A DNA stretch of 64,000 nucleotides from Bradyrhizobium quebecense (GTDB taxonomy: Bacteria > Pseudomonadota > Alphaproteobacteria > Rhizobiales > Xanthobacteraceae), in NCBI RefSeq assembly GCF_013373795.3, contig NZ_CP088025.1, forward strand, positions 47,578-111,577. The letters are read 5' to 3'. Every line of letters begins with the position of its first letter. The first letter of the stretch is position 1. Below, piece by piece: positions 1 to 64,000 of this stretch. The position numbers were made by a program, and so were the translations under genes. Under the pieces are notes generated by a model. That model worked only from the letters and a program-made list of their open reading frames with translations, made no database searches and had not been told where the DNA came from.

Positions 1-148
1 GGACACGGCATATCGCTCCTTCGGTGGAGAAGTGGAGGCGTCAAGCACCCCCACGATATGCCGCCTTCCCGATTCCCGCCGTCACCAACTTTCAGCGATA
101 GCTCGTCTCCGTGCGCGCCAAAGCCATCCTCGCCGGGATCATCGATCG

Positions 149-656
149 CTAGGGGGCGCCGGGGGCAGCGCAGCAAATAGCCAAATCAAGCATCGGGCCG
201 TACAGCCTGCCGGCTCCGATCAATAGTTCTTCCGCGACAATTTCGATAGCGCGCCAGCTTTCCGCCACGAGCGTCTTTGCTTTCGCCTCATAGTGCTCGC
301 GCGGCTCCGGCAATTGCGTCATTGCGCTGGTGATGTTGGCTTCGTCATCGCCAGCACAAAGCAGCCGGCCGGTGAAGCGAGCTTCCGCGAATGGCCCTGC
401 CATCGTGATCAAGATTTCAGTCTTGGGGCTGGCCTTCTCGTGCCACATGTGCCCATGTGCGACCCATAAAAGGAATGATGGCAACACACGCGACCTCTAT
501 GTCTAGTGCGCGAGCAATCACTGCATGACCCGCCTCGTGATATGCAGCGATCTCGCGCTCTTCGAATACTTCGGTGTACTCCTGCTCGATATCCGGAGGA
601 TGGCAGCGCGACCCCAGGGGCCTGACATTGCTAGGGCGTAACTTTAACGCGCGCAT
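149..656 (-). pseudogene. Frameshifted M41-type (FtsH-like) zinc peptidase remnant
   Basis: A peptidase-like protein is split over two minus-strand frames. The upstream frame, read from an ATG near 656, carries the zincin motif HEAGH inside REIAAYHEAGHAVIA and stops at 417. The downstream frame continues with a match to the next conserved block (TMAGPFAEARF) down to 149. The frame change lies around 440-480. HEAGH followed by AGPFAEA is the arrangement seen in the M41 peptidase domain of FtsH-like proteins, but no AAA domain is present, so this resembles the stand-alone M41-like proteins of rhizobia. It is probably inactive. A sequencing indel cannot be excluded. Confidence 0.55.
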
Positions 657-705
657 CCGCGTTATGGAAGAGAGCTTCCGTTTTGGAGGCCGCCTAGGTG
701 TCGGC

Positions 706-825
706 CTACGCGCTTCGAGCTTCGAGCTTCGCGATCGCGGCAAGCACGACGGCCGTTGCGACCTTCCGTTGAGACCATTGTGTGAGCGCCTCAATGGCGA
801 TCTTCAACGCCCCTTCACGGGTCAT
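706..825 (-). CDS. Small hypothetical protein (39 aa)
   Basis: A 39-codon reading frame starts at an ATG at 825 and ends at TAG (708-706). The product begins MTREGALKIAIEALTQWSQR and is predicted to be mostly helical and amphipathic. It lies just upstream of the M41-type remnant on the same strand, so the two may have formed one transcription unit. I recognise no domain. Support is limited to protein-like composition and position. Confidence 0.3.
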   Translation of the reverse strand: MTREGALKIAIEALTQWSQRKVATAVVLAAIAKLEARSA

Positions 826-867
826 GGCATGATCTCCACAGCGTGCACCAACCAGAGCATTTTCCGA

Positions 868-1341
868 TCACGTCCAGCATGGAGCTGCCAAAGCCCATCC
901 GGCGAAGTCATAGGCACCGAAAGGACTCGGCATGGCCAGGGCAACCTCTGCGGTCACGTCGGTTGTGCGCGTCACGAGGCCGCGGTCCGGATGGTAAGAT
1001 GCCGCAGCAGCGCGGCGATCTGTGGCCATATCATTGGGCCGGCGTCCGGCTCGATCTCCGAGCCAACCGCCCAAGGGTGCAGCAGCAATTCCTACTGCAT
1101 TGCTGACGACCGTGCTCGCAAAGGCGAGAGGCGGCAACTTGCAGGACGTTTCGGGCAGGACACTGCGCAACCAAAATCCGAACGGCAGCGTACCGGCACC
1201 GAGCAGAAACGCGATCCGCCATCCGTACGCGTCCAGCGCCTCGCTTGTTATGGCGACGGAGAGTATTTCTCCGACCAGCGCTCCGCGCCGTTTCTTTCGC
1301 TCCGCCTGACTAGCACTACTTTGGCAGATTTTGGCGATTGA
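868..1341 (-). pseudogene. MFS transporter fragment
   Basis: A minus-strand frame contains a membrane-transporter segment: GWRIAFLLGAGTLPFGFWLR, then LPET, and later GGWLGDRAGRRP. The last is the loop signature of the major facilitator superfamily, here most like the metabolite:H+ symporter group. Only about 100 residues of clear similarity remain. Both the N-terminal half and the C-terminal helices are missing, and the text after GRRP looks frameshifted. It is a decayed gene with no expected function. Confidence 0.55.
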
Positions 1342-1461
1342 TCGGCGAAACTGGATTGAACGAAGCCGCTGCCGCGGCGTAGGGGGCAAGGTGGCATAGA
1401 TCGCCTCCTGGCTGAGAGGATGTGGGTGTTGGAGCCCACCCCCTCAGACAGGAGTATCGAG

Positions 1462-1829
1462 ATGGCCGATTTGAGCCCTCTTCGCCGCCGCCTGATCGAA
1501 GACATGACCGTCCGCAATCTGTCGCCGGCGACGCAAAGATCCTACATCAGCGCGGTTTCGAAGTTCAGCCGCTATTTTGGCCGATCGCCTGACCGGTTAG
1601 AGCTGGAAGACGTCCGCGCCTTCCAGGTGCATTTGGTCTCGACCGGCATCTCATGGCCGGCGCTGAACCAGATCGTCTGTGCGCTACGGTTTTTCTACGG
1701 CGTCACGCTCGGCGAGGCGCTCATCCCAGAGCGCATTCCCTATGCGCGAGAACCGCGCAAGCTGCCGGTCGTTCTCAGCGCCGACGAAGTGGTTCAGTTT
1801 CTTGAAGCGGTATCGAGCCTGAAGAGCCG
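1462..1829 (+). pseudogene. Tyrosine recombinase, N-terminal fragment
   Basis: The frame starts at an ATG (1462) in a good context and encodes a SAM-like, DNA-binding N-terminal domain of a phage-type integrase (SPATQRSYISAVSKFSRYFG, then LPVVLSADEVVQFLEAV). It has the look of the integrase genes found beside IS91-type transposases. Similarity stops at about residue 120, before any catalytic Arg, His or Tyr. The remaining codons are antisense to an IS1380 transposase fragment. The gene was cut by that element and cannot be active. Confidence 0.65.
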
Positions 1830-2125
1830 CGCCGCTCGGGGAATACGCAGGACAACTTCGCGGCCAAGCCGAGGCGCCGGTCCGCCATGGCCAGAAGCAT
1901 GACGCCGCCATCCGACGTCAGCTTGCCGCCGTCGAACGAGGCTGTGATCTTCTTGCGGGAAACGGCTGGAAATGAGAACGGCAGACTCGTATCGTCGGTC
2001 ATGGCGAGTGTGGCGGCCCGGATGCGCGGAGGGTGGGTGTCAGCAACCGAATCCTACGCCATCTCAGCGGCTTACGCCACGCTCGCCAGCCTCTCAACAA
2101 GCCGCTGATGAATAAGACGGGCTAG
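1830..2125 (-). mobile_element. IS1380-family remnant (5' end of transposase)
   Basis: The minus strand from 2002 encodes the N-terminus of an IS1380-type transposase (SRKKITASFDGGKLTSDGGV, then a QTER-like ADRRLGLAAKL). It stops matching after about 57 codons, at the junction with the integrase fragment. The GGCTAGCC stretch near 2119-2130 may mark the original left end. Only one end of the element is left. Confidence 0.65.
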
Positions 2126-2158
2126 CCGAGCTAGGCCGCGGACAGTGGATCCCCGATT

Positions 2159-2415
2159 TCACCGCTTGAGGGGTTCCGGGTTTTCCTTGTGTATCCTGAT
2201 GAGCTCCATCAGGTTTTCGATGCCGAAGCCGGTGAACGCCATGACGCCTTCGTCACCTATGCCGTAAACCCAGATGACGCCGTCCTCCGGATCGGAAGCA
2301 GGAAGCGCGACGCTGCTGCGCCGTCCGCCGGCGGCGCCATCCGCTTGTCCACGCAGACCAGCTGCAGCAGCTCGGCCATCGCGCGCTCGCCGGCCTCCGC
2401 CAGGCTAGCGCCGCT
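2159..2415 (-). pseudogene. Unidentified frameshifted protein remnant
   Basis: Two minus-strand frames look protein-like in succession. The first (AGERAMAELLQLV, then MAPPAD) lies at roughly 2415-2310. The second (DPEDGVIWVYGIGDEGVMAF, then GIENLMELIRIHKE) ends in a stop at 2159. Together they suggest one short gene with a frame shift near 2300. I do not recognise the family. The apparent plus-strand extension of the neighbouring permease across this stretch is antisense to it. Confidence 0.3.
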
Positions 2416-2420
2416 GATGA

Positions 2421-3007
2421 TTACGGGCGGCAGCGCTCTTCCAGTTCTTCAGTCGCTGCAGAACTTCTCTAACTTCAAGATTGGGGCCGTTCCGTTCAGC
2501 GTCCTTATTGCGGCCGGTCTGGTCGCGGTGGTTTCGATCCTGATCAATGGCACCATCGTTGGGCGGCGCTATATCGCGGTAGGTGCCAATCCAGCGACGG
2601 CGCAATCATCCGGCATCAAGATTTTGCGGTATCAGATTGGTACATATGTGGCGGCGGCCATTTGCTACGCGATCACCGGAATTCTTCTTGCAGGCTTTGT
2701 CGGCTACGCCTCGCCTACCGCAGGAAGCGACTACCTCTTGCCAAGCATTGCTGCAGTCGTCGTGGGAGGCACTCCGTTCACAGGCGGTCGTGGAAGCGTG
2801 ATCGCAAGTGGCGCCGCAGCCTTGTTCATGGCGCAACTGGGACAGATGGTGCTCGCGCTCGGGGCGGGACCGGCTCAGCAATTGCTCGTTCAGGCCGCAA
2901 CAATCGTCTTGGCGACCTCGATCCGCAGAATTCCGGTCAAATCGCTGCTGCCGTTCACGAACTCTCGCATGGCAGAGCAATCGACTGGTTCCGATGCGAG
3001 GGGTTGA
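2421..3007 (+). pseudogene. Sugar ABC transporter permease, 5'-truncated
   Basis: The C-terminal two thirds of an RbsC/XylH-type inner-membrane permease are readable: hydrophobic helices, the loop GRRYIAVGANPATAQSSGI, and the conserved TPFTGGRGSV. The frame stays open upstream to 2189, but that part is antisense to another remnant and is not permease-like, so no native start exists. No ATPase or binding-protein partner lies beside it. It is most likely a non-functional leftover. Confidence 0.65.
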
Positions 3008-3317
3008 CGACCGAGAAAGTCGCATCGGCGGGCGCCCACTTAGGCGTGGAGAGGACGAGCTTGACGGTTCATCAGCAACACCTTCCGAAAAACGACTATG
3101 AGCCTTCCCAGCACCATTGCTGAAGTCCCCCAACATAACCGCCGGCTGTGGGTGACGAATGAGAGGTAATATATTGCTTACACTCGAGCGATCCTGTCTC
3201 GGGCGACTTCCGAGGGACGGCGAAGACAGCGGATGGCGGCGCGTACGGACAAGTGAACTTGGCGCTTGCAGGCTAGTAGGGGATGCTCCACTCAACTAGA
3301 ATTGAAGAGGCTCGAAC

Positions 3318-3545
3318 ATGGTTGGAGGCTTCATCATGGCCGCGATTACTTCACTTCCGATTGCTCGTCCCGTCGCGATCCCCCTGCGGGAAATCTTGCC
3401 TTGGGCTGTCTTCGGAGGCTTGTTGCTTGTTCTCGGTATCTACTTCATCGGCGTGGAGCAGGGCGCGACAGCATTGTTCAACGGCACCTATGTGCATGAG
3501 TTTGTCCACGACGGGCGTCACCTCCTCGGCTTCCCCTGCCACTGA
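3318..3545 (+). CDS. cbtB: Cobalt transporter subunit CbtB
   Basis: This 75-residue protein has one hydrophobic helix (LPWAVFGGLLLVLGIYFIG) and a His-rich tail (HEFVHDGRHLLGFPCH), both hallmarks of CbtB. CbtB is the small membrane partner of CbtA in a cobalt uptake system often linked to cobalamin supply. The tail is the likely metal-binding site. Translation could also start at the ATG at 3336. CbtA follows after 75 bp on the same strand. I saw no convincing cobalamin-riboswitch core in the 160 bp upstream. Confidence 0.85.
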   Translation: MVGGFIMAAITSLPIARPVAIPLREILPWAVFGGLLLVLGIYFIGVEQGATALFNGTYVHEFVHDGRHLLGFPCH

Positions 3546-3620
3546 GCATCGCTTTCGTCCGACGAGTTTCCAGGATGCTCGTCGGATTTGGGCAACGTTC
3601 GCCTGGCGAAGCGAATATCG

Positions 3621-4394
3621 ATGATGGGAAAGCTCCTTGCGCGCGGGATGATTGTCGGCCTCGTCGCCGCGCTTCTCTCGTTTGGCTTTCTCAAGGTATT
3701 TGGTGAGCCGTCGATCGAGCGGGCGATTGCCTTCGAAAAGGTGATGGAGGCGGCCGCGGCGAAACAGGCCGCTCACGAAGGGGCGCTACCGCCGGCGGGC
3801 GAGAGTGAACCGGAACTCGTTAGCCGGGGCGTTCAGTCTGGCATCGGATTGCTGGTTGGCTTGTGCGTCTACAGCGCGGCCTGCGGTGGTCTCTTTGCCC
3901 TCGCGTTTGCGCTAGCCTATCGACGCATGGGCGATTTTAGTCCTCGAGCTACGTCGGCTTTGCTTGCGGCTGCGGGATTCATCAGCGTTTACGTGACGCC
4001 GATGCTCAAATATCCGGCCAGTCCGCCGTCTGTCGGCCTGCCGGAGACGATCGACATGAGAACGAGCCTCTATTTTGCAATGGTCCTGATCTCGCTTGCA
4101 GCGATGATCGCGGCGGGAGTGCTGCGGAGGCGCGTCAATAGCCGCTTTGGCGAGTGGAATTCGGCGCTAATCGCGGGGGGGGGCTATGTCGTCGTGATGA
4201 TCTTTATTTCGCTAGCGATGCCCGCACTCGATGAAGTACCCGACGGTTTCCCGGCCACGTTACTTTGGCAGTTTCGCATCGCGTCGTTTGGTGGCCAAAT
4301 CGTCATGTGGGCAACGCTGGGTCTGTTGTTTGGCGTAGCGGCCGAGCGAGCGCTTGTCGAGCGGCGACTACCTTTACGCGACGCGATGGTATGA
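3621..4394 (+). CDS. cbtA: Cobalt transporter subunit CbtA
   Basis: The gene encodes a 257-residue integral membrane protein with about five or six hydrophobic helices, beginning MMGKLLARGMIVGLVAALLS. The layout fits CbtA, the main membrane subunit of the CbtAB cobalt transporter: an early helix, a charged loop (FEKVMEAAAAKQAAHEGALP), then RGVQSGIGLLVGL. An upstream in-frame start at 3588 is possible, but the Met-Met at 3621 places the first helix correctly. It abuts the next gene without a gap, so translation is probably coupled. Length and topology are normal for the family. Confidence 0.85.
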   Translation: MMGKLLARGMIVGLVAALLSFGFLKVFGEPSIERAIAFEKVMEAAAAKQAAHEGALPPAGESEPELVSRGVQSGIGLLVGLCVYSAACGGLFALAFALAYRRMGDFSPRATSALLAAAGFISVYVTPMLKYPASPPSVGLPETIDMRTSLYFAMVLISLAAMIAAGVLRRRVNSRFGEWNSALIAGGGYVVVMIFISLAMPALDEVPDGFPATLLWQFRIASFGGQIVMWATLGLLFGVAAERALVERRLPLRDAMV

Positions 4395-4988
4395 ATGGTT
4401 GCGCGCCGGACCGGCACGATCCGCCTTCATCTGCTGTGTTCAGCCTCCACATGCTCACGCAATGCTGTTGCATTCGCATCCGACGGTTCTCTCGATTCTA
4501 GCGTTCGAGAGGGACTGTCTAAGCTTCCCGGCCATCTCTCCTTCTTCAATGCTGTTTTGCGCAGCCCGTCACTTTGCGCGGGCCAGACTGCGGAGATGCT
4601 TGGCCTCGAGGCAGCAGTCCTGCCGCAGTTGCGGGACTGCGATTTCGGCTCCTGGATAGGGCTATCCCTTGAAGAAGTTCGACTAAAGGCCCCTGAGGGT
4701 CTTGCCGTCTGGCTACGAGATCCACGTGCCGCACCGCACGGAGGAGAGTCGTTCGTGGATGTGGTGAGGCGCGTCGGCCAATGGATGGACGGGTTGTCCT
4801 CCAATCCTCGGTCAATCCTTGCAATTTCGCACACGTCGGTCATCCGCGCAGCAATCGTGCATGCTCTTGGAGTCGGCCCTGACTCTTTTCGGCACATCGA
4901 CATCGCGCCGTTGACGCGAGCCGAACTCTCAGCATTTGGCGAGCGCTGGACATTCTCGGCGCTGGTGCCCTTGAAGGATGTGCGATGA
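4395..4988 (+). CDS. Histidine-phosphatase-superfamily protein with altered N-terminal motif
   Basis: The 197-residue product matches the histidine phosphatase (phosphoglycerate mutase-like) fold downstream: SLCAGQTAEMLG, LRDCDFGSWIG, PHGGESFVDV, and the second catalytic-His block LAISHTSVIRAAIVHAL. A member of this superfamily commonly sits next to cbtBA, where a role in cobalamin-related dephosphorylation has been assumed. The first strand reads LHLLCSAST where the family has the nucleophilic histidine (RHG, or CHAST in relatives), so the nucleophile appears to be Ser or absent. It overlaps the next gene by ATGA. Whether it is catalytic is doubtful. Confidence 0.7.
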   Translation: MVARRTGTIRLHLLCSASTCSRNAVAFASDGSLDSSVREGLSKLPGHLSFFNAVLRSPSLCAGQTAEMLGLEAAVLPQLRDCDFGSWIGLSLEEVRLKAPEGLAVWLRDPRAAPHGGESFVDVVRRVGQWMDGLSSNPRSILAISHTSVIRAAIVHALGVGPDSFRHIDIAPLTRAELSAFGERWTFSALVPLKDVR

Positions 4989-5650
4989 CCAGTCGGCTCG
5001 AGAGAATGTTGGCCAATGCGGGGTGCGTATGGCTCTTCACCGTCGCCTCTTGGCTCGCGGTCTGCGCACCAGCCTGGGCACATCATCAAATTGTGCGAAA
5101 AGGCCCTGTGGTCGGGATTGCTATTCCTGCTATTGCTCATGGAGAAATGCTCGTCATTGCCAAATATCGTGCCACGATCCTCGATCAGGCCACTCACCAT
5201 CTGCAAACGGATCCGATCTTCCTCCGGCTCGCGGGTTTCGTCAGCCTGCAATACTTTGCGTGTGTTTGGGGCCTTGTTCCGGGCAGTCTGACCGATGAGG
5301 GTAGTCCCTTCAATGAATGCTCGCACGCCTATCTCGCAGGCGCACGTGCGCTCTTGGCGCACATGGCAGAAATGAGTGACGGTCAATCGGCTGCGAAGGC
5401 TCTTCAAGAACGGATCAACACTGAGCTCAGCAGTGACCCCGCCTTTGGCGCCATCTGCTCGAACAGTGCCGAAACCTTCGATAGCGGCGTCATCGTTTGG
5501 CCGGACTGGGGCATTGCATTCACGCATTCGCCCACCGTCCTGATGCTTTCCGGTTTGTCGGCGCTCGCCGTCATTGGACTCTGGAGTCTTCATTTTATCT
5601 TCAATCTGAAAAGAAGGGCGACGCGTGCCTCGAACCTAATCCCCTTTTGA
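4985..5650 (+). CDS. Hypothetical membrane protein of the cbt cluster
   Basis: The protein has 221 residues. An N-terminal signal peptide or anchor (LFTVASWLAVCAPAWA, with AWA|HH as the likely cleavage region) leads to a mature part beginning with two histidines. A C-terminal transmembrane helix (LSGLSALAVIGLWSLHFIF) follows, then a short basic tail. The body contains several Cys and His residues (ACVWG, NECSHAY, AICSNSAET). It overlaps the phosphatase-like gene by ATGA and so belongs to the cobalt cluster. An envelope role connected with metal handling is an inference from position. I do not recognise a named family. Confidence 0.65.
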   Translation: MTSRLERMLANAGCVWLFTVASWLAVCAPAWAHHQIVRKGPVVGIAIPAIAHGEMLVIAKYRATILDQATHHLQTDPIFLRLAGFVSLQYFACVWGLVPGSLTDEGSPFNECSHAYLAGARALLAHMAEMSDGQSAAKALQERINTELSSDPAFGAICSNSAETFDSGVIVWPDWGIAFTHSPTVLMLSGLSALAVIGLWSLHFIFNLKRRATRASNLIPF

Positions 5651-5972
5651 GTTGTGGGCAGACTGGAGATCGCTCAGCTTGCCATCATCGACGAATGAAA
5701 CCGATGTTTTCCGGACAAGCACAATGACGGCCGCGATAGAAACGATGACCAAGAGCATTGACGTGGAGATCGATCAGCGTGACGTTCACGCCACGCCAAT
5801 GATTCCCTCTAACCTTCGGCGGCGTTGTGGCAAATCGTCCTCTGTTTGCGGGAATGACTTCAAGTGCGTTCCGCGAAGACCTGCGAGCGTGATCTCAAAC
5901 GTCGCTCGAATTTCCAATCCACCCGTACAACCCAGCTAATGCAATGGTCACCCAGTCGCCCGCACCAAATGC
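5651..5972. other. Stretch without a recognisable gene
   Basis: Between the membrane-protein gene and the IS21 remnant a plus-strand frame stays open (5652-5939), but its protein has biased, shadow-like composition. I see no domain, RNA gene or repeat here. Confidence 0.4.
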
Positions 5973-6310
5973 GCCTTGCTCTCATTCCCTGCCAGCAACC
6001 GATCAAGCTCGGCACTCCAGGCACCCATCTTCGGGAGCGGCTGCGTCTCGCGCTCGTACCGGAACTCCGTCGCTTGAGAACGAATGACCTTGCGAACCAC
6101 CTTCCGAGATACGCCAAGTTCTCGGCAGATCGCCTTGATCGGACGACCATCAACAAAGTAGGCGCGACGGATCTTACCAATCGTCTCCACCACCAGCATC
6201 CCAACCTCGGCTTCCATGACTCGATGGAAGCCACTGTGGCCCTTATCCCGGGGTCCCGATTAGATGCCGATCACCCCGAAAACGGGGTCCTTATTCCATG
6301 CCGAAACACA
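5973..6310 (-). mobile_element. istA: IS21 remnant: right end plus start of istA
   Basis: This 338-bp piece repeats 33353-33691 almost base for base. Visible differences are a few substitutions and one missing base just after the istA start. It carries the first ~80 codons of istA on the minus strand (start at 6217, [20 protein letters not shown]) and the terminal region ending in GCCGAAACACA. Similarity ends abruptly at 5973 inside istA. It is a dead IS fragment, but it forms a direct repeat with the full copy 27.4 kb away. Confidence 0.85.
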
Positions 6311-6402
6311 CCGCTGGGCGGCAAAGCCGATCATCTCGCGCAACAGATCGGCATCAGGGGGCTTCTCCACGAGCGTCCGCAGGTTCATCATATCGTCGGT
6401 CA
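6311..6402 (-). mobile_element. IS256-family transposase, N-terminal fragment
   Basis: From an ATG at 6402 the minus strand encodes [14 protein letters not shown], then [15 protein letters not shown], the start of an IS256-type transposase. It is cut after about 30 codons by the tip of the IS21 remnant, so the IS21 element landed inside this gene. Confidence 0.7.
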
Positions 6403-6469
6403 TCGGTGGTTCCTCGGTTGCGTTGGCGTGTCGCAACCCGATCCTACCGGAGAACTGCCGGTGACCACC

Positions 6470-6525
6470 GCAAAGCCGCCCGCCCGCTACGGCGCTATTT
6501 GAGGCGCGCGTGCGGGCGGCTTTGC
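6470..6525. repeat. 14-bp inverted repeat
   Basis: GCAAAGCCGCCCGC (6470-6483) is matched by its exact reverse complement at 6512-6525 with a 28-base spacer. It lies upstream of the IS256 fragment and may be the remains of an IS end or a weak hairpin. There is no T-run for a terminator. Confidence 0.5.
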
Positions 6526-6720
6526 TCTACCGACCGACACCATCACTGAGGACACGACCAACGTTCGGTCTCGGCACGCTACGAGAAGGCCCCGCGAACT
6601 GGTTGTGGCCACGCCCGTCGGCTGAGCATGAGCACAAACGGCTTGAAGCGCACGTAGCGTCAGGTTGTACGATCATAGGTGTTTGCGAACGGCCCTAGAG
6701 CCGTTCATCGAGGAGTAAAA

Positions 6721-6837
6721 ATGCTTCGATTCTCAAATGGAGATCCACTTAGCCTTACTAGCGCGGCGGCGCGAGCGATTGAGCTCGGTGAGCTGGATGC
6801 CTGTTATCGCGAGCTCACAGGCCGCCAGCGTCCGTAG
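6721..6837 (+). CDS. Small hypothetical protein (38 aa) with strong ribosome binding site
   Basis: The ATG at 6721 is preceded by GAGGAGTAAAA, an excellent Shine-Dalgarno sequence at the right distance. The frame runs 38 codons to TAG (product starts MLRFSNGDPLSLTSAAARAI). The C-terminal half should form a helix (RAIELGELDACYRELTGRQ). It has no recognised family. The start signal is the main evidence that it is translated. Confidence 0.45.
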   Translation: MLRFSNGDPLSLTSAAARAIELGELDACYRELTGRQRP

Positions 6838-6888
6838 AACAGAAGAAACGGCTGCTTATTTCACGATGCAAGTAGCGAGAATGAGTGA

Positions 6889-7233
6889 TTGAGCGACGAT
6901 CTCCATCTTGAAGAGAAAGCCATCAAGGCGGTACTGTTTTACCGAGAGGCTCTTACCGCTGCCGAGAAGTCTGAAACCGTGCAAGCGCTCGCACATCGAG
7001 CGCTCATGAACATGCTGCCCGAGCTCGAGCGCGCAGTTCTCGAGGATCGATCTCCATCAATACGGAGCAAGCTGTTTGATGCCGGTGCGAAAGCGGTCGT
7101 TCGATTGAATGAGGCGCGGCAGGTCTTGGATGAGGCGACCGCACGGTTAGAGGGAGCTCGCCAGGCCCTGGCGGCTCTCGAGGGGCAGCTCGGATACATT
7201 CCAAATGTTCCGGCGACAGCAAATCGAATTTAG
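6889..7233 (+). CDS. Hypothetical helical protein
   Basis: The 114-residue frame opens with TTG at 6889; the nearby ATG at 6881 runs into a stop after three codons. The product is almost entirely helical with heptad-like spacing (VVRLNEARQVLDEATARLEG, then ARQALAALEGQLG) and may form a short coiled coil. It lies 50 bp after the 38-aa ORF on the same strand, so a two-gene transcript is possible. I find no family. Codon choice is protein-like, but the weak start keeps confidence low. Confidence 0.4.
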   Translation: MSDDLHLEEKAIKAVLFYREALTAAEKSETVQALAHRALMNMLPELERAVLEDRSPSIRSKLFDAGAKAVVRLNEARQVLDEATARLEGARQALAALEGQLGYIPNVPATANRI

Positions 7234-7544
7234 ATGACGGCTGCGTGAGCACTGTCGTGAACTGACGGAGAAGATCTGGATGGCTCGCGTCGCGAGCGGG
7301 CATCTGAAAGTTGAGCCCGCAATGTAGCGGGGTCTATCGCGTCAGTACGTCAATTTCGCTGCTCGACCGTTGGACAATGCGGCGCCTCCGATCTGCTCGC
7401 ATTCCTGAGGCAACCACGATGCTCGGCCCGGCGCGCCGCCGAAGTGTCTCGCGGAGAATGCGCAACGCTCTTAAGAAATTGATAGTGCAGCAAAATCATG
7501 TTGGAACTCGATAGACAAGTCGCTGATTGCGCTCGTTAGAAATG

Positions 7545-8420
7545 TCACCGCAAGGCCCGGCGAGGAGGGCGCACGGACGCGAAGCTGGCCGGGGTTGCGC
7601 AGCGGCCGGGCGCCCGGATGAGAGCCCCAATGCCAGCGACGGCGACTGGTCGACTTCCGGGTTTTAGCCCGCCTTGAACAAGCTCGGACCTTGGCCACGT
7701 CTTCGCGGAGCCTTCTGGCTGCGGCTGAAGTCGAGCAGCTTCTGCTGCTCGGCAAGTGTACGCCAGAACCGACCCTAACCGCTTGTTCTCGACGATCTCC
7801 GCCTGGTCGACTTGTCGCACCTTGTCGAACGTCCGGTAGGGCGGCGCACGGCCCCTGTGCTTGATCACAAGCCGCCCGTCCGGATGGTCGAACACGGTGA
7901 CGCGCTGGCGGGCGAGGGTCCTCGTAATCTCGTTCGGCTCGAGGATGAACAGCATCTTGTCGTATTGCAGCGTCAGACTCTGCGATACCGTGCGCTCTTC
8001 CTTCCAGGCAAAGGCATCATCGACGACGTCGTGCTCAGTCAGCGGTCGATGCACGTCCTTGTCACTGAAGGGAGGCTTCGCAAACCGCCGATTGTAGCCT
8101 TCCATGAACGCGGGCAAAAATGCGTTGCCGGCCTCGATGGTTGAGATTCCGGCCAGCCGCATCTCCTTCAACAGACGATCTTGCAGCGTTCCATTGGCTC
8201 GTTCGACGCGACCCTTCGACTGCGGAGCGTTGGCACAGATGATATCGATGTTGAGCTCGTGCAACGCCCGGCCAAACTGGGTCATGCCGTCACCCCCGGG
8301 CGCCCCGACCCTTGTTTACCCGGAACGTCGCGTGCTTATCCGAGTAGAATGCGATCGGCTTGCCGTAGCGCTGCAAATAGGCGCGCGTCGCAGCTCTTCT
8401 AACGGTGGTCTATTGCTCGC
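7545..8420 (-). pseudogene. ISNCY-type transposase, C-terminal remnant
   Basis: On the minus strand the catalytic-domain end of a large DDE integrase-type transposase is readable. It starts near 8400 (YGKPIAFYSDKHATFRV, with the second catalytic Asp), breaks frame near 8300, and continues MTQFGRALHELNIDIICANA, then PQSKGRVERANGTLQDRLLK (catalytic Glu region), down to about 7750. After that the reading frame leaves the protein. The 5' part is missing. The preceding 300 bp (7240-7544) hold no gene I can support. Confidence 0.7.
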
Positions 8421-8546
8421 ATAACATAGATTATGGAATATATTCCTAGATGGATTTTGAGAAAAGCGAGGCCGGCGGCGTTTCGAACAAGTGGCGGCGC
8501 ATCGGCTCACAGTCCAAAGCGTAAGGGGCCCAAAAGGGCCCCTTAC

Positions 8547-8810
8547 TCAGCCGAGAACACGAACACCCGCCTGCACACTGCCGCCATATCCTCCGAGATC
8601 GACGGCAACATGCCAATGGCCAGCGCTGGGCACCTGCAAACGAATCGGAGACTGCTTCGCATGACCACCAAAAAAGCGATGTTGGCCACCTTGACGATAG
8701 TTGGCGAAATTTGAGCTATCCATGAGCTTGACGTTGGCCTGACTCGACAACGTCACCTCGACCAACTCGCCGCCACGCAGCAATCCGAGGTCATTGTGGA
8801 CGAACTGCAT
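8547..8810 (-). CDS. DUF1883 domain protein
   Basis: The 87-residue product is a stand-alone DUF1883 domain: MQFVHNDLGLLRGGELVEV, then ANVKLMDSSNFANYR, then the glycine-rich GHWHVAVDLGGYGG. DUF1883 is a small beta-rich domain of unknown function that elsewhere is fused to TIR domains, hinting at immune-type signalling. It starts only 3 bp after the preceding minus-strand gene, so the two form a unit. That unit is divergent from an XRE regulator-ImmA pair, with a 20-bp palindrome between them that probably controls both. Confidence 0.75.
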   Translation of the reverse strand: MQFVHNDLGLLRGGELVEVTLSSQANVKLMDSSNFANYRQGGQHRFFGGHAKQSPIRLQVPSAGHWHVAVDLGGYGGSVQAGVRVLG

Positions 8811-8813
8811 CTG

Positions 8814-9032
8814 TCACTTCTCCTTGACCGTGGTGTTCGGATGGGACTTGCCGAAGCTGTTGCTGACGTACTGGCCGGATTTGGCGCTCCGGTAGTGCGG
8901 TCCGCTCGATCCGCTCGGACCGGCAGCTTCGCGAACCGTTGTGCTCGGATGGCGGTTGCCATACGAGTTAGAAACGTACTGGCCAGAAACGGCACTGCGG
9001 GTGTGGGTACCCGAACCTTTGTTCTTCGACAT
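8814..9032 (-). CDS. Small protein with two internal repeats
   Basis: The 72-residue protein consists of two copies of one unit: SGQYVSNSYGNRHPSTTV and, after a Gly/Ser linker, SGQYVSNSFGKSHPNTTV. The copies differ at four positions. It is rich in Ser, Gly, Asn and basic residues and lacks hydrophobic helices. Similar short repeat proteins occur in proteobacteria without assigned function (some carry a doubtful multidrug-transporter label). It is the first gene of the minus-strand unit with the DUF1883 gene and is read from the palindrome-containing intergenic region. Confidence 0.65.
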   Translation of the reverse strand: MSKNKGSGTHTRSAVSGQYVSNSYGNRHPSTTVREAAGPSGSSGPHYRSAKSGQYVSNSFGKSHPNTTVKEK

Positions 9033-9076
9033 GGATCATTCCTCAGCCCCCAATGGGCTATTGCTATGTAGGCATT

Positions 9077-9096
9077 CAATTGCTATATAGCAATTG
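9077..9096. promoter_or_regulatory. Perfect 20-bp palindrome, likely operator
   Basis: CAATTGCTATATAGCAATTG reads identically on both strands. It lies between the divergent DUF1883 unit (starting 9032) and the XRE regulator (starting 9140). A partial copy of one arm (ATTGCTATGTAG) occurs about 18 bases to the left. The position fits autoregulation by the adjacent XRE protein. Confidence 0.7.
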
Positions 9097-9139
9097 CGGC
9101 GTCATTCGGGCATCGCAACCGCAGCAGACAGGAAATTTA

Positions 9140-9493
9140 ATGGCTTCTGGAAAGTTCGATGGGGAAGGCTTCTTTGCCGCTATCGACAGCGTGCGCATCG
9201 CACGCAACCTCAATTGGAAAAAAGTGGCCGAGCAAGCTGAAGTACCCGCTTCAACGCTTACCCGCATGTCTCAGGGCCGCAAACCGGACGTCGATAGTCT
9301 CGCTTCGCTGTGCGCCTGGTCCGGCTTGAAAGTCGAGGATTTCACGCTCGGCATGACCAAGAAGAAGGTAATGACGGAGCCCTTAGCGGAATTGACGGCG
9401 CATCTGCGTGCCGATCCCAAATTGTCCAAGGAAGGCGCCAAAGCGCTCGAAGCACTTATCAAGACTGCTTATCAGCAGTTCAGAAGGTCATGA
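9140..9493 (+). CDS. XRE-family helix-turn-helix regulator
   Basis: I chose the ATG at 9140 (MASGKFDGEGFFAAIDSVRI) because an AGGAAA ribosome site precedes it and the upstream extension is not protein-like. The product has 117 residues. Residues 10-65 form an XRE-type HTH (ARNLNWKKVAEQAEVPASTL, then TRMSQGRKPDVDSLASLCAW), followed by a helical tail (EGAKALEALIKTAYQQF). It sits 9 bp before an ImmA/IrrE peptidase gene. That pairing usually means a repressor cleaved or relieved by the peptidase. The palindrome upstream is its likely target. Confidence 0.8.
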   Translation: MASGKFDGEGFFAAIDSVRIARNLNWKKVAEQAEVPASTLTRMSQGRKPDVDSLASLCAWSGLKVEDFTLGMTKKKVMTEPLAELTAHLRADPKLSKEGAKALEALIKTAYQQFRRS

Positions 9494-9502
9494 GGCGCAT
9501 TG

Positions 9503-10066
9503 ATGGCCTTGCGCCGGGGATTCAAGTCTGAAGCAAACTGGCTGGCGCGCGATGTGCGCGACGAACTCGGAATAGCTCCGCATCTGCCTCTGTGTCCTTG
9601 GCGGCTGGCGGAGCTGCTTGGGTTTCCGGTCGTCGCGCTGAGCGAGTTCGCAGATAGCAACCCTGACGCCGTCATCTATCTGCGATCGTCAAAGGGGCAG
9701 CGCGATTTCTCCGCCATAACGCTGTTCAACGGCAATTCCCGCATGATCATTCATAACGACGGCCATCAGTTGAAACGACAGGCTGCAAACATCGCGCACG
9801 AGCTTGCCCACGGCCTGCTGCTGCACCCGCCAAAACCACCTTTTGATGGCGAAGGTTCGCGCCACTACGACCCGACGATTGAAGAGGAAGCGAACTGGCT
9901 GGGGCCCGCCTTGCTGGTATCCGAAGAAGCCGCCAATCACGTCGCCCGCATGAGCCTTCCGCTTGCGAAAGCTTCAGACGTTTACGGCGTGAGCGAGGAT
10001 CTGATGCGCATGAGGCTCAATGTAACCGGCGCATTGATAAGGGCCTCCCGACGCGCAGCCAGCTAA
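9503..10066 (+). CDS. ImmA/IrrE-family metallopeptidase
   Basis: The 187-residue protein has the zincin motif HELAH (residues 99-103) and the downstream glutamate in EEEANWLGPALL. This is the ImmA/IrrE (COG2856) pattern, in which the two His and the Glu bind zinc. Such enzymes cleave a partner XRE repressor in response to stress or phage signals. The repressor gene is immediately upstream. The start at ATG 9503 is preferred over TTG 9500. Length is typical. Nothing looks damaged. Confidence 0.8.
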   Translation: MALRRGFKSEANWLARDVRDELGIAPHLPLCPWRLAELLGFPVVALSEFADSNPDAVIYLRSSKGQRDFSAITLFNGNSRMIIHNDGHQLKRQAANIAHELAHGLLLHPPKPPFDGEGSRHYDPTIEEEANWLGPALLVSEEAANHVARMSLPLAKASDVYGVSEDLMRMRLNVTGALIRASRRAAS

Positions 10067-10096
10067 TGCCGGTAAAGACAGCAGCGAGATGCTCTT

Positions 10097-10499
10097 ATGA
10101 CGTCACCCATCGTTGTCGACGCCTATTTTGATTCCCTCTTAGCGCGCGCGTCCTCAGCGGTCACCGTTCCGCTCATGCCAATTGCCTACACCGAGGCCGA
10201 CTTCAATAACTGCCATACCAACGCCGAAAAATGGGTCGCTGAACATCCTCAATACGTGGTGGTCAGGGGATGGTTTGTGGCCACAGGCGGGACCGCCCCA
10301 CCTGCTTCATGCGCATTCAGTGATAAGCGGACCGGTGGGGCTTGAAGACGTAACTCCACTCCGCGATCCAGGACTTCATTTTCTCCGCCACGAGGGAAGC
10401 GAGCAGGAATTCTTGGCGCTGGCCAAGAGCCATGCCCAACACATCCATGGCCTCGACTTCACTCTTGCTGTTCCACCCAGAATGGAAGATTGGCCATGA
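10097..10499 (+). pseudogene. Conserved hypothetical protein with frameshift
   Basis: A protein begins at 10097 (ADFNNCHTNAEKWVAEHPQY, then VVVRGWFVATGG) and loses its frame near 10300. The next frame continues it (HLLHAHSVISGPVGLEDVTP, then HFLRHEGSEQEFLALAKSHA) to a stop at 10499. One base gained or lost restores a single protein of about 130 residues. His, Cys and Asn are conserved-looking around FNNCH and LLHAHSV, but I assign no function. The last codons overlap the next start by ATGA, so the gene was part of an operon before damage. Confidence 0.5.
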
Positions 10500-10990
10500 A
10501 CAAGGATGCGAAACGGGTAGAAGAAATACTTGCCGCGGTGAAGCCGCTCGCAGCTGAATATTACCGGCTCACCAATAAGCCTCTCGGGGTCACCGGCGAG
10601 GTTGCGGAGTACGTCGCAGCCCAGAAACTTGGGCTGACACTCGCGCCGCCACGGACCTCCGGTTACGATGCCATCCGCAAGACGCCGTTAGGCGACGAGC
10701 GCATCCAGATCAAGGGGCGCGCGTTCGGCGAGACCTCCACGCCAAGTCAGCGGCTGGGGTCGATCAAGCCGGGGGCGGCCTGTGACACCGTGTTGCTCGT
10801 CATCCTCGACAACGCAACGCTTGAGCCAACGGGCATGTGGGAAGCACCCTACCCCAAGGTTATCGCCAAACTCGCCGAGCCTGGTTCAACCGCTCGCAAT
10901 GTCCGGGGTTCGTTGAGCATTAGCGCCTTCAAGCAACTGGCGCGTCCCATCTGGAGCGTCAACCCGCCCAAAACGCCTTCCGTTCGGTAG
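10496..10990 (+). CDS. DUF6998-like protein with PD-(D/E)XK-like core
   Basis: The 164-residue protein contains GVTGEVAEYVAAQKLGL, then GYDAI, then RIQIKGRAF. An early Glu, a Gly-Tyr-Asp and a beta strand ending in Gln-x-Lys-x-Arg are the layout of PD-(D/E)XK nuclease cores, and the arrangement resembles DUF6998. A nuclease or nucleic-acid-binding role is an inference. The start at ATG 10496 overlaps the previous gene's stop, so the two were translated together. The C-terminal helix-rich part (SISAFKQLARPIWSV) has no obvious motif. Confidence 0.55.
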   Translation: MNKDAKRVEEILAAVKPLAAEYYRLTNKPLGVTGEVAEYVAAQKLGLTLAPPRTSGYDAIRKTPLGDERIQIKGRAFGETSTPSQRLGSIKPGAACDTVLLVILDNATLEPTGMWEAPYPKVIAKLAEPGSTARNVRGSLSISAFKQLARPIWSVNPPKTPSVR

Positions 10991-11285
10991 CTCCTGCATC
11001 CCTCATTGCTCATCTCACCGGCGCGGCCTGACCTTGCACTCAGGCTGACCTGACGGAGATCTCCGTTCGCCGCAAGGTGCAAGCCCTCGCGCAAGCGCGC
11101 CCTTCGGGTGCAGCGCCCGTCTCTCTAAGTGACTGCACGCCAGACCCTTGTGACAGCCAGCTGCGAATCGCGCATTTTCATCAATGGCTGTCATTTGCTC
11201 GCTGGTATAAAAATTCTGAATCGTTGCCCCTGATCGATTCGATAATTTAATTGGACGGCCGTTTCGGCAGCTGCGATTCTGACGC

Positions 11286-11549
11286 ATGTCCGAACTCACG
11301 GTGCAATACCTCGTGCTCGAACGCTGCGATCCGGCCCGTAACATGGCGCGGTTCTATGTGCTCACGATCGAGCCGACACTGTTTGGCGATACTGCATTGG
11401 TGCGCGAATGGGGGCGTCTCGGCCAGCGCGGCCGGCGGCGCCTCGATCTGTTCGCTGGGCGGGTGCAGGCCATCGAGGCGCTCGAGACGTGGCTCGTGCG
11501 CAAAGCACGTCGCGGCTACGTCCGGCGAAATTCAACAGCTTCACCTTAG
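11286..11549 (+). CDS. WGR domain protein
   Basis: The 87-residue product is essentially one WGR domain: an N-terminal strand YLVLERCDPARNMARFYVLT, then REWGRLGQRGRRRLDLF with the name-giving Trp-Gly-Arg, then an amphipathic helix (AIEALETWLVRKARRGY). WGR domains bind nucleic acid ends in PARP proteins. Stand-alone copies are frequent on rhizobial plasmids and have no proven role. The 295 bp upstream (10991-11285) contain an AT-rich stretch near 11205-11250 that could hold a promoter, but no gene. Confidence 0.8.
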   Translation: MSELTVQYLVLERCDPARNMARFYVLTIEPTLFGDTALVREWGRLGQRGRRRLDLFAGRVQAIEALETWLVRKARRGYVRRNSTASP

Positions 11550-11731
11550 AGTCTATTCCCCGTTCGGCAGGAAGAGGCTTCAGTGCTGTTGCCGGGTTCT
11601 GTTCGTGTATGTCGAGACGGCTTCCGCTAAAGACGAACAGGCGGATCCTTGCACCGTGGCTCGCGAGAATTCAGCTTCGGTGTGACGAGCCTCTGCGCGT
11701 TAAACAACATGCCAGGTATGACGCGTCGCGA

Positions 11732-12919
11732 TCACTGCCCTCCCCCATAAAGCCGTGGAAACCAGCGATCGACCACGCTGGCCGGAAATCCCAGCCGCAC
11801 CGGGCTACGGGTGGTCTCGGAAATGAGATAGCCTTGATTGATGAGGCCGTTCAGCACGGTGCGTGCCTGCCGGGTCGCATAGCCAGTAATATCGGCCGCG
11901 TCGCCACGGGCGAACTCGCCATCGAGGACCGCCATGCGCAAGATGGGCCATGAGCCCTTCGGTAGCCGCTTTGCCGCCGTCTCTTCCTTTGCCCAGATCT
12001 CCATGCGTCGCAGCAGTTCAGAAGGCTCCAGGAGGCCCTCCATGAAGTCGATTTGGTCGATGCAGGTTGAGAGGAAGTAGCGGCAGAATTCCGTAAGGCC
12101 TGCCATAGTGAGATTGCCACGGCCGTCGAGGTCGCCGCGTCGCGGCTCGTCCGCGGCCTGCAGCATGGTCTTGTAGTTGTCGACACTCCGCGCAAGGCCA
12201 CGCGAAACCGACCAGAGCTCTGATCCCACATCCAGTTCGCGCAGCAGCGCGTGCGAGAACAGTCGCGCAACGCGGCCGTTGCCGTCTAGGAAGGGGTGGA
12301 TCCACGCCAGGCGATGGTGGGATGCGGCGACGCCGATGATTTTACGCAGCCTCGAAAGGTTGGGCGACGTATAGCCTTCGGCGAACCGCTTGATAAACGC
12401 CGGCAGGTCGACCGGGTCAGGCGCGACATGTCGGCCAACGCGGACATGCTCGGATCTCAGCACGCCCGGCGCCATGGTGATCTTGCGGCCGGACTCTGGA
12501 TTTTCGACCACCAGCATTTCTGCCGGCAGGCGTTCGCAGAAGTTGCGATGCGTCCAGGTGATGAACGCTTCGGACATGACTGGGCTGGGCCCGTCCCCGC
12601 GGTCGATCATCCGTTGCACTTCAATATGCGCGCGCGCCTCGAGCTGGAGGTTGCGCCGCTCCGGCTCTGTTGCTAGCTCGTTGTTCATGGCGCGGTCGAT
12701 ATCGACCGGCAGTGTGTTGTGCCCCTCAATGAGGTTGGAGTAGTAACAGTTCATTGAGCGCACCAGGTCGCCGACGGACGCGCGCAGCACTGGATGCAAG
12801 CGGGTGGCAAGGCCGCTGGCCTTAGCCACCAGGTCAGTCGCCAGGTCCTCAAGTTCCTTGTTATCGTCGGGAAGAAGCGGCTCCATCGCTGCAATTGTGG
12901 TCATTTTTGCCGCTTCCAT
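11732..12919 (-). CDS. Fic-family protein with N-terminal inhibitory motif
   Basis: The 395-residue protein has the Fic core HPFLDGNGRVAR (residues 208-219), which catalyses AMP transfer, or another phosphate-diester transfer, to target hydroxyls. Residues 61-66 (SNLIEG) match the class II inhibitory helix motif S/T-x3-E-G/N, so activity is expected to be self-inhibited. The C-terminal third contains a winged-helix-like segment (ARGDAADITGYATRQARTVL, then NGLINQGYL), usual for Fic proteins with a DNA-binding tail. An ATG five codons downstream (12904) is an equally good start. It is divergent from the DUF2130 gene. Confidence 0.85.
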   Translation of the reverse strand: MEAAKMTTIAAMEPLLPDDNKELEDLATDLVAKASGLATRLHPVLRASVGDLVRSMNCYYSNLIEGHNTLPVDIDRAMNNELATEPERRNLQLEARAHIEVQRMIDRGDGPSPVMSEAFITWTHRNFCERLPAEMLVVENPESGRKITMAPGVLRSEHVRVGRHVAPDPVDLPAFIKRFAEGYTSPNLSRLRKIIGVAASHHRLAWIHPFLDGNGRVARLFSHALLRELDVGSELWSVSRGLARSVDNYKTMLQAADEPRRGDLDGRGNLTMAGLTEFCRYFLSTCIDQIDFMEGLLEPSELLRRMEIWAKEETAAKRLPKGSWPILRMAVLDGEFARGDAADITGYATRQARTVLNGLINQGYLISETTRSPVRLGFPASVVDRWFPRLYGGGQ

Positions 12920-12998
12920 TGCCGGTTATTTATTCAGCAAAGATAGGGCATTAGGCCCTAACGCGTCACCCTACTTTGCCGCTTTTTTTGCCGCTTCC
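12905..12998. repeat. Direct repeats near the Fic gene start
   Basis: TTTTTGCCGCTTCC occurs at the Fic start (about 12904-12917) and again near 12985-12998, with a shorter CTTTGCCGCTTT just before the second copy. They sit in the Fic upstream region and could be operator half-sites, possibly for the winged-helix tail of the Fic protein. Confidence 0.35.
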
Positions 12999-13227
12999 AC
13001 AGGGCATTTCAAATAGCTTGATCCCGTTTTGTTCTTATTTAGAATACATTCCTAGCTCAACAGCTTCTGCAGCCAGGGCTTTGTCGACACCTCAACCATG
13101 CGGGGTTTCGGTGGAAAACCGGTGACCAAGTCGATGTTCGGCTAGCCGCATGTGGACATCCAGCGCCGCGACATCGCAATCGCCGGCAGATGATGTTGAA
13201 TCCGGCCGTACCAATGAGGGGAAATTC

Positions 13228-14532
13228 ATGAGTCTCAGAGCAACCGGCGCCGGCGCTTCGCACGAGCCCACCCTGCATTGCCCGAACTGCAACCACGAAA
13301 TCAAGCTCACGGAATCGCTGGCTGCTCCCCTCCTTGAGGAAACACGACAGCGCTTTAATGAGCAGCTGGCCGCCAAGGACGCAGAGGTCGCCAGGAAGAC
13401 CGAGGCGCTGCGCAAGGAGCAGGACGCAGTCGCGCGGGCGCGCGAGCAGATTGAAGATCAGGTGGCGCAGCGGCTGACGGCCGAGCGCAGCCAACTGGTG
13501 GCGGCCGAGGCCAAAAAGGCCCGTGAAGCGGTTGCGGGGGATATGCAAGCCAAGGCGGCAGAGACCGCCGAATTGCGCAAGAACCTTGAAGCCAGCGATG
13601 CGAAGCTGGCTGAGGCGCAGCAGGCTCAGGCCGAGGTAATACGCAAGGAGCGCGCGCTGGCTGACGAAAGGCGTGAAATGGACCTCACGATTGAAAAGCG
13701 CGTCCAGGCCTCGGTTGACGACATCCGGGCGAAGGCCAAGCAGGAATCCGATGAGGCTGCGCGCCTGAAGGTCGCCGAGAAGGACCAGACCATTGAGTCA
13801 ATGTCGCGCACGATCGAGGAGCTGAAGCGCAAGGCCGAGCAAGGCTCGCAGCAGTCCCAGGGCGAGGTTTTCGAGGTTGAGCTCGAGGAGCTTCTGCGAG
13901 GCAAGTTTCCGATGGATGCCATCGAGCCGGTCGCCAAGGGAGAATTGGGGGCCGATGTTATTCAGCAGGTCAACGGCTCTGTCGGGCAACCCGCCGGCAT
14001 GATCCTCTGGGAATCCAAGCGGACCAAGGCCTGGAGTGATGGTTGGCTGGCCAAGCTCCGTGAGGACCAGCGGCGCTGTGGCGCCGACGTTGCCCTCATC
14101 ATTTCGCACGCCCTTCCCAAGCACATCGAGCATTTTGACCTGGTCGCCGGCGTTTGGGTGGCGCACCCGCGTTGCGCACTGGCCCTGGCGGTTGCGCTGC
14201 GTCAGTCCCTCATCGAGATATCGAGCTCGCGGCTGGTCCAACAGGGACAGCAAACCAAAATGGAGCAGGTCTACGAGTACCTGACAGGCACGAGATTTCG
14301 CCAGCGGGTCGATGCCGTCGTCGAGAAGTTCAACGACATGCGTGAGGATCTAGACAAGGAGCGCAAATTCATGGGTCGCCAGTGGGCCAAGCGAGAAACC
14401 CAAATCGTTGCGGTCATTGAATCCACTGTTGGCATGGTGGGCGACCTGCAGGCGATCGCCGGCAAGGCGATGCCGGAAATAACCAGCCTCGACACGCCGA
14501 TGCTTGAAGGGCCAGGAGCAGCCGCGGCCTAG
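13228..14532 (+). CDS. DUF2130 coiled-coil protein
   Basis: The 434-residue protein starts with a treble-clef-like LHCPNCNHEIKL (single CxxC). A long charged coiled coil follows (about residues 40-220, rich in AEVARKTEALRKEQD-type heptads). The DUF2130 domain comes last: GEVFEVELEELLRGKFPMD, KGELGADVIQQV, and MILWESKRTKAWSDGWLAKL. The D..ESK..K pattern resembles a PD-(D/E)XK-related nuclease core, as in RmuC-like proteins, but activity is unproven. ATG 13228 is preferred because GAGGGG precedes it. It is divergent from the Fic gene. Confidence 0.8.
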   Translation: MSLRATGAGASHEPTLHCPNCNHEIKLTESLAAPLLEETRQRFNEQLAAKDAEVARKTEALRKEQDAVARAREQIEDQVAQRLTAERSQLVAAEAKKAREAVAGDMQAKAAETAELRKNLEASDAKLAEAQQAQAEVIRKERALADERREMDLTIEKRVQASVDDIRAKAKQESDEAARLKVAEKDQTIESMSRTIEELKRKAEQGSQQSQGEVFEVELEELLRGKFPMDAIEPVAKGELGADVIQQVNGSVGQPAGMILWESKRTKAWSDGWLAKLREDQRRCGADVALIISHALPKHIEHFDLVAGVWVAHPRCALALAVALRQSLIEISSSRLVQQGQQTKMEQVYEYLTGTRFRQRVDAVVEKFNDMREDLDKERKFMGRQWAKRETQIVAVIESTVGMVGDLQAIAGKAMPEITSLDTPMLEGPGAAAA

Positions 14533-14705
14533 TGCAACCCACCCCAGATAGGACGAGGGGGAAATCCCCTCTCCCAAGGAAACCACCCTCGGGCTCTACC
14601 TTCAAAATTGCGAAGAACGGAAGCTATCCCCTCGCGCGACTGCCAAGATGATAATTGAGCAACTGCAGGACCTTTTTCCCGAGCTGAAACGATGATGGGC
14701 CTACA

Positions 14706-16676
14706 ATGGATAACGAGACGAACAGCGACGCAGAACCACAGCGCAGTGAGCCGGCGGACACCCTTCCGCCGGTTTGGTTGCGCGCCACGCTCGCCGATCT
14801 TGTGGGCCTCGAATTCGAGAGTCCGATCGCAGACTCGAAAAGCGCAGACAGCCAGGAACTCGCCGATCTGCTTCGGAAAGCCGCCGATGAAACGGAAGAT
14901 ACCCCCGCCGCGCGCGTATTTCGTATGCTGTCGGCTGTTGCCGGGATGCTGTTCCGGCCCAAGGATCGAAGTGAGCCGTTCGGTGCCATGGTGGTGTGGG
15001 CCGATGGTCGCCGGTCGCCCGTTGCTGCCGACTTTCGGGGGCCGCCCGTCGAAGTTCTGGCCGCCATGGCTCAGCGCGCGACGCATCCGGCTTTGCGGGC
15101 ACGCCTTTCTGATCTGTGCTGGTTTCTCGAACGAAAACGAGTCGACCTGGGCACTGCGGCGGTAGCCGCTTACGCCGAAATCTTGACGAAGGTCGATAGC
15201 GGAGCGCTTACATTCCGTTTCGACGATGACAAGGGGGCACTCAAGCACGACGCCCGGGATCTGCTTCGACGCGCCCTGCAAATTGGCCGGGCCGTGGGAT
15301 GGGATAAGCCCGAAGCGATGGCCGCTCGGACGATGGCAAGCGAATTGCGCACGAGGGCTATTCAAAGATCGCTCGTCATTCCTGCGCTTTGGTTTAGCGA
15401 ACTTGAGCTGGACTTCGGTATTTCCGATCCGGCTGCGATCGGAAAAGATATCGAGGATTTGATTGCGGCCCTGCCCGCTGAAACCGACGCACACAGCATC
15501 GTTGAACTCTGGCGGCTTGGTGCACGTGCCTACCACCTCGCCAAGCAACCTGACGACCAGCACCGCTGTCAGTCAGCCGCAGCCGACCAGTTTGTCTCGA
15601 TGGCCGACCGCCAACCGGTGGCGATGATGAGCTCGTCGATGCTGGCGAATGCCATAGCCGAGCTTCACGGCGTTCCCGGAAAGAAGGACAGGCGAAAAGA
15701 ACTGAGGCACCGGCTTATTGATGCCCAGGCGGGCATCGGCGAGGAAATGTCTGGATTTTCCATTCCGTTCAATCTGGAGGATATGGCTCGGCAAATTGAA
15801 CAAGGCGTGAAGCGCCAGCCGACCCTCCGCGACAAGCTGTTTGTCTTTGCCGCTCTCGAAAACTCGCCTGATCCTGCCGAGCTGGCCGAAGCAGCCTCCC
15901 AGTCAATCCGCGAACATCCGTTGACGTCGCTTTTTGGCACGTCGCATCACGACAGCGAAGGCAAAGTCGTTCACCGGACTGGAGGGGCCGGGTTTGGCGA
16001 TGACGGTGACACTAGTGCCATTCAACATCAAATTGCTCAAGACGAGCGCATTCGCCGTCAAGTCGCTGCGGCTGGCAAGATTGAGACTGCCCGTCAGGTG
16101 ATCGGGACTGATCATTCCTTATCGGACGATATCTTCGCGCGAATTCTCGTTCATAGCGCATTTGTTCCAAACGACCTGGTCAGAACGTTCAGCCGCGGCT
16201 TCCTGCGCTTCTTTCAGGGTGATTTCGTTAGCGCGCTATACATTCTGACGCCCTTGCTGGAGAATTCGCTGCGCCATGTGCTGAAATCGCATGGGCATGA
16301 TGTGACTATCTTCGACGATGCGACACAGACGCAGCAGGATCGCACAATCTCCTCCCTGTTTGAGCAGATGAGGAGCGAACTGGACACGATATTCGGTACG
16401 CCCATCACGGCCGATATCGAGCGCGTCTTCTTGAAGAAACCCGGCCCACATCTTCGGCATGCGCTATCGCACGGCTTACTGCATGACGGGGACCCCTACG
16501 GCCCCGACGCCGTCTATGCCTGCTGGCTGATTTTCCGGCTCTGCCTAATTCCACTGTTTCCACACCGGGAACAGCTACAGCTTCCATTCGATGAACCAGC
16601 GCCAAACCAACCGAGCGAGCCGCAAGCATCAACGCCCGAACCCGAGACCGGACAGAGCGAAAAGCCCGGCTCCTAA
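14706..16676 (+). CDS. DUF4209-like large protein with HEPN-type R-x4-H motif
   Basis: The 656-residue protein is mainly helical. Its C-terminal 150 residues carry FVSALYILTPLLENSLRHVL, then HLRHALSHGLLHDGDPYGPD. The arginine and histidine in RHALSH are spaced R-x4-H, the catalytic motif of HEPN ribonucleases, and the context resembles DUF4209. HEPN proteins often act as abortive-infection RNases. The N-terminal part has no motif I know. The tail (PAPNQPSEPQASTPEPETGQ) is disordered. A small hairpin (GAGGGG/CCCCTC, 14555-14571) lies upstream and may end the DUF2130 transcript. Confidence 0.65.
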   Translation: MDNETNSDAEPQRSEPADTLPPVWLRATLADLVGLEFESPIADSKSADSQELADLLRKAADETEDTPAARVFRMLSAVAGMLFRPKDRSEPFGAMVVWADGRRSPVAADFRGPPVEVLAAMAQRATHPALRARLSDLCWFLERKRVDLGTAAVAAYAEILTKVDSGALTFRFDDDKGALKHDARDLLRRALQIGRAVGWDKPEAMAARTMASELRTRAIQRSLVIPALWFSELELDFGISDPAAIGKDIEDLIAALPAETDAHSIVELWRLGARAYHLAKQPDDQHRCQSAAADQFVSMADRQPVAMMSSSMLANAIAELHGVPGKKDRRKELRHRLIDAQAGIGEEMSGFSIPFNLEDMARQIEQGVKRQPTLRDKLFVFAALENSPDPAELAEAASQSIREHPLTSLFGTSHHDSEGKVVHRTGGAGFGDDGDTSAIQHQIAQDERIRRQVAAAGKIETARQVIGTDHSLSDDIFARILVHSAFVPNDLVRTFSRGFLRFFQGDFVSALYILTPLLENSLRHVLKSHGHDVTIFDDATQTQQDRTISSLFEQMRSELDTIFGTPITADIERVFLKKPGPHLRHALSHGLLHDGDPYGPDAVYACWLIFRLCLIPLFPHREQLQLPFDEPAPNQPSEPQASTPEPETGQSEKPGS

Positions 16677-16737
16677 TCAGGAGGCTGCTTCTATCGCTTG
16701 CGGCAACAGGCTCCCATCTGCGTCAACAGGCCGTTGC

Positions 16738-17907
16738 CTATTGTCCACCGCGCCTTGCAGACGGAAAAACCCGCTCCAATACTTCGTTCAAAACGTTGAG
16801 CCTGACATTCAGTTCGGAAACCGCCTCGTGAGTCATCCTGACCCATTCATCCCAAGCGCGGGATTGGCCAACGGGATCACTCAGGATCGACGACCGGGAG
16901 GCGATTTGATCTTGTGTCGCCTTAATCATCCCTAGCGTGTCGGCCAGGTTCACGTCGGGGTTTACTTTAAACGATTCATCCAACGAATACTGCATGCTGC
17001 TGTCGTCGATCGCCTGGGCGGCCATCATCATCGCCTGCCATTTGCCCTCCGATAGCAGTTCGAACGCGAGGTCATCGATGAACTTGACCTGCGCTCGCGC
17101 CTTGTTGGCTTCGGCATGATCCGGCAGCCGATTGGCGGCGATGCATGCAGAGTTGATGAACGCCAGGCATTCAAAAAAGCTGGTCGGCTTTTTAAGGGTG
17201 AGCGTCGGATACTGGGCGAAGAACTCACCGATGGGGACGGATAGCCTGGCATAGTATGAATTCAACAGCTTGGATTGACCTGCCATCGGCGATACCGCCC
17301 GGTCTCCATCCAGAGCGCTCATTTGTTCGATATTATTCGGCGAAAGTATGCTTACGAAGACTTCGGACGTGACGTCGGCGAAGTGGCCTGATTTTTCAAG
17401 GGTTGCCGGCGTGGTCTTCATCGGATGGATCGATGCAAACTCTGGCGCGCCAGCGGCCCGGTAAACCGCCGCGACCAAGGCCGAGCAGAACGTCTTACCG
17501 TCGCTCGACTCCAATATCGGAACACCAGGCAGTACGGATCGCAGGGCGGCCGGCACAGAGTATTCCTTTCCGAAGAACTTGAACGCTTCACTTGCGGCCG
17601 CGCGTGCGATAGCTTGATTGGGGTATCGAAGGACGCGCACATGCTTGAGGTCATGCACGAAACAATTCTGGACGCTTATGTTTGAGACACCATCGGGTAG
17701 CGCCTCGATAAGTGTCGGCAGCGCCGTGCAGATAAGCGCATGACTGAAATTGCCGCCGGTTACCTTCGCAATGATGTCCGACCTGCGTTTGCCCTTGAAC
17801 GAGATTGCTTCCGCATTGCGCGTAAGAATGACATCCCCGGGACGGAGCTTCGTCAGGTCGGGCTTGAAAACCCACAAGCCGTTGTATCTCGGATCTTGCT
17901 GTTTCAT
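16738..17907 (-). CDS. NlpC/P60-like (YiiX-type, permuted papain-fold) protein
   Basis: I place the start at the ATG at 17907 (MKQQDPRYNGLWVFKPDLTK); the longer upstream reading is not protein-like. The product (389 aa) contains RPGDVILTRNAEAISF, then TGGNFSHALIC, and about 110 residues later KTFCSALVAAVYRAAG. A His block before a Cys block is the order found in circularly permuted NlpC/P60 (YiiX/LRAT-like) proteins, which are thiol hydrolases acting on peptides or lipids. The remaining 200 residues are helical and unassigned. It is divergent from the broken dioxygenase gene and convergent with the HEPN gene. Confidence 0.65.
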   Translation of the reverse strand: MKQQDPRYNGLWVFKPDLTKLRPGDVILTRNAEAISFKGKRRSDIIAKVTGGNFSHALICTALPTLIEALPDGVSNISVQNCFVHDLKHVRVLRYPNQAIARAAASEAFKFFGKEYSVPAALRSVLPGVPILESSDGKTFCSALVAAVYRAAGAPEFASIHPMKTTPATLEKSGHFADVTSEVFVSILSPNNIEQMSALDGDRAVSPMAGQSKLLNSYYARLSVPIGEFFAQYPTLTLKKPTSFFECLAFINSACIAANRLPDHAEANKARAQVKFIDDLAFELLSEGKWQAMMMAAQAIDDSSMQYSLDESFKVNPDVNLADTLGMIKATQDQIASRSSILSDPVGQSRAWDEWVRMTHEAVSELNVRLNVLNEVLERVFPSARRGGQ

Positions 17908-18073
17908 CGTTGGCCTAATAGGACAATTAGGACACGGAACGAACACTAACACCGTAGCTATCGATGCGTAGGTGCCATCCTTGCGAGAAGATACGCTGAA
18001 GCTGCTTGGGAAAATACAAAAGAAATAAAGTAGGCCTAAAGCCTGATCGGCGAAGCCGGATGCTCCTATCTGA

Positions 18074-18095
18074 CCTCGACGATACGATGGTAAGT
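18074..18095 (+). promoter_or_regulatory. 22-bp motif shared with 20968-20989
   Basis: CCTCGACGATACGATGGTAAGT lies 16 bp upstream of the start at 18112. An almost identical copy (20 of 22 bases) occurs upstream of the gene at 21032. Two independent upstream positions suggest a shared promoter or regulator site. Confidence 0.45.
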
Positions 18096-18111
18096 TGTGT
18101 AGGTTGGAAGG

Positions 18112-18805
18112 ATGCAAACCAACCGCACAACCGTCGTTCAGTTCACCGGTAAGGCCAATCTTGTGGATCGTGTACTGCAGGACGGTTGGTTCAAATCGAC
18201 CGCGACCGCGATGGCTATGATATGCTCTCGGCGCCGGAAAATATCGCGAAGCTGCTCGGTAACCCGATTATGGGCCGTGCCGGCAGAAGATCGAGCCCTT
18301 GATACCAACAGCGCCAGCTAGGGCGAACGCGAAATCACTGAGCGTGGTGCACGGCCTCGGATCATTCCCGATGCACACGGACGGCGCACACCGGCTCCAG
18401 CCGCCCCGGTTCGTGGTACTGGTGTGTGCTTCACCAGGCAGGTCCCCGGTCCCCACGACCTTGATGCGGTTTCGCGACTTGCAGATCGGCACATCAGAGC
18501 GAGCGCAGCTTGAAACGGCGCCCTTCCTCGTACGAAACGGCAGACGGTCATTCTATTCAACCATTTGCAGCCGATCTCGTCCCTTCATCCGGTTTGACGC
18601 AGGCTGCATGGTGCCGCAGAGCTCCGAAAGTGAGACGAGTGTCAAGCTGATCGCACATCGTGCGAATGAGGTTGGCTTCGCCCCTGTGCACTGGCGAACG
18701 GGAGATGTTCTCGTCATTGATAACTGGAATGTGCTGCACGGACGCGGTCTCGGGGTGTCTGAAGCATCGTCCGACAGGAAACTTTTGCGGGTGAGCGTCC
18801 AATGA
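18112..18805 (+). pseudogene. TauD/TfdA-like dioxygenase with frameshifts
   Basis: The best-preserved part (18299-18805) carries FPMHTDGAH (the HxD iron ligands), NWNVLHGRG (distal His) and a final Arg block (SDRKLLRVSV), the Fe(II)/2-oxoglutarate dioxygenase pattern of the TauD group. Upstream, the same protein continues in a second frame (DGYDMLSAPENIAKLLGNPI) and apparently a third (ANLVDRVLQDGWF) starting at ATG 18112. Frame changes are needed near 18200 and 18300. The gene is most likely inactive unless these are sequencing errors. Its end overlaps the next gene by ATGA, so it belonged to that operon. Confidence 0.6.
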
Positions 18806-19761
18806 AGAAACCGGCTCCCAAAGCGCTAGCTATGACCACAGCCCTTTCGGCGGATGCGCTGATGGGAAAGTCACAGACCTATATCGGCCGCGCCCTGGCG
18901 GCCAAAGCGGCCCGGTCGATGGGCGAATACCAGCTCTGGGCATCACTGGCACTCGAATTGGTTGGCAAGGCAGCTCTAGCAAAGATCCACCCGTGCCTTG
19001 TGGCCGACCCGAACAGCTCGGCTTCGTTGTTTGCGGCGGCAGGACGGAGCGTAGACACGGATATCAAAACCATCATCGCAAAGACGGTGTTCGATCGGCT
19101 CGCACATGTATCGAAGCGGTTTGACGAAAGCACGAAGAAATTCTGCACCAACATGAGCGAGAAGCGGAATGCCGAGCTGCACTCGGGTGAGGCTCCGTTC
19201 GAGGGCGTGATTGCGTCCTCTTGGGAGGGCCGCTACTGGCACACAGCGGAAATCATTCTTGAGGCCAGTGACAGTTCGATCGAAGCTTGGCTCGGTGCCG
19301 ACAAGGCCAAGGCCCCCAAGGAATTGCTCGCCGAATACACGCATGCGACTGAGCAAGCGGCGAAGGTTCGCGTGCAAACGGCGGCTGACGCCTTCGGCGC
19401 ACGTCCGAGGAAGGAACGCGAAGAAGCGCACGCTAAGGCAGCCGCGATAGGCCTATGGAACATGCGGAACAGTTTCAGACAACACGCCGATGACATTTGG
19501 GAAGCGGAATGCCCGGCATGCAAATCACGGTCGTTCCTTGCGGGGGTCAAATATGACGAGGAGGTATCCGAGGATGACAACGAAGATGATCCCTATGAAG
19601 AGTTGGTCGATGTTTCTTATGTCGCGGAAGAATTCCTGTGCCCTTCCTGCAACCTGCATCTTGAAAGCCGCGACGCCATCGAGGCCGCTGGGTTGGAAGT
19701 CGATCGCATTGAGACAGAAACCCGCCAGCGCGAATACGAGCCGGACTACGGCAACGATTGA
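18802..19761 (+). CDS. HEPN-like protein with C-terminal zinc ribbon
   Basis: The 319-residue protein has an N-terminal helical domain with EYQLWASLALELVGKAAL and, about 80 residues on, EKRNAELHSGE. RNAELH gives R-x4-H, and the two elements together are the usual HEPN signature. The C-terminal part has ECPACKSRSFLAG and FLCPSCNLHL, two CxxC pairs forming a zinc ribbon interrupted by an acidic loop. A role in RNA cleavage or binding is an inference. It overlaps the dioxygenase remnant by ATGA. The next gene, a nuclease, follows after 35 bp. Confidence 0.65.
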   Translation: MKKPAPKALAMTTALSADALMGKSQTYIGRALAAKAARSMGEYQLWASLALELVGKAALAKIHPCLVADPNSSASLFAAAGRSVDTDIKTIIAKTVFDRLAHVSKRFDESTKKFCTNMSEKRNAELHSGEAPFEGVIASSWEGRYWHTAEIILEASDSSIEAWLGADKAKAPKELLAEYTHATEQAAKVRVQTAADAFGARPRKEREEAHAKAAAIGLWNMRNSFRQHADDIWEAECPACKSRSFLAGVKYDEEVSEDDNEDDPYEELVDVSYVAEEFLCPSCNLHLESRDAIEAAGLEVDRIETETRQREYEPDYGND

Positions 19762-19796
19762 GCTGGGTTACAGATTCTTTCAGAAGAGAACCCGAT

Positions 19797-20834
19797 ATGC
19801 CTACTTTGACGACCATGCGACTGCCGCCGCCGAAGGCCTGGCAGGAATTTGAGGACCTTGTGCTCGCCTCGCTCGGCCAGCGCTGGAAGACAACGACACT
19901 ACAGAGGAACGGCCGATCGGGCCAGGCGCAGGCCGGCGTCGATGTCTACGGGTCTGACGATATCGGAAGAAGGGTCGGAATCCAGTGCAAGAACTTCAAA
20001 GGCGCGCTGGGCCTGAAGGCCGTTCAAAAGGAAATCGAACGCGCAGCAAAATTCAAGGGCGGTCTTTCTGCGCTCTTCGTGGCGACAACCGCCGAGACGG
20101 ACGCGCGGCTGCAGGAGGAAGTGCGCCTTCTGTCGGATACGCGTGTCGCAGCGGGTAACTTTGCCGTGGCACTGCTGTTCTGGGATGACATCGTTGACGG
20201 TCTCGTAGCCAACCCTGCCCTGCTTCGCGCTCACTATCCACAAATTCAGATTGAGAGTCGGGCGATGCCAAGTCGAGAGCGGCTCTTGGCTGCCCTGGAG
20301 TTTGGCTACTACGCACCGTATTTATGGCACTACGTTCTGCTCACATTTGGCGAAGTCGGCCAGATGGCCAACACGGAGCCGGACACGGTCAAAGTCATTG
20401 CCCGAATGGTTGAGCAGCGCGCACAGCAGCTGTTTGCTCCGAAAGAAGCAAAAGCAATTACCAAGTGCATCAAAGCGATCGTCGATGGCAGCTATGCCAC
20501 GCGTAAAGACCAAGAGTCGTGGGATCACGTGGAAGATTGCGCCAAGCGCATCGCCACGCATGCCAGTACGCTTTCATCGCTTCTGCCGATTTCGGAAGGG
20601 AATGTGTTGGAAACGGGGATCACTCTCGGGCGCCTCTATCACCACGTGGATGATCTTCCGTCAAAGACCGTGCGCGATGATGTACGGCGGCGCTTGCGGG
20701 GCATCTTGCCGGCCGAGTGCCAGAAAGAGGTTGATGGCAGGTTCAAGGCTGCGGCCAAAGTATCCTCGGGTTATACGTGGGCCTCGAGGATATATACCTG
20801 TCTCGACCGGGAAATTCGCTGGGCTTCGTTCTAA
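19797..20834 (+). CDS. PD-(D/E)XK (Mrr-like) nuclease-domain protein
   Basis: With the start at ATG 19797 (AGAAGAGAA precedes it) the product has 345 residues. The N-terminus WQEFEDLVLASLGQRWKTTT, then GVDVYGSDDIGRRVGIQCKN, is a restriction-endonuclease-like core: Glu, then Asp, then Gln-x-Lys. This is the layout of Mrr-type nucleases that cut foreign or modified DNA. The following strand-helix (GLSALFVATTAETDARLQEE) fits the fold. The C-terminal 200 residues are helical and may be a sensor or partner domain. It directly follows the HEPN-zinc ribbon gene, so the two may be one defence unit. Confidence 0.7.
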   Translation: MPTLTTMRLPPPKAWQEFEDLVLASLGQRWKTTTLQRNGRSGQAQAGVDVYGSDDIGRRVGIQCKNFKGALGLKAVQKEIERAAKFKGGLSALFVATTAETDARLQEEVRLLSDTRVAAGNFAVALLFWDDIVDGLVANPALLRAHYPQIQIESRAMPSRERLLAALEFGYYAPYLWHYVLLTFGEVGQMANTEPDTVKVIARMVEQRAQQLFAPKEAKAITKCIKAIVDGSYATRKDQESWDHVEDCAKRIATHASTLSSLLPISEGNVLETGITLGRLYHHVDDLPSKTVRDDVRRRLRGILPAECQKEVDGRFKAAAKVSSGYTWASRIYTCLDREIRWASF

Positions 20835-20967
20835 CCCGATAGGTTTTGGTGCTGGGCTCCCATGCGCTGATGACGATCCTAAAACACTCTCTCACCCCGT
20901 TTGGCGTCCAAGTCGAACTCCCGTATCTCAACACCGGGGCCGACGAGATGCCGCACGATTGATCCGC

Positions 20968-20989
20968 CCTCGACGATACGACGGTAGGT
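20968..20989 (+). promoter_or_regulatory. 22-bp motif shared with 18074-18095
   Basis: CCTCGACGATACGACGGTAGGT lies 42 bp upstream of the start at 21032 and repeats the motif upstream of 18112. A short leader frame (MPPARNPSHD) begins at 21007 and overlaps the downstream ATG. Confidence 0.45.
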
Positions 20990-21031
20990 CATGTAAGATA
21001 CAAAGCATGCCTCCAGCACGAAATCCGAGCC

Positions 21032-21679
21032 ATGACTAATCTTAAGAAACTCAGCGAAGACACCTTCAGGGCCGCGCAAAGCCCGGCAATTTGGCTGCTA
21101 ACGGCGGAGCGGTTGCGTGATGGCGCAGAAGCGATCCTTACGCACGAACAAGCGTTTGAGGTCTCTTACTTCCAAGCCCATAGCGCCGCCGTCCAAGAAG
21201 CTATGGCGATCGCCTATAGCGAAGGCAATGACTCAGGGGTTGCAGACATCAAGGCACGCGCGCCAAACTATCCTGCGGCGCAGCTTCTGTATGGTTACGC
21301 ACTGGAAAATCTGTTGAAGGGAATCTGGGTCGCGAAAGACCCTTCGCTGATCTCCAGCGGCAAACTGAACCGCAAATTAGCCTCGCACGATGTGGTGAAG
21401 TTGGCGAAGCAAGCGGGTTTTGTACTCCACACGCAGGAAGTACCCGTTGCACAAGCGCTCTCAAGACTCTCGGTATGGGCGGGGCGCTACCCGGTCGCGC
21501 TGCTTGAAGCTGAGTTTGCTTCCACGCCGAACGCCGACGAACTTCTGGACTACGGTTCGCGCCATCCGATTGTTAAAGCGATGTATGCACGCGGTCACGC
21601 TGAACTGACAGCCCTGCTCCCGAAACCGATCTCAAACCGGCATGGCGCTGTCGTGGTTTTCCGCCAACCCGGAACGTAA
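21032..21679 (+). CDS. HEPN-like hypothetical protein
   Basis: The 215-residue helical protein contains YPAAQLLYGYALENLLKGIW, then KLASHDVVKLAKQAGF. This helix pair plus an SHD-x2-KLA block is the layout seen in uncharacterised HEPN or AbiV-like proteins. I see no clear R-x4-H, so catalysis is uncertain. It may be the non-catalytic kind. It is a single gene with its own upstream motif. The 280 bp that follow, up to the methyltransferase, hold no gene I can support. Confidence 0.5.
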   Translation: MTNLKKLSEDTFRAAQSPAIWLLTAERLRDGAEAILTHEQAFEVSYFQAHSAAVQEAMAIAYSEGNDSGVADIKARAPNYPAAQLLYGYALENLLKGIWVAKDPSLISSGKLNRKLASHDVVKLAKQAGFVLHTQEVPVAQALSRLSVWAGRYPVALLEAEFASTPNADELLDYGSRHPIVKAMYARGHAELTALLPKPISNRHGAVVVFRQPGT

Positions 21680-21996
21680 CGGGCATTTCAGCCGCCTGCC
21701 CGGCGCGCCCGACCCGGCTTCCATCGTGGATGTGGGGATTTTCACCCTTCGGTGACCGGTCTCGATGCCAAGCCAGTCTATGCGGCGTGGGTGCGAACGT
21801 GGCGGCGCCCAGAGCCCAGTCCCACCTTATATCGGCGGGATTCCCCGTCCCAATGGCCCACAATCTGGGCCGCCAGCCGGGTGAAATCGCCTGTGTAACG
21901 CTACTTTTGCCAACTTGCGGTTGACAAGCAAAATGGGCAGAGTCCCTGCGACCCATCCAATTGCGGGAAAAGCTCCGTTTTGAAAAGCCGATTACC

Positions 21997-23139
21997 ATGC
22001 CACGCCACCAAGTTGCTGGGAAACAAGCTACCGGCAGCACAAAACGCATATGGACAGCAAGTTCAACGGTAAAGTCCGATTGGACCTTCCATCAAATCGC
22101 GCCTTACATCGGCCGAATGAAAACATCGATGGCGCGTGCGCTCATCCTTGATAATTCAAAAAAAGGCGATCTGATTGTCGATCCCTTCTGCGGAAGTGGT
22201 GCAGTTGCACTCGAGGCGTTCGCCAGCAACCGTGGGGTAATCGCAGGTGATTGGAATCCATATGCTGTCCTGTTGACGCGGGCGAAGCTCTTTGCCCCCA
22301 AGAGCGAACAAGCGGCATTGAAGCGGCTAAAGGCCACTTGGAAATTGTCGCGCGAATTGTTGCCAAAGCAAGACCTTAGAACAGTGCCAGCTTGGGTACG
22401 CCGCTTTTTCCATCAAGACACACTGCGAAATGCGCTCGCGTTTCGCGACGCATGCGTCGAGCGGGGTGACGATTTCCTTCTTGGGTGTCTGCTTGGTATC
22501 CTACATCATCAGAGACCGGGCTTTCTCTCGTTTCCAAGTAGCCATCTCGTTCCCTATCTTCGTAGCCGGAAATTCCCAAAGAATCTATTTGCGTCGCTTT
22601 ATGAGGAGCGCGAGGTTTTACCTCGGCTACAAGCAAAGGTTCTCCGTACCTATAAGAGACCCATACATAATCGTGGTTTGACACGGCGCATACATCGAGT
22701 GGACGCGCGGAAGTTCCCAAGGCCAAAGCAAATATCGGCCGTCATTACGAGTCCACCGTATATGAACGAACTCGACTACGTCAGGGACAATCGATTGCGG
22801 CTTTGGTTCATTGAGCGCTCACTCCCGAAGGGGTTAGAGCTCGTGGGGCGCGACCGTGAAGCTGCGTTTCGTGAACTGATGCGCTCTGTGTGCGCGCGGC
22901 TTGCACCCAACATAAAAAAGGGTGGCAAGTTCGTTCTTGTCGTCGGCGATGCGACACGCGGTAGTGGTCGCAAGGGAAGGACGGGAGCAATAACGCGCCA
23001 GCTATTTAAGGACGATGACGCGTTTAGAGAGTTTCACCTCGAAAAGAGCTATCAGGATAAAATCCCGGATGTCCGTCGTTCGCGGCGTGAGTGTAAAGGG
23101 ACGCGGTCTGAAACAATCTTGGTCTATCGGAAGCGCTGA
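21997..23139 (+). CDS. DNA methyltransferase (N4-cytosine/N6-adenine type)
   Basis: Starting at ATG 21997 the enzyme has 380 residues; a TTG at 21961 would add 12. Motif I (DPFCGSGAVALEAF, about residues 62-75) binds S-adenosylmethionine and motif IV (TSPPYMNELDY) is the catalytic site of exocyclic amino methylases. The order motif IV after motif I with FxGxG DPFCGSG is unusual for the simplest classes and fits circularly varied DNA modification methylases. The protein ends RSETILVYRKR. It opens a cluster with a kinase 44 bp downstream and has no adjacent restriction subunit, so it may mark self DNA for this system. Confidence 0.75.
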   Translation: MPRHQVAGKQATGSTKRIWTASSTVKSDWTFHQIAPYIGRMKTSMARALILDNSKKGDLIVDPFCGSGAVALEAFASNRGVIAGDWNPYAVLLTRAKLFAPKSEQAALKRLKATWKLSRELLPKQDLRTVPAWVRRFFHQDTLRNALAFRDACVERGDDFLLGCLLGILHHQRPGFLSFPSSHLVPYLRSRKFPKNLFASLYEEREVLPRLQAKVLRTYKRPIHNRGLTRRIHRVDARKFPRPKQISAVITSPPYMNELDYVRDNRLRLWFIERSLPKGLELVGRDREAAFRELMRSVCARLAPNIKKGGKFVLVVGDATRGSGRKGRTGAITRQLFKDDDAFREFHLEKSYQDKIPDVRRSRRECKGTRSETILVYRKR

Positions 23140-23183
23140 GAGTTTTTCGATTTCCATCTCTTTTTTCTTTTTGGAATTTCATC

Positions 23184-23924
23184 ATGACTCGACCACCAAA
23201 AGACGATGCATGGTGTACCAGCCTTGCGGGCAAGACGGTCGAACGGTATAAATTGGATGAGTACATCGGCGCCGGACGGATTGGTTATGTCTACAAGGCC
23301 CATCTCGAAGAGGTTCCAGGCGTATCCCGCGCCGTAAAATGCATTTTCGGAGATTTGAAAGAAGGCTGGGAACACGAACTGCAGAAAGTCATGCAATTGC
23401 AGGTCGTCGAAAGCGTGGTCCACTTCCATCACTTAGGCGCTGCCCAAATATCGCACGGTGGGAGAACACGCACCTGTCAATTCACCGTTTGGGATTACAT
23501 TGCCCCCGGACAAGACCTGAAGCGCTATCTAGCCCGCGTCAAAAAGATTCCGGCGACATTTGTATTCGCTGTGGTGGAGACCATTCTGCGCGTTTTGTAC
23601 CAATGCGAGAGAAACGGGGTCTCCCGGCATGGTGACTTGCACGCTGGCAACATTTTGATTGGCGACGACACGAATGCACGGTTGGATGATCAACTCCAGC
23701 TGCGCGACCCGATCTATGTTTCCGATTTCGGCTACGGCACCAGCGGCGCGGTTATGAGTCCCAAGGACGATTACGCCGGGCTCGCTCAGATATTCAATCA
23801 AATGGTCTCCTATGTTGAATATGAGAAGGCGACACCGACCGACCGGCAGTTGCTTGAAGCAATGAAACTGACTTCGGGAAGTTATTGCGTGAGCCGGAAG
23901 GCGCCGAGCGCAGAAGCCCGATGA
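23184..23924 (+). CDS. Serine/threonine protein kinase-like protein
   Basis: The 246-residue kinase domain has the glycine loop IGAGRIGYVYKA, the ATP lysine in RAVKCIF (Lys52), the catalytic loop HGDLHAGNIL (Asp151, Asn156; HGD replaces HRD) and DFG (Asp181). All residues needed for phosphotransfer are present. It is short after DFG and carries no membrane helix or sensor domain, so it is probably cytoplasmic and controlled by partners. Its stop overlaps the start of the ATPase gene by ATGA, which strongly suggests that the two products act together. Confidence 0.75.
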   Translation: MTRPPKDDAWCTSLAGKTVERYKLDEYIGAGRIGYVYKAHLEEVPGVSRAVKCIFGDLKEGWEHELQKVMQLQVVESVVHFHHLGAAQISHGGRTRTCQFTVWDYIAPGQDLKRYLARVKKIPATFVFAVVETILRVLYQCERNGVSRHGDLHAGNILIGDDTNARLDDQLQLRDPIYVSDFGYGTSGAVMSPKDDYAGLAQIFNQMVSYVEYEKATPTDRQLLEAMKLTSGSYCVSRKAPSAEAR

Positions 23925-25879
23925 AACTCTTAAAGATGCTTGGGGATCTGAAGCAGCGTATCCAAATCGGCGAAAGGGTCCCGGTGGACCGCAACGATGG
24001 GGGACCAACAAGCCCAGCGCCCCCAGCGGATGGTTCATCGGTCGGCCAGTTCCAAGTAAGCGAAATGATCGGTGATCGCTGGGAGTGGTGGAAGCGATTG
24101 TTCGTGCCGACCGTACCATCGCACTCAAAAATCTTGGCATTGGACATCCCGACCGTGGTTACTGGACCGCGCGGGTGCGGCAAAACCATGTTCTTCCGGC
24201 GGTTGAGTGAGAGGCTAATCGTCGAATGTGGCGAAGTCCCCGAGCTGCAGAGTGCGAAGCGATTTGTCGCGCTCTACGTGAACGCTAATGATTTTGCAGA
24301 TGCATTCGCCCACTACCCAGAAAGCCCCACGCCGGAGGATGAGCGCCGCCTCATCTGTTACGCTAACCTGTGCATTCTTGCCGACTTATTAAGCGTGCAG
24401 TCGGCCAGGGCCGGCCGCAAAGAACCTGCCACGGACAAGCTACTTTCACTCGTGCAACAGTGGCTCGTACCTCCGGCATTCAATTCGCTCGTAGTCGGCG
24501 AAGATCGGCTGGAGCGTTATCGCGCCGTGTTGGAGCAAACCAAGTGGTCGTTCTCGAAGCAGGGTTCAGGGAAGCTTTTTCCGGGTTACAATGAGTTGTC
24601 GCAGCATCGGTGGCTTCCGGAACTCGTGCGGCAAGCGCGGACGTGCTGCCCGTGGATCGGTGATCGTACAGTACTTCTCTTCGTTGATGACTTTTCTACA
24701 CCTCGCGTTTCGATGGCCATGCAGAAAGTTTTGAACCGATTGCTACTGCAGCGATCTTCCGAGTTTTTAGCAAAGGTCGCCACGGAAGCTCGCAGTACTT
24801 TTCTTCCTGAGGATTCAAGCGGAAAAGTGCTCCAGGACGGTGATGATTATCAATTTGTTGATATGGGAGAGGAGTCGCTCTTCCTTCCAGACTCTCAACG
24901 ACTGGCCTTCCTAGACCAGGTTTTCAGCCGGCGACTGCGTATCGAACCACGCATGCCGCAAGCAAGCCTCGGCCTCAAAGCGCTGCTTGGTCACCAAGGC
25001 TTGTCAAAGACTGAATTTGCCCGTCGCTTGCGCATGTCGCATGTCGGTAAGCCGCCGTCAGAACAGATTCCTGTCCACGGCGACTCCCAGCGGCGCGGAA
25101 GATCAAGGGCTCGCATTCTATATTATGGCGACGACGTGTTTTCGAACCTTTGGTCCGGTGACACGCGAACAATGATTCAACTGGTAAGTGACGTATTCGA
25201 GGCCGTGGTCAAAAAGGACGGTTCTTCGCAGATCACGGTCCCGGTAGAGCCCGCAATCCAAGATCGGGCATTCCGAGACCGCGGAGGAGAGTGGCTGAAC
25301 TCAAACACGCGGAACGAGCCCACCGACCCGTTGCGTGTCAAAAATGGATTGGTTGATGCACAACGATTGCAACCTGGATTTGCCTTGTGCGGGACATATG
25401 GCTCCCATTTGAAGGCCATTGTCGAAGCCTTCGTCGCAGCGGCCACCCAGCTACTGACTGGGCCGACATACGAAATGAAGGAAAACGGCAATACGCGCGA
25501 AGTCCCGCGAATGGCTTTTCGCTTGGAGATCGTTGATGAGTTTCGGCTGAACGGGCTGGCCGAGGAAATTTATCGAGATCTTGTACGGTACGGGCTGTTC
25601 ATGCTCGACAATCGCGGAAAGAGCGTGCGAGGAGCCTTTGTCCCACGCTTATACCTTCGACGTCTCCTTCTGCCCTATTGTACCCTCGCCCTCTCCAAAC
25701 GCGACAGCGTCGCGATGACTTGCGAGCAATTTCGTCAACTTCTGTTGACCCCTGACTCCTTTAAGGCGGGATTGACCCGCAAGATTGCATCAAAGGATCA
25801 GCTCTCGATGTCCTTTGACCCGGCTCAATTCACGCCGGAGCCCGGCGATGAATATAACGATCTAGGCGACGCGTTATGA
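23921..25879 (+). CDS. P-loop ATPase (ORC/CDC6-like or STAND-like)
   Basis: The 652-residue protein begins at the ATG overlapping the kinase stop. Walker A is GPRGCGKT (residues 82-89) and Walker B TVLLFVDDFS. The region between them is long and irregular, as in ORC/CDC6-type and STAND NTPases of conflict systems. The C-terminal half has helical segments and no known motif. It ends in an ATGA overlap with the next gene. I infer an ATP-dependent sensor or switch working with the kinase. The exact NTPase clade cannot be fixed by eye. Confidence 0.65.
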   Translation: MKLLKMLGDLKQRIQIGERVPVDRNDGGPTSPAPPADGSSVGQFQVSEMIGDRWEWWKRLFVPTVPSHSKILALDIPTVVTGPRGCGKTMFFRRLSERLIVECGEVPELQSAKRFVALYVNANDFADAFAHYPESPTPEDERRLICYANLCILADLLSVQSARAGRKEPATDKLLSLVQQWLVPPAFNSLVVGEDRLERYRAVLEQTKWSFSKQGSGKLFPGYNELSQHRWLPELVRQARTCCPWIGDRTVLLFVDDFSTPRVSMAMQKVLNRLLLQRSSEFLAKVATEARSTFLPEDSSGKVLQDGDDYQFVDMGEESLFLPDSQRLAFLDQVFSRRLRIEPRMPQASLGLKALLGHQGLSKTEFARRLRMSHVGKPPSEQIPVHGDSQRRGRSRARILYYGDDVFSNLWSGDTRTMIQLVSDVFEAVVKKDGSSQITVPVEPAIQDRAFRDRGGEWLNSNTRNEPTDPLRVKNGLVDAQRLQPGFALCGTYGSHLKAIVEAFVAAATQLLTGPTYEMKENGNTREVPRMAFRLEIVDEFRLNGLAEEIYRDLVRYGLFMLDNRGKSVRGAFVPRLYLRRLLLPYCTLALSKRDSVAMTCEQFRQLLLTPDSFKAGLTRKIASKDQLSMSFDPAQFTPEPGDEYNDLGDAL

Positions 25880-26976
25880 CGCGACAACTTCAATCATCTC
25901 TCATGCAAACACTGCCTGGAATGGTCAGGACAGAGGAAATTGCGCTTACCACCGGCGATGTTTTGGTCCATGCGCCAGGCTTCGAGGATCGTACACTAGC
26001 GGTTACACGCGGACTCAACGTCAATGGAAAGGCCAGCGGCATACTGCTCCGCTATGAACCCGCCAACGCGACAAACCGACTGGCCGAGGTGCGCTCGTCT
26101 CTTGAAAAGCAAGGAATCGCCGTTTCCGATGACGACGTCCTAACCTATGACCGCTTTTTACCGGGTGATTTTGAAGATCGGCTTCGATTGCGCTTCAAGC
26201 TCCTGTCAGCGCAAAGGGTCGTGATCGATATTTCGACGATGTCGAAGCTTGCGATCTTATTGGTTCTCAACGCCTGTCTGGGCTCCGAATTCGACGTGGA
26301 TGTCATATATTCCGAAGCGCAGCACTATGGCCCGACCAAGGAAGAATTCGCAAACGCCAAGAAAGCCGGCAAGATTCAGCAGCCTTCCCTGCATGTATTC
26401 AATGGCATTCACGGAGTTGTCCGGGCGGACTCGCTGGCAAGCGTAGCAATGCAGGGACAATCGACCGCGGCCATCGTGTTCATGTCGTTCAATGACGCTT
26501 TGACGCAATTGCTTCTTAACACCGTCTATCCCGGGCGTCTTTTCCTCATAAACGGAAAACCCCCAGTTCATTCCTGGCGGGAGGCGGCAATGGCATGGGT
26601 CCACGAGCAGGTCAGGCGTGAATGGAACGAGGACAATCCTCTTGAGCCGAGCGGCTCCAACCTCCCCGCTCGGACGGCCTCGACCCTTGATTACCGTGAG
26701 TCTGTGGGTATTTTGCTCGATTTGTATTGGAAATTATCAACCAACCATCGGGTTCTTTTGGCTCCGAGTGGCAGCAAAATGCAGACGGTGGCTTGCTTTT
26801 TGGCGAAGGCGCTTCATCCTGACATTCATATTGAATATCCCTCCCCGGAAGGGTTTGCAAAAGAGTATAGTACTGGCACCGGCGACCGGTGGCTCTTGCC
26901 ACTTGGTAAGCTCGGAAGACTCCTATCGGAAATTGAAGGGGCGGAACGTCAGAATTTCTTGGAGATAGCTATATGA
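25876..26976 (+). CDS. Uncharacterised Rossmann-like protein of the kinase-ATPase cluster
   Basis: The 366-residue product overlaps the ATPase gene by ATGA. It has an alternating strand-helix pattern with recurrent motifs: HAPGFEDRTLAV near the N-terminus, VVIDISTMSKLAILLVLNAC, DVIYSEAQHYGP, and near the C-terminus LLAPSGSKMQTVACFLAKAL and YSTGTGDRWLLP. It looks like two Rossmannoid halves that could bind a nucleotide or signal molecule. I do not recognise a named family. No membrane segment or nuclease motif is visible. Its tight coupling to the kinase and ATPase makes it a core part of that cluster. Confidence 0.6.
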   Translation: MTRQLQSSLMQTLPGMVRTEEIALTTGDVLVHAPGFEDRTLAVTRGLNVNGKASGILLRYEPANATNRLAEVRSSLEKQGIAVSDDDVLTYDRFLPGDFEDRLRLRFKLLSAQRVVIDISTMSKLAILLVLNACLGSEFDVDVIYSEAQHYGPTKEEFANAKKAGKIQQPSLHVFNGIHGVVRADSLASVAMQGQSTAAIVFMSFNDALTQLLLNTVYPGRLFLINGKPPVHSWREAAMAWVHEQVRREWNEDNPLEPSGSNLPARTASTLDYRESVGILLDLYWKLSTNHRVLLAPSGSKMQTVACFLAKALHPDIHIEYPSPEGFAKEYSTGTGDRWLLPLGKLGRLLSEIEGAERQNFLEIAI

Positions 26977-27058
26977 GGACGACACATCGACCATTGGGCG
27001 GCGCTAAAACGGAGACGGGTTCTCGCGCACGTGGAAGTATGAGTCAGGGGTCATAGAG

Positions 27059-27982
27059 ATGGATCAGCCGGAGCGTCTATCTCGTCCCAAGGTCGATGCG
27101 ATCGACAGCATGCTCGGCAAGCCGTTTTCAGTGCTCGACGACGGATTCGTCCGGGTCGTAGACTATATGGGCGATGACGCTGCTGTGGTCCTGGCCGCTC
27201 GTGTTTCTTATGGCGCTGGCACCAAAAAGGTCCAAGAGGACAGCGCGCTCATCCGCTATCTGATGCGTCACCATCACACGACGCCATTCGAGATGTGCGA
27301 AATCAAGCTCCATGTTCGCGTGCCAATGGATACCTGGCGCCAATGGATACGCCATCGCACTGCGAGCGTGAACGAATACTCGACACGCTATTCTTTGGCT
27401 ATCGATGCCGCGCAACGAACCCCGGAAACCGAATGGCGTCTTCAATCAACAGAGAACCGGCAGGGCAGTTCCGGCCTTTTGGATGGCAAGGCTGGAGCCG
27501 ACCTATCAGTTGCAGAAGATGAACTGCAGAAACATGCTCGAAAGGTTTACGAAGACCGCCTAGCCGCCGGGGTCGCGCGCGAACAGGCGCGCAAGGATCT
27601 GCCGCTTTCGACTTACACTGAGGCTTATTGGAAAGTCGATCTTCACAACTTGCTAAACTTCTTGCAGCTTCGCATGCACAAACATGCGCAAGCCGAGATC
27701 AGGAGTTACGCCACGATCATTGGTCAAGAAATCGTTGCAAAATGGGTGCCGACGGTTTGGCAAGCGTTTCTAGATTATCGTGACCAAGCCGTCACTCTGT
27801 CCCGCATCGAAGCCTCCATTATCTCTGCGATAGCAGCCGGAAAGCAGGATCACGCGAAGTCGTTAGCAGAGCAATTCGGCCTATTGAACAGGAATCCCGA
27901 CGGTAGTCTCAAAGCAAACCGTGAACGACGCGAGCTTCAGGAAAAGCTATCGACGATGGGATTGACGTTCAATTGGACATAG
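27059..27982 (+). CDS. thyX: FAD-dependent thymidylate synthase
   Basis: The 307-residue protein contains the ThyX signature RHRTASVNEYSTRYS (residues 98-112), which binds FAD and dUMP, and MHKHAQAEIRSYA near the C-terminus. ThyX makes dTMP from dUMP using methylene-tetrahydrofolate and reduced FAD. It is somewhat longer than many ThyX enzymes. It lies 82 bp after the Rossmann-like gene on the same strand, a surprising place for a nucleotide-synthesis enzyme. It could belong to the cluster or be separate cargo. Confidence 0.85.
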   Translation: MDQPERLSRPKVDAIDSMLGKPFSVLDDGFVRVVDYMGDDAAVVLAARVSYGAGTKKVQEDSALIRYLMRHHHTTPFEMCEIKLHVRVPMDTWRQWIRHRTASVNEYSTRYSLAIDAAQRTPETEWRLQSTENRQGSSGLLDGKAGADLSVAEDELQKHARKVYEDRLAAGVAREQARKDLPLSTYTEAYWKVDLHNLLNFLQLRMHKHAQAEIRSYATIIGQEIVAKWVPTVWQAFLDYRDQAVTLSRIEASIISAIAAGKQDHAKSLAEQFGLLNRNPDGSLKANRERRELQEKLSTMGLTFNWT

Positions 27983-28121
27983 TATTTCCCACAATACCGT
28001 GCCGGTCGCCTGCATCGACCGACAAGCGCCGTTTTCGCCGGAGCGCAGCGGAGGCCCACTGAAAGAGGTACCCGGGCCGCGTGAGTGATAACGACCGCCG
28101 AAGGCGGCACGCGGGACGAGT

Positions 28122-28579
28122 GTAAGCGCGATTTTCTTCGCACGCCGGCGGTTTTGATGGATTGCCCTGGTATCGGGCGATACCGAGCCGTTCAGGCAGT
28201 GGCGGCTTTGTGGAAGTTGAAGGGCAGCAGGTCTGTAATATCGGCGTCGCCGGCGCGCTGAGGCAATTCGGTGAGGACGTGGCGCAACCACGCTAACGGC
28301 TCGACACGTGAGGCGCGGCAGGTCAGCATCAGGCTATAGACGACGGCACTGGCCTTGGCTCCGTCCACGGTATCGCTGAACAACCAACTCTTCCTGCCAG
28401 TTGCAAAAACCCTGATGTCGCGCTCCAGAAGATTGTTGTCAATCGGCATGCTGCCGTCCCCGGTGTAGCGCGTCAGATATTCCCATTGGTTTCGGGTGTA
28501 GGATACGGCGTCGCCGAGCTTGCTGTCAGGCAAGACCTTCGGGGCCATGTCATCGAGCCATACTTTGAGAGCATTGAGG
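28122..28579 (-). mobile_element. tnpC: IS66 remnant: 3' part of tnpC and one terminus
   Basis: The minus strand encodes the last ~118 residues of an IS66-type TnpC (DGSMPIDNNLLERDIRVFAT, then GRKSWLFSDT), stop at 28192. The IS66 tip GTAAGCG is at 28122. The left tip of the IS21 element (28580) cuts it within the tnpC text corresponding to LNALKVWLDDM. Apart from one extra C, it matches 61375-61831 in opposite orientation. The 140 bp between thyX and the tip contain only a small GC hairpin. Confidence 0.85.
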
Positions 28580-28581
28580 TG

Positions 28582-28824
28582 TCAATCGGCGTTCGACTGG
28601 GACCCCCTATCGGCATCCAAAAGGGACCCCTTTGATCGGCGTGCTCTGCTGGTAGCGCTCGGGTCGTCGGAGCTGGTCGGGGTTGCGGAGACGGCGCGAG
28701 CGCGGGTTGTTTGAACATCGTCGCGGCTTTTGAATCGCCAGCTGTCGTTGCCGGTCTCGACGATGTCGCAGTGATGGGTCAATCGGTCGAGTAGCGCGGT
28801 GGTCATTTTGGCATCGCCGAACAC
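28582..28824 (-). pseudogene. istB: istB, 3' segment
   Basis: The end of the IS21 helper ATPase ([20 protein letters not shown], then [10 protein letters not shown]) lies left of the inserted element. Joined to the 5' segment at the shared GTGTTCGG core it restores one continuous IstB reading frame (the text would run [15 protein letters not shown]). Confidence 0.8.
28817..28824. repeat. Left attachment core of the serine-recombinase element
   Basis: CCGAACAC, identical to 31452-31459. It belongs to the istB codons reading VFG on the minus strand. Beyond the 8 bases the match continues with one mismatch (GTGTTCGG-C/T-GA on the minus strand). Confidence 0.65.
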
Positions 28825-28853
28825 GGCAGAGTACCCCTATTCTTGAACGGGTC

Positions 28854-29342
28854 GTGTCTCACGTCACGATCACTGACCCGCATCATTTCCTATTTGGGCA
28901 CCGGCTTGAGGTGCTGAAGGAGCGGTCGGGACGCGGTCCCGCCTACGTTGTTGTCGCGCTGCCGGACGGACGGCGGCGGGGGGTTCGGATCGCGTCGACG
29001 GATCTTACCGAGACGTCGATCGCTTTCCGCCCGAACGCGGCCGACCTGCCGCGCATCAGTGTACGGACGCTGATCCCATTGATGCAACATTTGAGCGCGA
29101 GTCTGAGCCTTCTCGACGAGAAGGTGATTCGCGATGACCCACCGACCGCTCCCAGGTCGCGTTGCGTATCGACCCCTGCCAACGTTGGCAAATCCATCCG
29201 GCCGTCCGATGGCCGATATTCCGCGCCTCTGGCCGAATCTGTCGACCGCGACGCAAACCCAGATTGCTCAAACGATCGCCGCGCTGATGCGGCGAATGCA
29301 AGCGATCCCCGGCACGCCCGGAAGGGGACTGGGTCGTGCTGA
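28854..29342 (+). CDS. DUF5372-like accessory protein
   Basis: The N-terminal 90 residues (THE first: MSHVTITDPHHFLFGHRLEV, then GPAYVVVALPDGRRRGVRIA) resemble DUF5372, a small domain that regularly accompanies serine recombinases in alphaproteobacterial mobile elements. The frame remains open to 29342 over the next gene, but the tail after about 29130 is low-complexity and its reality is doubtful. The start lies 30 bp inside the element. The role is unknown; help with integration or control is an inference from the constant linkage. Confidence 0.6.
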   Translation: MSHVTITDPHHFLFGHRLEVLKERSGRGPAYVVVALPDGRRRGVRIASTDLTETSIAFRPNAADLPRISVRTLIPLMQHLSASLSLLDEKVIRDDPPTAPRSRCVSTPANVGKSIRPSDGRYSAPLAESVDRDANPDCSNDRRADAANASDPRHARKGTGSC

Positions 29343-29361
29343 TCAGCTCGACCGTCGCTGA
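29134..29361 (+). CDS. Small accessory protein of the recombinase element
   Basis: The 75-residue protein is read in a different frame from the DUF5372-like gene it overlaps. Residues 25-55 (MADIPRLWPNLSTATQTQIA, then QTIAALMRRM) form a clear helix and look more protein-like than the overlapping frame. It also overlaps the recombinase start by 26 bp. Middle genes of this size and character occur in the same three-gene arrangement elsewhere. I assign no function. Confidence 0.5.
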   Translation: MTHRPLPGRVAYRPLPTLANPSGRPMADIPRLWPNLSTATQTQIAQTIAALMRRMQAIPGTPGRGLGRADQLDRR

Positions 29362-31438
29362 CGAGCGGCTCACGACGGCTCACCGAGCCAAGTTGGCCTA
29401 TGTCTACGTGCGGCAGTCATCCGTGAACCAGGTGCGCCAGCATCAGGAGAGCACCGAGCTGCAGTACCGCCTTGTCGATCGCGCCATCGGTCTGGGCTGG
29501 CCGCCCGAGCGCGTCCAGGTGATTGACGAGGATCTGGGCAAATCCGGTGCTGGCGGCGTGGACCGTCATGGTTTCCAGAAGCTCATTGCCGAGATCGGCC
29601 TTGGCAACGCCGGTCTCGTGGTGAGTCTCGACGCTTCGCGCTTGGCCCGCAATAACCGGGACTGGCATCAGCTTCTCGAACTGTGCTCGGTATTTGGCGT
29701 GCTGATTGCGGATGGCGAGCGGCTTTACGATCCGCGCGCCTATCACGACCGCCTGCTGTTGGGCCTGTCCGGCATCATGAGCGAGGCGGAGCTGCATCAG
29801 CTTCGGATGCGCCTTCACCAAGGGGAACGGCAGAAGGCGGCGCGGGGCGAACTGCGGCTGCCGCTGCCGGCCGGGCTCGCCTACGATCGAGCGGGCACAA
29901 TTGTTCTCAATCCGGATGAGGAGGTGCGCGCCCGTCTTCATCTCGTGTTTGCTAAATTCCGGGAACTGCAAAGTGCGCGCCGTGTGATGCGCTACTTGGA
30001 CAGGAATGGATTGTCCTTGCCGGTTCGGCCGCTGCTTGGACCTTCTCCACACGAGATCGTCTGGCGTGCGCCAGATAGCACACGCGTCCTTAATATCCTT
30101 CAGAATCCGGCCTATGCTGGGGCGTATGTTTATGGCCGCCGGCAAAAGGACCCGAGCCGATGCCGGCGGGGATCGCTGACGGGAACGGTCAAGGTAGCGA
30201 TCGCGGATTGGGCGGTTTGCCTCCACGCCGCTCACCCAGGCTATATCAGCTGGGAGGAGTTCATGGCCAACCAGGGGCGATTGGCAGATAACGTCTGCCG
30301 CTATGAGGCAGGTCACTCTGGCGTACCGCGCAAGGGGGCAGCCCTGTTACAAGGAATTGCGGTCTGCGGTCGTTGTGGACGGCGCATGAGCATGCGCTAC
30401 ACGGGCCCGAATGCCGACTATCCGGTCTATTGCTGCCGCTCGGATCGGGACCAGCAAGGCAGTGCAATGTGCCAGGAAGTCCGGGCCTTGGCGGTTGACG
30501 CGCTGGTCGAGCGGATAGTCCTCGACGCCCTGGTGCCGGATCAGATTGAGATCGCACTCGCAGCCGCGGGCCAACTGGAGCAGGAGAGCCGTCAGCTCGA
30601 GCGCCAGTGGGCGCTTCGCGTGGAGCGCGCCCGCTACGAGGCCGAGCGCGCTCGGCGCCAGTATGACGCCGTAGAGCCCGAGAACCGTCTTGTGGCGCGC
30701 TCACTTGAGCGGGCTTGGGAAGAGAGGCTGCGTGTCGCAGAGGCGGTCGAGCAGGAGCATGCGCGTTGGCGCGGGCAAGAGCCGCTTCTGATTGGCCCGG
30801 CGGAATGCGCAGGGCTACAAGCGCTCGGCGAGAACCTGCCGCGGATTTGGAACGCGGCCACCACGTCGGCAGCCGATCGCAAGCGCATTCTGCGATTTGT
30901 GATCCGCGAAGTCGTTCTTGATCAGAAGCGGACCCGAGGTCAGGTGTGGCTCAAGATCGTCTGGCAGACCGGTGCAACCAGCGAGCATCACGTGCAACGG
31001 CGCGTTCAGACATACCGTGATTACATCGACATTGATCGGTTGCGGCAACGGATCGTCGAGTTGAATGCTGAACACAAAATGGATGCCGAGATCGCGGCAA
31101 TACTCAATCAGGAAGGCTTCGTCGCGGCTCGAGGCTGCGCCTTCAAAGGCGAGAATGTCTGGCTGTTGCGTACCCGCTGGGGCATTCCCACCGTCAAAAT
31201 CAACGGCGTGGACAAGAATCCGATGCGCTGGCCCGATGGAAGCTTCTCAATTCAGGGCGCAGCGGCTGAGCTTGGAGTGACCCCGCAGACGGTGTTCGAT
31301 TATCTCGCGCGGGAATTGCTGGCAGGTCGTCAGTTAGCCAAAGGCCAGCCATGGCAGATCGAGCTCTCAGACGACCAAATCCGTCAGCTTCGCAATCGGG
31401 TACGACGCACCAAGCGTTCGAAGAAGGAGGCATCATGA
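29336..31438 (+). CDS. Large serine recombinase
   Basis: The 700-residue protein starts with a resolvase catalytic domain (YVYVRQSS with Ser28 or Ser29 as nucleophile, then [12 protein letters not shown]). It continues through the recombinase domain ([13 protein letters not shown]), a zinc ribbon ([11 protein letters not shown] and a later Cys pair), a coiled coil (about residues 410-470) and a C-terminal HTH ([20 protein letters not shown]). This is the layout of large serine recombinases that integrate and excise DNA at short cores. It ends 13 bp before the right core repeat and is apparently intact. Confidence 0.85.
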
Positions 31439-31439
31439 A

Positions 31440-32080
31440 GTCATCGGCTCACCGAACACACTGGGCCATTCGCCGAACGCAAGATTGGTGGTGACAATGA
31501 TGGAGGTGCGCTCGTAGAGCCGGCTGATGAGATGGAACAGGAGCTGACCGCCGGATTGCGCGAACGGCAGATAGCCCAGCTCGTCGAGAACGATGAAGTC
31601 CATGCGGGTCAGATGCTCGGCGAGCCGTCCCTGCCGACCGTTGCGGGTCTCGGTCTCGAGCCGGTTGACGAGGTCGACTACGTTGTAGAAGCGTCCTCTG
31701 GCGCCATCGCGGATGCAACTTCTGGCGATGGCAATGGCCAGGTGGGTTTTGCCTGTACCGGTGCCGCCAACCAGCACGACGTTGCGTTGTTGGGCGATGA
31801 AGCCGCCGCCAGCGAGATCATTGACGAGAGTCTGATTGATCGGCGTGCCGTCGAACTGGAAGTCGGCGATGTCCTTGGCGAGCGGCAGCTTGGCAATGGT
31901 GAGCTGGTATTTGATCGACCTGGCTTGCTTCTCGTTGATCTCGGCGTTGAGCAGGTCGCCGACAATGCGTTGAGGCTCGTGCTGGCGCTTGACGGCAGTT
32001 GCCATGATCTCGTCGAAGGCAGCCTTCATGCCGTAGAGCTTAAGTTCGCCCATGAGGTCGAAGATTTGGGTTCGTTCCAT
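31440..32080 (-). pseudogene. istB: istB, 5' segment
   Basis: The IstB helper ATPase starts at 32080 ([20 protein letters not shown]), overlapping the istA stop. Walker A is [11 protein letters not shown] and Walker [12 protein letters not shown]. The native frame ends at the recombinase-element border (about 31452), giving a protein without its last ~60 residues. It is unlikely to support transposition unless the insert excises. Confidence 0.8.
31452..31459. repeat. Right attachment core of the serine-recombinase element
   Basis: CCGAACAC, the partner of 28817-28824. It sits 13 bp after the recombinase stop codon. Confidence 0.65.
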
Positions 32081-33597
32081 CAGATGGTCCTCCGGAGGTT
32101 GTCGTAGCGGGCACAATCGGCGATCGGTGCATGACGGAGCGTCAGTGCGGCCGGCGTCATGATGTTGGCCGGTGGGGCGGGTTCACGTTGACGGGCCAGG
32201 ATATTGAGAACGACATCGGCGGAATGGACGCTGTGACTGAGCGCTTCGGCACAAGCCGCTTCCACCGCGGACAGACCGTCAGTCAGCACCGCGGTGAGGA
32301 TGTCGACCATCTGCCGATTGCCATCGTCGGTGCTGGCCAGCTTGCGCCGGATCCGCTCGATCGCGGCCGGCAGCACCCAGTCTTTGAAGGGAGCACCGTT
32401 GCGCAAGGCGCCGGGTTTGCGGGCGAGCACCGGCACATAATGCCAGGGGTCGTAGACGGTATCGCCGCGGCCAAAGGATCGCGGGTGCTCGGCAACGATA
32501 CGTCCATCCTGACGGATCACGATGCGATCGGCATAGGCTTGAACCTCGACCGGTCGTCCGACTGCACTGGCTGCGACCGAGTACTTGTTGTTGTCGAAGC
32601 GCACCAGGCAGGTCTTCGAGACCGATGCTGTCACCGCATGGAAGCCGTCGAAGCGGCCGGCATAGGGAACGAGTTTGGGGCGTTCGGCTTCGAACACGTC
32701 CCAGATCGTCTGATCGACCAGCTCCGGATGGCGATGAGCCTTGGCGTAGGCGATGCACTTGTCGAGCAGCCAGGCGTTTAACTCGTCGAGGTTTTTGAAC
32801 CGCAGCCGCGGCGTGAAGAAGCGCTCCCGGACCAGCCCGACCTGGTTCTCGACCTGCCCCTTCTCCCAGCCCGACGCTGGCGTACAGGCGACCGGATCGA
32901 CCAGATAGTGGCTGCACATCTGCAGGAAGCGGCGATTGTAGAGACGGCCTTTACCGACAAAGATCGTCTCCACCGCGGTCTTCATGTTGTCGTAGATGCC
33001 GCGGGTGCAGGTGCCTTTGAACAGGGCGAATGCCCGGTCGTGGGCGTCGAACACCATCTCCTGCGTCTCCCGCGGATAGGCCCGCACGAACAGCATGCGA
33101 CTGTGACAGAGCCGAACATGAGCAGCCTTCACCATCACCGTGGTGCCGCTCAGCAGGACCACCTCGTGGCTCCAGTCGAACTGGTAGGCTTCGCCTGGTG
33201 CAAAGCTCAGCGGCACATAAGCCGACGCTGTCGAGGTGCCGCGTTCCTTGGTCCACCGTCGGGCGTATCGACGAACCGCATCATAGCCGCCGGCATAACC
33301 CAGGCCGCGGAGTTCCTCGAATAGCCGGATCAGCGTCAGCCGTTCCCGCGCCGCCTTGCTCTCATTCCCTGCCAGCAACCGATCAAGCTCGGCACTCCAG
33401 GCACCCATCTTCGGGAGCGGCTGCGTCTCGCGCTCGTACCGGAACTCCGTCGCTTGAGAACGAATGACCTTGCGAACCACCTTCCGCGATACGCCAAGTT
33501 CTCGGCAGATCGCCTTGATCGGACGACCATCAACAAAGTAGGCGCGACGGATCTTACCAATCGTCTCCACCACCAGCATCCCAACCTCGGCTTCCAT
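32080..33597 (-). CDS. istA: IS21-family transposase IstA
   Basis: The 505-residue transposase has an N-terminal HTH ([20 protein letters not shown]) and an rve-type DDE core: FDWSHEVV (first Asp), [10 protein letters not shown] (second Asp) and KGQVENQVG (Glu). The C-terminal beta domain ([10 protein letters not shown]) is typical of IS21. All catalytic residues are present and the length is normal. Start and end agree with the truncated copy at 5973-6310. Activity is doubtful because its partner istB is interrupted. Confidence 0.9.
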
Positions 33598-33671
33598 GAC
33601 TCGATGGAAGCCACTGTGGACCCTTATCCCGGGGTCCCGATTGGATGCCGATCACCCCGAAACGGGGGTCC

Positions 33672-35354
33672 TTATTCCATGCCGAAACACAACGGCGTTC
33701 CCCACCCGAGTTGCGGGTGGTGCTCATCGAGTTCGCTCGCGCTGACCAAGAGCGCCTTCACGAGATCGGGCGTCGGGTTACGGAGGTTAGCGAACGTATG
33801 CGCCGCCAACGACGACACCAGCGTCGTCGGATAACTGCTGCCGGTGTCGGTAACACCGCCGATCATCCGAAGCTCAGAAAACCAGGATACGTCTGGTTTG
33901 AGCATGCCGTCGGGACCTGGCCCTCCAAGGCAATTAGGACAAGGCCCAGCCGGCCCACCGCTTGCATTCGCTTGACGGCCGCCCACCACGATGGCGGCCT
34001 CACAGTCAGCCGGCGGCTCCGGCCGTGTCGTGCCTGACGGAGACACATTGCCGACCGATACGACCGGTAGAACGCCGAAGTGGCGGCTTAGGGTGGCGAG
34101 TTCGTGGCCAAGCAAGCTCACCGCGTCTGGGCTAGCACCAGGTTGGTTGGCAGAAATATTCCAGACCTTTGTATCTGGGTGGGTCCGCATAACGTCGGCA
34201 AGGTGGTCGATGAGGTCTAGTTCGTCGATCCTGGCATTGGTGTTCCGCGCGGGAACAGCCTGAACGGTCCCGATACGGCAGTCGAGATCAGGTAAGACAC
34301 GATTTGTGTTCCAAGCATCCCCTTGAATGACCAGCGAGCTGATGGCGCTACCGTGAACACGGTCCGCCTGTGCATCGGTGACGAACTTGCGCGCGCGCCA
34401 CGCTTCCGCACCTGCATAACTCGGTGCGTGAAGGCCACCGTCGACCACACCCACAATCGGGGCGTCAGCCACGTTAACCGGCGTGGTGGGATGAGCACCT
34501 TCGCCGGGCGCAGCGACCCTGATAGGACGCACCGGATCGATCCGGTAGGATGCCCCCGAGGCTAGCAACTCGAAGAGGGCCTCGCGGGTCGCGATGCGCA
34601 CGGTTCCACGGCCGACTCCCGTGTTGCGGTAGTTACGCATCGCGCGAGCGATGCCAGACTGTCGCTGCGCAGAAGCTACCTCTCGCGAAGAATCAACCGA
34701 ACCGGGCAACGCGGGGCCGGTGGGGCCAGAAAGCAGCCTCGTGTGAGGGAATGTCGGCAGCAGAATCTGTTGCTGCGAGAGCAACTCGACTCGCTCTAGC
34801 AGAAGCTCGCGAGCCTGCCGTGTGCGAAAGGGTGCAAGCCAAACCACAAAAAGGCGCGCGCCATCCTCTTCCGGCGCTGACTGCCATAGATCGTCAATTG
34901 ATTGACCTCGCGCACGGTCGGCCGGGCTGAAAGGCGTTAGGCTTTCAACGCGTGAGATGTCAGCCTGAACCGGATAGTTGACGGGATTATCGATCGCGCG
35001 GGCAAGCCGACCAAGCTGCTCCAGGTCAGCCTCGATAAGGTATCCGCCATGGTAAGGCGCCACGAGACGGCAACCGTTGACCGGGCTGAAGAGGTCATCG
35101 GGCGTATGCGTTGGCGCCAACGAATCCTCCGCGAACATGCGCACCACGAGGTGCGCCGTGCCGGCAAATGACGGGAGATCGCTTCGCGAACTGAACAGAC
35201 TGCGGGCTGAAGCAGCAAGGACTCGTTGCTGGGTTGGAAGGCGCGCGACCACGACGCTTCGCTGGCCCTTGCCGCGCGCGCTGGGCGACTCCGGTTTTGG
35301 GTCCATTTGCAGACTCAGAACCGGGTTCAGTAAAGGAGGCGCTCTTTCGGCCAC
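33672..35354 (-). pseudogene. ietS: IetS-like subtilase, C-terminus cut off by IS21
   Basis: The S8 serine protease reads 554 native residues, then runs into the IS21 tip and stops at 33672 (last residues LCFGME come from the IS). The active site is visible: Asp305 in GVVDGG, His334 in VHGSAIS, Asn436 in VSVGN (oxyanion hole) and Ser507 in GSSYPTT. Roughly 150-200 C-terminal residues expected from relatives are lost. It lies 3 bp after an AAA ATPase gene. That pairing is the ietAS module, in which the protease is the toxic or effector part. The catalytic core could still fold, so residual activity is possible. Confidence 0.75.
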
Positions 35355-35357
35355 AGA

Positions 35358-36467
35358 TTATTCCTCCTGCTTAAAGTATTGGTACACGGCTTGGCGAGTT
35401 ACGCCGAGCAAACGTGCAATATTGGCTGCTGATACCTTATCTTTCAACCCCAACGCGAGCTGCTTCTTTTGGTCAGGTTCAAGCGGGGTTCGCTGCGGCA
35501 TAGAAGACTGCCCTGCCCGGAAATTGAGAACCGCGAGCGCAACCGCACCGAAATCGAGATCCCGGTTATCGAGCAGCGCGTGTCGCCGCGCGCTATGTGC
35601 GATAGTTTCTATGTCTGCGCCGGACAAGCCGTCCGACAGGACTGAAAGGGGGTCGGCAATTTGTTCGCCATCCTTATCCTCAAACAGAAAGTGCTTCCAA
35701 AGATCTACGCGCACCTCAGCCTCTGGCGCACCAAACTCGATCTTGTACGGGAAGCGGCGCCATATCGCCGGATCAAGCAAATGCGCATGGTTCGTGGCAG
35801 CGATCACAACAGCGTGCTGGTCGAGCGAATCCAAGCCCTGAATGACCGTATTCACCACGCGCTTCAACTCACCAAGCTCGTTCCTGTCGTCCCTTAGCTT
35901 GGCGATCGCGTCCATCTCATCCAGGAACAGCACCGCGTTCTTCGATGGTACGAAGTCAAAAACCGTTCTGATGTTTTTGCCGGTGTCACCAAGCAGCGAC
36001 GTGATAACTGAATCAAGGCGCACCACGTAAAATGGTCGGCCAAGATTCGCTGCAATATGACCGGCAAGCAAGGACTTGCCCGTACCGGGAGGCCCGGACA
36101 GCATGAGATTGAGCCGAGAAGCGAGGCCCTTGGCGTTGAGTTCATCGACGTGTTGCACATCGGTGAGGAAGTCGCGGAAGACGCGATTTCCAGCTTCATT
36201 CAAGAAAATTGGATTGTGCGGCCAGGGCTGTTCTTCGACCAGCGGCAAGCGCGATTTTGTATCGACCGGAAGTGACTCGACATAGCCGGAGGCGCGCAGC
36301 GGCACGCCGCGCTTCCGAACGAGCGCCCTCAGCTCCTTTGCCGCTTCCTCATTACCTGCCTTCGCGAGCTCGCGCGCAAGGTTGCCTGCGATTCGGCGAA
36401 CGCGGGTGTAGTCCGCCGAAAGCGCTGCGTCAGTGAGTTCAATGAGGTGTTTGGGATCGAGGGGCAC
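35358..36467 (-). CDS. ietA: IetA-like AAA ATPase with C-terminal HTH
   Basis: The 369-residue protein has an AAA core with Walker A GPPGTGKS and Walker B AVLFLDEMDAI, sensor-type AATNHAH, and an arginine-rich WRRFPYKIE block. Such ATPases pair with subtilases in ietAS, known as a stability (toxin-antitoxin-like) system of Agrobacterium Ti plasmids and as an antiphage system. The ATPase restrains or directs the protease. Unusually, the last ~25 residues form a resolvase-like HTH (AANIARLLGVTRQAVYQYFK), so it may bind its own promoter. It is intact and divergent from the ubiquitin-like operon. Confidence 0.8.
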   Translation of the reverse strand: MPLDPKHLIELTDAALSADYTRVRRIAGNLARELAKAGNEEAAKELRALVRKRGVPLRASGYVESLPVDTKSRLPLVEEQPWPHNPIFLNEAGNRVFRDFLTDVQHVDELNAKGLASRLNLMLSGPPGTGKSLLAGHIAANLGRPFYVVRLDSVITSLLGDTGKNIRTVFDFVPSKNAVLFLDEMDAIAKLRDDRNELGELKRVVNTVIQGLDSLDQHAVVIAATNHAHLLDPAIWRRFPYKIEFGAPEAEVRVDLWKHFLFEDKDGEQIADPLSVLSDGLSGADIETIAHSARRHALLDNRDLDFGAVALAVLNFRAGQSSMPQRTPLEPDQKKQLALGLKDKVSAANIARLLGVTRQAVYQYFKQEE

Positions 36468-36497
36468 GCTATTTTCTCCGGTTTTTCGCTGGTCCTT

Positions 36498-36549
36498 TTG
36501 TAAAGCAATTTGACCGTATTGACAAGTGATATCTTCTTATTGTAAAGTA
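36498..36549 (+). promoter_or_regulatory. Promoter of the ubiquitin-like operon with TTGTAAAG repeats
   Basis: TTGACA (36519-36524) and TAAAGT (36543-36548) are 18 bp apart, a good sigma-70-type promoter reading into the operon at 36573. TTGTAAAG occurs at about 36498 and again at about 36541, overlapping the -10 element. The repeats could be operator sites for the HTH of the divergent IetA protein. Confidence 0.55.
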
Positions 36550-36572
36550 TATCAATCAAACTGACAAAGGAT

Positions 36573-37106
36573 ATGAACATGTTGCAAAATCAAGAAGTTA
36601 GCGCCCACGGCGCACCCCACCCGGGCAAATTTGAGATTCTGGTCGCCGGAACTGACCTTCAGTTCCGTCCCCTGAGCCTGACTGATCCCGAGCCCACCGG
36701 CCGTCAAATCATCGACGCCGCGGGCGGCCGCCCCGCCGATGAATACGCAGTGTTGCAGTGGCCCGCTAACGGCACCCTCGAACGTCTGGGTCTCGATGAG
36801 ACTACCGACCTGCGCAACCCGGGTGTGGAGCGGTTCATCGTGGCAAAGAGTGACCGCGATTATCGCTTCGAGATTGACGGCAAGGAGCAGGAATGGCCCG
36901 AGGCGGCCATTACGCGGGAAGTGTTGCTGGCGCTGGCCGGCCAGGACCCGGTCCAGTTCTCGGTCTGGCAGGAGTTCAAGAACTCTCCCGACAAGGAGGT
37001 CTTGAGCGGTCACCCGGCAGACTTGGCCGAAAAGGGTGTTGAGCGGTTCTACACGGTCATGAAACATACCACGGAGGGCAGTGATGGCAGTCCTTCCCAT
37101 TCGTGA
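36573..37106 (+). CDS. Multi-ubiquitin-domain protein (two beta-grasp repeats)
   Basis: The 177-residue protein contains two related beta-grasp units: FEILVAGTDLQFRPLSLTDP up to GVERFIVAK, and DYRFEIDGKEQEWPEAAITR up to GVERFYTVM. The tail is HTTEGSDGSPSHS. This is the multi-ubiquitin family encoded with E2-, E1- and JAB-type proteins. A protease would have to trim the tail to expose a glycine (for example TTEG) before conjugation. It starts at one of two close ATGs after AAAGGAT and overlaps the E2-like gene by about 23 bp. Confidence 0.8.
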   Translation: MNMLQNQEVSAHGAPHPGKFEILVAGTDLQFRPLSLTDPEPTGRQIIDAAGGRPADEYAVLQWPANGTLERLGLDETTDLRNPGVERFIVAKSDRDYRFEIDGKEQEWPEAAITREVLLALAGQDPVQFSVWQEFKNSPDKEVLSGHPADLAEKGVERFYTVMKHTTEGSDGSPSHS

Positions 37107-37461
37107 TCGCGCGTACCTCGTCGAGCACGGCGTCGCATTCGAGGAGGTGGACGGCAACGAGAAGGGCGTGATCTTCCGGGGTTACGTCCTTCCGGCCGGC
37201 CTCTTTGATCAGACCAAGGCCGATATCCTGGTGTTGTTGCCGCCGGGATATCCGGACGTTCGGCCAGACATGTTTTTCGCAACTCCCTGGATCAAGCTCT
37301 GCAGGTCCGCGCAGTATCCGCGCGCCGCTGACCAGGCGCACGACTTCCAAGGCAGCCGATGGCAGCGCTGGTCACGGCATAACGACCAGTGGCGGCCCGG
37401 CGTTGACGGCATCTGGACCATGCTCCGCCGCATCGACACGGCACTGGAGGCGGCAGCGTGA
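37084..37461 (+). CDS. Prokaryotic E2-like (Prok-E2_E) protein
   Basis: The 125-residue product shows the Prok-E2_E pattern: VLLPPGYPDVRPDMFFATPW, then FQGSRWQRWSRHNDQWRPGV. PPGYP is the E2-fold signature. The only cysteine is Cys73 (IKLCRSAQYP), which would have to carry the ubiquitin-like protein if the enzyme uses a thioester. The SRH block is the conserved feature of this clade. It is translated from ATG 37084 (GTG 37081 possible) and overlaps both neighbours, the multi-ubiquitin and E1 genes, so all three are coupled. Confidence 0.75.
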   Translation: MAVLPIRDRAYLVEHGVAFEEVDGNEKGVIFRGYVLPAGLFDQTKADILVLLPPGYPDVRPDMFFATPWIKLCRSAQYPRAADQAHDFQGSRWQRWSRHNDQWRPGVDGIWTMLRRIDTALEAAA

Positions 37462-38867
37462 GCAACTTTAATCTCGTTTTCATCGAGCAGCAGGAAGCCG
37501 AACTGCGCGATCAGTTGTTTGCTGTGAAAGACGTCGAAGGCGCCGCCTACGTGCTGATGCGCGAATGCAAAATCGCGGGCGACCCTTGGGAGCGACGGTC
37601 GCGAACCAAGTTGGTGGTGCGCGAGATCATCCCGATTCCGGCGGAAGACAGGGTTTCGTCCAGCGCCCAGCATGTGACCTGGGACACGAAGGGTTTTGTG
37701 GCCCTCTTGCAACGCTGTCAGCGCGAGGAACTCGTGGTCGGCATCGCTCACTGCCATCCCCGTGGGCCGCAGGACTTCTCCGTGCAGGACGACGAGAACG
37801 AATCGGAATTGCTAAGAACCGCCTGCAACCGAAACGGCCCTTCCGCCAAACTGGTCAGTATTCTCTTCTATGAAGATGGCGGCATCCGTGCCCGTGTTTG
37901 GCAATTCCCGAAGCACAAAGCCGACTGCAAATCTGTCGCGGTCTTCGGTGAGCGCTTCCGGTTTCACTTCCCGGCCGCGCCCTCACCCGTCTCCGAGGTA
38001 TTCGCGCGACAAGTGCTGGCCTTTGGGCCATCCCTCATGGCGCAACTCAAAGCGTTGCGGGTTGGCATCATCGGCGCGGGCGGCACCGGCAGCGCGACCG
38101 CAATGCTGGCAGCAAGAGCCGGCGCCGGACAGATTGTTGTCGTGGACGACGACATTGTTGAGCCGACCAATCTGAACCGGCTCCATGGTGCCACTCAATC
38201 AGATGCCGACGCCATGATGGGCAAGGCGGACATCGCCGCCCGCGAAATCGCCCGGATGGGGCTGGGCGTGCGTGTTGTGCCCCTCAAAGGCTGGGCCAAT
38301 TCGCCTCTCGTGCGGGACGCGCTCAAGTCCTGTGATGTCATTTTTTGCTGCACCGACGACAACGCTGGCCGCATCTTCCTCAACCGATTGGCCTACTTTT
38401 ATTTCATCCCCGTCATCGACATGGGGCTGGCGATGGCCGTCGCTAAACCGCCTGCTGTGGGCATGGCGGACATCTCGGCTCGGGTCACGACCATCCTACC
38501 CCCCGAGACCTGCCTACTCTGCCGCGACGCGGTAGATACCGAGTTGGCCCGAGAAGAGGATCTGCGGAGGCGCAATCCAACCGAGTACGATCGTCAAAAG
38601 CGCGAAGCCTACGTGAGGGGTGAAGGCAATCCGAACCCCGCCGTGGTCACGTTCACCACCGAGGTCGCCTGCATGGCCGTCAATGAACTTCTGAACCGCA
38701 TCGTTGGCTATCGGAAGCGCGAAATGGGCAGCGAGCATCGGCGGCGCTTTCTCTTTTGTGAAGATCGAGCCACCTCGGCCTCTCCGCGGAATACCTGCCC
38801 CATCTGTGCCAGCAAGCTGTATTGGGGCATGGCAGATGCTGAACCATTTTTGGATCTTGTCGGATGA
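37458..38867 (+). CDS. JAB peptidase-E1 (ThiF) fusion
   Basis: The 469-residue fusion starts at GTG 37458. Residues 98-111 (HCHPRGPQDFSVQD) give a perfect JAMM motif H-x-H-x7-S-x2-D, a zinc deubiquitinase-type centre. Residues 203-240 hold the ThiF/E1 nucleotide site: GIIGAGGTGSATA, then VVVDDDIVEPTNLNR. Two CxxC pairs (CLLC, CPIC) probably bind zinc. The enzyme should process the ubiquitin-like protein and activate it with ATP. It overlaps the E2-like gene (GTGA) and the next gene (ATGA). Confidence 0.85.
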   Translation: MSNFNLVFIEQQEAELRDQLFAVKDVEGAAYVLMRECKIAGDPWERRSRTKLVVREIIPIPAEDRVSSSAQHVTWDTKGFVALLQRCQREELVVGIAHCHPRGPQDFSVQDDENESELLRTACNRNGPSAKLVSILFYEDGGIRARVWQFPKHKADCKSVAVFGERFRFHFPAAPSPVSEVFARQVLAFGPSLMAQLKALRVGIIGAGGTGSATAMLAARAGAGQIVVVDDDIVEPTNLNRLHGATQSDADAMMGKADIAAREIARMGLGVRVVPLKGWANSPLVRDALKSCDVIFCCTDDNAGRIFLNRLAYFYFIPVIDMGLAMAVAKPPAVGMADISARVTTILPPETCLLCRDAVDTELAREEDLRRRNPTEYDRQKREAYVRGEGNPNPAVVTFTTEVACMAVNELLNRIVGYRKREMGSEHRRRFLFCEDRATSASPRNTCPICASKLYWGMADAEPFLDLVG

Positions 38868-39220
38868 ACGCAATCCTTCGCACCATTCTGCTGTTTCTCG
38901 TCTGGCTCGGCCTCGTTACGAAGCCGCGCTATCTGGCGCGTTACTCTGAACAACACCCGACTGTTGCCGAGCTAGCCGACGATGATCTTGTTGTGGTCCG
39001 TTCAGGCGGCTTCACCAAATGGGCCTGCTTCAAATGCCCGTGCGGATGCGGGCAGAAGATTGCACTGTCCTTACAGAAGGAGCGACGGCCATCATGGTCA
39101 GTCGTCGTCGATTGGCTGCAGCGGCCAACCATATCGCCTTCTGTCAATCAACTTGCCGGTTGTTTATCCCACTTCTGGATCAAGCGCGGCGATGTCGAGT
39201 GGACCGGTAGTCCACGCTAG
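38864..39220 (+). CDS. DUF6527 protein with N-terminal membrane anchor
   Basis: The 118-residue protein has a hydrophobic helix at residues 4-20 (ILRTILLFLVWLGLV) and a cysteine cluster FKCPCGCGQKIALSL, the mark of DUF6527. Members recur in ubiquitin-like operons. The cysteine knot probably binds metal. Its ATGA overlap with the JAB-E1 gene makes it part of the same system. The helix suggests membrane attachment. Its role in conjugation is unknown. Confidence 0.7.
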   Translation: MNAILRTILLFLVWLGLVTKPRYLARYSEQHPTVAELADDDLVVVRSGGFTKWACFKCPCGCGQKIALSLQKERRPSWSVVVDWLQRPTISPSVNQLAGCLSHFWIKRGDVEWTGSPR

Positions 39221-39240
39221 TTCAACCTGAGGAGACCGCA

Positions 39241-39486
39241 ATGACGAAACTTCGAAAATACACCCTTTCGCACAACGACAACCGCGATAGATGGGAACTC
39301 AAGCAAGATAAGACCCACACCTTTGTCAAAGCGTTCGATACCAAGGCCGAAGCCACGGCTGGCGGCGTATTGGCACGCTCCCTTGGCAAGGAAGGTGGTT
39401 CGGTGAAGATTGAGAAGATTTCGGGTGGCTATCAGGAAGAGCGGACGTTTCCGCGCAGCGCCGATCCTCGAAAGTCAAAGGGCTAG
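39241..39486 (+). CDS. DUF2188 protein
   Basis: The 81-residue protein has the DUF2188 pattern: RWELKQDKTHTFVKAFDTKA, then EATAGGVLARSLGKEGGSVK, then a final strand. GAGGAG eight bases upstream is a strong ribosome site. DUF2188 is a small alpha-beta domain of unknown function. It follows the DUF6527 gene after 20 bp and may be the last member of the operon or belong with the HEPN-like gene 14 bp downstream. Confidence 0.7.
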   Translation: MTKLRKYTLSHNDNRDRWELKQDKTHTFVKAFDTKAEATAGGVLARSLGKEGGSVKIEKISGGYQEERTFPRSADPRKSKG

Positions 39487-39500
39487 GCGGGTACACATCC

Positions 39501-40517
39501 ATGGGCTTTGGCGAAGTAGTCGACCTTTCCGGCATTCCTTTCCTCTCGAAGACCGACCTTCGCGGACGATTCATTGCGACTCTGACTTTTTACGATGGCG
39601 AGTGGCAAATGTGGATGGAGATCGAACCTGCCGGCCGCTTCGTGAAGGTTCACGCGTGGCCGGCGGAAGCCTTCTACTTTGCGGCCACGCCAGAAAACGA
39701 CAACGACATTTGCAGCGAATTTTTGAATTTCGCTGCTCAAAGCGCCAACAAGCGAAGCGCCATGAGGACCTTCGCGGCCGTCCAAGACGATATTTTCAAT
39801 CTATCGGCTTCCTTAGCCAAGCTTCCCATTGTTCACACCTCGACCAGTAACCCCAACGGCTCCGCGCGGCAGGCAGCTACCGAGGTTGAATATATTCTCT
39901 TCGTATGCCGAAGCGTTTTTGATCTGTTACAGGAGATCGTTCAAAATCTCTGGGAGGATATCCATATTCTTGACCCGGCCATCTCGAAGAAAGCCCTCAA
40001 GAAGAGCTTCGCAGATATGACCCTGCACGCCGATACGCTGCGTACTCCAGAACAAATAGCTGACCGATTTCATATCCCACCCGCCCTGGCAGAATGTTAT
40101 GCGGGCAATGCGCCTATGTTTCTAAAGATAAGGCAGTTTCGGGACGACCTGGTCCACCGTGGACACAGGGTCCAGACGATCTTCCGCGGCGACAGCGAAT
40201 TCCTCATCACCAAAAATCTGGGCTCGTTCCGAAACATTGACATCTGGCGCGAAGCAGAAGTCATCGCCAATGGCTTGGCGCCCTTGGCACCAGTATTGAA
40301 CCTTATCGTCCACGGCACCCTCGCCGCTTGCGAAGATTTCGCGCATACGCTGGCAAAGCACTTCCGGTGGTACGAGCCGACCGTTCCCGGAATGAAGCTT
40401 TTTATGCGCGGATACCACAATGAGACTCTCAAACAAGCTCTCGCTGACGCAGATTCGCGTCTTGCCGAGGGCCGTTCACTCGTCACCGGTATGCAGCATA
40501 GTCCTGCGACACCTTAG
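39501..40517 (+). CDS. HEPN-like protein with R-x4-H motif
   Basis: The 338-residue protein has an N-terminal beta-rich part (about 90 residues) and a helical C-terminal part containing EVEYILFVCRSVFDLLQEIV and KIRQFRDDLVHRGHR. RDDLVH gives R-x4-H next to a helix bundle, a HEPN-type ribonuclease signature. It is 14 bp after the DUF2188 gene and in the same direction, so it may be co-transcribed with the ubiquitin-like operon. Whether conjugation controls it is open. No membrane helix is visible. Confidence 0.6.
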   Translation: MGFGEVVDLSGIPFLSKTDLRGRFIATLTFYDGEWQMWMEIEPAGRFVKVHAWPAEAFYFAATPENDNDICSEFLNFAAQSANKRSAMRTFAAVQDDIFNLSASLAKLPIVHTSTSNPNGSARQAATEVEYILFVCRSVFDLLQEIVQNLWEDIHILDPAISKKALKKSFADMTLHADTLRTPEQIADRFHIPPALAECYAGNAPMFLKIRQFRDDLVHRGHRVQTIFRGDSEFLITKNLGSFRNIDIWREAEVIANGLAPLAPVLNLIVHGTLAACEDFAHTLAKHFRWYEPTVPGMKLFMRGYHNETLKQALADADSRLAEGRSLVTGMQHSPATP

Positions 40518-40745
40518 GCTTTCTGCCTGACGCCCCCCAAATGTCGATCTAGGAGGTCCTGCACCTCGGCAGGTTGATAGGCGACATACCAACACCAGCT
40601 GCCGAAGCCGCCAGCCGCCTTCATTGCCGCAACTCATTCTCGCCTATCGATTGGTTCCCCCGCTAGGTCGGAATGGATCGATCACCGATGGCTGTTGACA
40701 GGTCCATTTGGACCAGCGTTGCGGGGAGCCATCAGACTGGCTTCA

Positions 40746-41306
40746 TTATTCGGCATGAGTTTGATCGGCAAGTTTCTCTTCTGGTGTTTTGATGTTTTTC
40801 CCGCGCTCGATCAGATCGTTTGTTCTGTCGAGCCAATAGGTCGCCTCTTGAGCCGTATCCAGTTTGCGAAGTTCTGCTACCAGCCTTGTGAGAACAGGCA
40901 TCGTGCGCTTTAGGATCTGATGAAGATCAACCTCGCCGACATCGTCGAGGGAAAGGTCTTCGGTGAGGTGGGCGACTCCTTTGTTTATTTTCTCGCGCTC
41001 ATCCACCTTTGACAGGAACGTGTTGCCGACTTCCCCGAGCACGGCCGGCACGTCGATACCGAAGTCGGAAGCCGTGAGGTCGCCAGGCTTCGGTCTCACA
41101 CCACCAAAGAAGTCGTCCAGCTTGCGTAAAGCAAGGAAACTCTGCAGCCGGGACGCATCGGAGAGGAGATCAGCCGCTCGGTCTAAGCCCCAGATCATGT
41201 CATCCGGATCGAGATACGGAGCAAAGTCCTCACACCACATTGCATACGCAAAGCAGTGGTCGATGCATTCGCAAATCGTCGCGATCTGCGCTGATCGCTT
41301 GTCCAT
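40746..41306 (-). CDS. Hypothetical helical protein, possibly HEPN-related
   Basis: The 186-residue protein is all-helical and includes DEREKINKGVAHLTEDLSLD. An Asn and a His in a K-G-V-A-H-L-T context occur in many uncharacterised HEPN-like proteins. The start at ATG 41306 is reasonable. It converges with the HEPN gene at 39501. The 228 bp between them (40518-40745) hold no gene I can support. The assignment to HEPN is tentative. Confidence 0.5.
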   Translation of the reverse strand: MDKRSAQIATICECIDHCFAYAMWCEDFAPYLDPDDMIWGLDRAADLLSDASRLQSFLALRKLDDFFGGVRPKPGDLTASDFGIDVPAVLGEVGNTFLSKVDEREKINKGVAHLTEDLSLDDVGEVDLHQILKRTMPVLTRLVAELRKLDTAQEATYWLDRTNDLIERGKNIKTPEEKLADQTHAE

Positions 41307-41931
41307 GGACGCGTCCCAAAAATTATCGTTTGAGTATCTTGGGATTGACTATAGCTCAATTGTGCGAAGGCGCAGCCAATTATCGACCTCGTTCGCCGTC
41401 AGGGCGAACGATGGCAAGCATCGTTCGCGACCTCCAAAGCCCGCCGAGATCGACATGTCTGTTGTCCAAACCTTCGCCGGAAGAGGAGCTGGGTTCAATT
41501 TCAAATGTGATCTAATGACCTTTCCAAGCGAACGCCGCCCTGGGCGAATTCCGTTAGTGAAAGTGTCCTTTTTGTCGAGACCGCTATCATTACGTATGTC
41601 AACGAGCCAAGACGCGTGATCATCTTCACCAACCGTCAGGCGGTCAGCACCACCATCGCGGCAAGAAATCGCGGTCTTTCGGCATCTTCCAACTCGACTA
41701 CAAAGACCTACGCCGAGACGCAAGCTGGCCGTCACGGTCGAACGCGCCGGTCTGGACGTGGAACGTGGGCGTCGCAGCGATCGATCGACCTTGCCTGTCG
41801 TCCACCAGCAAAATCTGCTCCTGCCACAGGGATAGGCTCGATCGGGTCTGGTCGCGCGCGGTGAGGCCCCGCACCGCGGGGGCTCGATTGCATCTGACCC
41901 AAACGCACGTGGACCCGGGCTCCCCATCGCA
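41307..41931. other. Stretch without a recognisable gene
   Basis: Frames are open on both strands (for example 41349-41927 on the minus strand), but their products show no domain and have shadow-like composition. The segment separates the defence-type genes from repC. Confidence 0.35.
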
Positions 41932-43164
41932 TCACGCCCGCTTCTTTTCGCGCAGGCGCGAATTGATCTGCGCCATCAGGATCGGACCGAGGGAAAATTC
42001 GCCGGCCTGGGCCTTTCGCGTCAACCCGCGCAGGTAACCGCCGGCCGAATTGATCGCGGCGCCGCGCTGCAGGATGCACGCGACGACGATCGCGGCCTGC
42101 ACCTCGCCCATGACGGTTTGCGCCTCCTCCCAGGCGCTGGGGCTGATCCCCAACATCGATCGAACGACCGCCGCGGTCGCCAGAAAATCCCGCCAATTCG
42201 AAATGCCACCTTTGGCGTAATCGACAATGCTGGGGCACCCGTCCAGCACCATTCCCAACGGATACGACCCCTCCGCAACCCGCGACGGTTGAGAGTTTGG
42301 CTTAGCTCTCGCCGCCCGGCTTTTTTGGAAGACCGGTTCAAGTTCAATTAAGGGGTCTGGATTTGAATTCTGTATGTGGCGCTCAGACTGGGACTCATTG
42401 GCGCTCGGATTCGTGGATTTGATATGTGCTTCCAGAAGATTAAGCACATCGTCGGCCAACTGCGACAGCTCGTCGGCGATCGGCTCGAGCTGCGCCCGCG
42501 TGGCGGTCCTCGGAATCTGGCCTAGCATCGCCCTGAAGGCGGCGTGGACCTCTTGCCAGTTGGCCGGCCCCTGCCCTCCCCTCCTCGTCGGGACACCTTC
42601 CTCGATGCCGGTGGCGATCATCTTGGCGATGTCGCGCCGGCAAAGCGTGATGCGCTCGCGCACAAGCCTGAGCGCGCGCGCCTCTGCTTCGATGTCGGCC
42701 GCCAGCTGCTCGAACTCCTCTGACCGCACGACGAGCGGTGACAGATCGAAGCCGAAGGCAAGCTCAATCTCGCCGGCGCTGTCCTTCCGCGCGTAGCGCT
42801 TGCCGTTTGGGCTGTCGCGCCGAATGATCAACCCGGCGTCGACCAGGACGGCGAGGTGGCGGCGCAATGTCGAAGCGGGCATGCCGTGCGCGCGCAACGT
42901 GAGCTTGTCGTTGGACGGAAAGACGATCAGGTCGTCCGCCCCTGTCAGGGCCGTCTCCGGATGGAAGGTAAGAAGCGCGTTCAACACCGACAGCGAACGC
43001 TCGGACACCCCGAGGCGCGGCCGCGCCGTGCAAATGGCGTGGAAGATATTCCATTTGTGCACGACCTTTTCAGGGGGGCGCGCTGTAGCGCCCATTTGGC
43101 TTGCCACATGGGCAAGCGTCAGCGATCGCCGCCCAAAGGGCGTCGTTGGAGAGTGTGACTGCAT
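41932..43164 (-). CDS. repC: Replication initiator RepC
   Basis: The 410-residue protein is the RepC initiator of repABC replicons: SLTLAHVASQMGATARPPEK, then VVHKWNIFHAICTARPRLGV, a winged-helix segment (HGMPASTLRRHLAVLVDAGL), and a C-terminal coiled, charged half. RepC binds the origin, which in this family lies inside repC itself. It is the last gene of the repABC operon. Its start codon is directly preceded by a hairpin that can hide the ribosome site, the target of the antisense RNA. It appears complete. Confidence 0.92.
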   Translation of the reverse strand: MQSHSPTTPFGRRSLTLAHVASQMGATARPPEKVVHKWNIFHAICTARPRLGVSERSLSVLNALLTFHPETALTGADDLIVFPSNDKLTLRAHGMPASTLRRHLAVLVDAGLIIRRDSPNGKRYARKDSAGEIELAFGFDLSPLVVRSEEFEQLAADIEAEARALRLVRERITLCRRDIAKMIATGIEEGVPTRRGGQGPANWQEVHAAFRAMLGQIPRTATRAQLEPIADELSQLADDVLNLLEAHIKSTNPSANESQSERHIQNSNPDPLIELEPVFQKSRAARAKPNSQPSRVAEGSYPLGMVLDGCPSIVDYAKGGISNWRDFLATAAVVRSMLGISPSAWEEAQTVMGEVQAAIVVACILQRGAAINSAGGYLRGLTRKAQAGEFSLGPILMAQINSRLREKKRA

Positions 43165-43165
43165 G

Positions 43166-43188
43166 TCTTTGCCTCATGCGGGCAAAGA
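43166..43188 (-). promoter_or_regulatory. Hairpin over the repC ribosome binding site
   Basis: TCTTTGCC and GGCAAAGA form a perfect 8-bp stem with a 7-base loop, ending one base before the repC ATG (43164). The repC ribosome site would be in the stem or loop. This is the place where the antisense RNA of repABC plasmids acts. Confidence 0.65.
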
Positions 43189-43194
43189 AAATCT

Positions 43195-43320
43195 GCTCGC
43201 CAAAACGGCGCCGTCGCTAAAGACGCTTGACTGCGATTCGCGAAAGTGATTCTCTGTCAGTCGCCAAACATGACGAGAGAAGGCTTTCGGACGGAGACGT
43301 TTCGGGGGCCTTTTCTTTTT
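43195..43320 (+). ncRNA. Probable countertranscribed RNA (incA-type) in the repB-repC gap
   Basis: The 262-bp repB-repC gap is where repABC plasmids encode a short antisense RNA on the strand opposite to the operon. On the plus strand a stem (AAGGC ... GGCCTT, about 43280-43312) followed by TTTTCTTTTT (43311-43320) makes a good intrinsic terminator, so an RNA starting near 43195 would end here. The promoter was not located with confidence. Confidence 0.6.
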
Positions 43321-43426
43321 CCGCTATGCTCCTACGGTTAGAGGACGGAAACGCGGGTACGCATCGCGTCGCCTGACCATGAGAGGTCCGGACGGCGCCA
43401 TATCCAAAGCGGCGAGACGCGCGATT

Positions 43427-44458
43427 TCATTCATCGGTGCGTCCCTCGCGAAAAGCGCGGTAGAGTTCTGGCAGGCGCGAAATCACAAAGTCTCCAAACG
43501 CCGGCGCGGCCTTTTCATCGAGCGCGAGCGTGACGCGATCTGCCCGACGTTCAATCTTCACGATTTTCTTGCCGTCGTCATCGGTCCAGGTCGTCGGTCG
43601 TGGAGCTTTGGGCTTGCGGGGCGCGAGCGCGACGAACGTGATCGCGAACCGTTCATCGGAAGTAGCACGCACGAAACGATCGCTAGCCACGCTGTCAGCC
43701 AATGCCTTTTGGTCGTGGCGACCCACCAACCGCTCTGCCAGCTCCATCCAGCGCCGGCGGCCGGTCTTCGGCGCTGGCCCGATCGCATCGACCAGGCTCC
43801 GTGGCAGGGCCCGCGTGACGGAGATGAGGCGCGAGAGTTCTGTCTTGTCGACGCTGAGCGCCGCCATGATGATCTCACGCTTGAATCCACGATCCTCGAG
43901 CGCGGCGGCGTACGTTGCCCGCTCAATGAAGGACAGATCCTCACGCTCGCCATTCTCTTTGCCTTGTGCCACCACCAGGTCTTCGTCGCTGAGGTCACGG
44001 ATTACGGCTCGCGCGGGATGGCCAAGTTCGGCAAGCGCACGGACGCGACGATGGCCATAGGCGATCTGAAACCGTCCTGGACTGGTCGGATGCGGGCGAA
44101 GGAGGATCGGAACCAATTGCCCATTGGCGCGAATCGATTCGACGAGAGCGGGGTGCTTCTCGTCGACGCCCGTCATGCGATCCGGAACGATCGAGGAGTC
44201 GATCAATCCTGGATCAATTTCAACGACGGCTTGACCGGTGGTGAGTTGTTCGGTCAGGGCCTTGGCGGCATCGCGCTCCGCGGACAGCATCTCGAGCGAG
44301 CGGCTCATGGCGCCGACTGCCCCGCGCGATCCGAGTGTTGGTTGGGAAGGTCTCCGATTCTCGCTGGGCTCACCTGACGGCGGTTCGTTGACCGCGGTCA
44401 ACTTGTCGTCCATGAGGTCAGCAAGCAGGTTTTTGCGACCCATTAGGCCCTCCCCCAT
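43427..44458 (-). CDS. repB: Partition protein RepB
   Basis: The 343-residue ParB-type protein has the ParB box GRFQIAYGHRRVRALAELGH, an HTH (FKREIIMAALSVDKTELSRL) and a RepB-type C-terminus. RepB binds parS and works with RepA in segregation and operon control. Its first codons overlap the end of repA by 16 bp. A parS palindrome (44387-44402) lies inside its own coding sequence near the 5' end. Length is typical and the gene is complete. Confidence 0.92.
   Translation of the reverse strand: MGEGLMGRKNLLADLMDDKLTAVNEPPSGEPSENRRPSQPTLGSRGAVGAMSRSLEMLSAERDAAKALTEQLTTGQAVVEIDPGLIDSSIVPDRMTGVDEKHPALVESIRANGQLVPILLRPHPTSPGRFQIAYGHRRVRALAELGHPARAVIRDLSDEDLVVAQGKENGEREDLSFIERATYAAALEDRGFKREIIMAALSVDKTELSRLISVTRALPRSLVDAIGPAPKTGRRRWMELAERLVGRHDQKALADSVASDRFVRATSDERFAITFVALAPRKPKAPRPTTWTDDDGKKIVKIERRADRVTLALDEKAAPAFGDFVISRLPELYRAFREGRTDE
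44387..44402. promoter_or_regulatory. parS site 1 (inside repB)
   Basis: GTTGACCGCGGTCAAC is a perfect 16-bp palindrome of the GTT-N10-AAC parS class of repABC plasmids. It is identical to the two sites upstream of repA. Confidence 0.85.
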
Positions 44459-45669
44459 GCGGCCTGGATGAGGCTTTGAATTTCGCCATTGACGCTGTCC
44501 AGCGCTTCCATTGCGCGGTCGTAGGTCGCGCGTGTGAACTGATCGCGGCTGACCTCATAGAGTGTTTGCTTCGTGATGCCGGCGTCGGAGATCGCCGTGC
44601 TTTTCAGCATCATATTGGTGACCATGCGATCGCCGAACAGCGAGCGCATGAAGCCGACCATTTGGGCCTGCGGTCCATCACCGGGCTCGTAGCGCGTGAC
44701 GAGATAGCGCATCCAATCGTAATTCATGTTGCCGCCTGCCTTGGCGACGACGGCAAGGAGGTCGGATGTCATGATGAGGAATTGGCACATCGACATGACG
44801 TCGAGCATTTGCGGATGCACCGGGATTAGGATCGCGGTTGCCGCGCAGAGTGCGGAGAGCGTGAGAAATCCAAGTTGGGGCGGACAATCGATCACGACGA
44901 CGTCGTAACGGTCCTGGACAGTGGCGAGGGCGCGGGCAACGCGGGCGAAGAACAGCGGATCACCCGACTGGCGCATAGCTAACGCTTTCGGGGTCTCGTG
45001 TTCGAATTCCATCAGTTCGATATTGCCGGGGACGATGTCGAGCCCCGAAAAGTAAGTCTGTCGAATGATATCGTGCAGCTCGCGACGCTCGTCGTCATAG
45101 CGGATGGCGCCGTAGAGGGTTCCGTTTTCCTCGACGTCAAACTCTGGCTGGTAGCCGTGCAGCGCCGAGAGCGAGGCCTGCGGATCGAGATCGACCGCAA
45201 GCACCCGATATCCCTGCAGCGTGAGATGTTGAGCGAGATGCGCGGCGGTGGTGGTCTTGCCTGATCCACCCTTGAAATTAACGACGCCGATGACTTGCAA
45301 CTGTTCGCCCGCGACGCGATGCGGTCGGTATCGTCGCACTCCCTTGCCGGATTCGTCGAGATAAGCCCGAAGGCTCTGAATGTCTTCGAATGTGTACGAC
45401 CGTCGACCCGATGGACTGGTGTCAGGTTGAGGGCCTCTTCCCTCCAGCGACAATTGGCGGAGATAGCCGTCATTGATACCGACGAGTTTCGCGACCTCCC
45501 CGGATGTAAACCGCCGGAGGTTCTTGCGGGCTTTTGGCGGGAACAGCTTCATGCGATGGGCATGAAGCTTCGCGGAGAGTTCCCGCGCGTCGGCTGCGAT
45601 CGTATCGTGGATCGCTGGGAGCGCGGCCGACAGGATTGGCGCCATCGTTTCTTGGTCGTTCAGGGCCAC
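44443..45669 (-). CDS. repA: Partition ATPase RepA
   Basis: The 408-residue ParA-type ATPase has a DNA-binding N-terminus (SGEVAKLVGINDGYLRQLSL), a deviant Walker A KGGSGKTTTAAHL, and VLAVDLDPQASLSALHGYQP, the RepA/ParA signature. It both segregates the plasmid and represses the repABC promoter. It is the first gene of the operon. The promoter should lie in the 350 bp upstream, which contain two parS sites. An in-frame ATG at 45645 is an alternative start. Confidence 0.92.
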   Translation of the reverse strand: MALNDQETMAPILSAALPAIHDTIAADARELSAKLHAHRMKLFPPKARKNLRRFTSGEVAKLVGINDGYLRQLSLEGRGPQPDTSPSGRRSYTFEDIQSLRAYLDESGKGVRRYRPHRVAGEQLQVIGVVNFKGGSGKTTTAAHLAQHLTLQGYRVLAVDLDPQASLSALHGYQPEFDVEENGTLYGAIRYDDERRELHDIIRQTYFSGLDIVPGNIELMEFEHETPKALAMRQSGDPLFFARVARALATVQDRYDVVVIDCPPQLGFLTLSALCAATAILIPVHPQMLDVMSMCQFLIMTSDLLAVVAKAGGNMNYDWMRYLVTRYEPGDGPQAQMVGFMRSLFGDRMVTNMMLKSTAISDAGITKQTLYEVSRDQFTRATYDRAMEALDSVNGEIQSLIQAAWGRA

Positions 45670-45813
45670 GGCTTTCTCGCGTAGTTACGAATTTCGGATG
45701 CAGCGCATGCGTAAAGCGTGGCTAGTACGCCCGATTCTGAGCGGTCGCGCAACAATTAAAGGGTAAACGAATCCTTAACGGTCAAATTGGGCCCCTCCTA
45801 CGCGAACGAAAAA

Positions 45814-45829
45814 GTTGACCGCGGTCAAC
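45814..45829. promoter_or_regulatory. parS site 2
   Basis: GTTGACCGCGGTCAAC, 145 bp upstream of repA. It is flanked by the same AAA on its left as parS site 3. Confidence 0.85.
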
Positions 45830-45918
45830 TTCGCGGAGAGATCCCACCTAGCGCCAACCCCGCTTACGCATTCGCTGGACAGGTTCCGGCCCGCACGCGA
45901 GGACCCAACCAGGAGAAA

Positions 45919-45934
45919 GTTGACCGCGGTCAAC
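45919..45934. promoter_or_regulatory. parS site 3
   Basis: GTTGACCGCGGTCAAC, 105 bp from site 2. The region 45670-46028 between repA and the recombinase gene holds only these two sites and the presumed repA promoter. Confidence 0.85.
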
Positions 45935-46028
45935 TCGCTCGAATGGCCCGAATCGGCTTCCCCCAGTCTAACCCTTTCCACCGCGCTGCAAGCCGAATCT
46001 AAGTTCTGCCTCGGGCCGCTGCGCCTCT

Positions 46029-47201
46029 TCAAACGCCGAGCCGTGCAGCTTGACCGAGTCGTCGATCTGCTTCGTTGTAATAACTGGCCGCCTGCTGCAC
46101 CGAGCGATGCTGGGACTGTTGCATCGCCTCCGACAGGGAAACGCCGCGTTGCGCCGCCTCAGTCAGATACCCGGATCTCAAGCCGTGCGCGGAAAACTCC
46201 CTCGCATCCAGCCCCGCCATCGCGCACCGCCGCTTGACGATCAGATTAATCGACTGCGGCGTCAGCGCCCGCTCCTCGATCGCCTCCCAGCGATCGATCG
46301 CGCGGAAGATCGGCCCCTGGCTGATGTCCGCCCGCTCCAGCCATTCGCGCAGCGCCTCGACCGGCGGTCCGACCAGCAGCACCCTCCCCTCGTCGTCGGC
46401 GTTGCCGGTCTTGGTGCGGCCGAGCTGAATGGCCACGCACGGCAACGTCGGCGACTTCGGGTCAAGCGGATCGAGCGGAACCGGCGGCTCGTCGGTGAGC
46501 TGCTCGACCCGCAGCCGCGCGACCTCGCTGCGTCGTCGCCCGCCGGAGGCGAACGCGAGCAGCAGGATGGCGAGATCGCGCGTATCGGCGAGCCGATCTG
46601 ACGAGCAGGTCGCGAGCAAGCGGTCCAAAACATCCCGGGTGACCGCCCGCTTGCTCTTGCGCCGACGCGGTCGCGTGCTGGCTCGGACGGCCAGCCGGAG
46701 CGCCGAGCGCAGGCTCGGCGAGGCGAGCGGCCCGACCTGCCCTTTCCACCGATGCAACGTCCCCCAGCTTGCAAGCCGCCGTTTCACCGTCGACGGCGCA
46801 TGCGGGCCGGTGCTGCGCAGCATCTCGCTTTCGCGTAGCGCGGCCGCGACGTCGGCCGGCATGCCGTGCTGGGGGTCGGCCTCGCGCCTGGCCGGATCCC
46901 ACAGATGATGCGCCACGAATTTCAGCGCGAGGCTTTCCGATGCCGGCCACGGCAACGCCGCGCCGGTCGCGGCCCGGGCCCAGGCTTCGAGGTAGGCAAG
47001 GTCCGATGCCAGCGCGCGCAGCGTATTCTCGCCGATGCCTTCCTGGGCGAGATGTTTCAGCGTCGCGACATCGTCGTCGGTCAGAAGCTCGGCGAGCCGG
47101 TCCCGCCGCTCCATCGGCAGGATGGCCGAGAGCGTGTCGAGCTGTAGCGCCCGCCGAGTTTCGGGGTCGGAGACCAGCGCGGCGGAGGTGATGTCGTCCA
47201 T
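46029..47201 (-). CDS. Tyrosine recombinase
   Basis: I start the gene at ATG 47201 (MDDITSAALVSDPETRRALQ); the longer frame is not protein-like. The 390-residue enzyme has a SAM-like core-binding domain and catalytic blocks GGRRRSEVARLRV (first Arg), FSAHGLRSGYLTEAAQ (His-x2-Arg) and HRSVQQAASYYN (His and nucleophilic Tyr). It may resolve plasmid multimers, as such recombinases beside repABC often do. It is 13 bp downstream of the next minus-strand gene, so the two probably share a transcript. Confidence 0.8.
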   Translation of the reverse strand: MDDITSAALVSDPETRRALQLDTLSAILPMERRDRLAELLTDDDVATLKHLAQEGIGENTLRALASDLAYLEAWARAATGAALPWPASESLALKFVAHHLWDPARREADPQHGMPADVAAALRESEMLRSTGPHAPSTVKRRLASWGTLHRWKGQVGPLASPSLRSALRLAVRASTRPRRRKSKRAVTRDVLDRLLATCSSDRLADTRDLAILLLAFASGGRRRSEVARLRVEQLTDEPPVPLDPLDPKSPTLPCVAIQLGRTKTGNADDEGRVLLVGPPVEALREWLERADISQGPIFRAIDRWEAIEERALTPQSINLIVKRRCAMAGLDAREFSAHGLRSGYLTEAAQRGVSLSEAMQQSQHRSVQQAASYYNEADRRLGQAARLGV

Positions 47202-47214
47202 GCTCGGCGCTCCC

Positions 47215-48306
47215 TCAGAACCCGTAAGGCCTGTCAGCCCAGCGCAGCAGCACTTGAGTATCGCGATCGGGCAGCCGGACGCGCTGCTCGCGCAGCCCGG
47301 CCGCGACGGCTTGCCCGATCTCCGCCTCAACCCAGTGGCCGTGGGTCATCAGGAAAAACCAGCCGAACGGAAGCCCGAGCTCGCGATCGATCGCCTCGAT
47401 GCGATCCATCAAAATGTGCACCGACTTATCCGGCATTGGCAGAAGCCGGTCCTTGGGCGGCCGCAGCGGCCGCGGAATGAAGCCGACCTCGCGCTCTCCC
47501 TTGTGGGTGTAGTCGCGGATGTCGAGGGCCCAATGCGCAAACACCCGCTGCGCGCCGGCGCTGGATTGCTCCCAGTCTTCGAAGAAGCGCAGCTCGCGCG
47601 GCACGTGCTCGAACCAGTCGGGCACGGCGTCGAGAAACGGGATTTCGCGGGCGCCGTCCGGTCCGATTTCCTGAATCACCCGCCGCTCGAGCTCCGGGCG
47701 CTTGGCTTCCCGTCGCTCGCGCTCGATTCGGTCGCAACGCCCGAGAAAGCTGCGGAGATGGACGAGAGCGCCGCCGGCACGGTCGAGCAGGCGGTAAACT
47801 GGGCCCACCAGGCGGTCGGCCTCGCGAAATTCGTCGCGGCGAATCCAGCTCGGATCGAACAAATCCTCTTCGCCGAACGGTCGATAATCGGGGTTGACGA
47901 TCGGGGCGGCCTGCCACTCGCTCTCGCGGCCGAGCGCGATCTGGACGTAATCGGCCGCGGCGGGACCGGTCGGCGCGAACACGAAGGCGCTGGTGCCGCG
48001 CCATTCGGTGATCTGCAGGTCCGTCTCCTTGAGGCGCCGCCACAGCGCGTCAAGGTCGCCGTCATCTTTGGCAAGCTCGCCTGTCATCCAGGGCCGCAGT
48101 TCGCCGATCCGCGTACCATCCGGTCGAATTACCGAACGGGTGTCGCGCCAGTAGTCATCGTCGATCCGCGCGACGCTGAACTGAAAGCCCGGGAAGGCGT
48201 GGGCGAGGGCGGGGACCAGGTCGGCGTCGGCGGTCGCGGGCTCAAGGCCAGCCAGCGCCGCGTTGATCGAGGTTGCGTCCGGTAGACGGAGAGGGGAGGT
48301 CATCAA
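47215..48306 (-). CDS. Conserved hypothetical plasmid protein
   Basis: The 363-residue soluble protein is rich in Trp, Asp and Arg (RIDDDYWRDTRSVIRPDGTR, then LRFFEDWEQSSAGAQRVFAH). It has no transmembrane segment and no motif I can name. High GC and strong third-position bias support a real gene. It is co-directional with the tyrosine recombinase gene, 13 bp apart. It may start at either of two adjacent ATGs. Confidence 0.65.
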   Translation of the reverse strand: MMTSPLRLPDATSINAALAGLEPATADADLVPALAHAFPGFQFSVARIDDDYWRDTRSVIRPDGTRIGELRPWMTGELAKDDGDLDALWRRLKETDLQITEWRGTSAFVFAPTGPAAADYVQIALGRESEWQAAPIVNPDYRPFGEEDLFDPSWIRRDEFREADRLVGPVYRLLDRAGGALVHLRSFLGRCDRIERERREAKRPELERRVIQEIGPDGAREIPFLDAVPDWFEHVPRELRFFEDWEQSSAGAQRVFAHWALDIRDYTHKGEREVGFIPRPLRPPKDRLLPMPDKSVHILMDRIEAIDRELGLPFGWFFLMTHGHWVEAEIGQAVAAGLREQRVRLPDRDTQVLLRWADRPYGF

Positions 48307-48448
48307 AAATTAACCCTGTAGTCGCGCGCGTGAACGGCCGAGCGTCTAGCGGGATGGCCTGGGCCAACGGACGGGTCGCCTGAGACCCCGGTCGGCACCG
48401 GCCAAACTCTCGGTATTGCCTTCCGCGGGGGCGGTGCCCCTTCCCTTG

Positions 48449-48478
48449 GTGTATCCTTGATGATATATACGGATACAC
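48449..48478 (+). promoter_or_regulatory. Inverted repeat upstream of vapBC, likely operator
   Basis: GTGTATCC (48449-48456) and GGATACAC (48471-48478) are exact inverted arms 14 bases apart, centred about 38 bp upstream of the vapB start. VapB-VapC complexes autoregulate through such sites. Confidence 0.65.
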
Positions 48479-48501
48479 AGTGCAGTCTAGAGGAATGCGC
48501 C

Positions 48502-48747
48502 ATGGCCTTCCACATCAAGAACCCGGAGACCGATGCGCTGGCCCGCAAGGTGGCGGCGCTGAAAAAACTCGGCCTCACCGAAGCCGTGCACGCCGCGCTC
48601 GCCCATGAGCTCGAGCGCGAGCAGGGCAAGCCGTCTTTGGTCGACCTCGGCGTCCAGTTCTGCCGGGATCTGCGCGCCAAGGGCAATCCGGCGCAGGGCC
48701 AGCCCGCCGACAAGGCGTTCCGCGACAGCCTGTATGAGGACACCTGA
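48502..48747 (+). CDS. vapB: VapB-type antitoxin
   Basis: The 81-residue product (MAFHIKNPETDALARKVAAL, then KLGLTEAVHAALAHELERE) has the short N-terminal DNA-binding strand-helix of VapB/PSK-type antitoxins. The C-terminal half should wrap the toxin. ATG 48502 follows AGAGGA at the right distance. The stop overlaps the vapC start by one base, the usual coupling of a type II toxin-antitoxin pair. Confidence 0.85.
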   Translation: MAFHIKNPETDALARKVAALKKLGLTEAVHAALAHELEREQGKPSLVDLGVQFCRDLRAKGNPAQGQPADKAFRDSLYEDT

Positions 48748-49142
48748 TGTTCATCGACGCCTCGGCGCTGACTGCGTTGTTGACCGACGAGGACGAGGCG
48801 CGTGAGCTTTTGGCCCGCCTGCAGCAGACCGGAACGCGTCTGACCTCGCCGCTGGCGGTGTGGGAGGCGGCGGTCGCGGTGGCGCGCGTGTTGAGACTTT
48901 CGGTCAGCGCCGCCGCCGAGGCGGTCGAAGACTATCTCGCGCTGATGGAGATCGCCGTGGTCGCGGTGCCGCCGGAGACGGCACGGATCGCGCTCGACGC
49001 CTTCGACCGGTTCGGCAAGGGCCGGCATCCGGCGAGCCTCAATTTCGGGGACTGCTTTGCCTATGCCTGTGCCCGGCATCTGGGCCAGCCGTTGATGTTC
49101 AAGGGCGGCGACTTTCCGCAGACCGACATCGAGGCCGCCTGA
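48747..49142 (+). CDS. vapC: VapC-type PIN-domain ribonuclease toxin
   Basis: The 131-residue PIN domain has the four acidic positions: Asp4 in FIDASAL, Glu in VWEAAVAV, Asp in NFGDCFAYACA and Asp near the end in GGDFPQTD. VapC enzymes cut RNA, often tRNA or rRNA, when released from VapB. It is intact and of normal length. The pair probably stabilises the plasmid. Confidence 0.88.
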   Translation: MFIDASALTALLTDEDEARELLARLQQTGTRLTSPLAVWEAAVAVARVLRLSVSAAAEAVEDYLALMEIAVVAVPPETARIALDAFDRFGKGRHPASLNFGDCFAYACARHLGQPLMFKGGDFPQTDIEAA

Positions 49143-49310
49143 GGCAGCCGCCAGGCCATCCCTGCAACCGGAAGGGCAGGGGACTTTGTCTTCCGGAAGG
49201 GCAAAGCGCCTCAGCATGGCGGACTCACACGCCGATTTGGTGCCCAGACGATGCGATGTCCGGGGCTCCCAGAGTTCAGAATCATTGATTTGCGCCGTGA
49301 CGTCCATCCC

Positions 49311-49335
49311 TATCGATAAGCGGTGGTTATCGATA
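49311..49335 (+). promoter_or_regulatory. Perfect 9-bp inverted repeat, likely operator
   Basis: TATCGATAA and TTATCGATA are exact inverted arms with a 7-base spacer, 29 bp upstream of the start at 49365. The downstream protein has a C-terminal HTH and may bind here. Confidence 0.6.
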
Positions 49336-49364
49336 GTGAGGACTGGCCGGGAACAGGCCCCGCT

Positions 49365-50564
49365 ATGACGGAAGCCAAAGCTGTGTTAGCTTCCGTTTCG
49401 CCGCTTCCTGTTAAGGTTATCAAGGCCTTGCTGCCCAGCTACCAAATCCCCGAACCGCTGCCCTGGGCCCAGCTCGCCGGGCCGCTCGCCGCCGCCGAGG
49501 ATGCGCTCGCCCGCCTCGACGAGCGGCTGGCCAAAAGCCCAATACGCGACGGCGCGATCAGCCGGATGCACTTCGCCGACTCCTGCGCCAGTCTGTGGCT
49601 CGACGGCGAACTCGTCCACCTCGACGACCTTGTCCTCCACGACGCCGGCATGGACGTCCGCGCCCCGACCCACGAGTTGACCCGGGCTCATGCCGTGCTG
49701 CGCGCCCGTCGGCGCATCGCCGAGGCGAAGCCCGATTGGGCGCAGTCCGTTGCCGGGCTCGCTGGCCTCCGCGGGCGGAGCGAGCGAGAGGAGGGGACGG
49801 GCAACCGGAAGGAAGTCGAGGGAAGTCTTGGGGTCGACGAGGACGCGGAGCGGGAGGAGGTGGGTTTCGAAGGGCCGCTTGATGCCATCAACACCGATCC
49901 CCATCTGGCCGCCGCCCTCGCCGCGGTCGATGCCGCGAACGCCAGGGCGGAGCGCAGGCTCGCCGACGAGGCTCGGTCGCGGCCGGAGCGGGATTCCCTC
50001 GTCTACGATCCCGACTGGGACGAAGACGGCCGCCTCGACGACTGGCGCACCGTCGTCGACGAGACCCGCACCCTGCCGCCGACCCTGGCGGCGGCGATCG
50101 CCGCGGATGCCTGGGACGCGATCGAACCGCTCGAGCACACGCCTTGGCTCGGCCGCCTGCTCGCAGCTGGCGTGTTGCGCGCGCGCGGCAAGACACGCTG
50201 GCATCTACCGTGCCTGCATGCCGGGCTGAAAAGCATCTCGCGTGAGCGCCGGCGGCCGCGCGACGCCGCAGCACGGCTCGCGGTGCAGCTCGAGGCGATG
50301 ACGGCCGCGGCCGAGGCCGGCCGCAAGGACCACGACCGCTGGCTGATGACCAGAAACCTGCTCACCCGCAAACTCGCCGGCCGTCGCACCACTTCAAAAC
50401 TGCCGGCGCTCCTCGATTACGTGCTGACCCGGCCGATCGTCTCGGCCGGCATGATCGCCGAAGAGCTCGGGATCACGCCCCGTGCGGCCCAAAACCTCGT
50501 CGCGGAGCTCGGCCTCCGCGAGGCGACCGGCCGGGGACGCTACCGGGCGTGGGGGATTCTCTGA
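49365..50564 (+). CDS. RHE_PE00001-type protein (DUF1612 and HTH)
   Basis: With the start at ATG 49365 the protein has 399 residues. It shows the DUF1612-like blocks SPIRDGAISRMHFADSCASL and LVHLDDLVLHDAGMDVRAPT, a charged linker, and a C-terminal HTH (SAGMIAEELGITPRAAQNLV). This protein type is a common neighbour of repABC in rhizobia, annotated RHE_PE00001 family, with unknown role. The HTH suggests DNA binding. The perfect inverted repeat upstream is a candidate site. Confidence 0.75.
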   Translation: MTEAKAVLASVSPLPVKVIKALLPSYQIPEPLPWAQLAGPLAAAEDALARLDERLAKSPIRDGAISRMHFADSCASLWLDGELVHLDDLVLHDAGMDVRAPTHELTRAHAVLRARRRIAEAKPDWAQSVAGLAGLRGRSEREEGTGNRKEVEGSLGVDEDAEREEVGFEGPLDAINTDPHLAAALAAVDAANARAERRLADEARSRPERDSLVYDPDWDEDGRLDDWRTVVDETRTLPPTLAAAIAADAWDAIEPLEHTPWLGRLLAAGVLRARGKTRWHLPCLHAGLKSISRERRRPRDAAARLAVQLEAMTAAAEAGRKDHDRWLMTRNLLTRKLAGRRTTSKLPALLDYVLTRPIVSAGMIAEELGITPRAAQNLVAELGLREATGRGRYRAWGIL

Positions 50565-50744
50565 AAAGGCGCGCGCTGGTTGGATCGGGTTTGTCCGAAG
50601 TCAGTATATGTCTTTCGGACATCCAATTTGCCATCTGTGGCCACCCGTCGGCCATTTGCGTTGTTTAAATCGGGCAGTAACCCCATCGTGAAACGGTTCG
50701 ATTGAGGTTATGATTCGTCCCACAGGGGAAAGTAAAGCAGAGCC

Positions 50745-51734
50745 ATGGCCCGCGGGGAGTTGATGAAGAAATTGCTGGCCAGCTACGGTCGGGACGATGA
50801 GTTCCGCGCCGTGGCAGAGCAAATCATCGACGAGGAGGAAAAGAAGAATAATCGCGTTCTGGCGCGCAGCCTGCGCAAGACGCTCGAGGCTGGCCCGAGC
50901 CGGCCGAGCGGTCCCAAGGCGCTCGCGCCCCTCATTCCGTTTCCCGAGGCGGCGGCGGATTTTATCGAGCGGGTTGAGCCACGCCACAGCCGGAACGACA
51001 TCGTCCTGGGCGCGACGAACGTGCGCGTACTGCTTGGCCTCGTCAAAGAGTTTCGCCGCGCCGATGAAATCCGGCGCCACGGCCTCAAGGTGCGCTCGAA
51101 ACTGCTGTTCTGCGGGCCGCCGGGCTGCGGCAAGACGCTGTGCGCGGAGATTTTCGCCGCGGAGCTTGGACTACCGCTCTTCCTCGTCAAGCTTGACCGG
51201 CTGATCTCGTCCTACTTGGGCGAGACGGCCGGCAATGTCCGCAAGATCTTCGAGTTCGCCCGCAAGCAACCTTGCGTTCTGTTTTTTGACGAATTCGACG
51301 CGCTGGCGCGCTCGCGCGATGACAGCAGCGAGCACAATGAGCTACGCCGCGTCGTCAACAGCTTGTTGTTGTTCATCGACCATATCCAGCCGAAGGGCTT
51401 CTTGATCGCCGCGACGAACCTGGACCGATCGCTCGATCCCGCAGTCTGGCGGCGGTTCGACGAGGTCGTCTGGTTCGACAAACCTGGCCGGTCGATGATC
51501 GGGCGATTCTTGCGGTTGAGGTTCAAGAATGTCGCCCTCGCCTTCGATCCGATGCAGCATGCCGCGGCGCTGGAAGGCTATTCCTACGCCGAGATCGAGC
51601 GGGTCTGCACGCAGGCGGTCAAGTCGATGATCATCGACCGCCGCAAGCAGGTGCAGGAACGCGATTTCAATCGCGCCTTGGAAGATGAGGCGCGGCGCCG
51701 AGCAGGACAGTCTCGCCTCGCGCCGACGAGCTAG
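50745..51734 (+). CDS. ietA: IetA-like AAA ATPase, second copy
   Basis: The 329-residue ATPase has Walker A CGPPGCGKT, Walker B CVLFFDEFDALA and sensor AATNLDRS, with the arginine block WRRFDEV. It is followed after 7 bp by a subtilase gene, the ietAS order. Unlike the copy at 35358-36467 it ends without an HTH. It has a GGGGAAAG ribosome site. The gene is intact although its protease partner is not. Confidence 0.78.
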   Translation: MARGELMKKLLASYGRDDEFRAVAEQIIDEEEKKNNRVLARSLRKTLEAGPSRPSGPKALAPLIPFPEAAADFIERVEPRHSRNDIVLGATNVRVLLGLVKEFRRADEIRRHGLKVRSKLLFCGPPGCGKTLCAEIFAAELGLPLFLVKLDRLISSYLGETAGNVRKIFEFARKQPCVLFFDEFDALARSRDDSSEHNELRRVVNSLLLFIDHIQPKGFLIAATNLDRSLDPAVWRRFDEVVWFDKPGRSMIGRFLRLRFKNVALAFDPMQHAAALEGYSYAEIERVCTQAVKSMIIDRRKQVQERDFNRALEDEARRRAGQSRLAPTS

Positions 51735-51741
51735 GCGCATC

Positions 51742-53917
51742 GTGGCACGCTACGATCATCTTGAGCTTGTCCGGCTGCCCGAACAGTTCGAGCGCCGCAA
51801 GCTCGGCGGCGGCGGGCCTCCGCCGGCACGCGATCGCGACCAGCACAGCACGAAACTGCGCGATGAACTTAATGCGGCGACGCAGGCGCAGAGAGGCCGG
51901 CGCAAGCCTGAATTCGTCGATCCCTCTCTGATCCTGCGCGTGCAAATGACGGGCGCCCTCCTTGAGGAGGACTGGGAGCGTTTGGGGCTTACGGTCTTGT
52001 CGAGCGATGCAGACCGCACGCTCGTGCTGTTCGCTTCGAACGAAGACATGCAGGACTTCCGCGCCCGCCTCGATGCCTACCAGCGCGGCGCGCCGCCCGG
52101 CCAGAAGCATGCGCCGTACAACAATTTCGTGGCAGGAATCGAGAGCATTGGGTCAGTCGAACCCCGGGACCGGATTGGTTCGCGCTTTCAGGAGGAAGGG
52201 TTTGCGGACCTCAACGACTTTGTGCCCCAAACATCCTACCTGGTCGATATCGAGCTTTGGGACCTTGGCGAGCGCCGTCTGCGGGAACGCAAGATCGAGG
52301 AGGTCATCCGTTACGTCGAGGCCCGGGCCGGTGAGGTCTTGGATCGCTACATCGGTCCCTCGATCAGCATGTTTCGCGCGCGCCTGACGGGCGAACTCAT
52401 TCGCACCCTACTTACAATCGAGGAGGTGGCGACGATCGATCTGCCACCTGCGCCGGATGTGACGACGGCGGAAGCGCTCGACCTGACGCTGGCCGATGCT
52501 CCCGCGCTGAACGCGCTTGCCGAGGACGCGCCGCTCATCGGCATCATCGACAGCGGCGTCAACGATCACCCGTTCTTGGCGGATATTGTCGCCGGCGCGA
52601 TCGGCGTTCCCGCCGATCTCGGCACGGCGGACGTTTGGGGTCACGGCACCCGGGTCGCCGGCGTCGCCGCGTTTGGTGACCTGCGCGCACAGCTTGCCGT
52701 CGGCGCATTGCAACGCGGCGCCCGTATCTGTGCGGCGAAGGTCGTGAACGACCGGGGTGACTTTGACGATCGCCGCCTCGTGCCCTCCCAGATGCGCGAG
52801 GCGATCACGAGGCGGCAATCGCCTGGAACAGGCGGTGACCGAATATCCGCGCTATCTTCTGGAGGACGCCAATCGATTCTTCGAGCCCGCGGGCGCATTG
52901 AATGTGATCACCGTCGGCGCGCTCGCGCATGGCGAGGGCCTCGATCCGGATCGGGCCGAGGATGTGGGCGTGCGCCCGATCACGCTCCTGCACGAGCCGG
53001 CGCCGTTTTCCCGGATCGGACCGGGGCCTGGCGGGGCCACGAAGCCTGACGTGGTCGAGATTGGCGGCACGCTGATCTTCGACCCCATCGTCGCGCGTCT
53101 GCGGGGCGGGGAGGATGTCGGCAGCGCTGGCGTCCTGACGCTGTATCACAGCTATCTTGATCGCCTGTTCACGGCGGGTTCGGGCACATCCTATGCCGCC
53201 CCACGAGTTGCGTTCAGCGCCGCTCAGATCCTGACGCGCTTCCCGCATGCCTCAGCCAATCTGGTGCGCGCGCTCATCGTGGGTTCCGCGGAAATCCCGC
53301 AGCCAGCCCAGGAGCGGCTTCAGCTGCTTGGTGTGGACGCGACGCGCGCGATCTGCGGGCACGGCCTCGTCGATCTGGAACGCGCGGCCTTCTCCGACGA
53401 CGCGCGCGTCATGCTCTACGCAGAAGACGAGCTCGCCCTCGACCATTTTGCCGTCTATCGCATTCCAATTCCCGAAGCGTTTCAAGCGGGAAATGGGGAA
53501 CGCTGCATTCGCGTGACGCTGGCGTTTGATCCACCGGTGCGACACACGCGAACCGATTATGCAGGTGTCGGCATGAGCTTCCGGCTGATTCGGGGCTGCC
53601 AACCTGATCTGATCTTCGAGCACTACCGAAAGCGCGAGCAGGACGATGGTCCATTTCCGGAGCTCGCCGGGAGATACAATTGCAATCTCGTTCCCGGTCC
53701 CCAGGCGAGGGAGAAGGGGACCGTCCAATCCGCCACCGTCACGTTCAAACGTGGCATCGAGGACTATGGGGATAGCTACTATCTTGTCGTGCGCTGCGAA
53801 AGCGGCTGGGCCACCCATGTCGATCGGCAGCAATTCGCCGTCGTCATCGAACTCTTGCAGAAGGCCGAAGTGCAGCTCTACGAAAGAGTGCGGCAGCGGC
53901 TGCGTCTTCAGGCGTGA
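51742..53917 (+). pseudogene. ietS: IetS-like subtilase with internal deletion/frameshift, second copy
   Basis: The protease starts with GTG 51742 (VARYDHLELVRLPEQFERR). It shows the Asp block LIGIIDSGVNDHPFL and the His block VWGHGTRVAGVAAF, then leaves the frame near 52800. The second frame (RGGNRLEQAVTEYPRYLLED onward) contains the Ser block GSGTSYAAPRVAFS and a long C-terminal domain ending at 53917. No segment resembling the oxyanion-hole Asn (S-x-GN type) lies between His and Ser, so some residues were deleted along with the frame change. An active protease is not expected. Confidence 0.7.
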
Positions 53918-54183
53918 CGCACCGGCGGAATGCTTAAACAATTCGGTGTGGAATTCAAGGATAGCGAGACGCCACGAGGGGCCGAGCGAGCGACGCGCAA
54001 TCCTCGAACGCGTGATCGCCGCAAGCCTGCCGCAGGAAACGGCGAGACAAGAGCATGCCGACACGATGCACCGGCATTAGCCGCTGCCAACGTGAAACGT
54101 CAAACTCAGACTTGATCCCCTTGATTGAGGCCGCGGCCTTGCTGACTTCGCGTTGCTCGAGCAGGTGGCAGGCCCAGACGCGA

Positions 54184-54462
54184 TCAATGCGGCGCCCCGC
54201 CGCGAAGCAAATGCCGATAGCCGTACTCAGTCATCCAGCGAGCGCGAGCTAGGTGTGTCTGCCAGGCGCGCCGAGCACGCTCAGGCTCTTGGGCCGGATT
54301 AAGGTGCAGCACGATCCGCGCAACCTCTTTCCAATCGGCGCCGTCGGCTTCGGCATGGAGCAGGCGCAGGTAGGTGACCAGGTGCTCTTCGTCATAGCCG
54401 GTCAGAACGGAGGCGGTCGGTGCTTCGTCGGCGACATCCTGGTCAAGCAGGGGCTTCTGCAT
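54184..54462 (-). CDS. DUF2285-domain protein
   Basis: The 92-residue protein (VLTGYDEEHLVTYLRLLHAE, then WKEVARIVLHLNPAQEPERA, then HLARARWMTEYGYRHLL) is the DUF2285 domain common on alphaproteobacterial plasmids and integrative elements near replication or transfer genes. It is helical and probably DNA-binding. The 265 bp downstream (53918-54183) and the 200 bp upstream hold no further gene I can support. Confidence 0.75.
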   Translation of the reverse strand: MQKPLLDQDVADEAPTASVLTGYDEEHLVTYLRLLHAEADGADWKEVARIVLHLNPAQEPERARRAWQTHLARARWMTEYGYRHLLRGGAPH

Positions 54463-54611
54463 GGGCGACTTTCGCGGGCGAGATTCTGGCGACCGGAGCG
54501 TAGGCTAGATGCTGCACCGGCGAATAGATCCCAAATGCGCACCACGTGGTGCATCACCGGCATCCCCGGGCGCCCTGGCTGCTGCTGTGTCTCGATCGCG
54601 CCGGTGGCGGC

Positions 54612-54639
54612 TTGACATACAATGCAAATGCATTACATC
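54612..54639 (+). promoter_or_regulatory. prlF-yhaV promoter with palindrome
   Basis: TTGACA (54612-54617) is followed by the palindrome AATGCAAATGCATT (54621-54634; AATGCA/TGCATT arms) and a weak -10 (TACATC, 54634-54639). A palindrome between -35 and -10 is a natural site for repression by PrlF. Confidence 0.6.
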
Positions 54640-54667
54640 GAAGAGTGTGCGACCCCCGGAGCCGGCC

Positions 54668-55009
54668 ATGGCGAAAACGGCTGAAATTCTCGAAATCCCC
54701 GCCACCATCACTGAGCGTGGCCAGACGACCGTGCCCGCGGCAATCCGGAAGATGCTCGCGCTCGGCAAGCACGATCAGGTGGTGTTTCGCGCGCTTGCGG
54801 ATGGCACCGTCGTGATCGCGAAGAAAGTGGCCCAGGTCGAGGATGGCGATCCCGTGATCGGCAAGTTTCTCTCGTTTCTCGCGCGCGACATGGCGAATGA
54901 GCCGTCGCGGATTCGGCCGGTGCCGCGCTCACTCGTGTCCCGCGGCAAGGACCTGGTCAAGGGCGTTAAAGTCGATCTCGACGCGCCGCTTGCGGATGAC
55001 GAGGCGTGA
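54668..55009 (+). CDS. prlF: PrlF-type antitoxin (AbrB fold)
   Basis: The 113-residue product has the swapped-hairpin AbrB/PrlF N-terminus (ATITERGQTTVPAAIRKMLA, then VVFRALADGTVVIAKK). ATG 54668 is chosen because the upstream part is not protein-like. PrlF neutralises YhaV and represses the operon. Its end overlaps the toxin start (GTGA). Confidence 0.88.
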   Translation: MAKTAEILEIPATITERGQTTVPAAIRKMLALGKHDQVVFRALADGTVVIAKKVAQVEDGDPVIGKFLSFLARDMANEPSRIRPVPRSLVSRGKDLVKGVKVDLDAPLADDEA

Positions 55010-55509
55010 GCGACGAAACGCTCGAAATCAACGGCTGGACGATCTACGCGCACCCGCTGTTTCTCGACCAGCTTGAGGCGATGATCGGCGCCGTCGAAAA
55101 AGCGCGGAAGAAAGACCCGCAAGGATACAAGAAGAAGCGCGCTACAAAACTACTCGCAGCCGTTCTCAAGGTCGCGTTCGAAGACATTCCGAGCGACCCG
55201 ACGCGCGACGCCTACCGCCAGGGCGGCACGCTCGGCGACGCGTACAAGCATTGGTTCCGGGCAAAATTCCTACAGCAGTTCCGGCTGTTCTTTCGCTACC
55301 AGCAGTCCGCGGACGCGAAGGTGATAGTGTTGGCCTGGGTCAATGACGACACGACGTTGCGCGCTTATGAGAGCGCCGACGACGCCTACGCGGCGTTTCG
55401 CAGGATGCTCAATCGCGGCAATCCGCCCGACAGCTGGCCGGACCTGCTCGCGGCGGCGAGCGCAGATTCGGCGAAGCAACGGCTGGCTCGCGCCGCTCCC
55501 AAGACATAG
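55006..55509 (+). CDS. yhaV: YhaV-type ribonuclease toxin
   Basis: The 167-residue product starts with GTG and shows the YhaV pattern: NGWTIYAHPLFLDQLEAMI, then AYKHWFRAKFLQQFRLFFRY, then KVIVLAWVNDDTTLRAYES. YhaV is a RelE-like ribosome-associated RNase restrained by PrlF. It is complete and coupled to prlF. Confidence 0.88.
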   Translation: MSDETLEINGWTIYAHPLFLDQLEAMIGAVEKARKKDPQGYKKKRATKLLAAVLKVAFEDIPSDPTRDAYRQGGTLGDAYKHWFRAKFLQQFRLFFRYQQSADAKVIVLAWVNDDTTLRAYESADDAYAAFRRMLNRGNPPDSWPDLLAAASADSAKQRLARAAPKT

Positions 55510-55864
55510 CTCTCGCTCGGCCAGCAACCGAGCGTTCGCTGAGGTTTGGGCGGCTCGGCGGATGGTCGCGGAGCAACTCGCCACCCCGACGCGACGCAGG
55601 ATCTCGTCGCGGAGCTAGGCCTCGCAGGGCTAATCGTGCTCCTGGTGCGGGATCGATAAAGCTCACTCTCCTCGCTTAGATTAATGTTCGTTATCGTATT
55701 CCAACTACGACTTTGGCCTCGAGTTTCAAACTGGTCGGTTCATACCCTCGTAGCAATAAGCTAAACAGCTCCATACCCGCGCCTGAGGCCCTGAGCGTGC
55801 GCACATCTGCTGGTGTCAATGCAGACGCGGCCCCGCCTTTCGGCGAGGCCGCTCTCGCGGGCCC
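55510..55864. other. Stretch without a recognisable gene
   Basis: The 355 bp downstream of yhaV contain short frames of mixed composition. I see no RNA gene, repeat or promoter of note. Confidence 0.35.
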
Positions 55865-56176
55865 TCAGTCCCGGCTGGGGCGGGACCAGATGAGCTGAAG
55901 ACCTTCCTGGCCTTCCACCTCAATCAGGGTGGCATAGATTGGAGCCGGGAAGCTCGGGTCGTCCAGCTTGACCGAGAGGTAATCGCGCTCGGTGTCCCTG
56001 GCGGTCTTCTGCCAAGCCGCTCCCAGCTCGACATTACCGGCGAAGATGCGGAAGTGTGGTCCCTTGTCGGAGGGGTTCTCGACCCGCACCAGCTTGGCTT
56101 TGGCATTGAGGGCGAGGGTGCGAACCGTGCCGGTGAAGCCGTTGCCGGTCGAGGTGAAGGTGCCGATGGTCGCCAT
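55865..56176 (-). CDS. DUF736 protein
   Basis: The 103-residue protein starts at ATG 56176 ([20 protein letters not shown]) and has the DUF736 blocks [18 protein letters not shown] and [22 protein letters not shown]736 genes are near-constant members of rhizobial plasmid and integrative-element backbones, usually close to ArdC-type genes, as here. Function unknown. Confidence 0.85.
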
Positions 56177-56838
56177 TGTGGTGTCCTTTTTCAGTTTCCG
56201 GGCCGCGCCCATCGCGGCCTCGATGGCTGGCGACAGACCGGAGGCGGTCGACCCGCACCCCGAAGGGGCCGGCACGCAGTAGAGGGCAGCCAGGGCACGA
56301 CTTTCTTGTCTTGCGCGAGGAATGGACGCGCAGCGGTCCAGGGGAAGAAAGTCGTAACCGGCTGTTGCGGGGATAAGAGCGAGGCGGCGCTTAAGCGACG
56401 CCGCCCTTCGGTCAGACATGCCAATCAAGGACGACGTGGGTGTGCCAGAAGAAACGGCCAAGAACACGAACTGCGATCATCGAAACCTTGACCGAGGAAA
56501 GAACCCGATCACCGCTCACCGCACATCTGACAATTCCTCAAGCTTGCTGGTCGAGGCCCGAACCCGGAAGGTAAGCACGCTGCTCAGCCGTCAAGAATCA
56601 CGCGACCCGCAAAGTGAACCCGCAGGCCGCGAACGAGATTTGCTCGGCAAAGCCGACGACCTGTGCAAAGCCAGAACGGCGGCCGCCCTCGAAGGAAGCT
56701 AGATCCCTGTCAGGTCGCGCAGCATGAGGAATAAAGGGGCCTCGACGTGGCGGCCAAGCAAAGGGGCCGCGGTCCCTGCGCTGATCGCCGGATAAGTGCG
56801 GGCCGGTACGCGCCGGCCCCAATCACGCTGTGCGCTCA
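56177..56838. other. Gap between DUF736 and ArdC-type gene
   Basis: About 660 bp on the common minus strand separate the two backbone genes. A plus-strand frame at 56418-56702 is open but has no recognisable content. I see no repeat or RNA gene. Confidence 0.35.
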
Positions 56839-60208
<3,370 letters not shown>

Positions 60209-60322
60209 TTGTCGCGCAGCGTCAATCAACGCTTGCCAAGTAGGCGGCCAGCGTCAATTATCTCCTGACTCGGCCGCCTCGTCTCATCTTGATTGACGCG
60301 CCGCTCTCATCCTGATTGTCGC

Positions 60323-61831
60323 GCTATACCGCGCAGCGAAAAGCATGTTGATCGTCTCTTCAATGAAGCCGAGCAGGCCTCCGATGAGGAGGACGCCGGC
60401 AGTGAAACGAACAATATCGCCGAACTTCCGGACACGGGCTTGCCACCCGTCGAAAACACAATGGGAAAGAAGCGCGGCCGCAAGCCGCTGCCGGGGAACC
60501 TACCTCGTGAGCGCGTCGAGTATGACCTGTCCGACGATCAGAAGGCGTGTCCTTGCTGCCGTGGCCAGATGCATCGCATGGGCGAGGCTGTCACCGAGCA
60601 ACTTCATATCGAGGTGAAGGCGAAGGTTTTACAGAATGTGCGCTTCAAATATGCGTGCCGCCATTGCGATCGCACCGGGATCCACGCCCCTGTCGTGACC
60701 GCGCCGATGCCGCCGCAACCATTGCCGGGCAGCGTTGCCACGCCCTCGACGCTGGCGTTCGCGCTGGTTCACAAATATGTCGATGGCACGCCGCTCTACC
60801 GCCTGGCGCAGGCCTTCGAACGTGCAGGTGTTCCTGTCAGCCGCGGCGCTTTGGGCCACTGGGTGATTGGCTCGAGCGAGAAGCATCTGCATCGCATCTA
60901 CGACGCCCTGAAGCTGCGGCTCAGATCACAACCTCTCATCCATGGCGACGAGACAACGGTTCAGGTCCTCAAGGAGAAGGACAAACGGGCCACCAGCACA
61001 TCGTACATGTGGGCTTATCGCAGCGGCAAGGGCAGCCACGAGCCGATCGTTCTTCTGGATTATCAGCCGGGCCGCGGCCAAATCCACCCGCAAGCCTTCC
61101 TCGGCGATTACCGTGGCATTGTAATGAGTGACGGCTATACCGCATGGCGCACGCTGGAAGGGGCCACCCACATTGGATGCATGGCCCACTCCCGGCGGCG
61201 CTTTGTCGATGCCCTCAAAGCCAGGAAGAAGGGCGGCGGTCCGCCCGAGCAAGCGCTGCGGTTCTTTGAACAGCTCTACCGGGTTGAAAGGCGGGCGTGG
61301 GACGGAATACCGGAGAAGGGTGAAACACAGGCCTACTGCATTCGCCGCTTCCGCCAGCAACATAGTGTCCCCATCCTCAATGCTCTCAAAGTATGGCTCG
61401 ATGACATGGCCCGAAGGTCTTGCCTGACAGCAAGCTCGGCGACGCCGTATCCTACACCCGAAACCAATGGGAATATCTGACGCGCTACACCGGGGACGGC
61501 AGCATGCCGATTGACAACAATCTTCTGGAGCGCGACATCAGGGTTTTTGCAACTGGCAGGAAGAGTTGGTTGTTCAGCGATACCGTGGACGGAGCCAAGG
61601 CCAGTGCCGTCGTCTATAGCCTGATGCTGACCTGCCGCGCCTCACGTGTCGAGCCGTTAGCGTGGTTGCGCCACGTCCTCACCGAATTGCCTCAGCGCGC
61701 CGGCGACGCCGATATTACAGACCTGCTGCCCTTCAACTTCCACAAAGCCGCCACTGCCTGAACGGCTCGGTATCGCCCGATACCAGGGCAATCCATCAAA
61801 ACCGCCGGCGTGCGAAGAAAATCGCGCTTAC
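60323..61831 (+). mobile_element. tnpC: IS66 element remnant with frameshifted tnpC
   Basis: TnpC text begins right after the IS21 end (SEKHVDRLFNEAEQASDEED). It includes the zinc-finger part (CPCCRGQMHRMGEAV, ACRHCDRTG) and the DDE core (LIHGDETTVQVL, YRGIVMSDGYTAW, MPIDNNLLERDIRV). Near 61410 one C is missing from a C-run compared with the copy at 28.5 kb, so the frame ends early at 61480 and the rest is in another frame (to 61761). The tip is at 61831 (CGCTTAC). The tnpA/tnpB genes and the start of tnpC are absent. Confidence 0.85.
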
Positions 61832-62784
61832 ACAAGAAGAATGATCAGGCGTTTGTCGAGCAGAAGAGTGGTGCCGTCGTCCGCCGCCTCATGGGCTATG
61901 GCCGCTTCGATGGCGTCGAGACGGCGCGTATGATGGGCCACATCAACTTCTTCCAACCGTCGTTCAAGCTGAAGGAGAAGCGTCGCGAAGGAGCTAAAGT
62001 GATCAAGCGCTATCATCTCCCATCGACGCCCTAAGAGCGTGCCTTAGCGCATCCCAAGGTGACCGCGGCCGTGAAGAAACGGCTACGCGATCAGTATCGC
62101 TCGCTCGATCCGGTCGCGCTGTTGGCAGAGATTCGCGCGATCCAAGAGGAACTAGGCAATCGCGTCGATCGTCGTGCCGGACAGGCGCGCGGCCCGCAAC
62201 CCGCTCACACTAGCATCCTGCCAGCGACCGCAGCGACGTTCGCGAAGACGCTCGGCAAGAGCGTGACGGTCGGCGAGCCGCGTGCTACACACCGGCGAAC
62301 TCGTCGACCCTATAAGACCAGAGTTCGCATGCCGTCCAAGCTCGACCCGCATATTGCCGCGATCGAAGCGTGGCTCGCAGAGCAGCCGCAGCTGACGGCA
62401 CTCGCAATTGTCGGCCGGCTGCGCGAGAAACACCCCGAGGAGTTCGGAAAGAGACAGCATTCGATTGTGCAACGTCTGCTGAGGGCGCTCAGACGAAGGG
62501 CTGCCGAACGGTTGGTCGCCCAGGGCCCGCTCGACGACGCCACAACCGCTGCCCCATGGCCCGGGGCTGTGGACGGCCCGGGCTATGTAGGGCCCCGACC
62601 CGCCCACAGCCCCTCTCGTCGAGCAAGCCGGAAAAGCCACTTGGCGCGGCCAATCCTTCAAGGTCGTATCGACCAGTACGATGGCGCCATGAGGGTAACA
62701 TTCGCTAATGCGGCAATACGCGAGCCAAAATTGGACACGCCGATTGACAAAGCGAACGTCCTTCTGTCGTTCCCGCGTGGATAA
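61832..62784 (+). pseudogene. ISNCY-type integrase/transposase, C-terminal part with nonsense codon
   Basis: Directly after the IS66 tip the frame reads KKNDQAFVEQKSGAVVRRLM, then INFFQPSFKLKEKRREGAKV, then a TAA at 62032 and, in the same frame, RALAHPKVTAAVKKRLRDQY and AIEAWLAEQPQLTALAIVGR. It is the C-terminal half of an ISNCY-type transposase. A block seems deleted before NFFQPSF and the TAA replaces what was probably a Tyr codon. IS66 inserted into this gene. Confidence 0.6.
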
Positions 62785-62869
62785 GAGGGACCGGCTTACC
62801 GTCATCAACGCCGTTTGAGGCAATGCGGTTTTGGCAACGATTTCGCCTGTAAGCGTCCCGAGCTTATCC

Positions 62870-63031
62870 TCAACGTGGACCGCCCCCTATATATCCACCT
62901 ATTGCGGCAGCTGCCATCCCAACAACGCCGACAATTGCAAACACAACCCCCCAAAGCACGCCTCCCGAAGTAGCAGATGCTTCCTCAGGAGTTAGTTCAG
63001 TTAGACCCAAGGCTGAGATATCGGCCTTCAT
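62870..63031 (-). CDS. Double-glycine-leader peptide, putative bacteriocin precursor
   Basis: A 53-codon gene starts at ATG 63031 with GGAAAGGA eight bases upstream and stops at 62870. The leader (ending GLTELTPEEASATSGG at residue 24) matches the double-glycine consensus L-x2-(E)L-x2-(E/I)-x..GG cleaved by ABC transporters with C39 peptidase domains. The remaining 29 residues (VLWGVVFAIVGVVGMAAAAI, then GGYIGGGPR) are hydrophobic and glycine-rich with a GxxxG-like pattern, as in class II bacteriocins or microcins that enter membranes. No transporter or immunity gene is visible in the window. The gene is too short for standard ORF cut-offs. Confidence 0.65.
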   Translation of the reverse strand: MKADISALGLTELTPEEASATSGGVLWGVVFAIVGVVGMAAAAIGGYIGGGPR

Positions 63032-63529
63032 TGCTGTGTCCTTTCCAAATCTTAGGATGAGTGAGCGATGCTGGCAAGAAAATCAAGAATCGTGCCAACT
63101 GCATAGGAACAGCCCAGAAAAGCGTTCTGCTATCTATTCAACGGCTTAACTGAGTGCGGCGGCACGCCGCCGAACATCACCGTGTCACGGACGCGACAAA
63201 ACGCCCTTACTAACCTACTCCGAGGCCCTCCGGCACGTGCAGGCTCAAGAGGCCAAGGGCAACATGGTGGCCTGGGTCATCGATCGCGCCGGAGCAGGCG
63301 CCACCAAATAGGAATGGTGATCACGCATCGGTCTGCAATTGATCGTAAGGCCGGCTCAAGCGCCTTGATTTGCACTGACGTCTATTTTGATCACGGCGTG
63401 TACCGACGCAGCCTCCACTTTTCCAACAATGCGTAGAAGCTGGCCTCAAACGCCTGCCGATCAATGACAGAGCTGGCCCCGGTTGTTTGGACAGAATTTC
63501 CGCGTTGATAGGTGGAGCGTCTGCCGTGG
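63032..63529. other. Stretch with only short remnants
   Basis: A frame ending at about 63311 (YSEALRHVQAQEAKGNMVAW, then VIDRAGAGATK) looks like the tail of a lost protein that I cannot name. A GC-rich hairpin (CGGCG/CGCCG) lies near 63156-63171. Nothing else is recognisable. Confidence 0.3.
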
Positions 63530-63627
63530 TTAGGCTGCCATGCGGAGCGGCAGCGAGTTGAAGTAGGCTTGATCCGGAGCGCCGCGGTCAAGGCTCGAGT
63601 GGGGACGCCGGCCATTGTACAACAAGG
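63530..63627 (-). mobile_element. IS3-family OrfB, C-terminal fragment
   Basis: The minus strand encodes LYNGRRPHSSLDRGAPDQAY and FNSLPLRMAA followed by a stop, the end of an IS3-type transposase. The preceding part is replaced by unrelated DNA. Confidence 0.75.
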
Positions 63628-63639
63628 CTTGAGAACGCC

Positions 63640-63915
63640 CACGGGACCGTATGCCGTGAGGTTCTGTACCGGCATCACCCTTGGGCAGGCCGCGAGGTTT
63701 TCGTCCATGGTGTGATCGACAAGGCGGACGGCGTTGTTTTCCGCTGCACGCTGGATGGATCGGAGACGCGGCGTTTTCTGGAGATCCCATCCTGGATGTT
63801 CGACCGCGCGGCATGTGCTCGCGGTGGCAGCCTAACGGCAGAGCCCTTTGTCAGCCTGGAAGCGCTCAACGCGTTGTCGTCGCTTGTCGATTCAGCGGTC
63901 AAGAGCGCGACATCA
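63640..63915 (+). pseudogene. Mobile-element accessory protein fragment
   Basis: A plus-strand frame reads LYRHHPWAGREVFVHGVIDK, then RFLEIPSWMFDRAACARGGS, then PFVSLEALNALSSLVDSAVK. It looks like the small protein that accompanies site-specific recombinases or IS elements, with a layout broadly like DUF5372. It has no clear start and no stop before the window edge. It sits between two pieces of IS3 orfB, so it probably inserted there with a mobile element. Confidence 0.45.
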
Positions 63916-63927
63916 TCATGCAGCCTC

Positions 63928-64000
63928 CATGGTGATCGACAGCCGCCACGACAGAACCCGGCGGGTCGCCCAGTCCAGCGCCACGGCCAGATAGACGGTA
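63928..64000 (-). mobile_element. IS3-family OrfB, internal fragment (runs off the edge)
   Basis: The minus strand encodes VYLAVALDWATRRVLSWRLS and ITMEAA, the integrase-core region of an IS3 OrfB. About 100 residues that should follow before the C-terminal fragment at 63627 are missing. Confidence 0.75.

Follow-up and report, generated by a model that had tools for sequence, protein, structure and literature searches.

We find that a cluster of five genes from Bradyrhizobium quebecense, within the 64,000-nucleotide stretch of DNA analysed here (the window), is a predicted mobile, plasmid-borne defence module, a reading to which we give a probability of roughly 0.6. Its core would comprise a DNA methylase, a kinase–ORC/CDC6 ATPase and a tandem CARF (CRISPR-associated Rossmann fold) protein, with the flavin-dependent thymidylate synthase ThyX as a recurrent accessory; the gene order, recurrence, folds and motifs of the locus are direct observations. 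All five genes lie on the + strand and encode the DNA methyltransferase (21997..23139), a Ser/Thr kinase domain (23184..23924), an ORC/CDC6-like AAA+ ATPase (23921..25879), the CARF protein, which carries no fused effector (25876..26976), and ThyX (27059..27982). The coordinates, the common strand, the 44-bp gap between the methylase and the kinase ORF, the 82-bp gap between the CARF gene and thyX, and the ATGA at both the kinase/ATPase and the ATPase/CARF junctions are all as a sequence-only reading had described them. Comparison with the near relative L002, likewise from Bradyrhizobium, gave dN/dS values of 0.02–0.08, showing purifying selection on the five genes. RepC is encoded on the same contig, and the Bradyrhizobium locus sits on a repABC plasmid. 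The locus is rare and patchy (2/265 genomes of the genus, 1/398 of the phylum and 1/297 of a second phylum); plasmid records held no near DNA match to it and a single distant match at the protein level, and phage records held no protein match to its products.

Methylase, kinase, ATPase and CARF genes travel together in unrelated genomes, the recurrence that the sequence-only reading had proposed as its check. The order methylase, kinase–ATPase, CARF was found in 9/9 close loci (the window, L002–L007, L013 and L014) from several phyla, whose CARF proteins share 39–94% identity; together with the dN/dS values, this shows recurrence of the gene order beyond chance. In L006 the methylase lies 2.3 kb from the kinase–ATPase gene, with GmrSD and one more gene between. 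Among seven distant loci, a methylase of the same family was present upstream in two (L009 and L057), adjoining fully fused kinase–AAA–CARF proteins. Elsewhere, distant kinase–AAA–CARF pairs are adjoined by another methylase (L008) or have a cytosine methylase and a NaeI-type endonuclease nearby (L019). DruA directly adjoins such pairs in L010 and L011, a likeness to Druantia; however, DruA, the sole Druantia gene sought, was not seen in the window cluster or among the annotated neighbours of the close loci. PD-Lambda-4_A lies downstream of thyX in L002. Together, PADLOC matches and neighbouring genes point to defence, as had been suggested for this cluster. Nothing constant in the core of the recurring loci is a dedicated nuclease or an established effector of another type. 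No endonuclease gene lies between methylase and CARF in the window and seven other close loci, a GmrSD_N gene being present in L006 only, with upstream neighbours annotated in part of the loci. For these counts, L037/L043 and L038/L044 were treated as contigs of L013 and L014, respectively; L045, which has the same ATPase as L011, was excluded; and a match in G1463 was dropped because its locus, L058, was matched by none of the queries. Genes upstream of the methylase were rejected as members of the system: p21032 was matched in L002 alone among L002–L014, and p18802 and an Mrr-like gene were matched in none of them.

The kinase and ATPase had been read as separate genes that meet in an ATGA overlap, and the kinase as complete; neither claim survived comparison with relatives. 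Kinase and ATPase form a single frame in all 20 relatives aligned, and compared with L002 and P0121 the window frame, of which intact copies are known, is shifted at about 23865 (23860..23870, + strand), leaving the shortened kinase ORF as the counterpart of the N-terminal part of the kinase–ATPase protein and making the first ATGA overlap a by-product of the shift. The nearest kinase–ATPase relative among those listed is 898 aa long and 97% identical. The 120 listed ATPase relatives measure 755–1004 aa in 114 cases and 595–697 aa in 6, and the 114 longer proteins have the kinase in front. The four kinase residues noted previously (Lys52, Asp151, Asn156 and Asp181) are present and are invariant in the 20 aligned relatives. 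The kinase fold modelled for the intact relative extends to about residue 261, but the window ORF parts from the common sequence near residue 228; the shift thus removes the end of the fold. With its kinase frame interrupted, the copy in the present strain may have lost activity, provided that the shift is neither tolerated nor an error in the sequence. The ATPase ORF, with an in-frame TTG start at 23885, encodes a Walker A motif with an arginine inside the P-loop (GPRGCGKT) and a Walker B motif (LLFVDD). It matches PF24389 (2.5e-24) and the PADLOC model PDLC01925 (CARF_STK_AAA; 8e-18). All structure-match rows of the kinase–ATPase model were taken by kinases, so the ATPase fold was assigned from Pfam alone, and the C-terminal half was left out of the interpretation because the model is confident in part only (mean pLDDT 57). 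What a bacterial immune kinase phosphorylates is a question that the locus now raises.

The 366-residue product of 25876–26976, for which no family could previously be named, proves to be a CARF protein of the tandem type: it is matched by the CARF6 models of PADLOC, CARF proteins fill the top 22 rows of its structure search, and it has the CARF (Rossmann-like) fold. A PDB sequence search with the CARF alignment returned two rows only (E 0.66–0.67). The motifs DIS(T/S/A)MS(K/R) and P(S/T/A)GSK are conserved in 9/9 CARF proteins of the close loci and are compatible with putative binding of a nucleotide, for example a cyclic oligoadenylate. The main known role of CARF sensors is to receive signals made by Cas10. 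Unlike the ancillary CARF effectors of type III CRISPR (Can1, Card1, Csm6, Cam1 and Cad1), the window protein has no fused effector, and, in a further difference from type III signalling, no Cas10 above the family cut-off was found in two Bradyrhizobium genomes (three matches in G000, all below it; none in G571). Among 12 genomes searched with the Cas10 model, which is not specific since it also matches in E. coli, one passed the cut-off (G655, the genome of L004), and mCpol was found in none of seven genomes. Cas10 and mCpol were rejected as a shared signal source, as neither was found in the Bradyrhizobium genomes. A CARF pair beside a kinase–ATPase and a DNA methylase, with no Cas10 above the cut-off, poses the question of what makes the signal.

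ThyX (27059–27982) was assigned by TIGR02170 (180 bits against a cut-off of 87.9) and PF02511 (3.4e-50), and its translation contains RHRTASVNEYSTR, in agreement with the catalytic motif of ThyX, RHRxxSxNxxSxR. It is the sole ThyX of the host genome, which encodes ThyA elsewhere. In three of the nine close loci, from two phyla, thyX directly follows the CARF gene (81–82 bp, or a 7-bp overlap); the six without it include L004 and L006, with just 1.0 and 0.6 kb of downstream DNA. Among the 120 ThyX relatives listed, 22 lie on contigs of exactly the same size as that of a listed CARF relative, against a mean of 1.3 in a shifted control (CARF or ATPase rows), and on contigs of at least 5 kb 13/51 ThyX rows match the contig size of a CARF or ATPase row (shifted control mean, 0.2). 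ThyX is therefore linked to CARF/kinase–ATPase genes more often than chance and is a recurrent accessory, which bears out its place among the genes proposed to recur together. The opposing view, for which we see a real chance although the odds are against it, is that ThyX is a passenger, its genes being common in mobile DNA, and belongs to the island rather than to the system. Its presence in just three of nine close loci fits this view, as does the lack of the methylase/kinase–ATPase/CARF core from all of 80 viral ThyX loci. In the ThyX tree, which has poor support, core-linked rows are also dispersed; this scatter alone was used, because the outgroups were invalid and the deep nodes lacked support. 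Against it stand the position of thyX directly after the CARF gene in two phyla, the contig sharing, and a host that already has ThyA. If functional, a recurrent ThyX would link thymidylate supply to the immune response.

We suggest the following sequence of events for a defence module of this kind. The methylase, going by its family and motifs, would mark resident DNA at a specific sequence. The ORC/CDC6-like ATPase, as its family suggests, would load on or survey DNA and respond to unmarked or replicating foreign DNA. The tandem CARF protein, which in some relatives is fused in one chain with the ATPase–kinase, would bind a nucleotide signal and license or restrain the ATPase–kinase, in a direction that we infer. 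The kinase, whose catalytic residues are present, would then phosphorylate a host or invader target so that growth or replication stops, and ThyX, more speculatively, could supply dTMP without ThyA while the thymidine supply is attacked or changed. In its fullest form, which we advance tentatively and at less than even odds, this would be a distinct class of immunity under epigenetic gating, separate from CRISPR and BREX, in which methylation denotes self, the CARF pair reads a non-Cas10 infection nucleotide, the ORC/CDC6-ATPase-coupled kinase executes and a dedicated ThyX arm protects or reshapes the thymidine pool. The plasmid location, the rarity and patchiness of the locus and the fact that the methylase, unlike any restriction enzyme, is constant would also suit a self-maintenance or signalling module of a plasmid or island, in which loss of methylation upon plasmid loss or replication frees the kinase, as in post-segregational killing. 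We consider this unlikely, given that relatives also lie on long contigs of many phyla and have defence genes as neighbours. Self-maintenance and antiviral defence are mutually compatible roles.

The sequence-only reading had regarded the cluster as an undescribed system. This does not hold for the kinase–AAA–CARF architecture, which has been known since 2014, when STK–AAA–CARF was described as a multidomain family of a kinase, an AAA+ ATPase with an arginine in the P-loop and CARF, and CARF was proposed to act in a kinase-mediated pathway (PMC4012209, as far as its available text goes). The window shares the order kinase, AAA, CARF, and GPRGCGKT fits the P-loop description. Three consecutive window ORFs match PDLC01925 (CARF6--CARF_STK_AAA), a single 1187-aa protein, at 116–190, 319–685 and 884–1025. 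Whereas STK–AAA–CARF is one polypeptide, the window has a separate CARF gene and a kinase frame-shifted off; in close relatives CARF is separate and kinase and ATPase are fused. The 2014 description, in its available portion, includes an N-terminal Zn ribbon and a C-terminal wHTH; Pfam recognised neither here, and the model of the kinase–ATPase protein is confident in part only. The attached methylase and, in part, ThyX set the window apart, both partners being unmentioned in that portion (PMC4012209). A literature search, with the 2020 CARF classification and bioRxiv outside its coverage, did not find kinase–AAA–CARF paired with a methylase or ThyX, so that the constant methylase and recurrent ThyX are, as far as found, unreported. 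The compact three- to five-gene locus, with its intact L002 copy, makes the 2014 pathway proposal (PMC4012209, same portion) directly testable.

Of the Pgl/BREX logic first seen in the cluster, the resemblance stands and the membership does not. According to the accessible part of PMC12839542, BREX/Pgl likewise combines a methylase with an ORC/Cdc6-like ATPase (BrxC) and, in type 2, a kinase (PglW has kinase domains), and the portion of PMC12904381 available, with the NCBIfam name of MAD6, indicates that MADS also couples DNA methylation as a self mark with a kinase. The window could accordingly hold an unrecognised subtype of either, with divergent PglX, PglW and PglY (or Mad2, Mad6 and Mad8) and the other parts lost or elsewhere, which we find more doubtful still than self-maintenance. 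The same functional trio is present, and PADLOC gave weak matches to mad2 (2.9e-8), mad6 (2.4e-10) and mad8 (0.0075). However, PglZ, present in BREX/Pgl, was found in 0/7 genomes searched (G000 included), and at E up to 1 no BREX/Pgl model was among the 17 kinase and 3 ATPase families matched in PADLOC, on which grounds BREX/Pgl membership was rejected. The window also has a CARF protein, which lies outside the BREX core as described there. MADS membership was rejected on the weak PADLOC scores and a MAD6 score of 29.7 against a cut-off of 460 in NCBIfam; of the Mad1–Mad8 set, a scan of nine window ORFs (14706–27982) recovered mad2, mad6 and mad8 only.

Finally, the methylase matches PF01555 (8.9e-13) and PF01170 (2.3e-9), and its SAM motif DPFCGSG precedes the catalytic TSPPY, an order of motif I then SPPY; TSPPY is invariant in 10/10 methylases aligned. 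In PADLOC, 53 families match it (Type II MTase, 5.1e-18), and the 25 listed consist of Type II methylases plus mad2. It is very improbable that it is a nuclease-less Type II restriction–modification remnant beside an unrelated kinase–ATPase–CARF unit, as those closest shown matches and the nearby Mrr-like gene might suggest, because it accompanies the kinase–ATPase in 9/9 close and 2/7 distant loci and the Mrr-like gene is unmatched in L002–L014. The Mrr-like gene, recognised by Pfam, lies upstream of the methylase at 19758–20834. Methylases of the same family also occur in other company that supports a defence setting: with a ParA-like ATPase and SIR2 in L039 and L041 (by Pfam scan) and in the same layout in L040, which was outside that scan, and with GmrSD and HEPN in L042.

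Re-examination of the cluster bore out the gene coordinates, strand, gaps and ATGA junctions of the sequence-only reading. On the + strand, the methylase (21997–23139) is followed by a kinase ORF (23184–23924), an ATPase ORF (23921–25879), the 366-residue CARF ORF (25876–26976) and thyX (27059–27982), with gaps of 44 bp (methylase/kinase) and 82 bp (CARF/thyX) and two ATGA junctions within the cluster. DNA comparison with the cluster's nearest relative, L002 (record 'Bradyrhizobium sp. Oc8'), revealed a frame shift near 23865 in the window; the first ATGA overlap, which had been taken to join kinase and ATPase, is therefore a by-product of this shift and not a design. Kinase and ATPase share one frame in 20/20 aligned relatives. 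Among the matches listed, ATPase relatives are 755–1004 aa long in 114 of 120 cases and 595–697 aa in 6, the closest being 898 aa with 97% identity. Judged from these alignments, kinase and ATPase form a single gene, which the shift breaks in the window. The kinase had also been called complete: all catalytic residues precede the shift, but the fold ends at about residue 261 in the intact relative and the window ORF, departing at about 228, stops short of it. Because dN/dS against L002 is low (kinase part 0.028, ATPase 0.022), the shift would be of recent origin, a tolerated change or an error in the sequence.

A scan of one genome per species returned 11 loci (6 close, 5 distant), and an IMG/VR scan with the CARF alignment added two further close loci. 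With the window, this gave nine close loci, from Bradyrhizobium (2), Acidobacteria (2), Desulfobacterales, Doudnabacteria, Burkholderiales and two IMG/VR contigs. The proposal that the cluster genes recur together held for methylase, kinase-ATPase and CARF: in all nine, the methylase lies upstream and the CARF gene directly downstream of kinase-ATPase, with CARF protein identities of 39–94%. The methylase overlaps kinase-ATPase or sits within 0.42 kb of it in 8/9; in L006, the 2.3 kb between them is occupied by a GmrSD_N gene and a 211-aa gene (7482–9381, a layout resembling that of L042, below).

ThyX is encoded in three of the nine close loci (window, L002 and L003), L004 and L006 offering at most 1.0 kb of downstream DNA. 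It is the sole ThyX in each of the three host genomes, with one ThyA elsewhere in each. By an indirect test that reads out shared contigs and not adjacency, 22 of 120 listed ThyX relatives had a longest contig of exactly the same size as that of a CARF relative (120 listed), a number that rose to 23 when ATPase rows were included as well (control with lengths shifted by 1–50: mean 1.3, maximum 4). For contigs of at least 5 kb, 13 of 51 matched (shifted control: mean 0.2, maximum 3). In contrast, the core was found near 0/80 viral ThyX loci within the flanks covered, and linked rows were scattered in a poorly supported ThyX tree. Together, these comparisons argue that ThyX is a recurrent accessory and not core. 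In L002, thyX is directly followed by PD-Lambda-4_A (12027–15827, 1037 bits) and by a 384-aa ORF that overlaps it (15824–16978); in the acidobacterial L003, a reductase-like RibD_C ORF (15185–15742) lies soon after thyX, a possible folate or flavin link.

TSPPY and the motif-I block are kept in 10/10 aligned methylase family members, and PDB matches are DNA modification methylases (best E 1e-9). Beyond this system, same-family methylases adjoin a ParA-like ATPase and SIR2_2 on IMG/VR contigs L039–L041 (about 7920–10980; L039 and L041 Pfam-scanned, L040 with the same gene layout), and GmrSD_N and a HEPN-like gene on IMG/VR contig L042 (7932–10824). We read the methylase as a modular, putative self-marking methylase of defence loci.

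Seven distant loci were studied: L008–L012, L019 (a Loktanella plasmid) and L057 (a genome of L010's phylum). A same-family methylase precedes fully fused kinase-AAA-CARF proteins in two of them (L009, L057); another methylase follows kinase-AAA-CARF in L008 (PF01555, 4e-54), and L019 has a cytosine methylase and a NaeI-type endonuclease downstream. DruA adjoins kinase-AAA and CARF pairs in L010 (6423–7562; PF14236, 2.8e-76) and L011 (13088–14287; 1e-82), a Druantia-like link. None of these methylases, NaeI-type endonuclease or DruA was found among the neighbours tested in L012. The system is rare across the genomes searched, occurring in 1/398 of the phylum, 2/265 of the genus and 1/297 of L003's phylum. 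Members of the distant family turned up in 2/395 and 2/294 genomes of two other phyla, one of the latter two matches (G1463) being dropped.

MADS was rejected, the MAD6 score of 29.7 bits lying far below the cut-off of 460. The suggested Pgl/BREX resemblance survives as a likeness in logic, as far as the available part of PMC12839542 describes BREX, but not as membership: PglZ is missing from 7/7 genomes searched, and no BREX model is among the PADLOC families listed for kinase or ATPase. The 2020 CARF classification aside, the available parts of PMC12839542, PMC13092281, PMC12669027, PMC10853773, PMC12458937, PMC12904381, PMC11090510 and PMC4012209 never tie this methylase or ThyX to kinase-AAA-CARF; in the part of PMC13092281 available, DefensePredictor's thymidylate synthase belongs to a different defence system.

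We propose that methylation would mark self DNA, that the ORC/CDC6 ATPase may survey DNA, and that a nucleotide signal would let the CARF pair gate the ATPase, with the kinase as putative executioner and ThyX possibly supporting dTMP supply. Cas10 gave nothing above cut-off in two Bradyrhizobium genomes and passed it in 1/12 genomes searched (that of L004); no mCpol was found in 7 genomes searched. A CARF ligand other than cyclic oligoadenylate is possible.

The window (C4:47578–111577) lies on a 111,577-bp contig of a 9.17-Mb, four-contig genome. This contig is probably a repABC plasmid, since it carries a RepC gene of that type (C4:90184–90705, about 42607–43128 in the window, − strand); RepC is also present on contigs C2 and C3. 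An Mrr-like restriction endonuclease domain (19758–20834, +; PF04471, 4.8e-6) has no counterpart across L002–L014. The putative plasmid carries a further predicted defence gene, the PDC-S39 candidate (14706–16676, +; PADLOC 3.6e-103; Pfam DUF7380).
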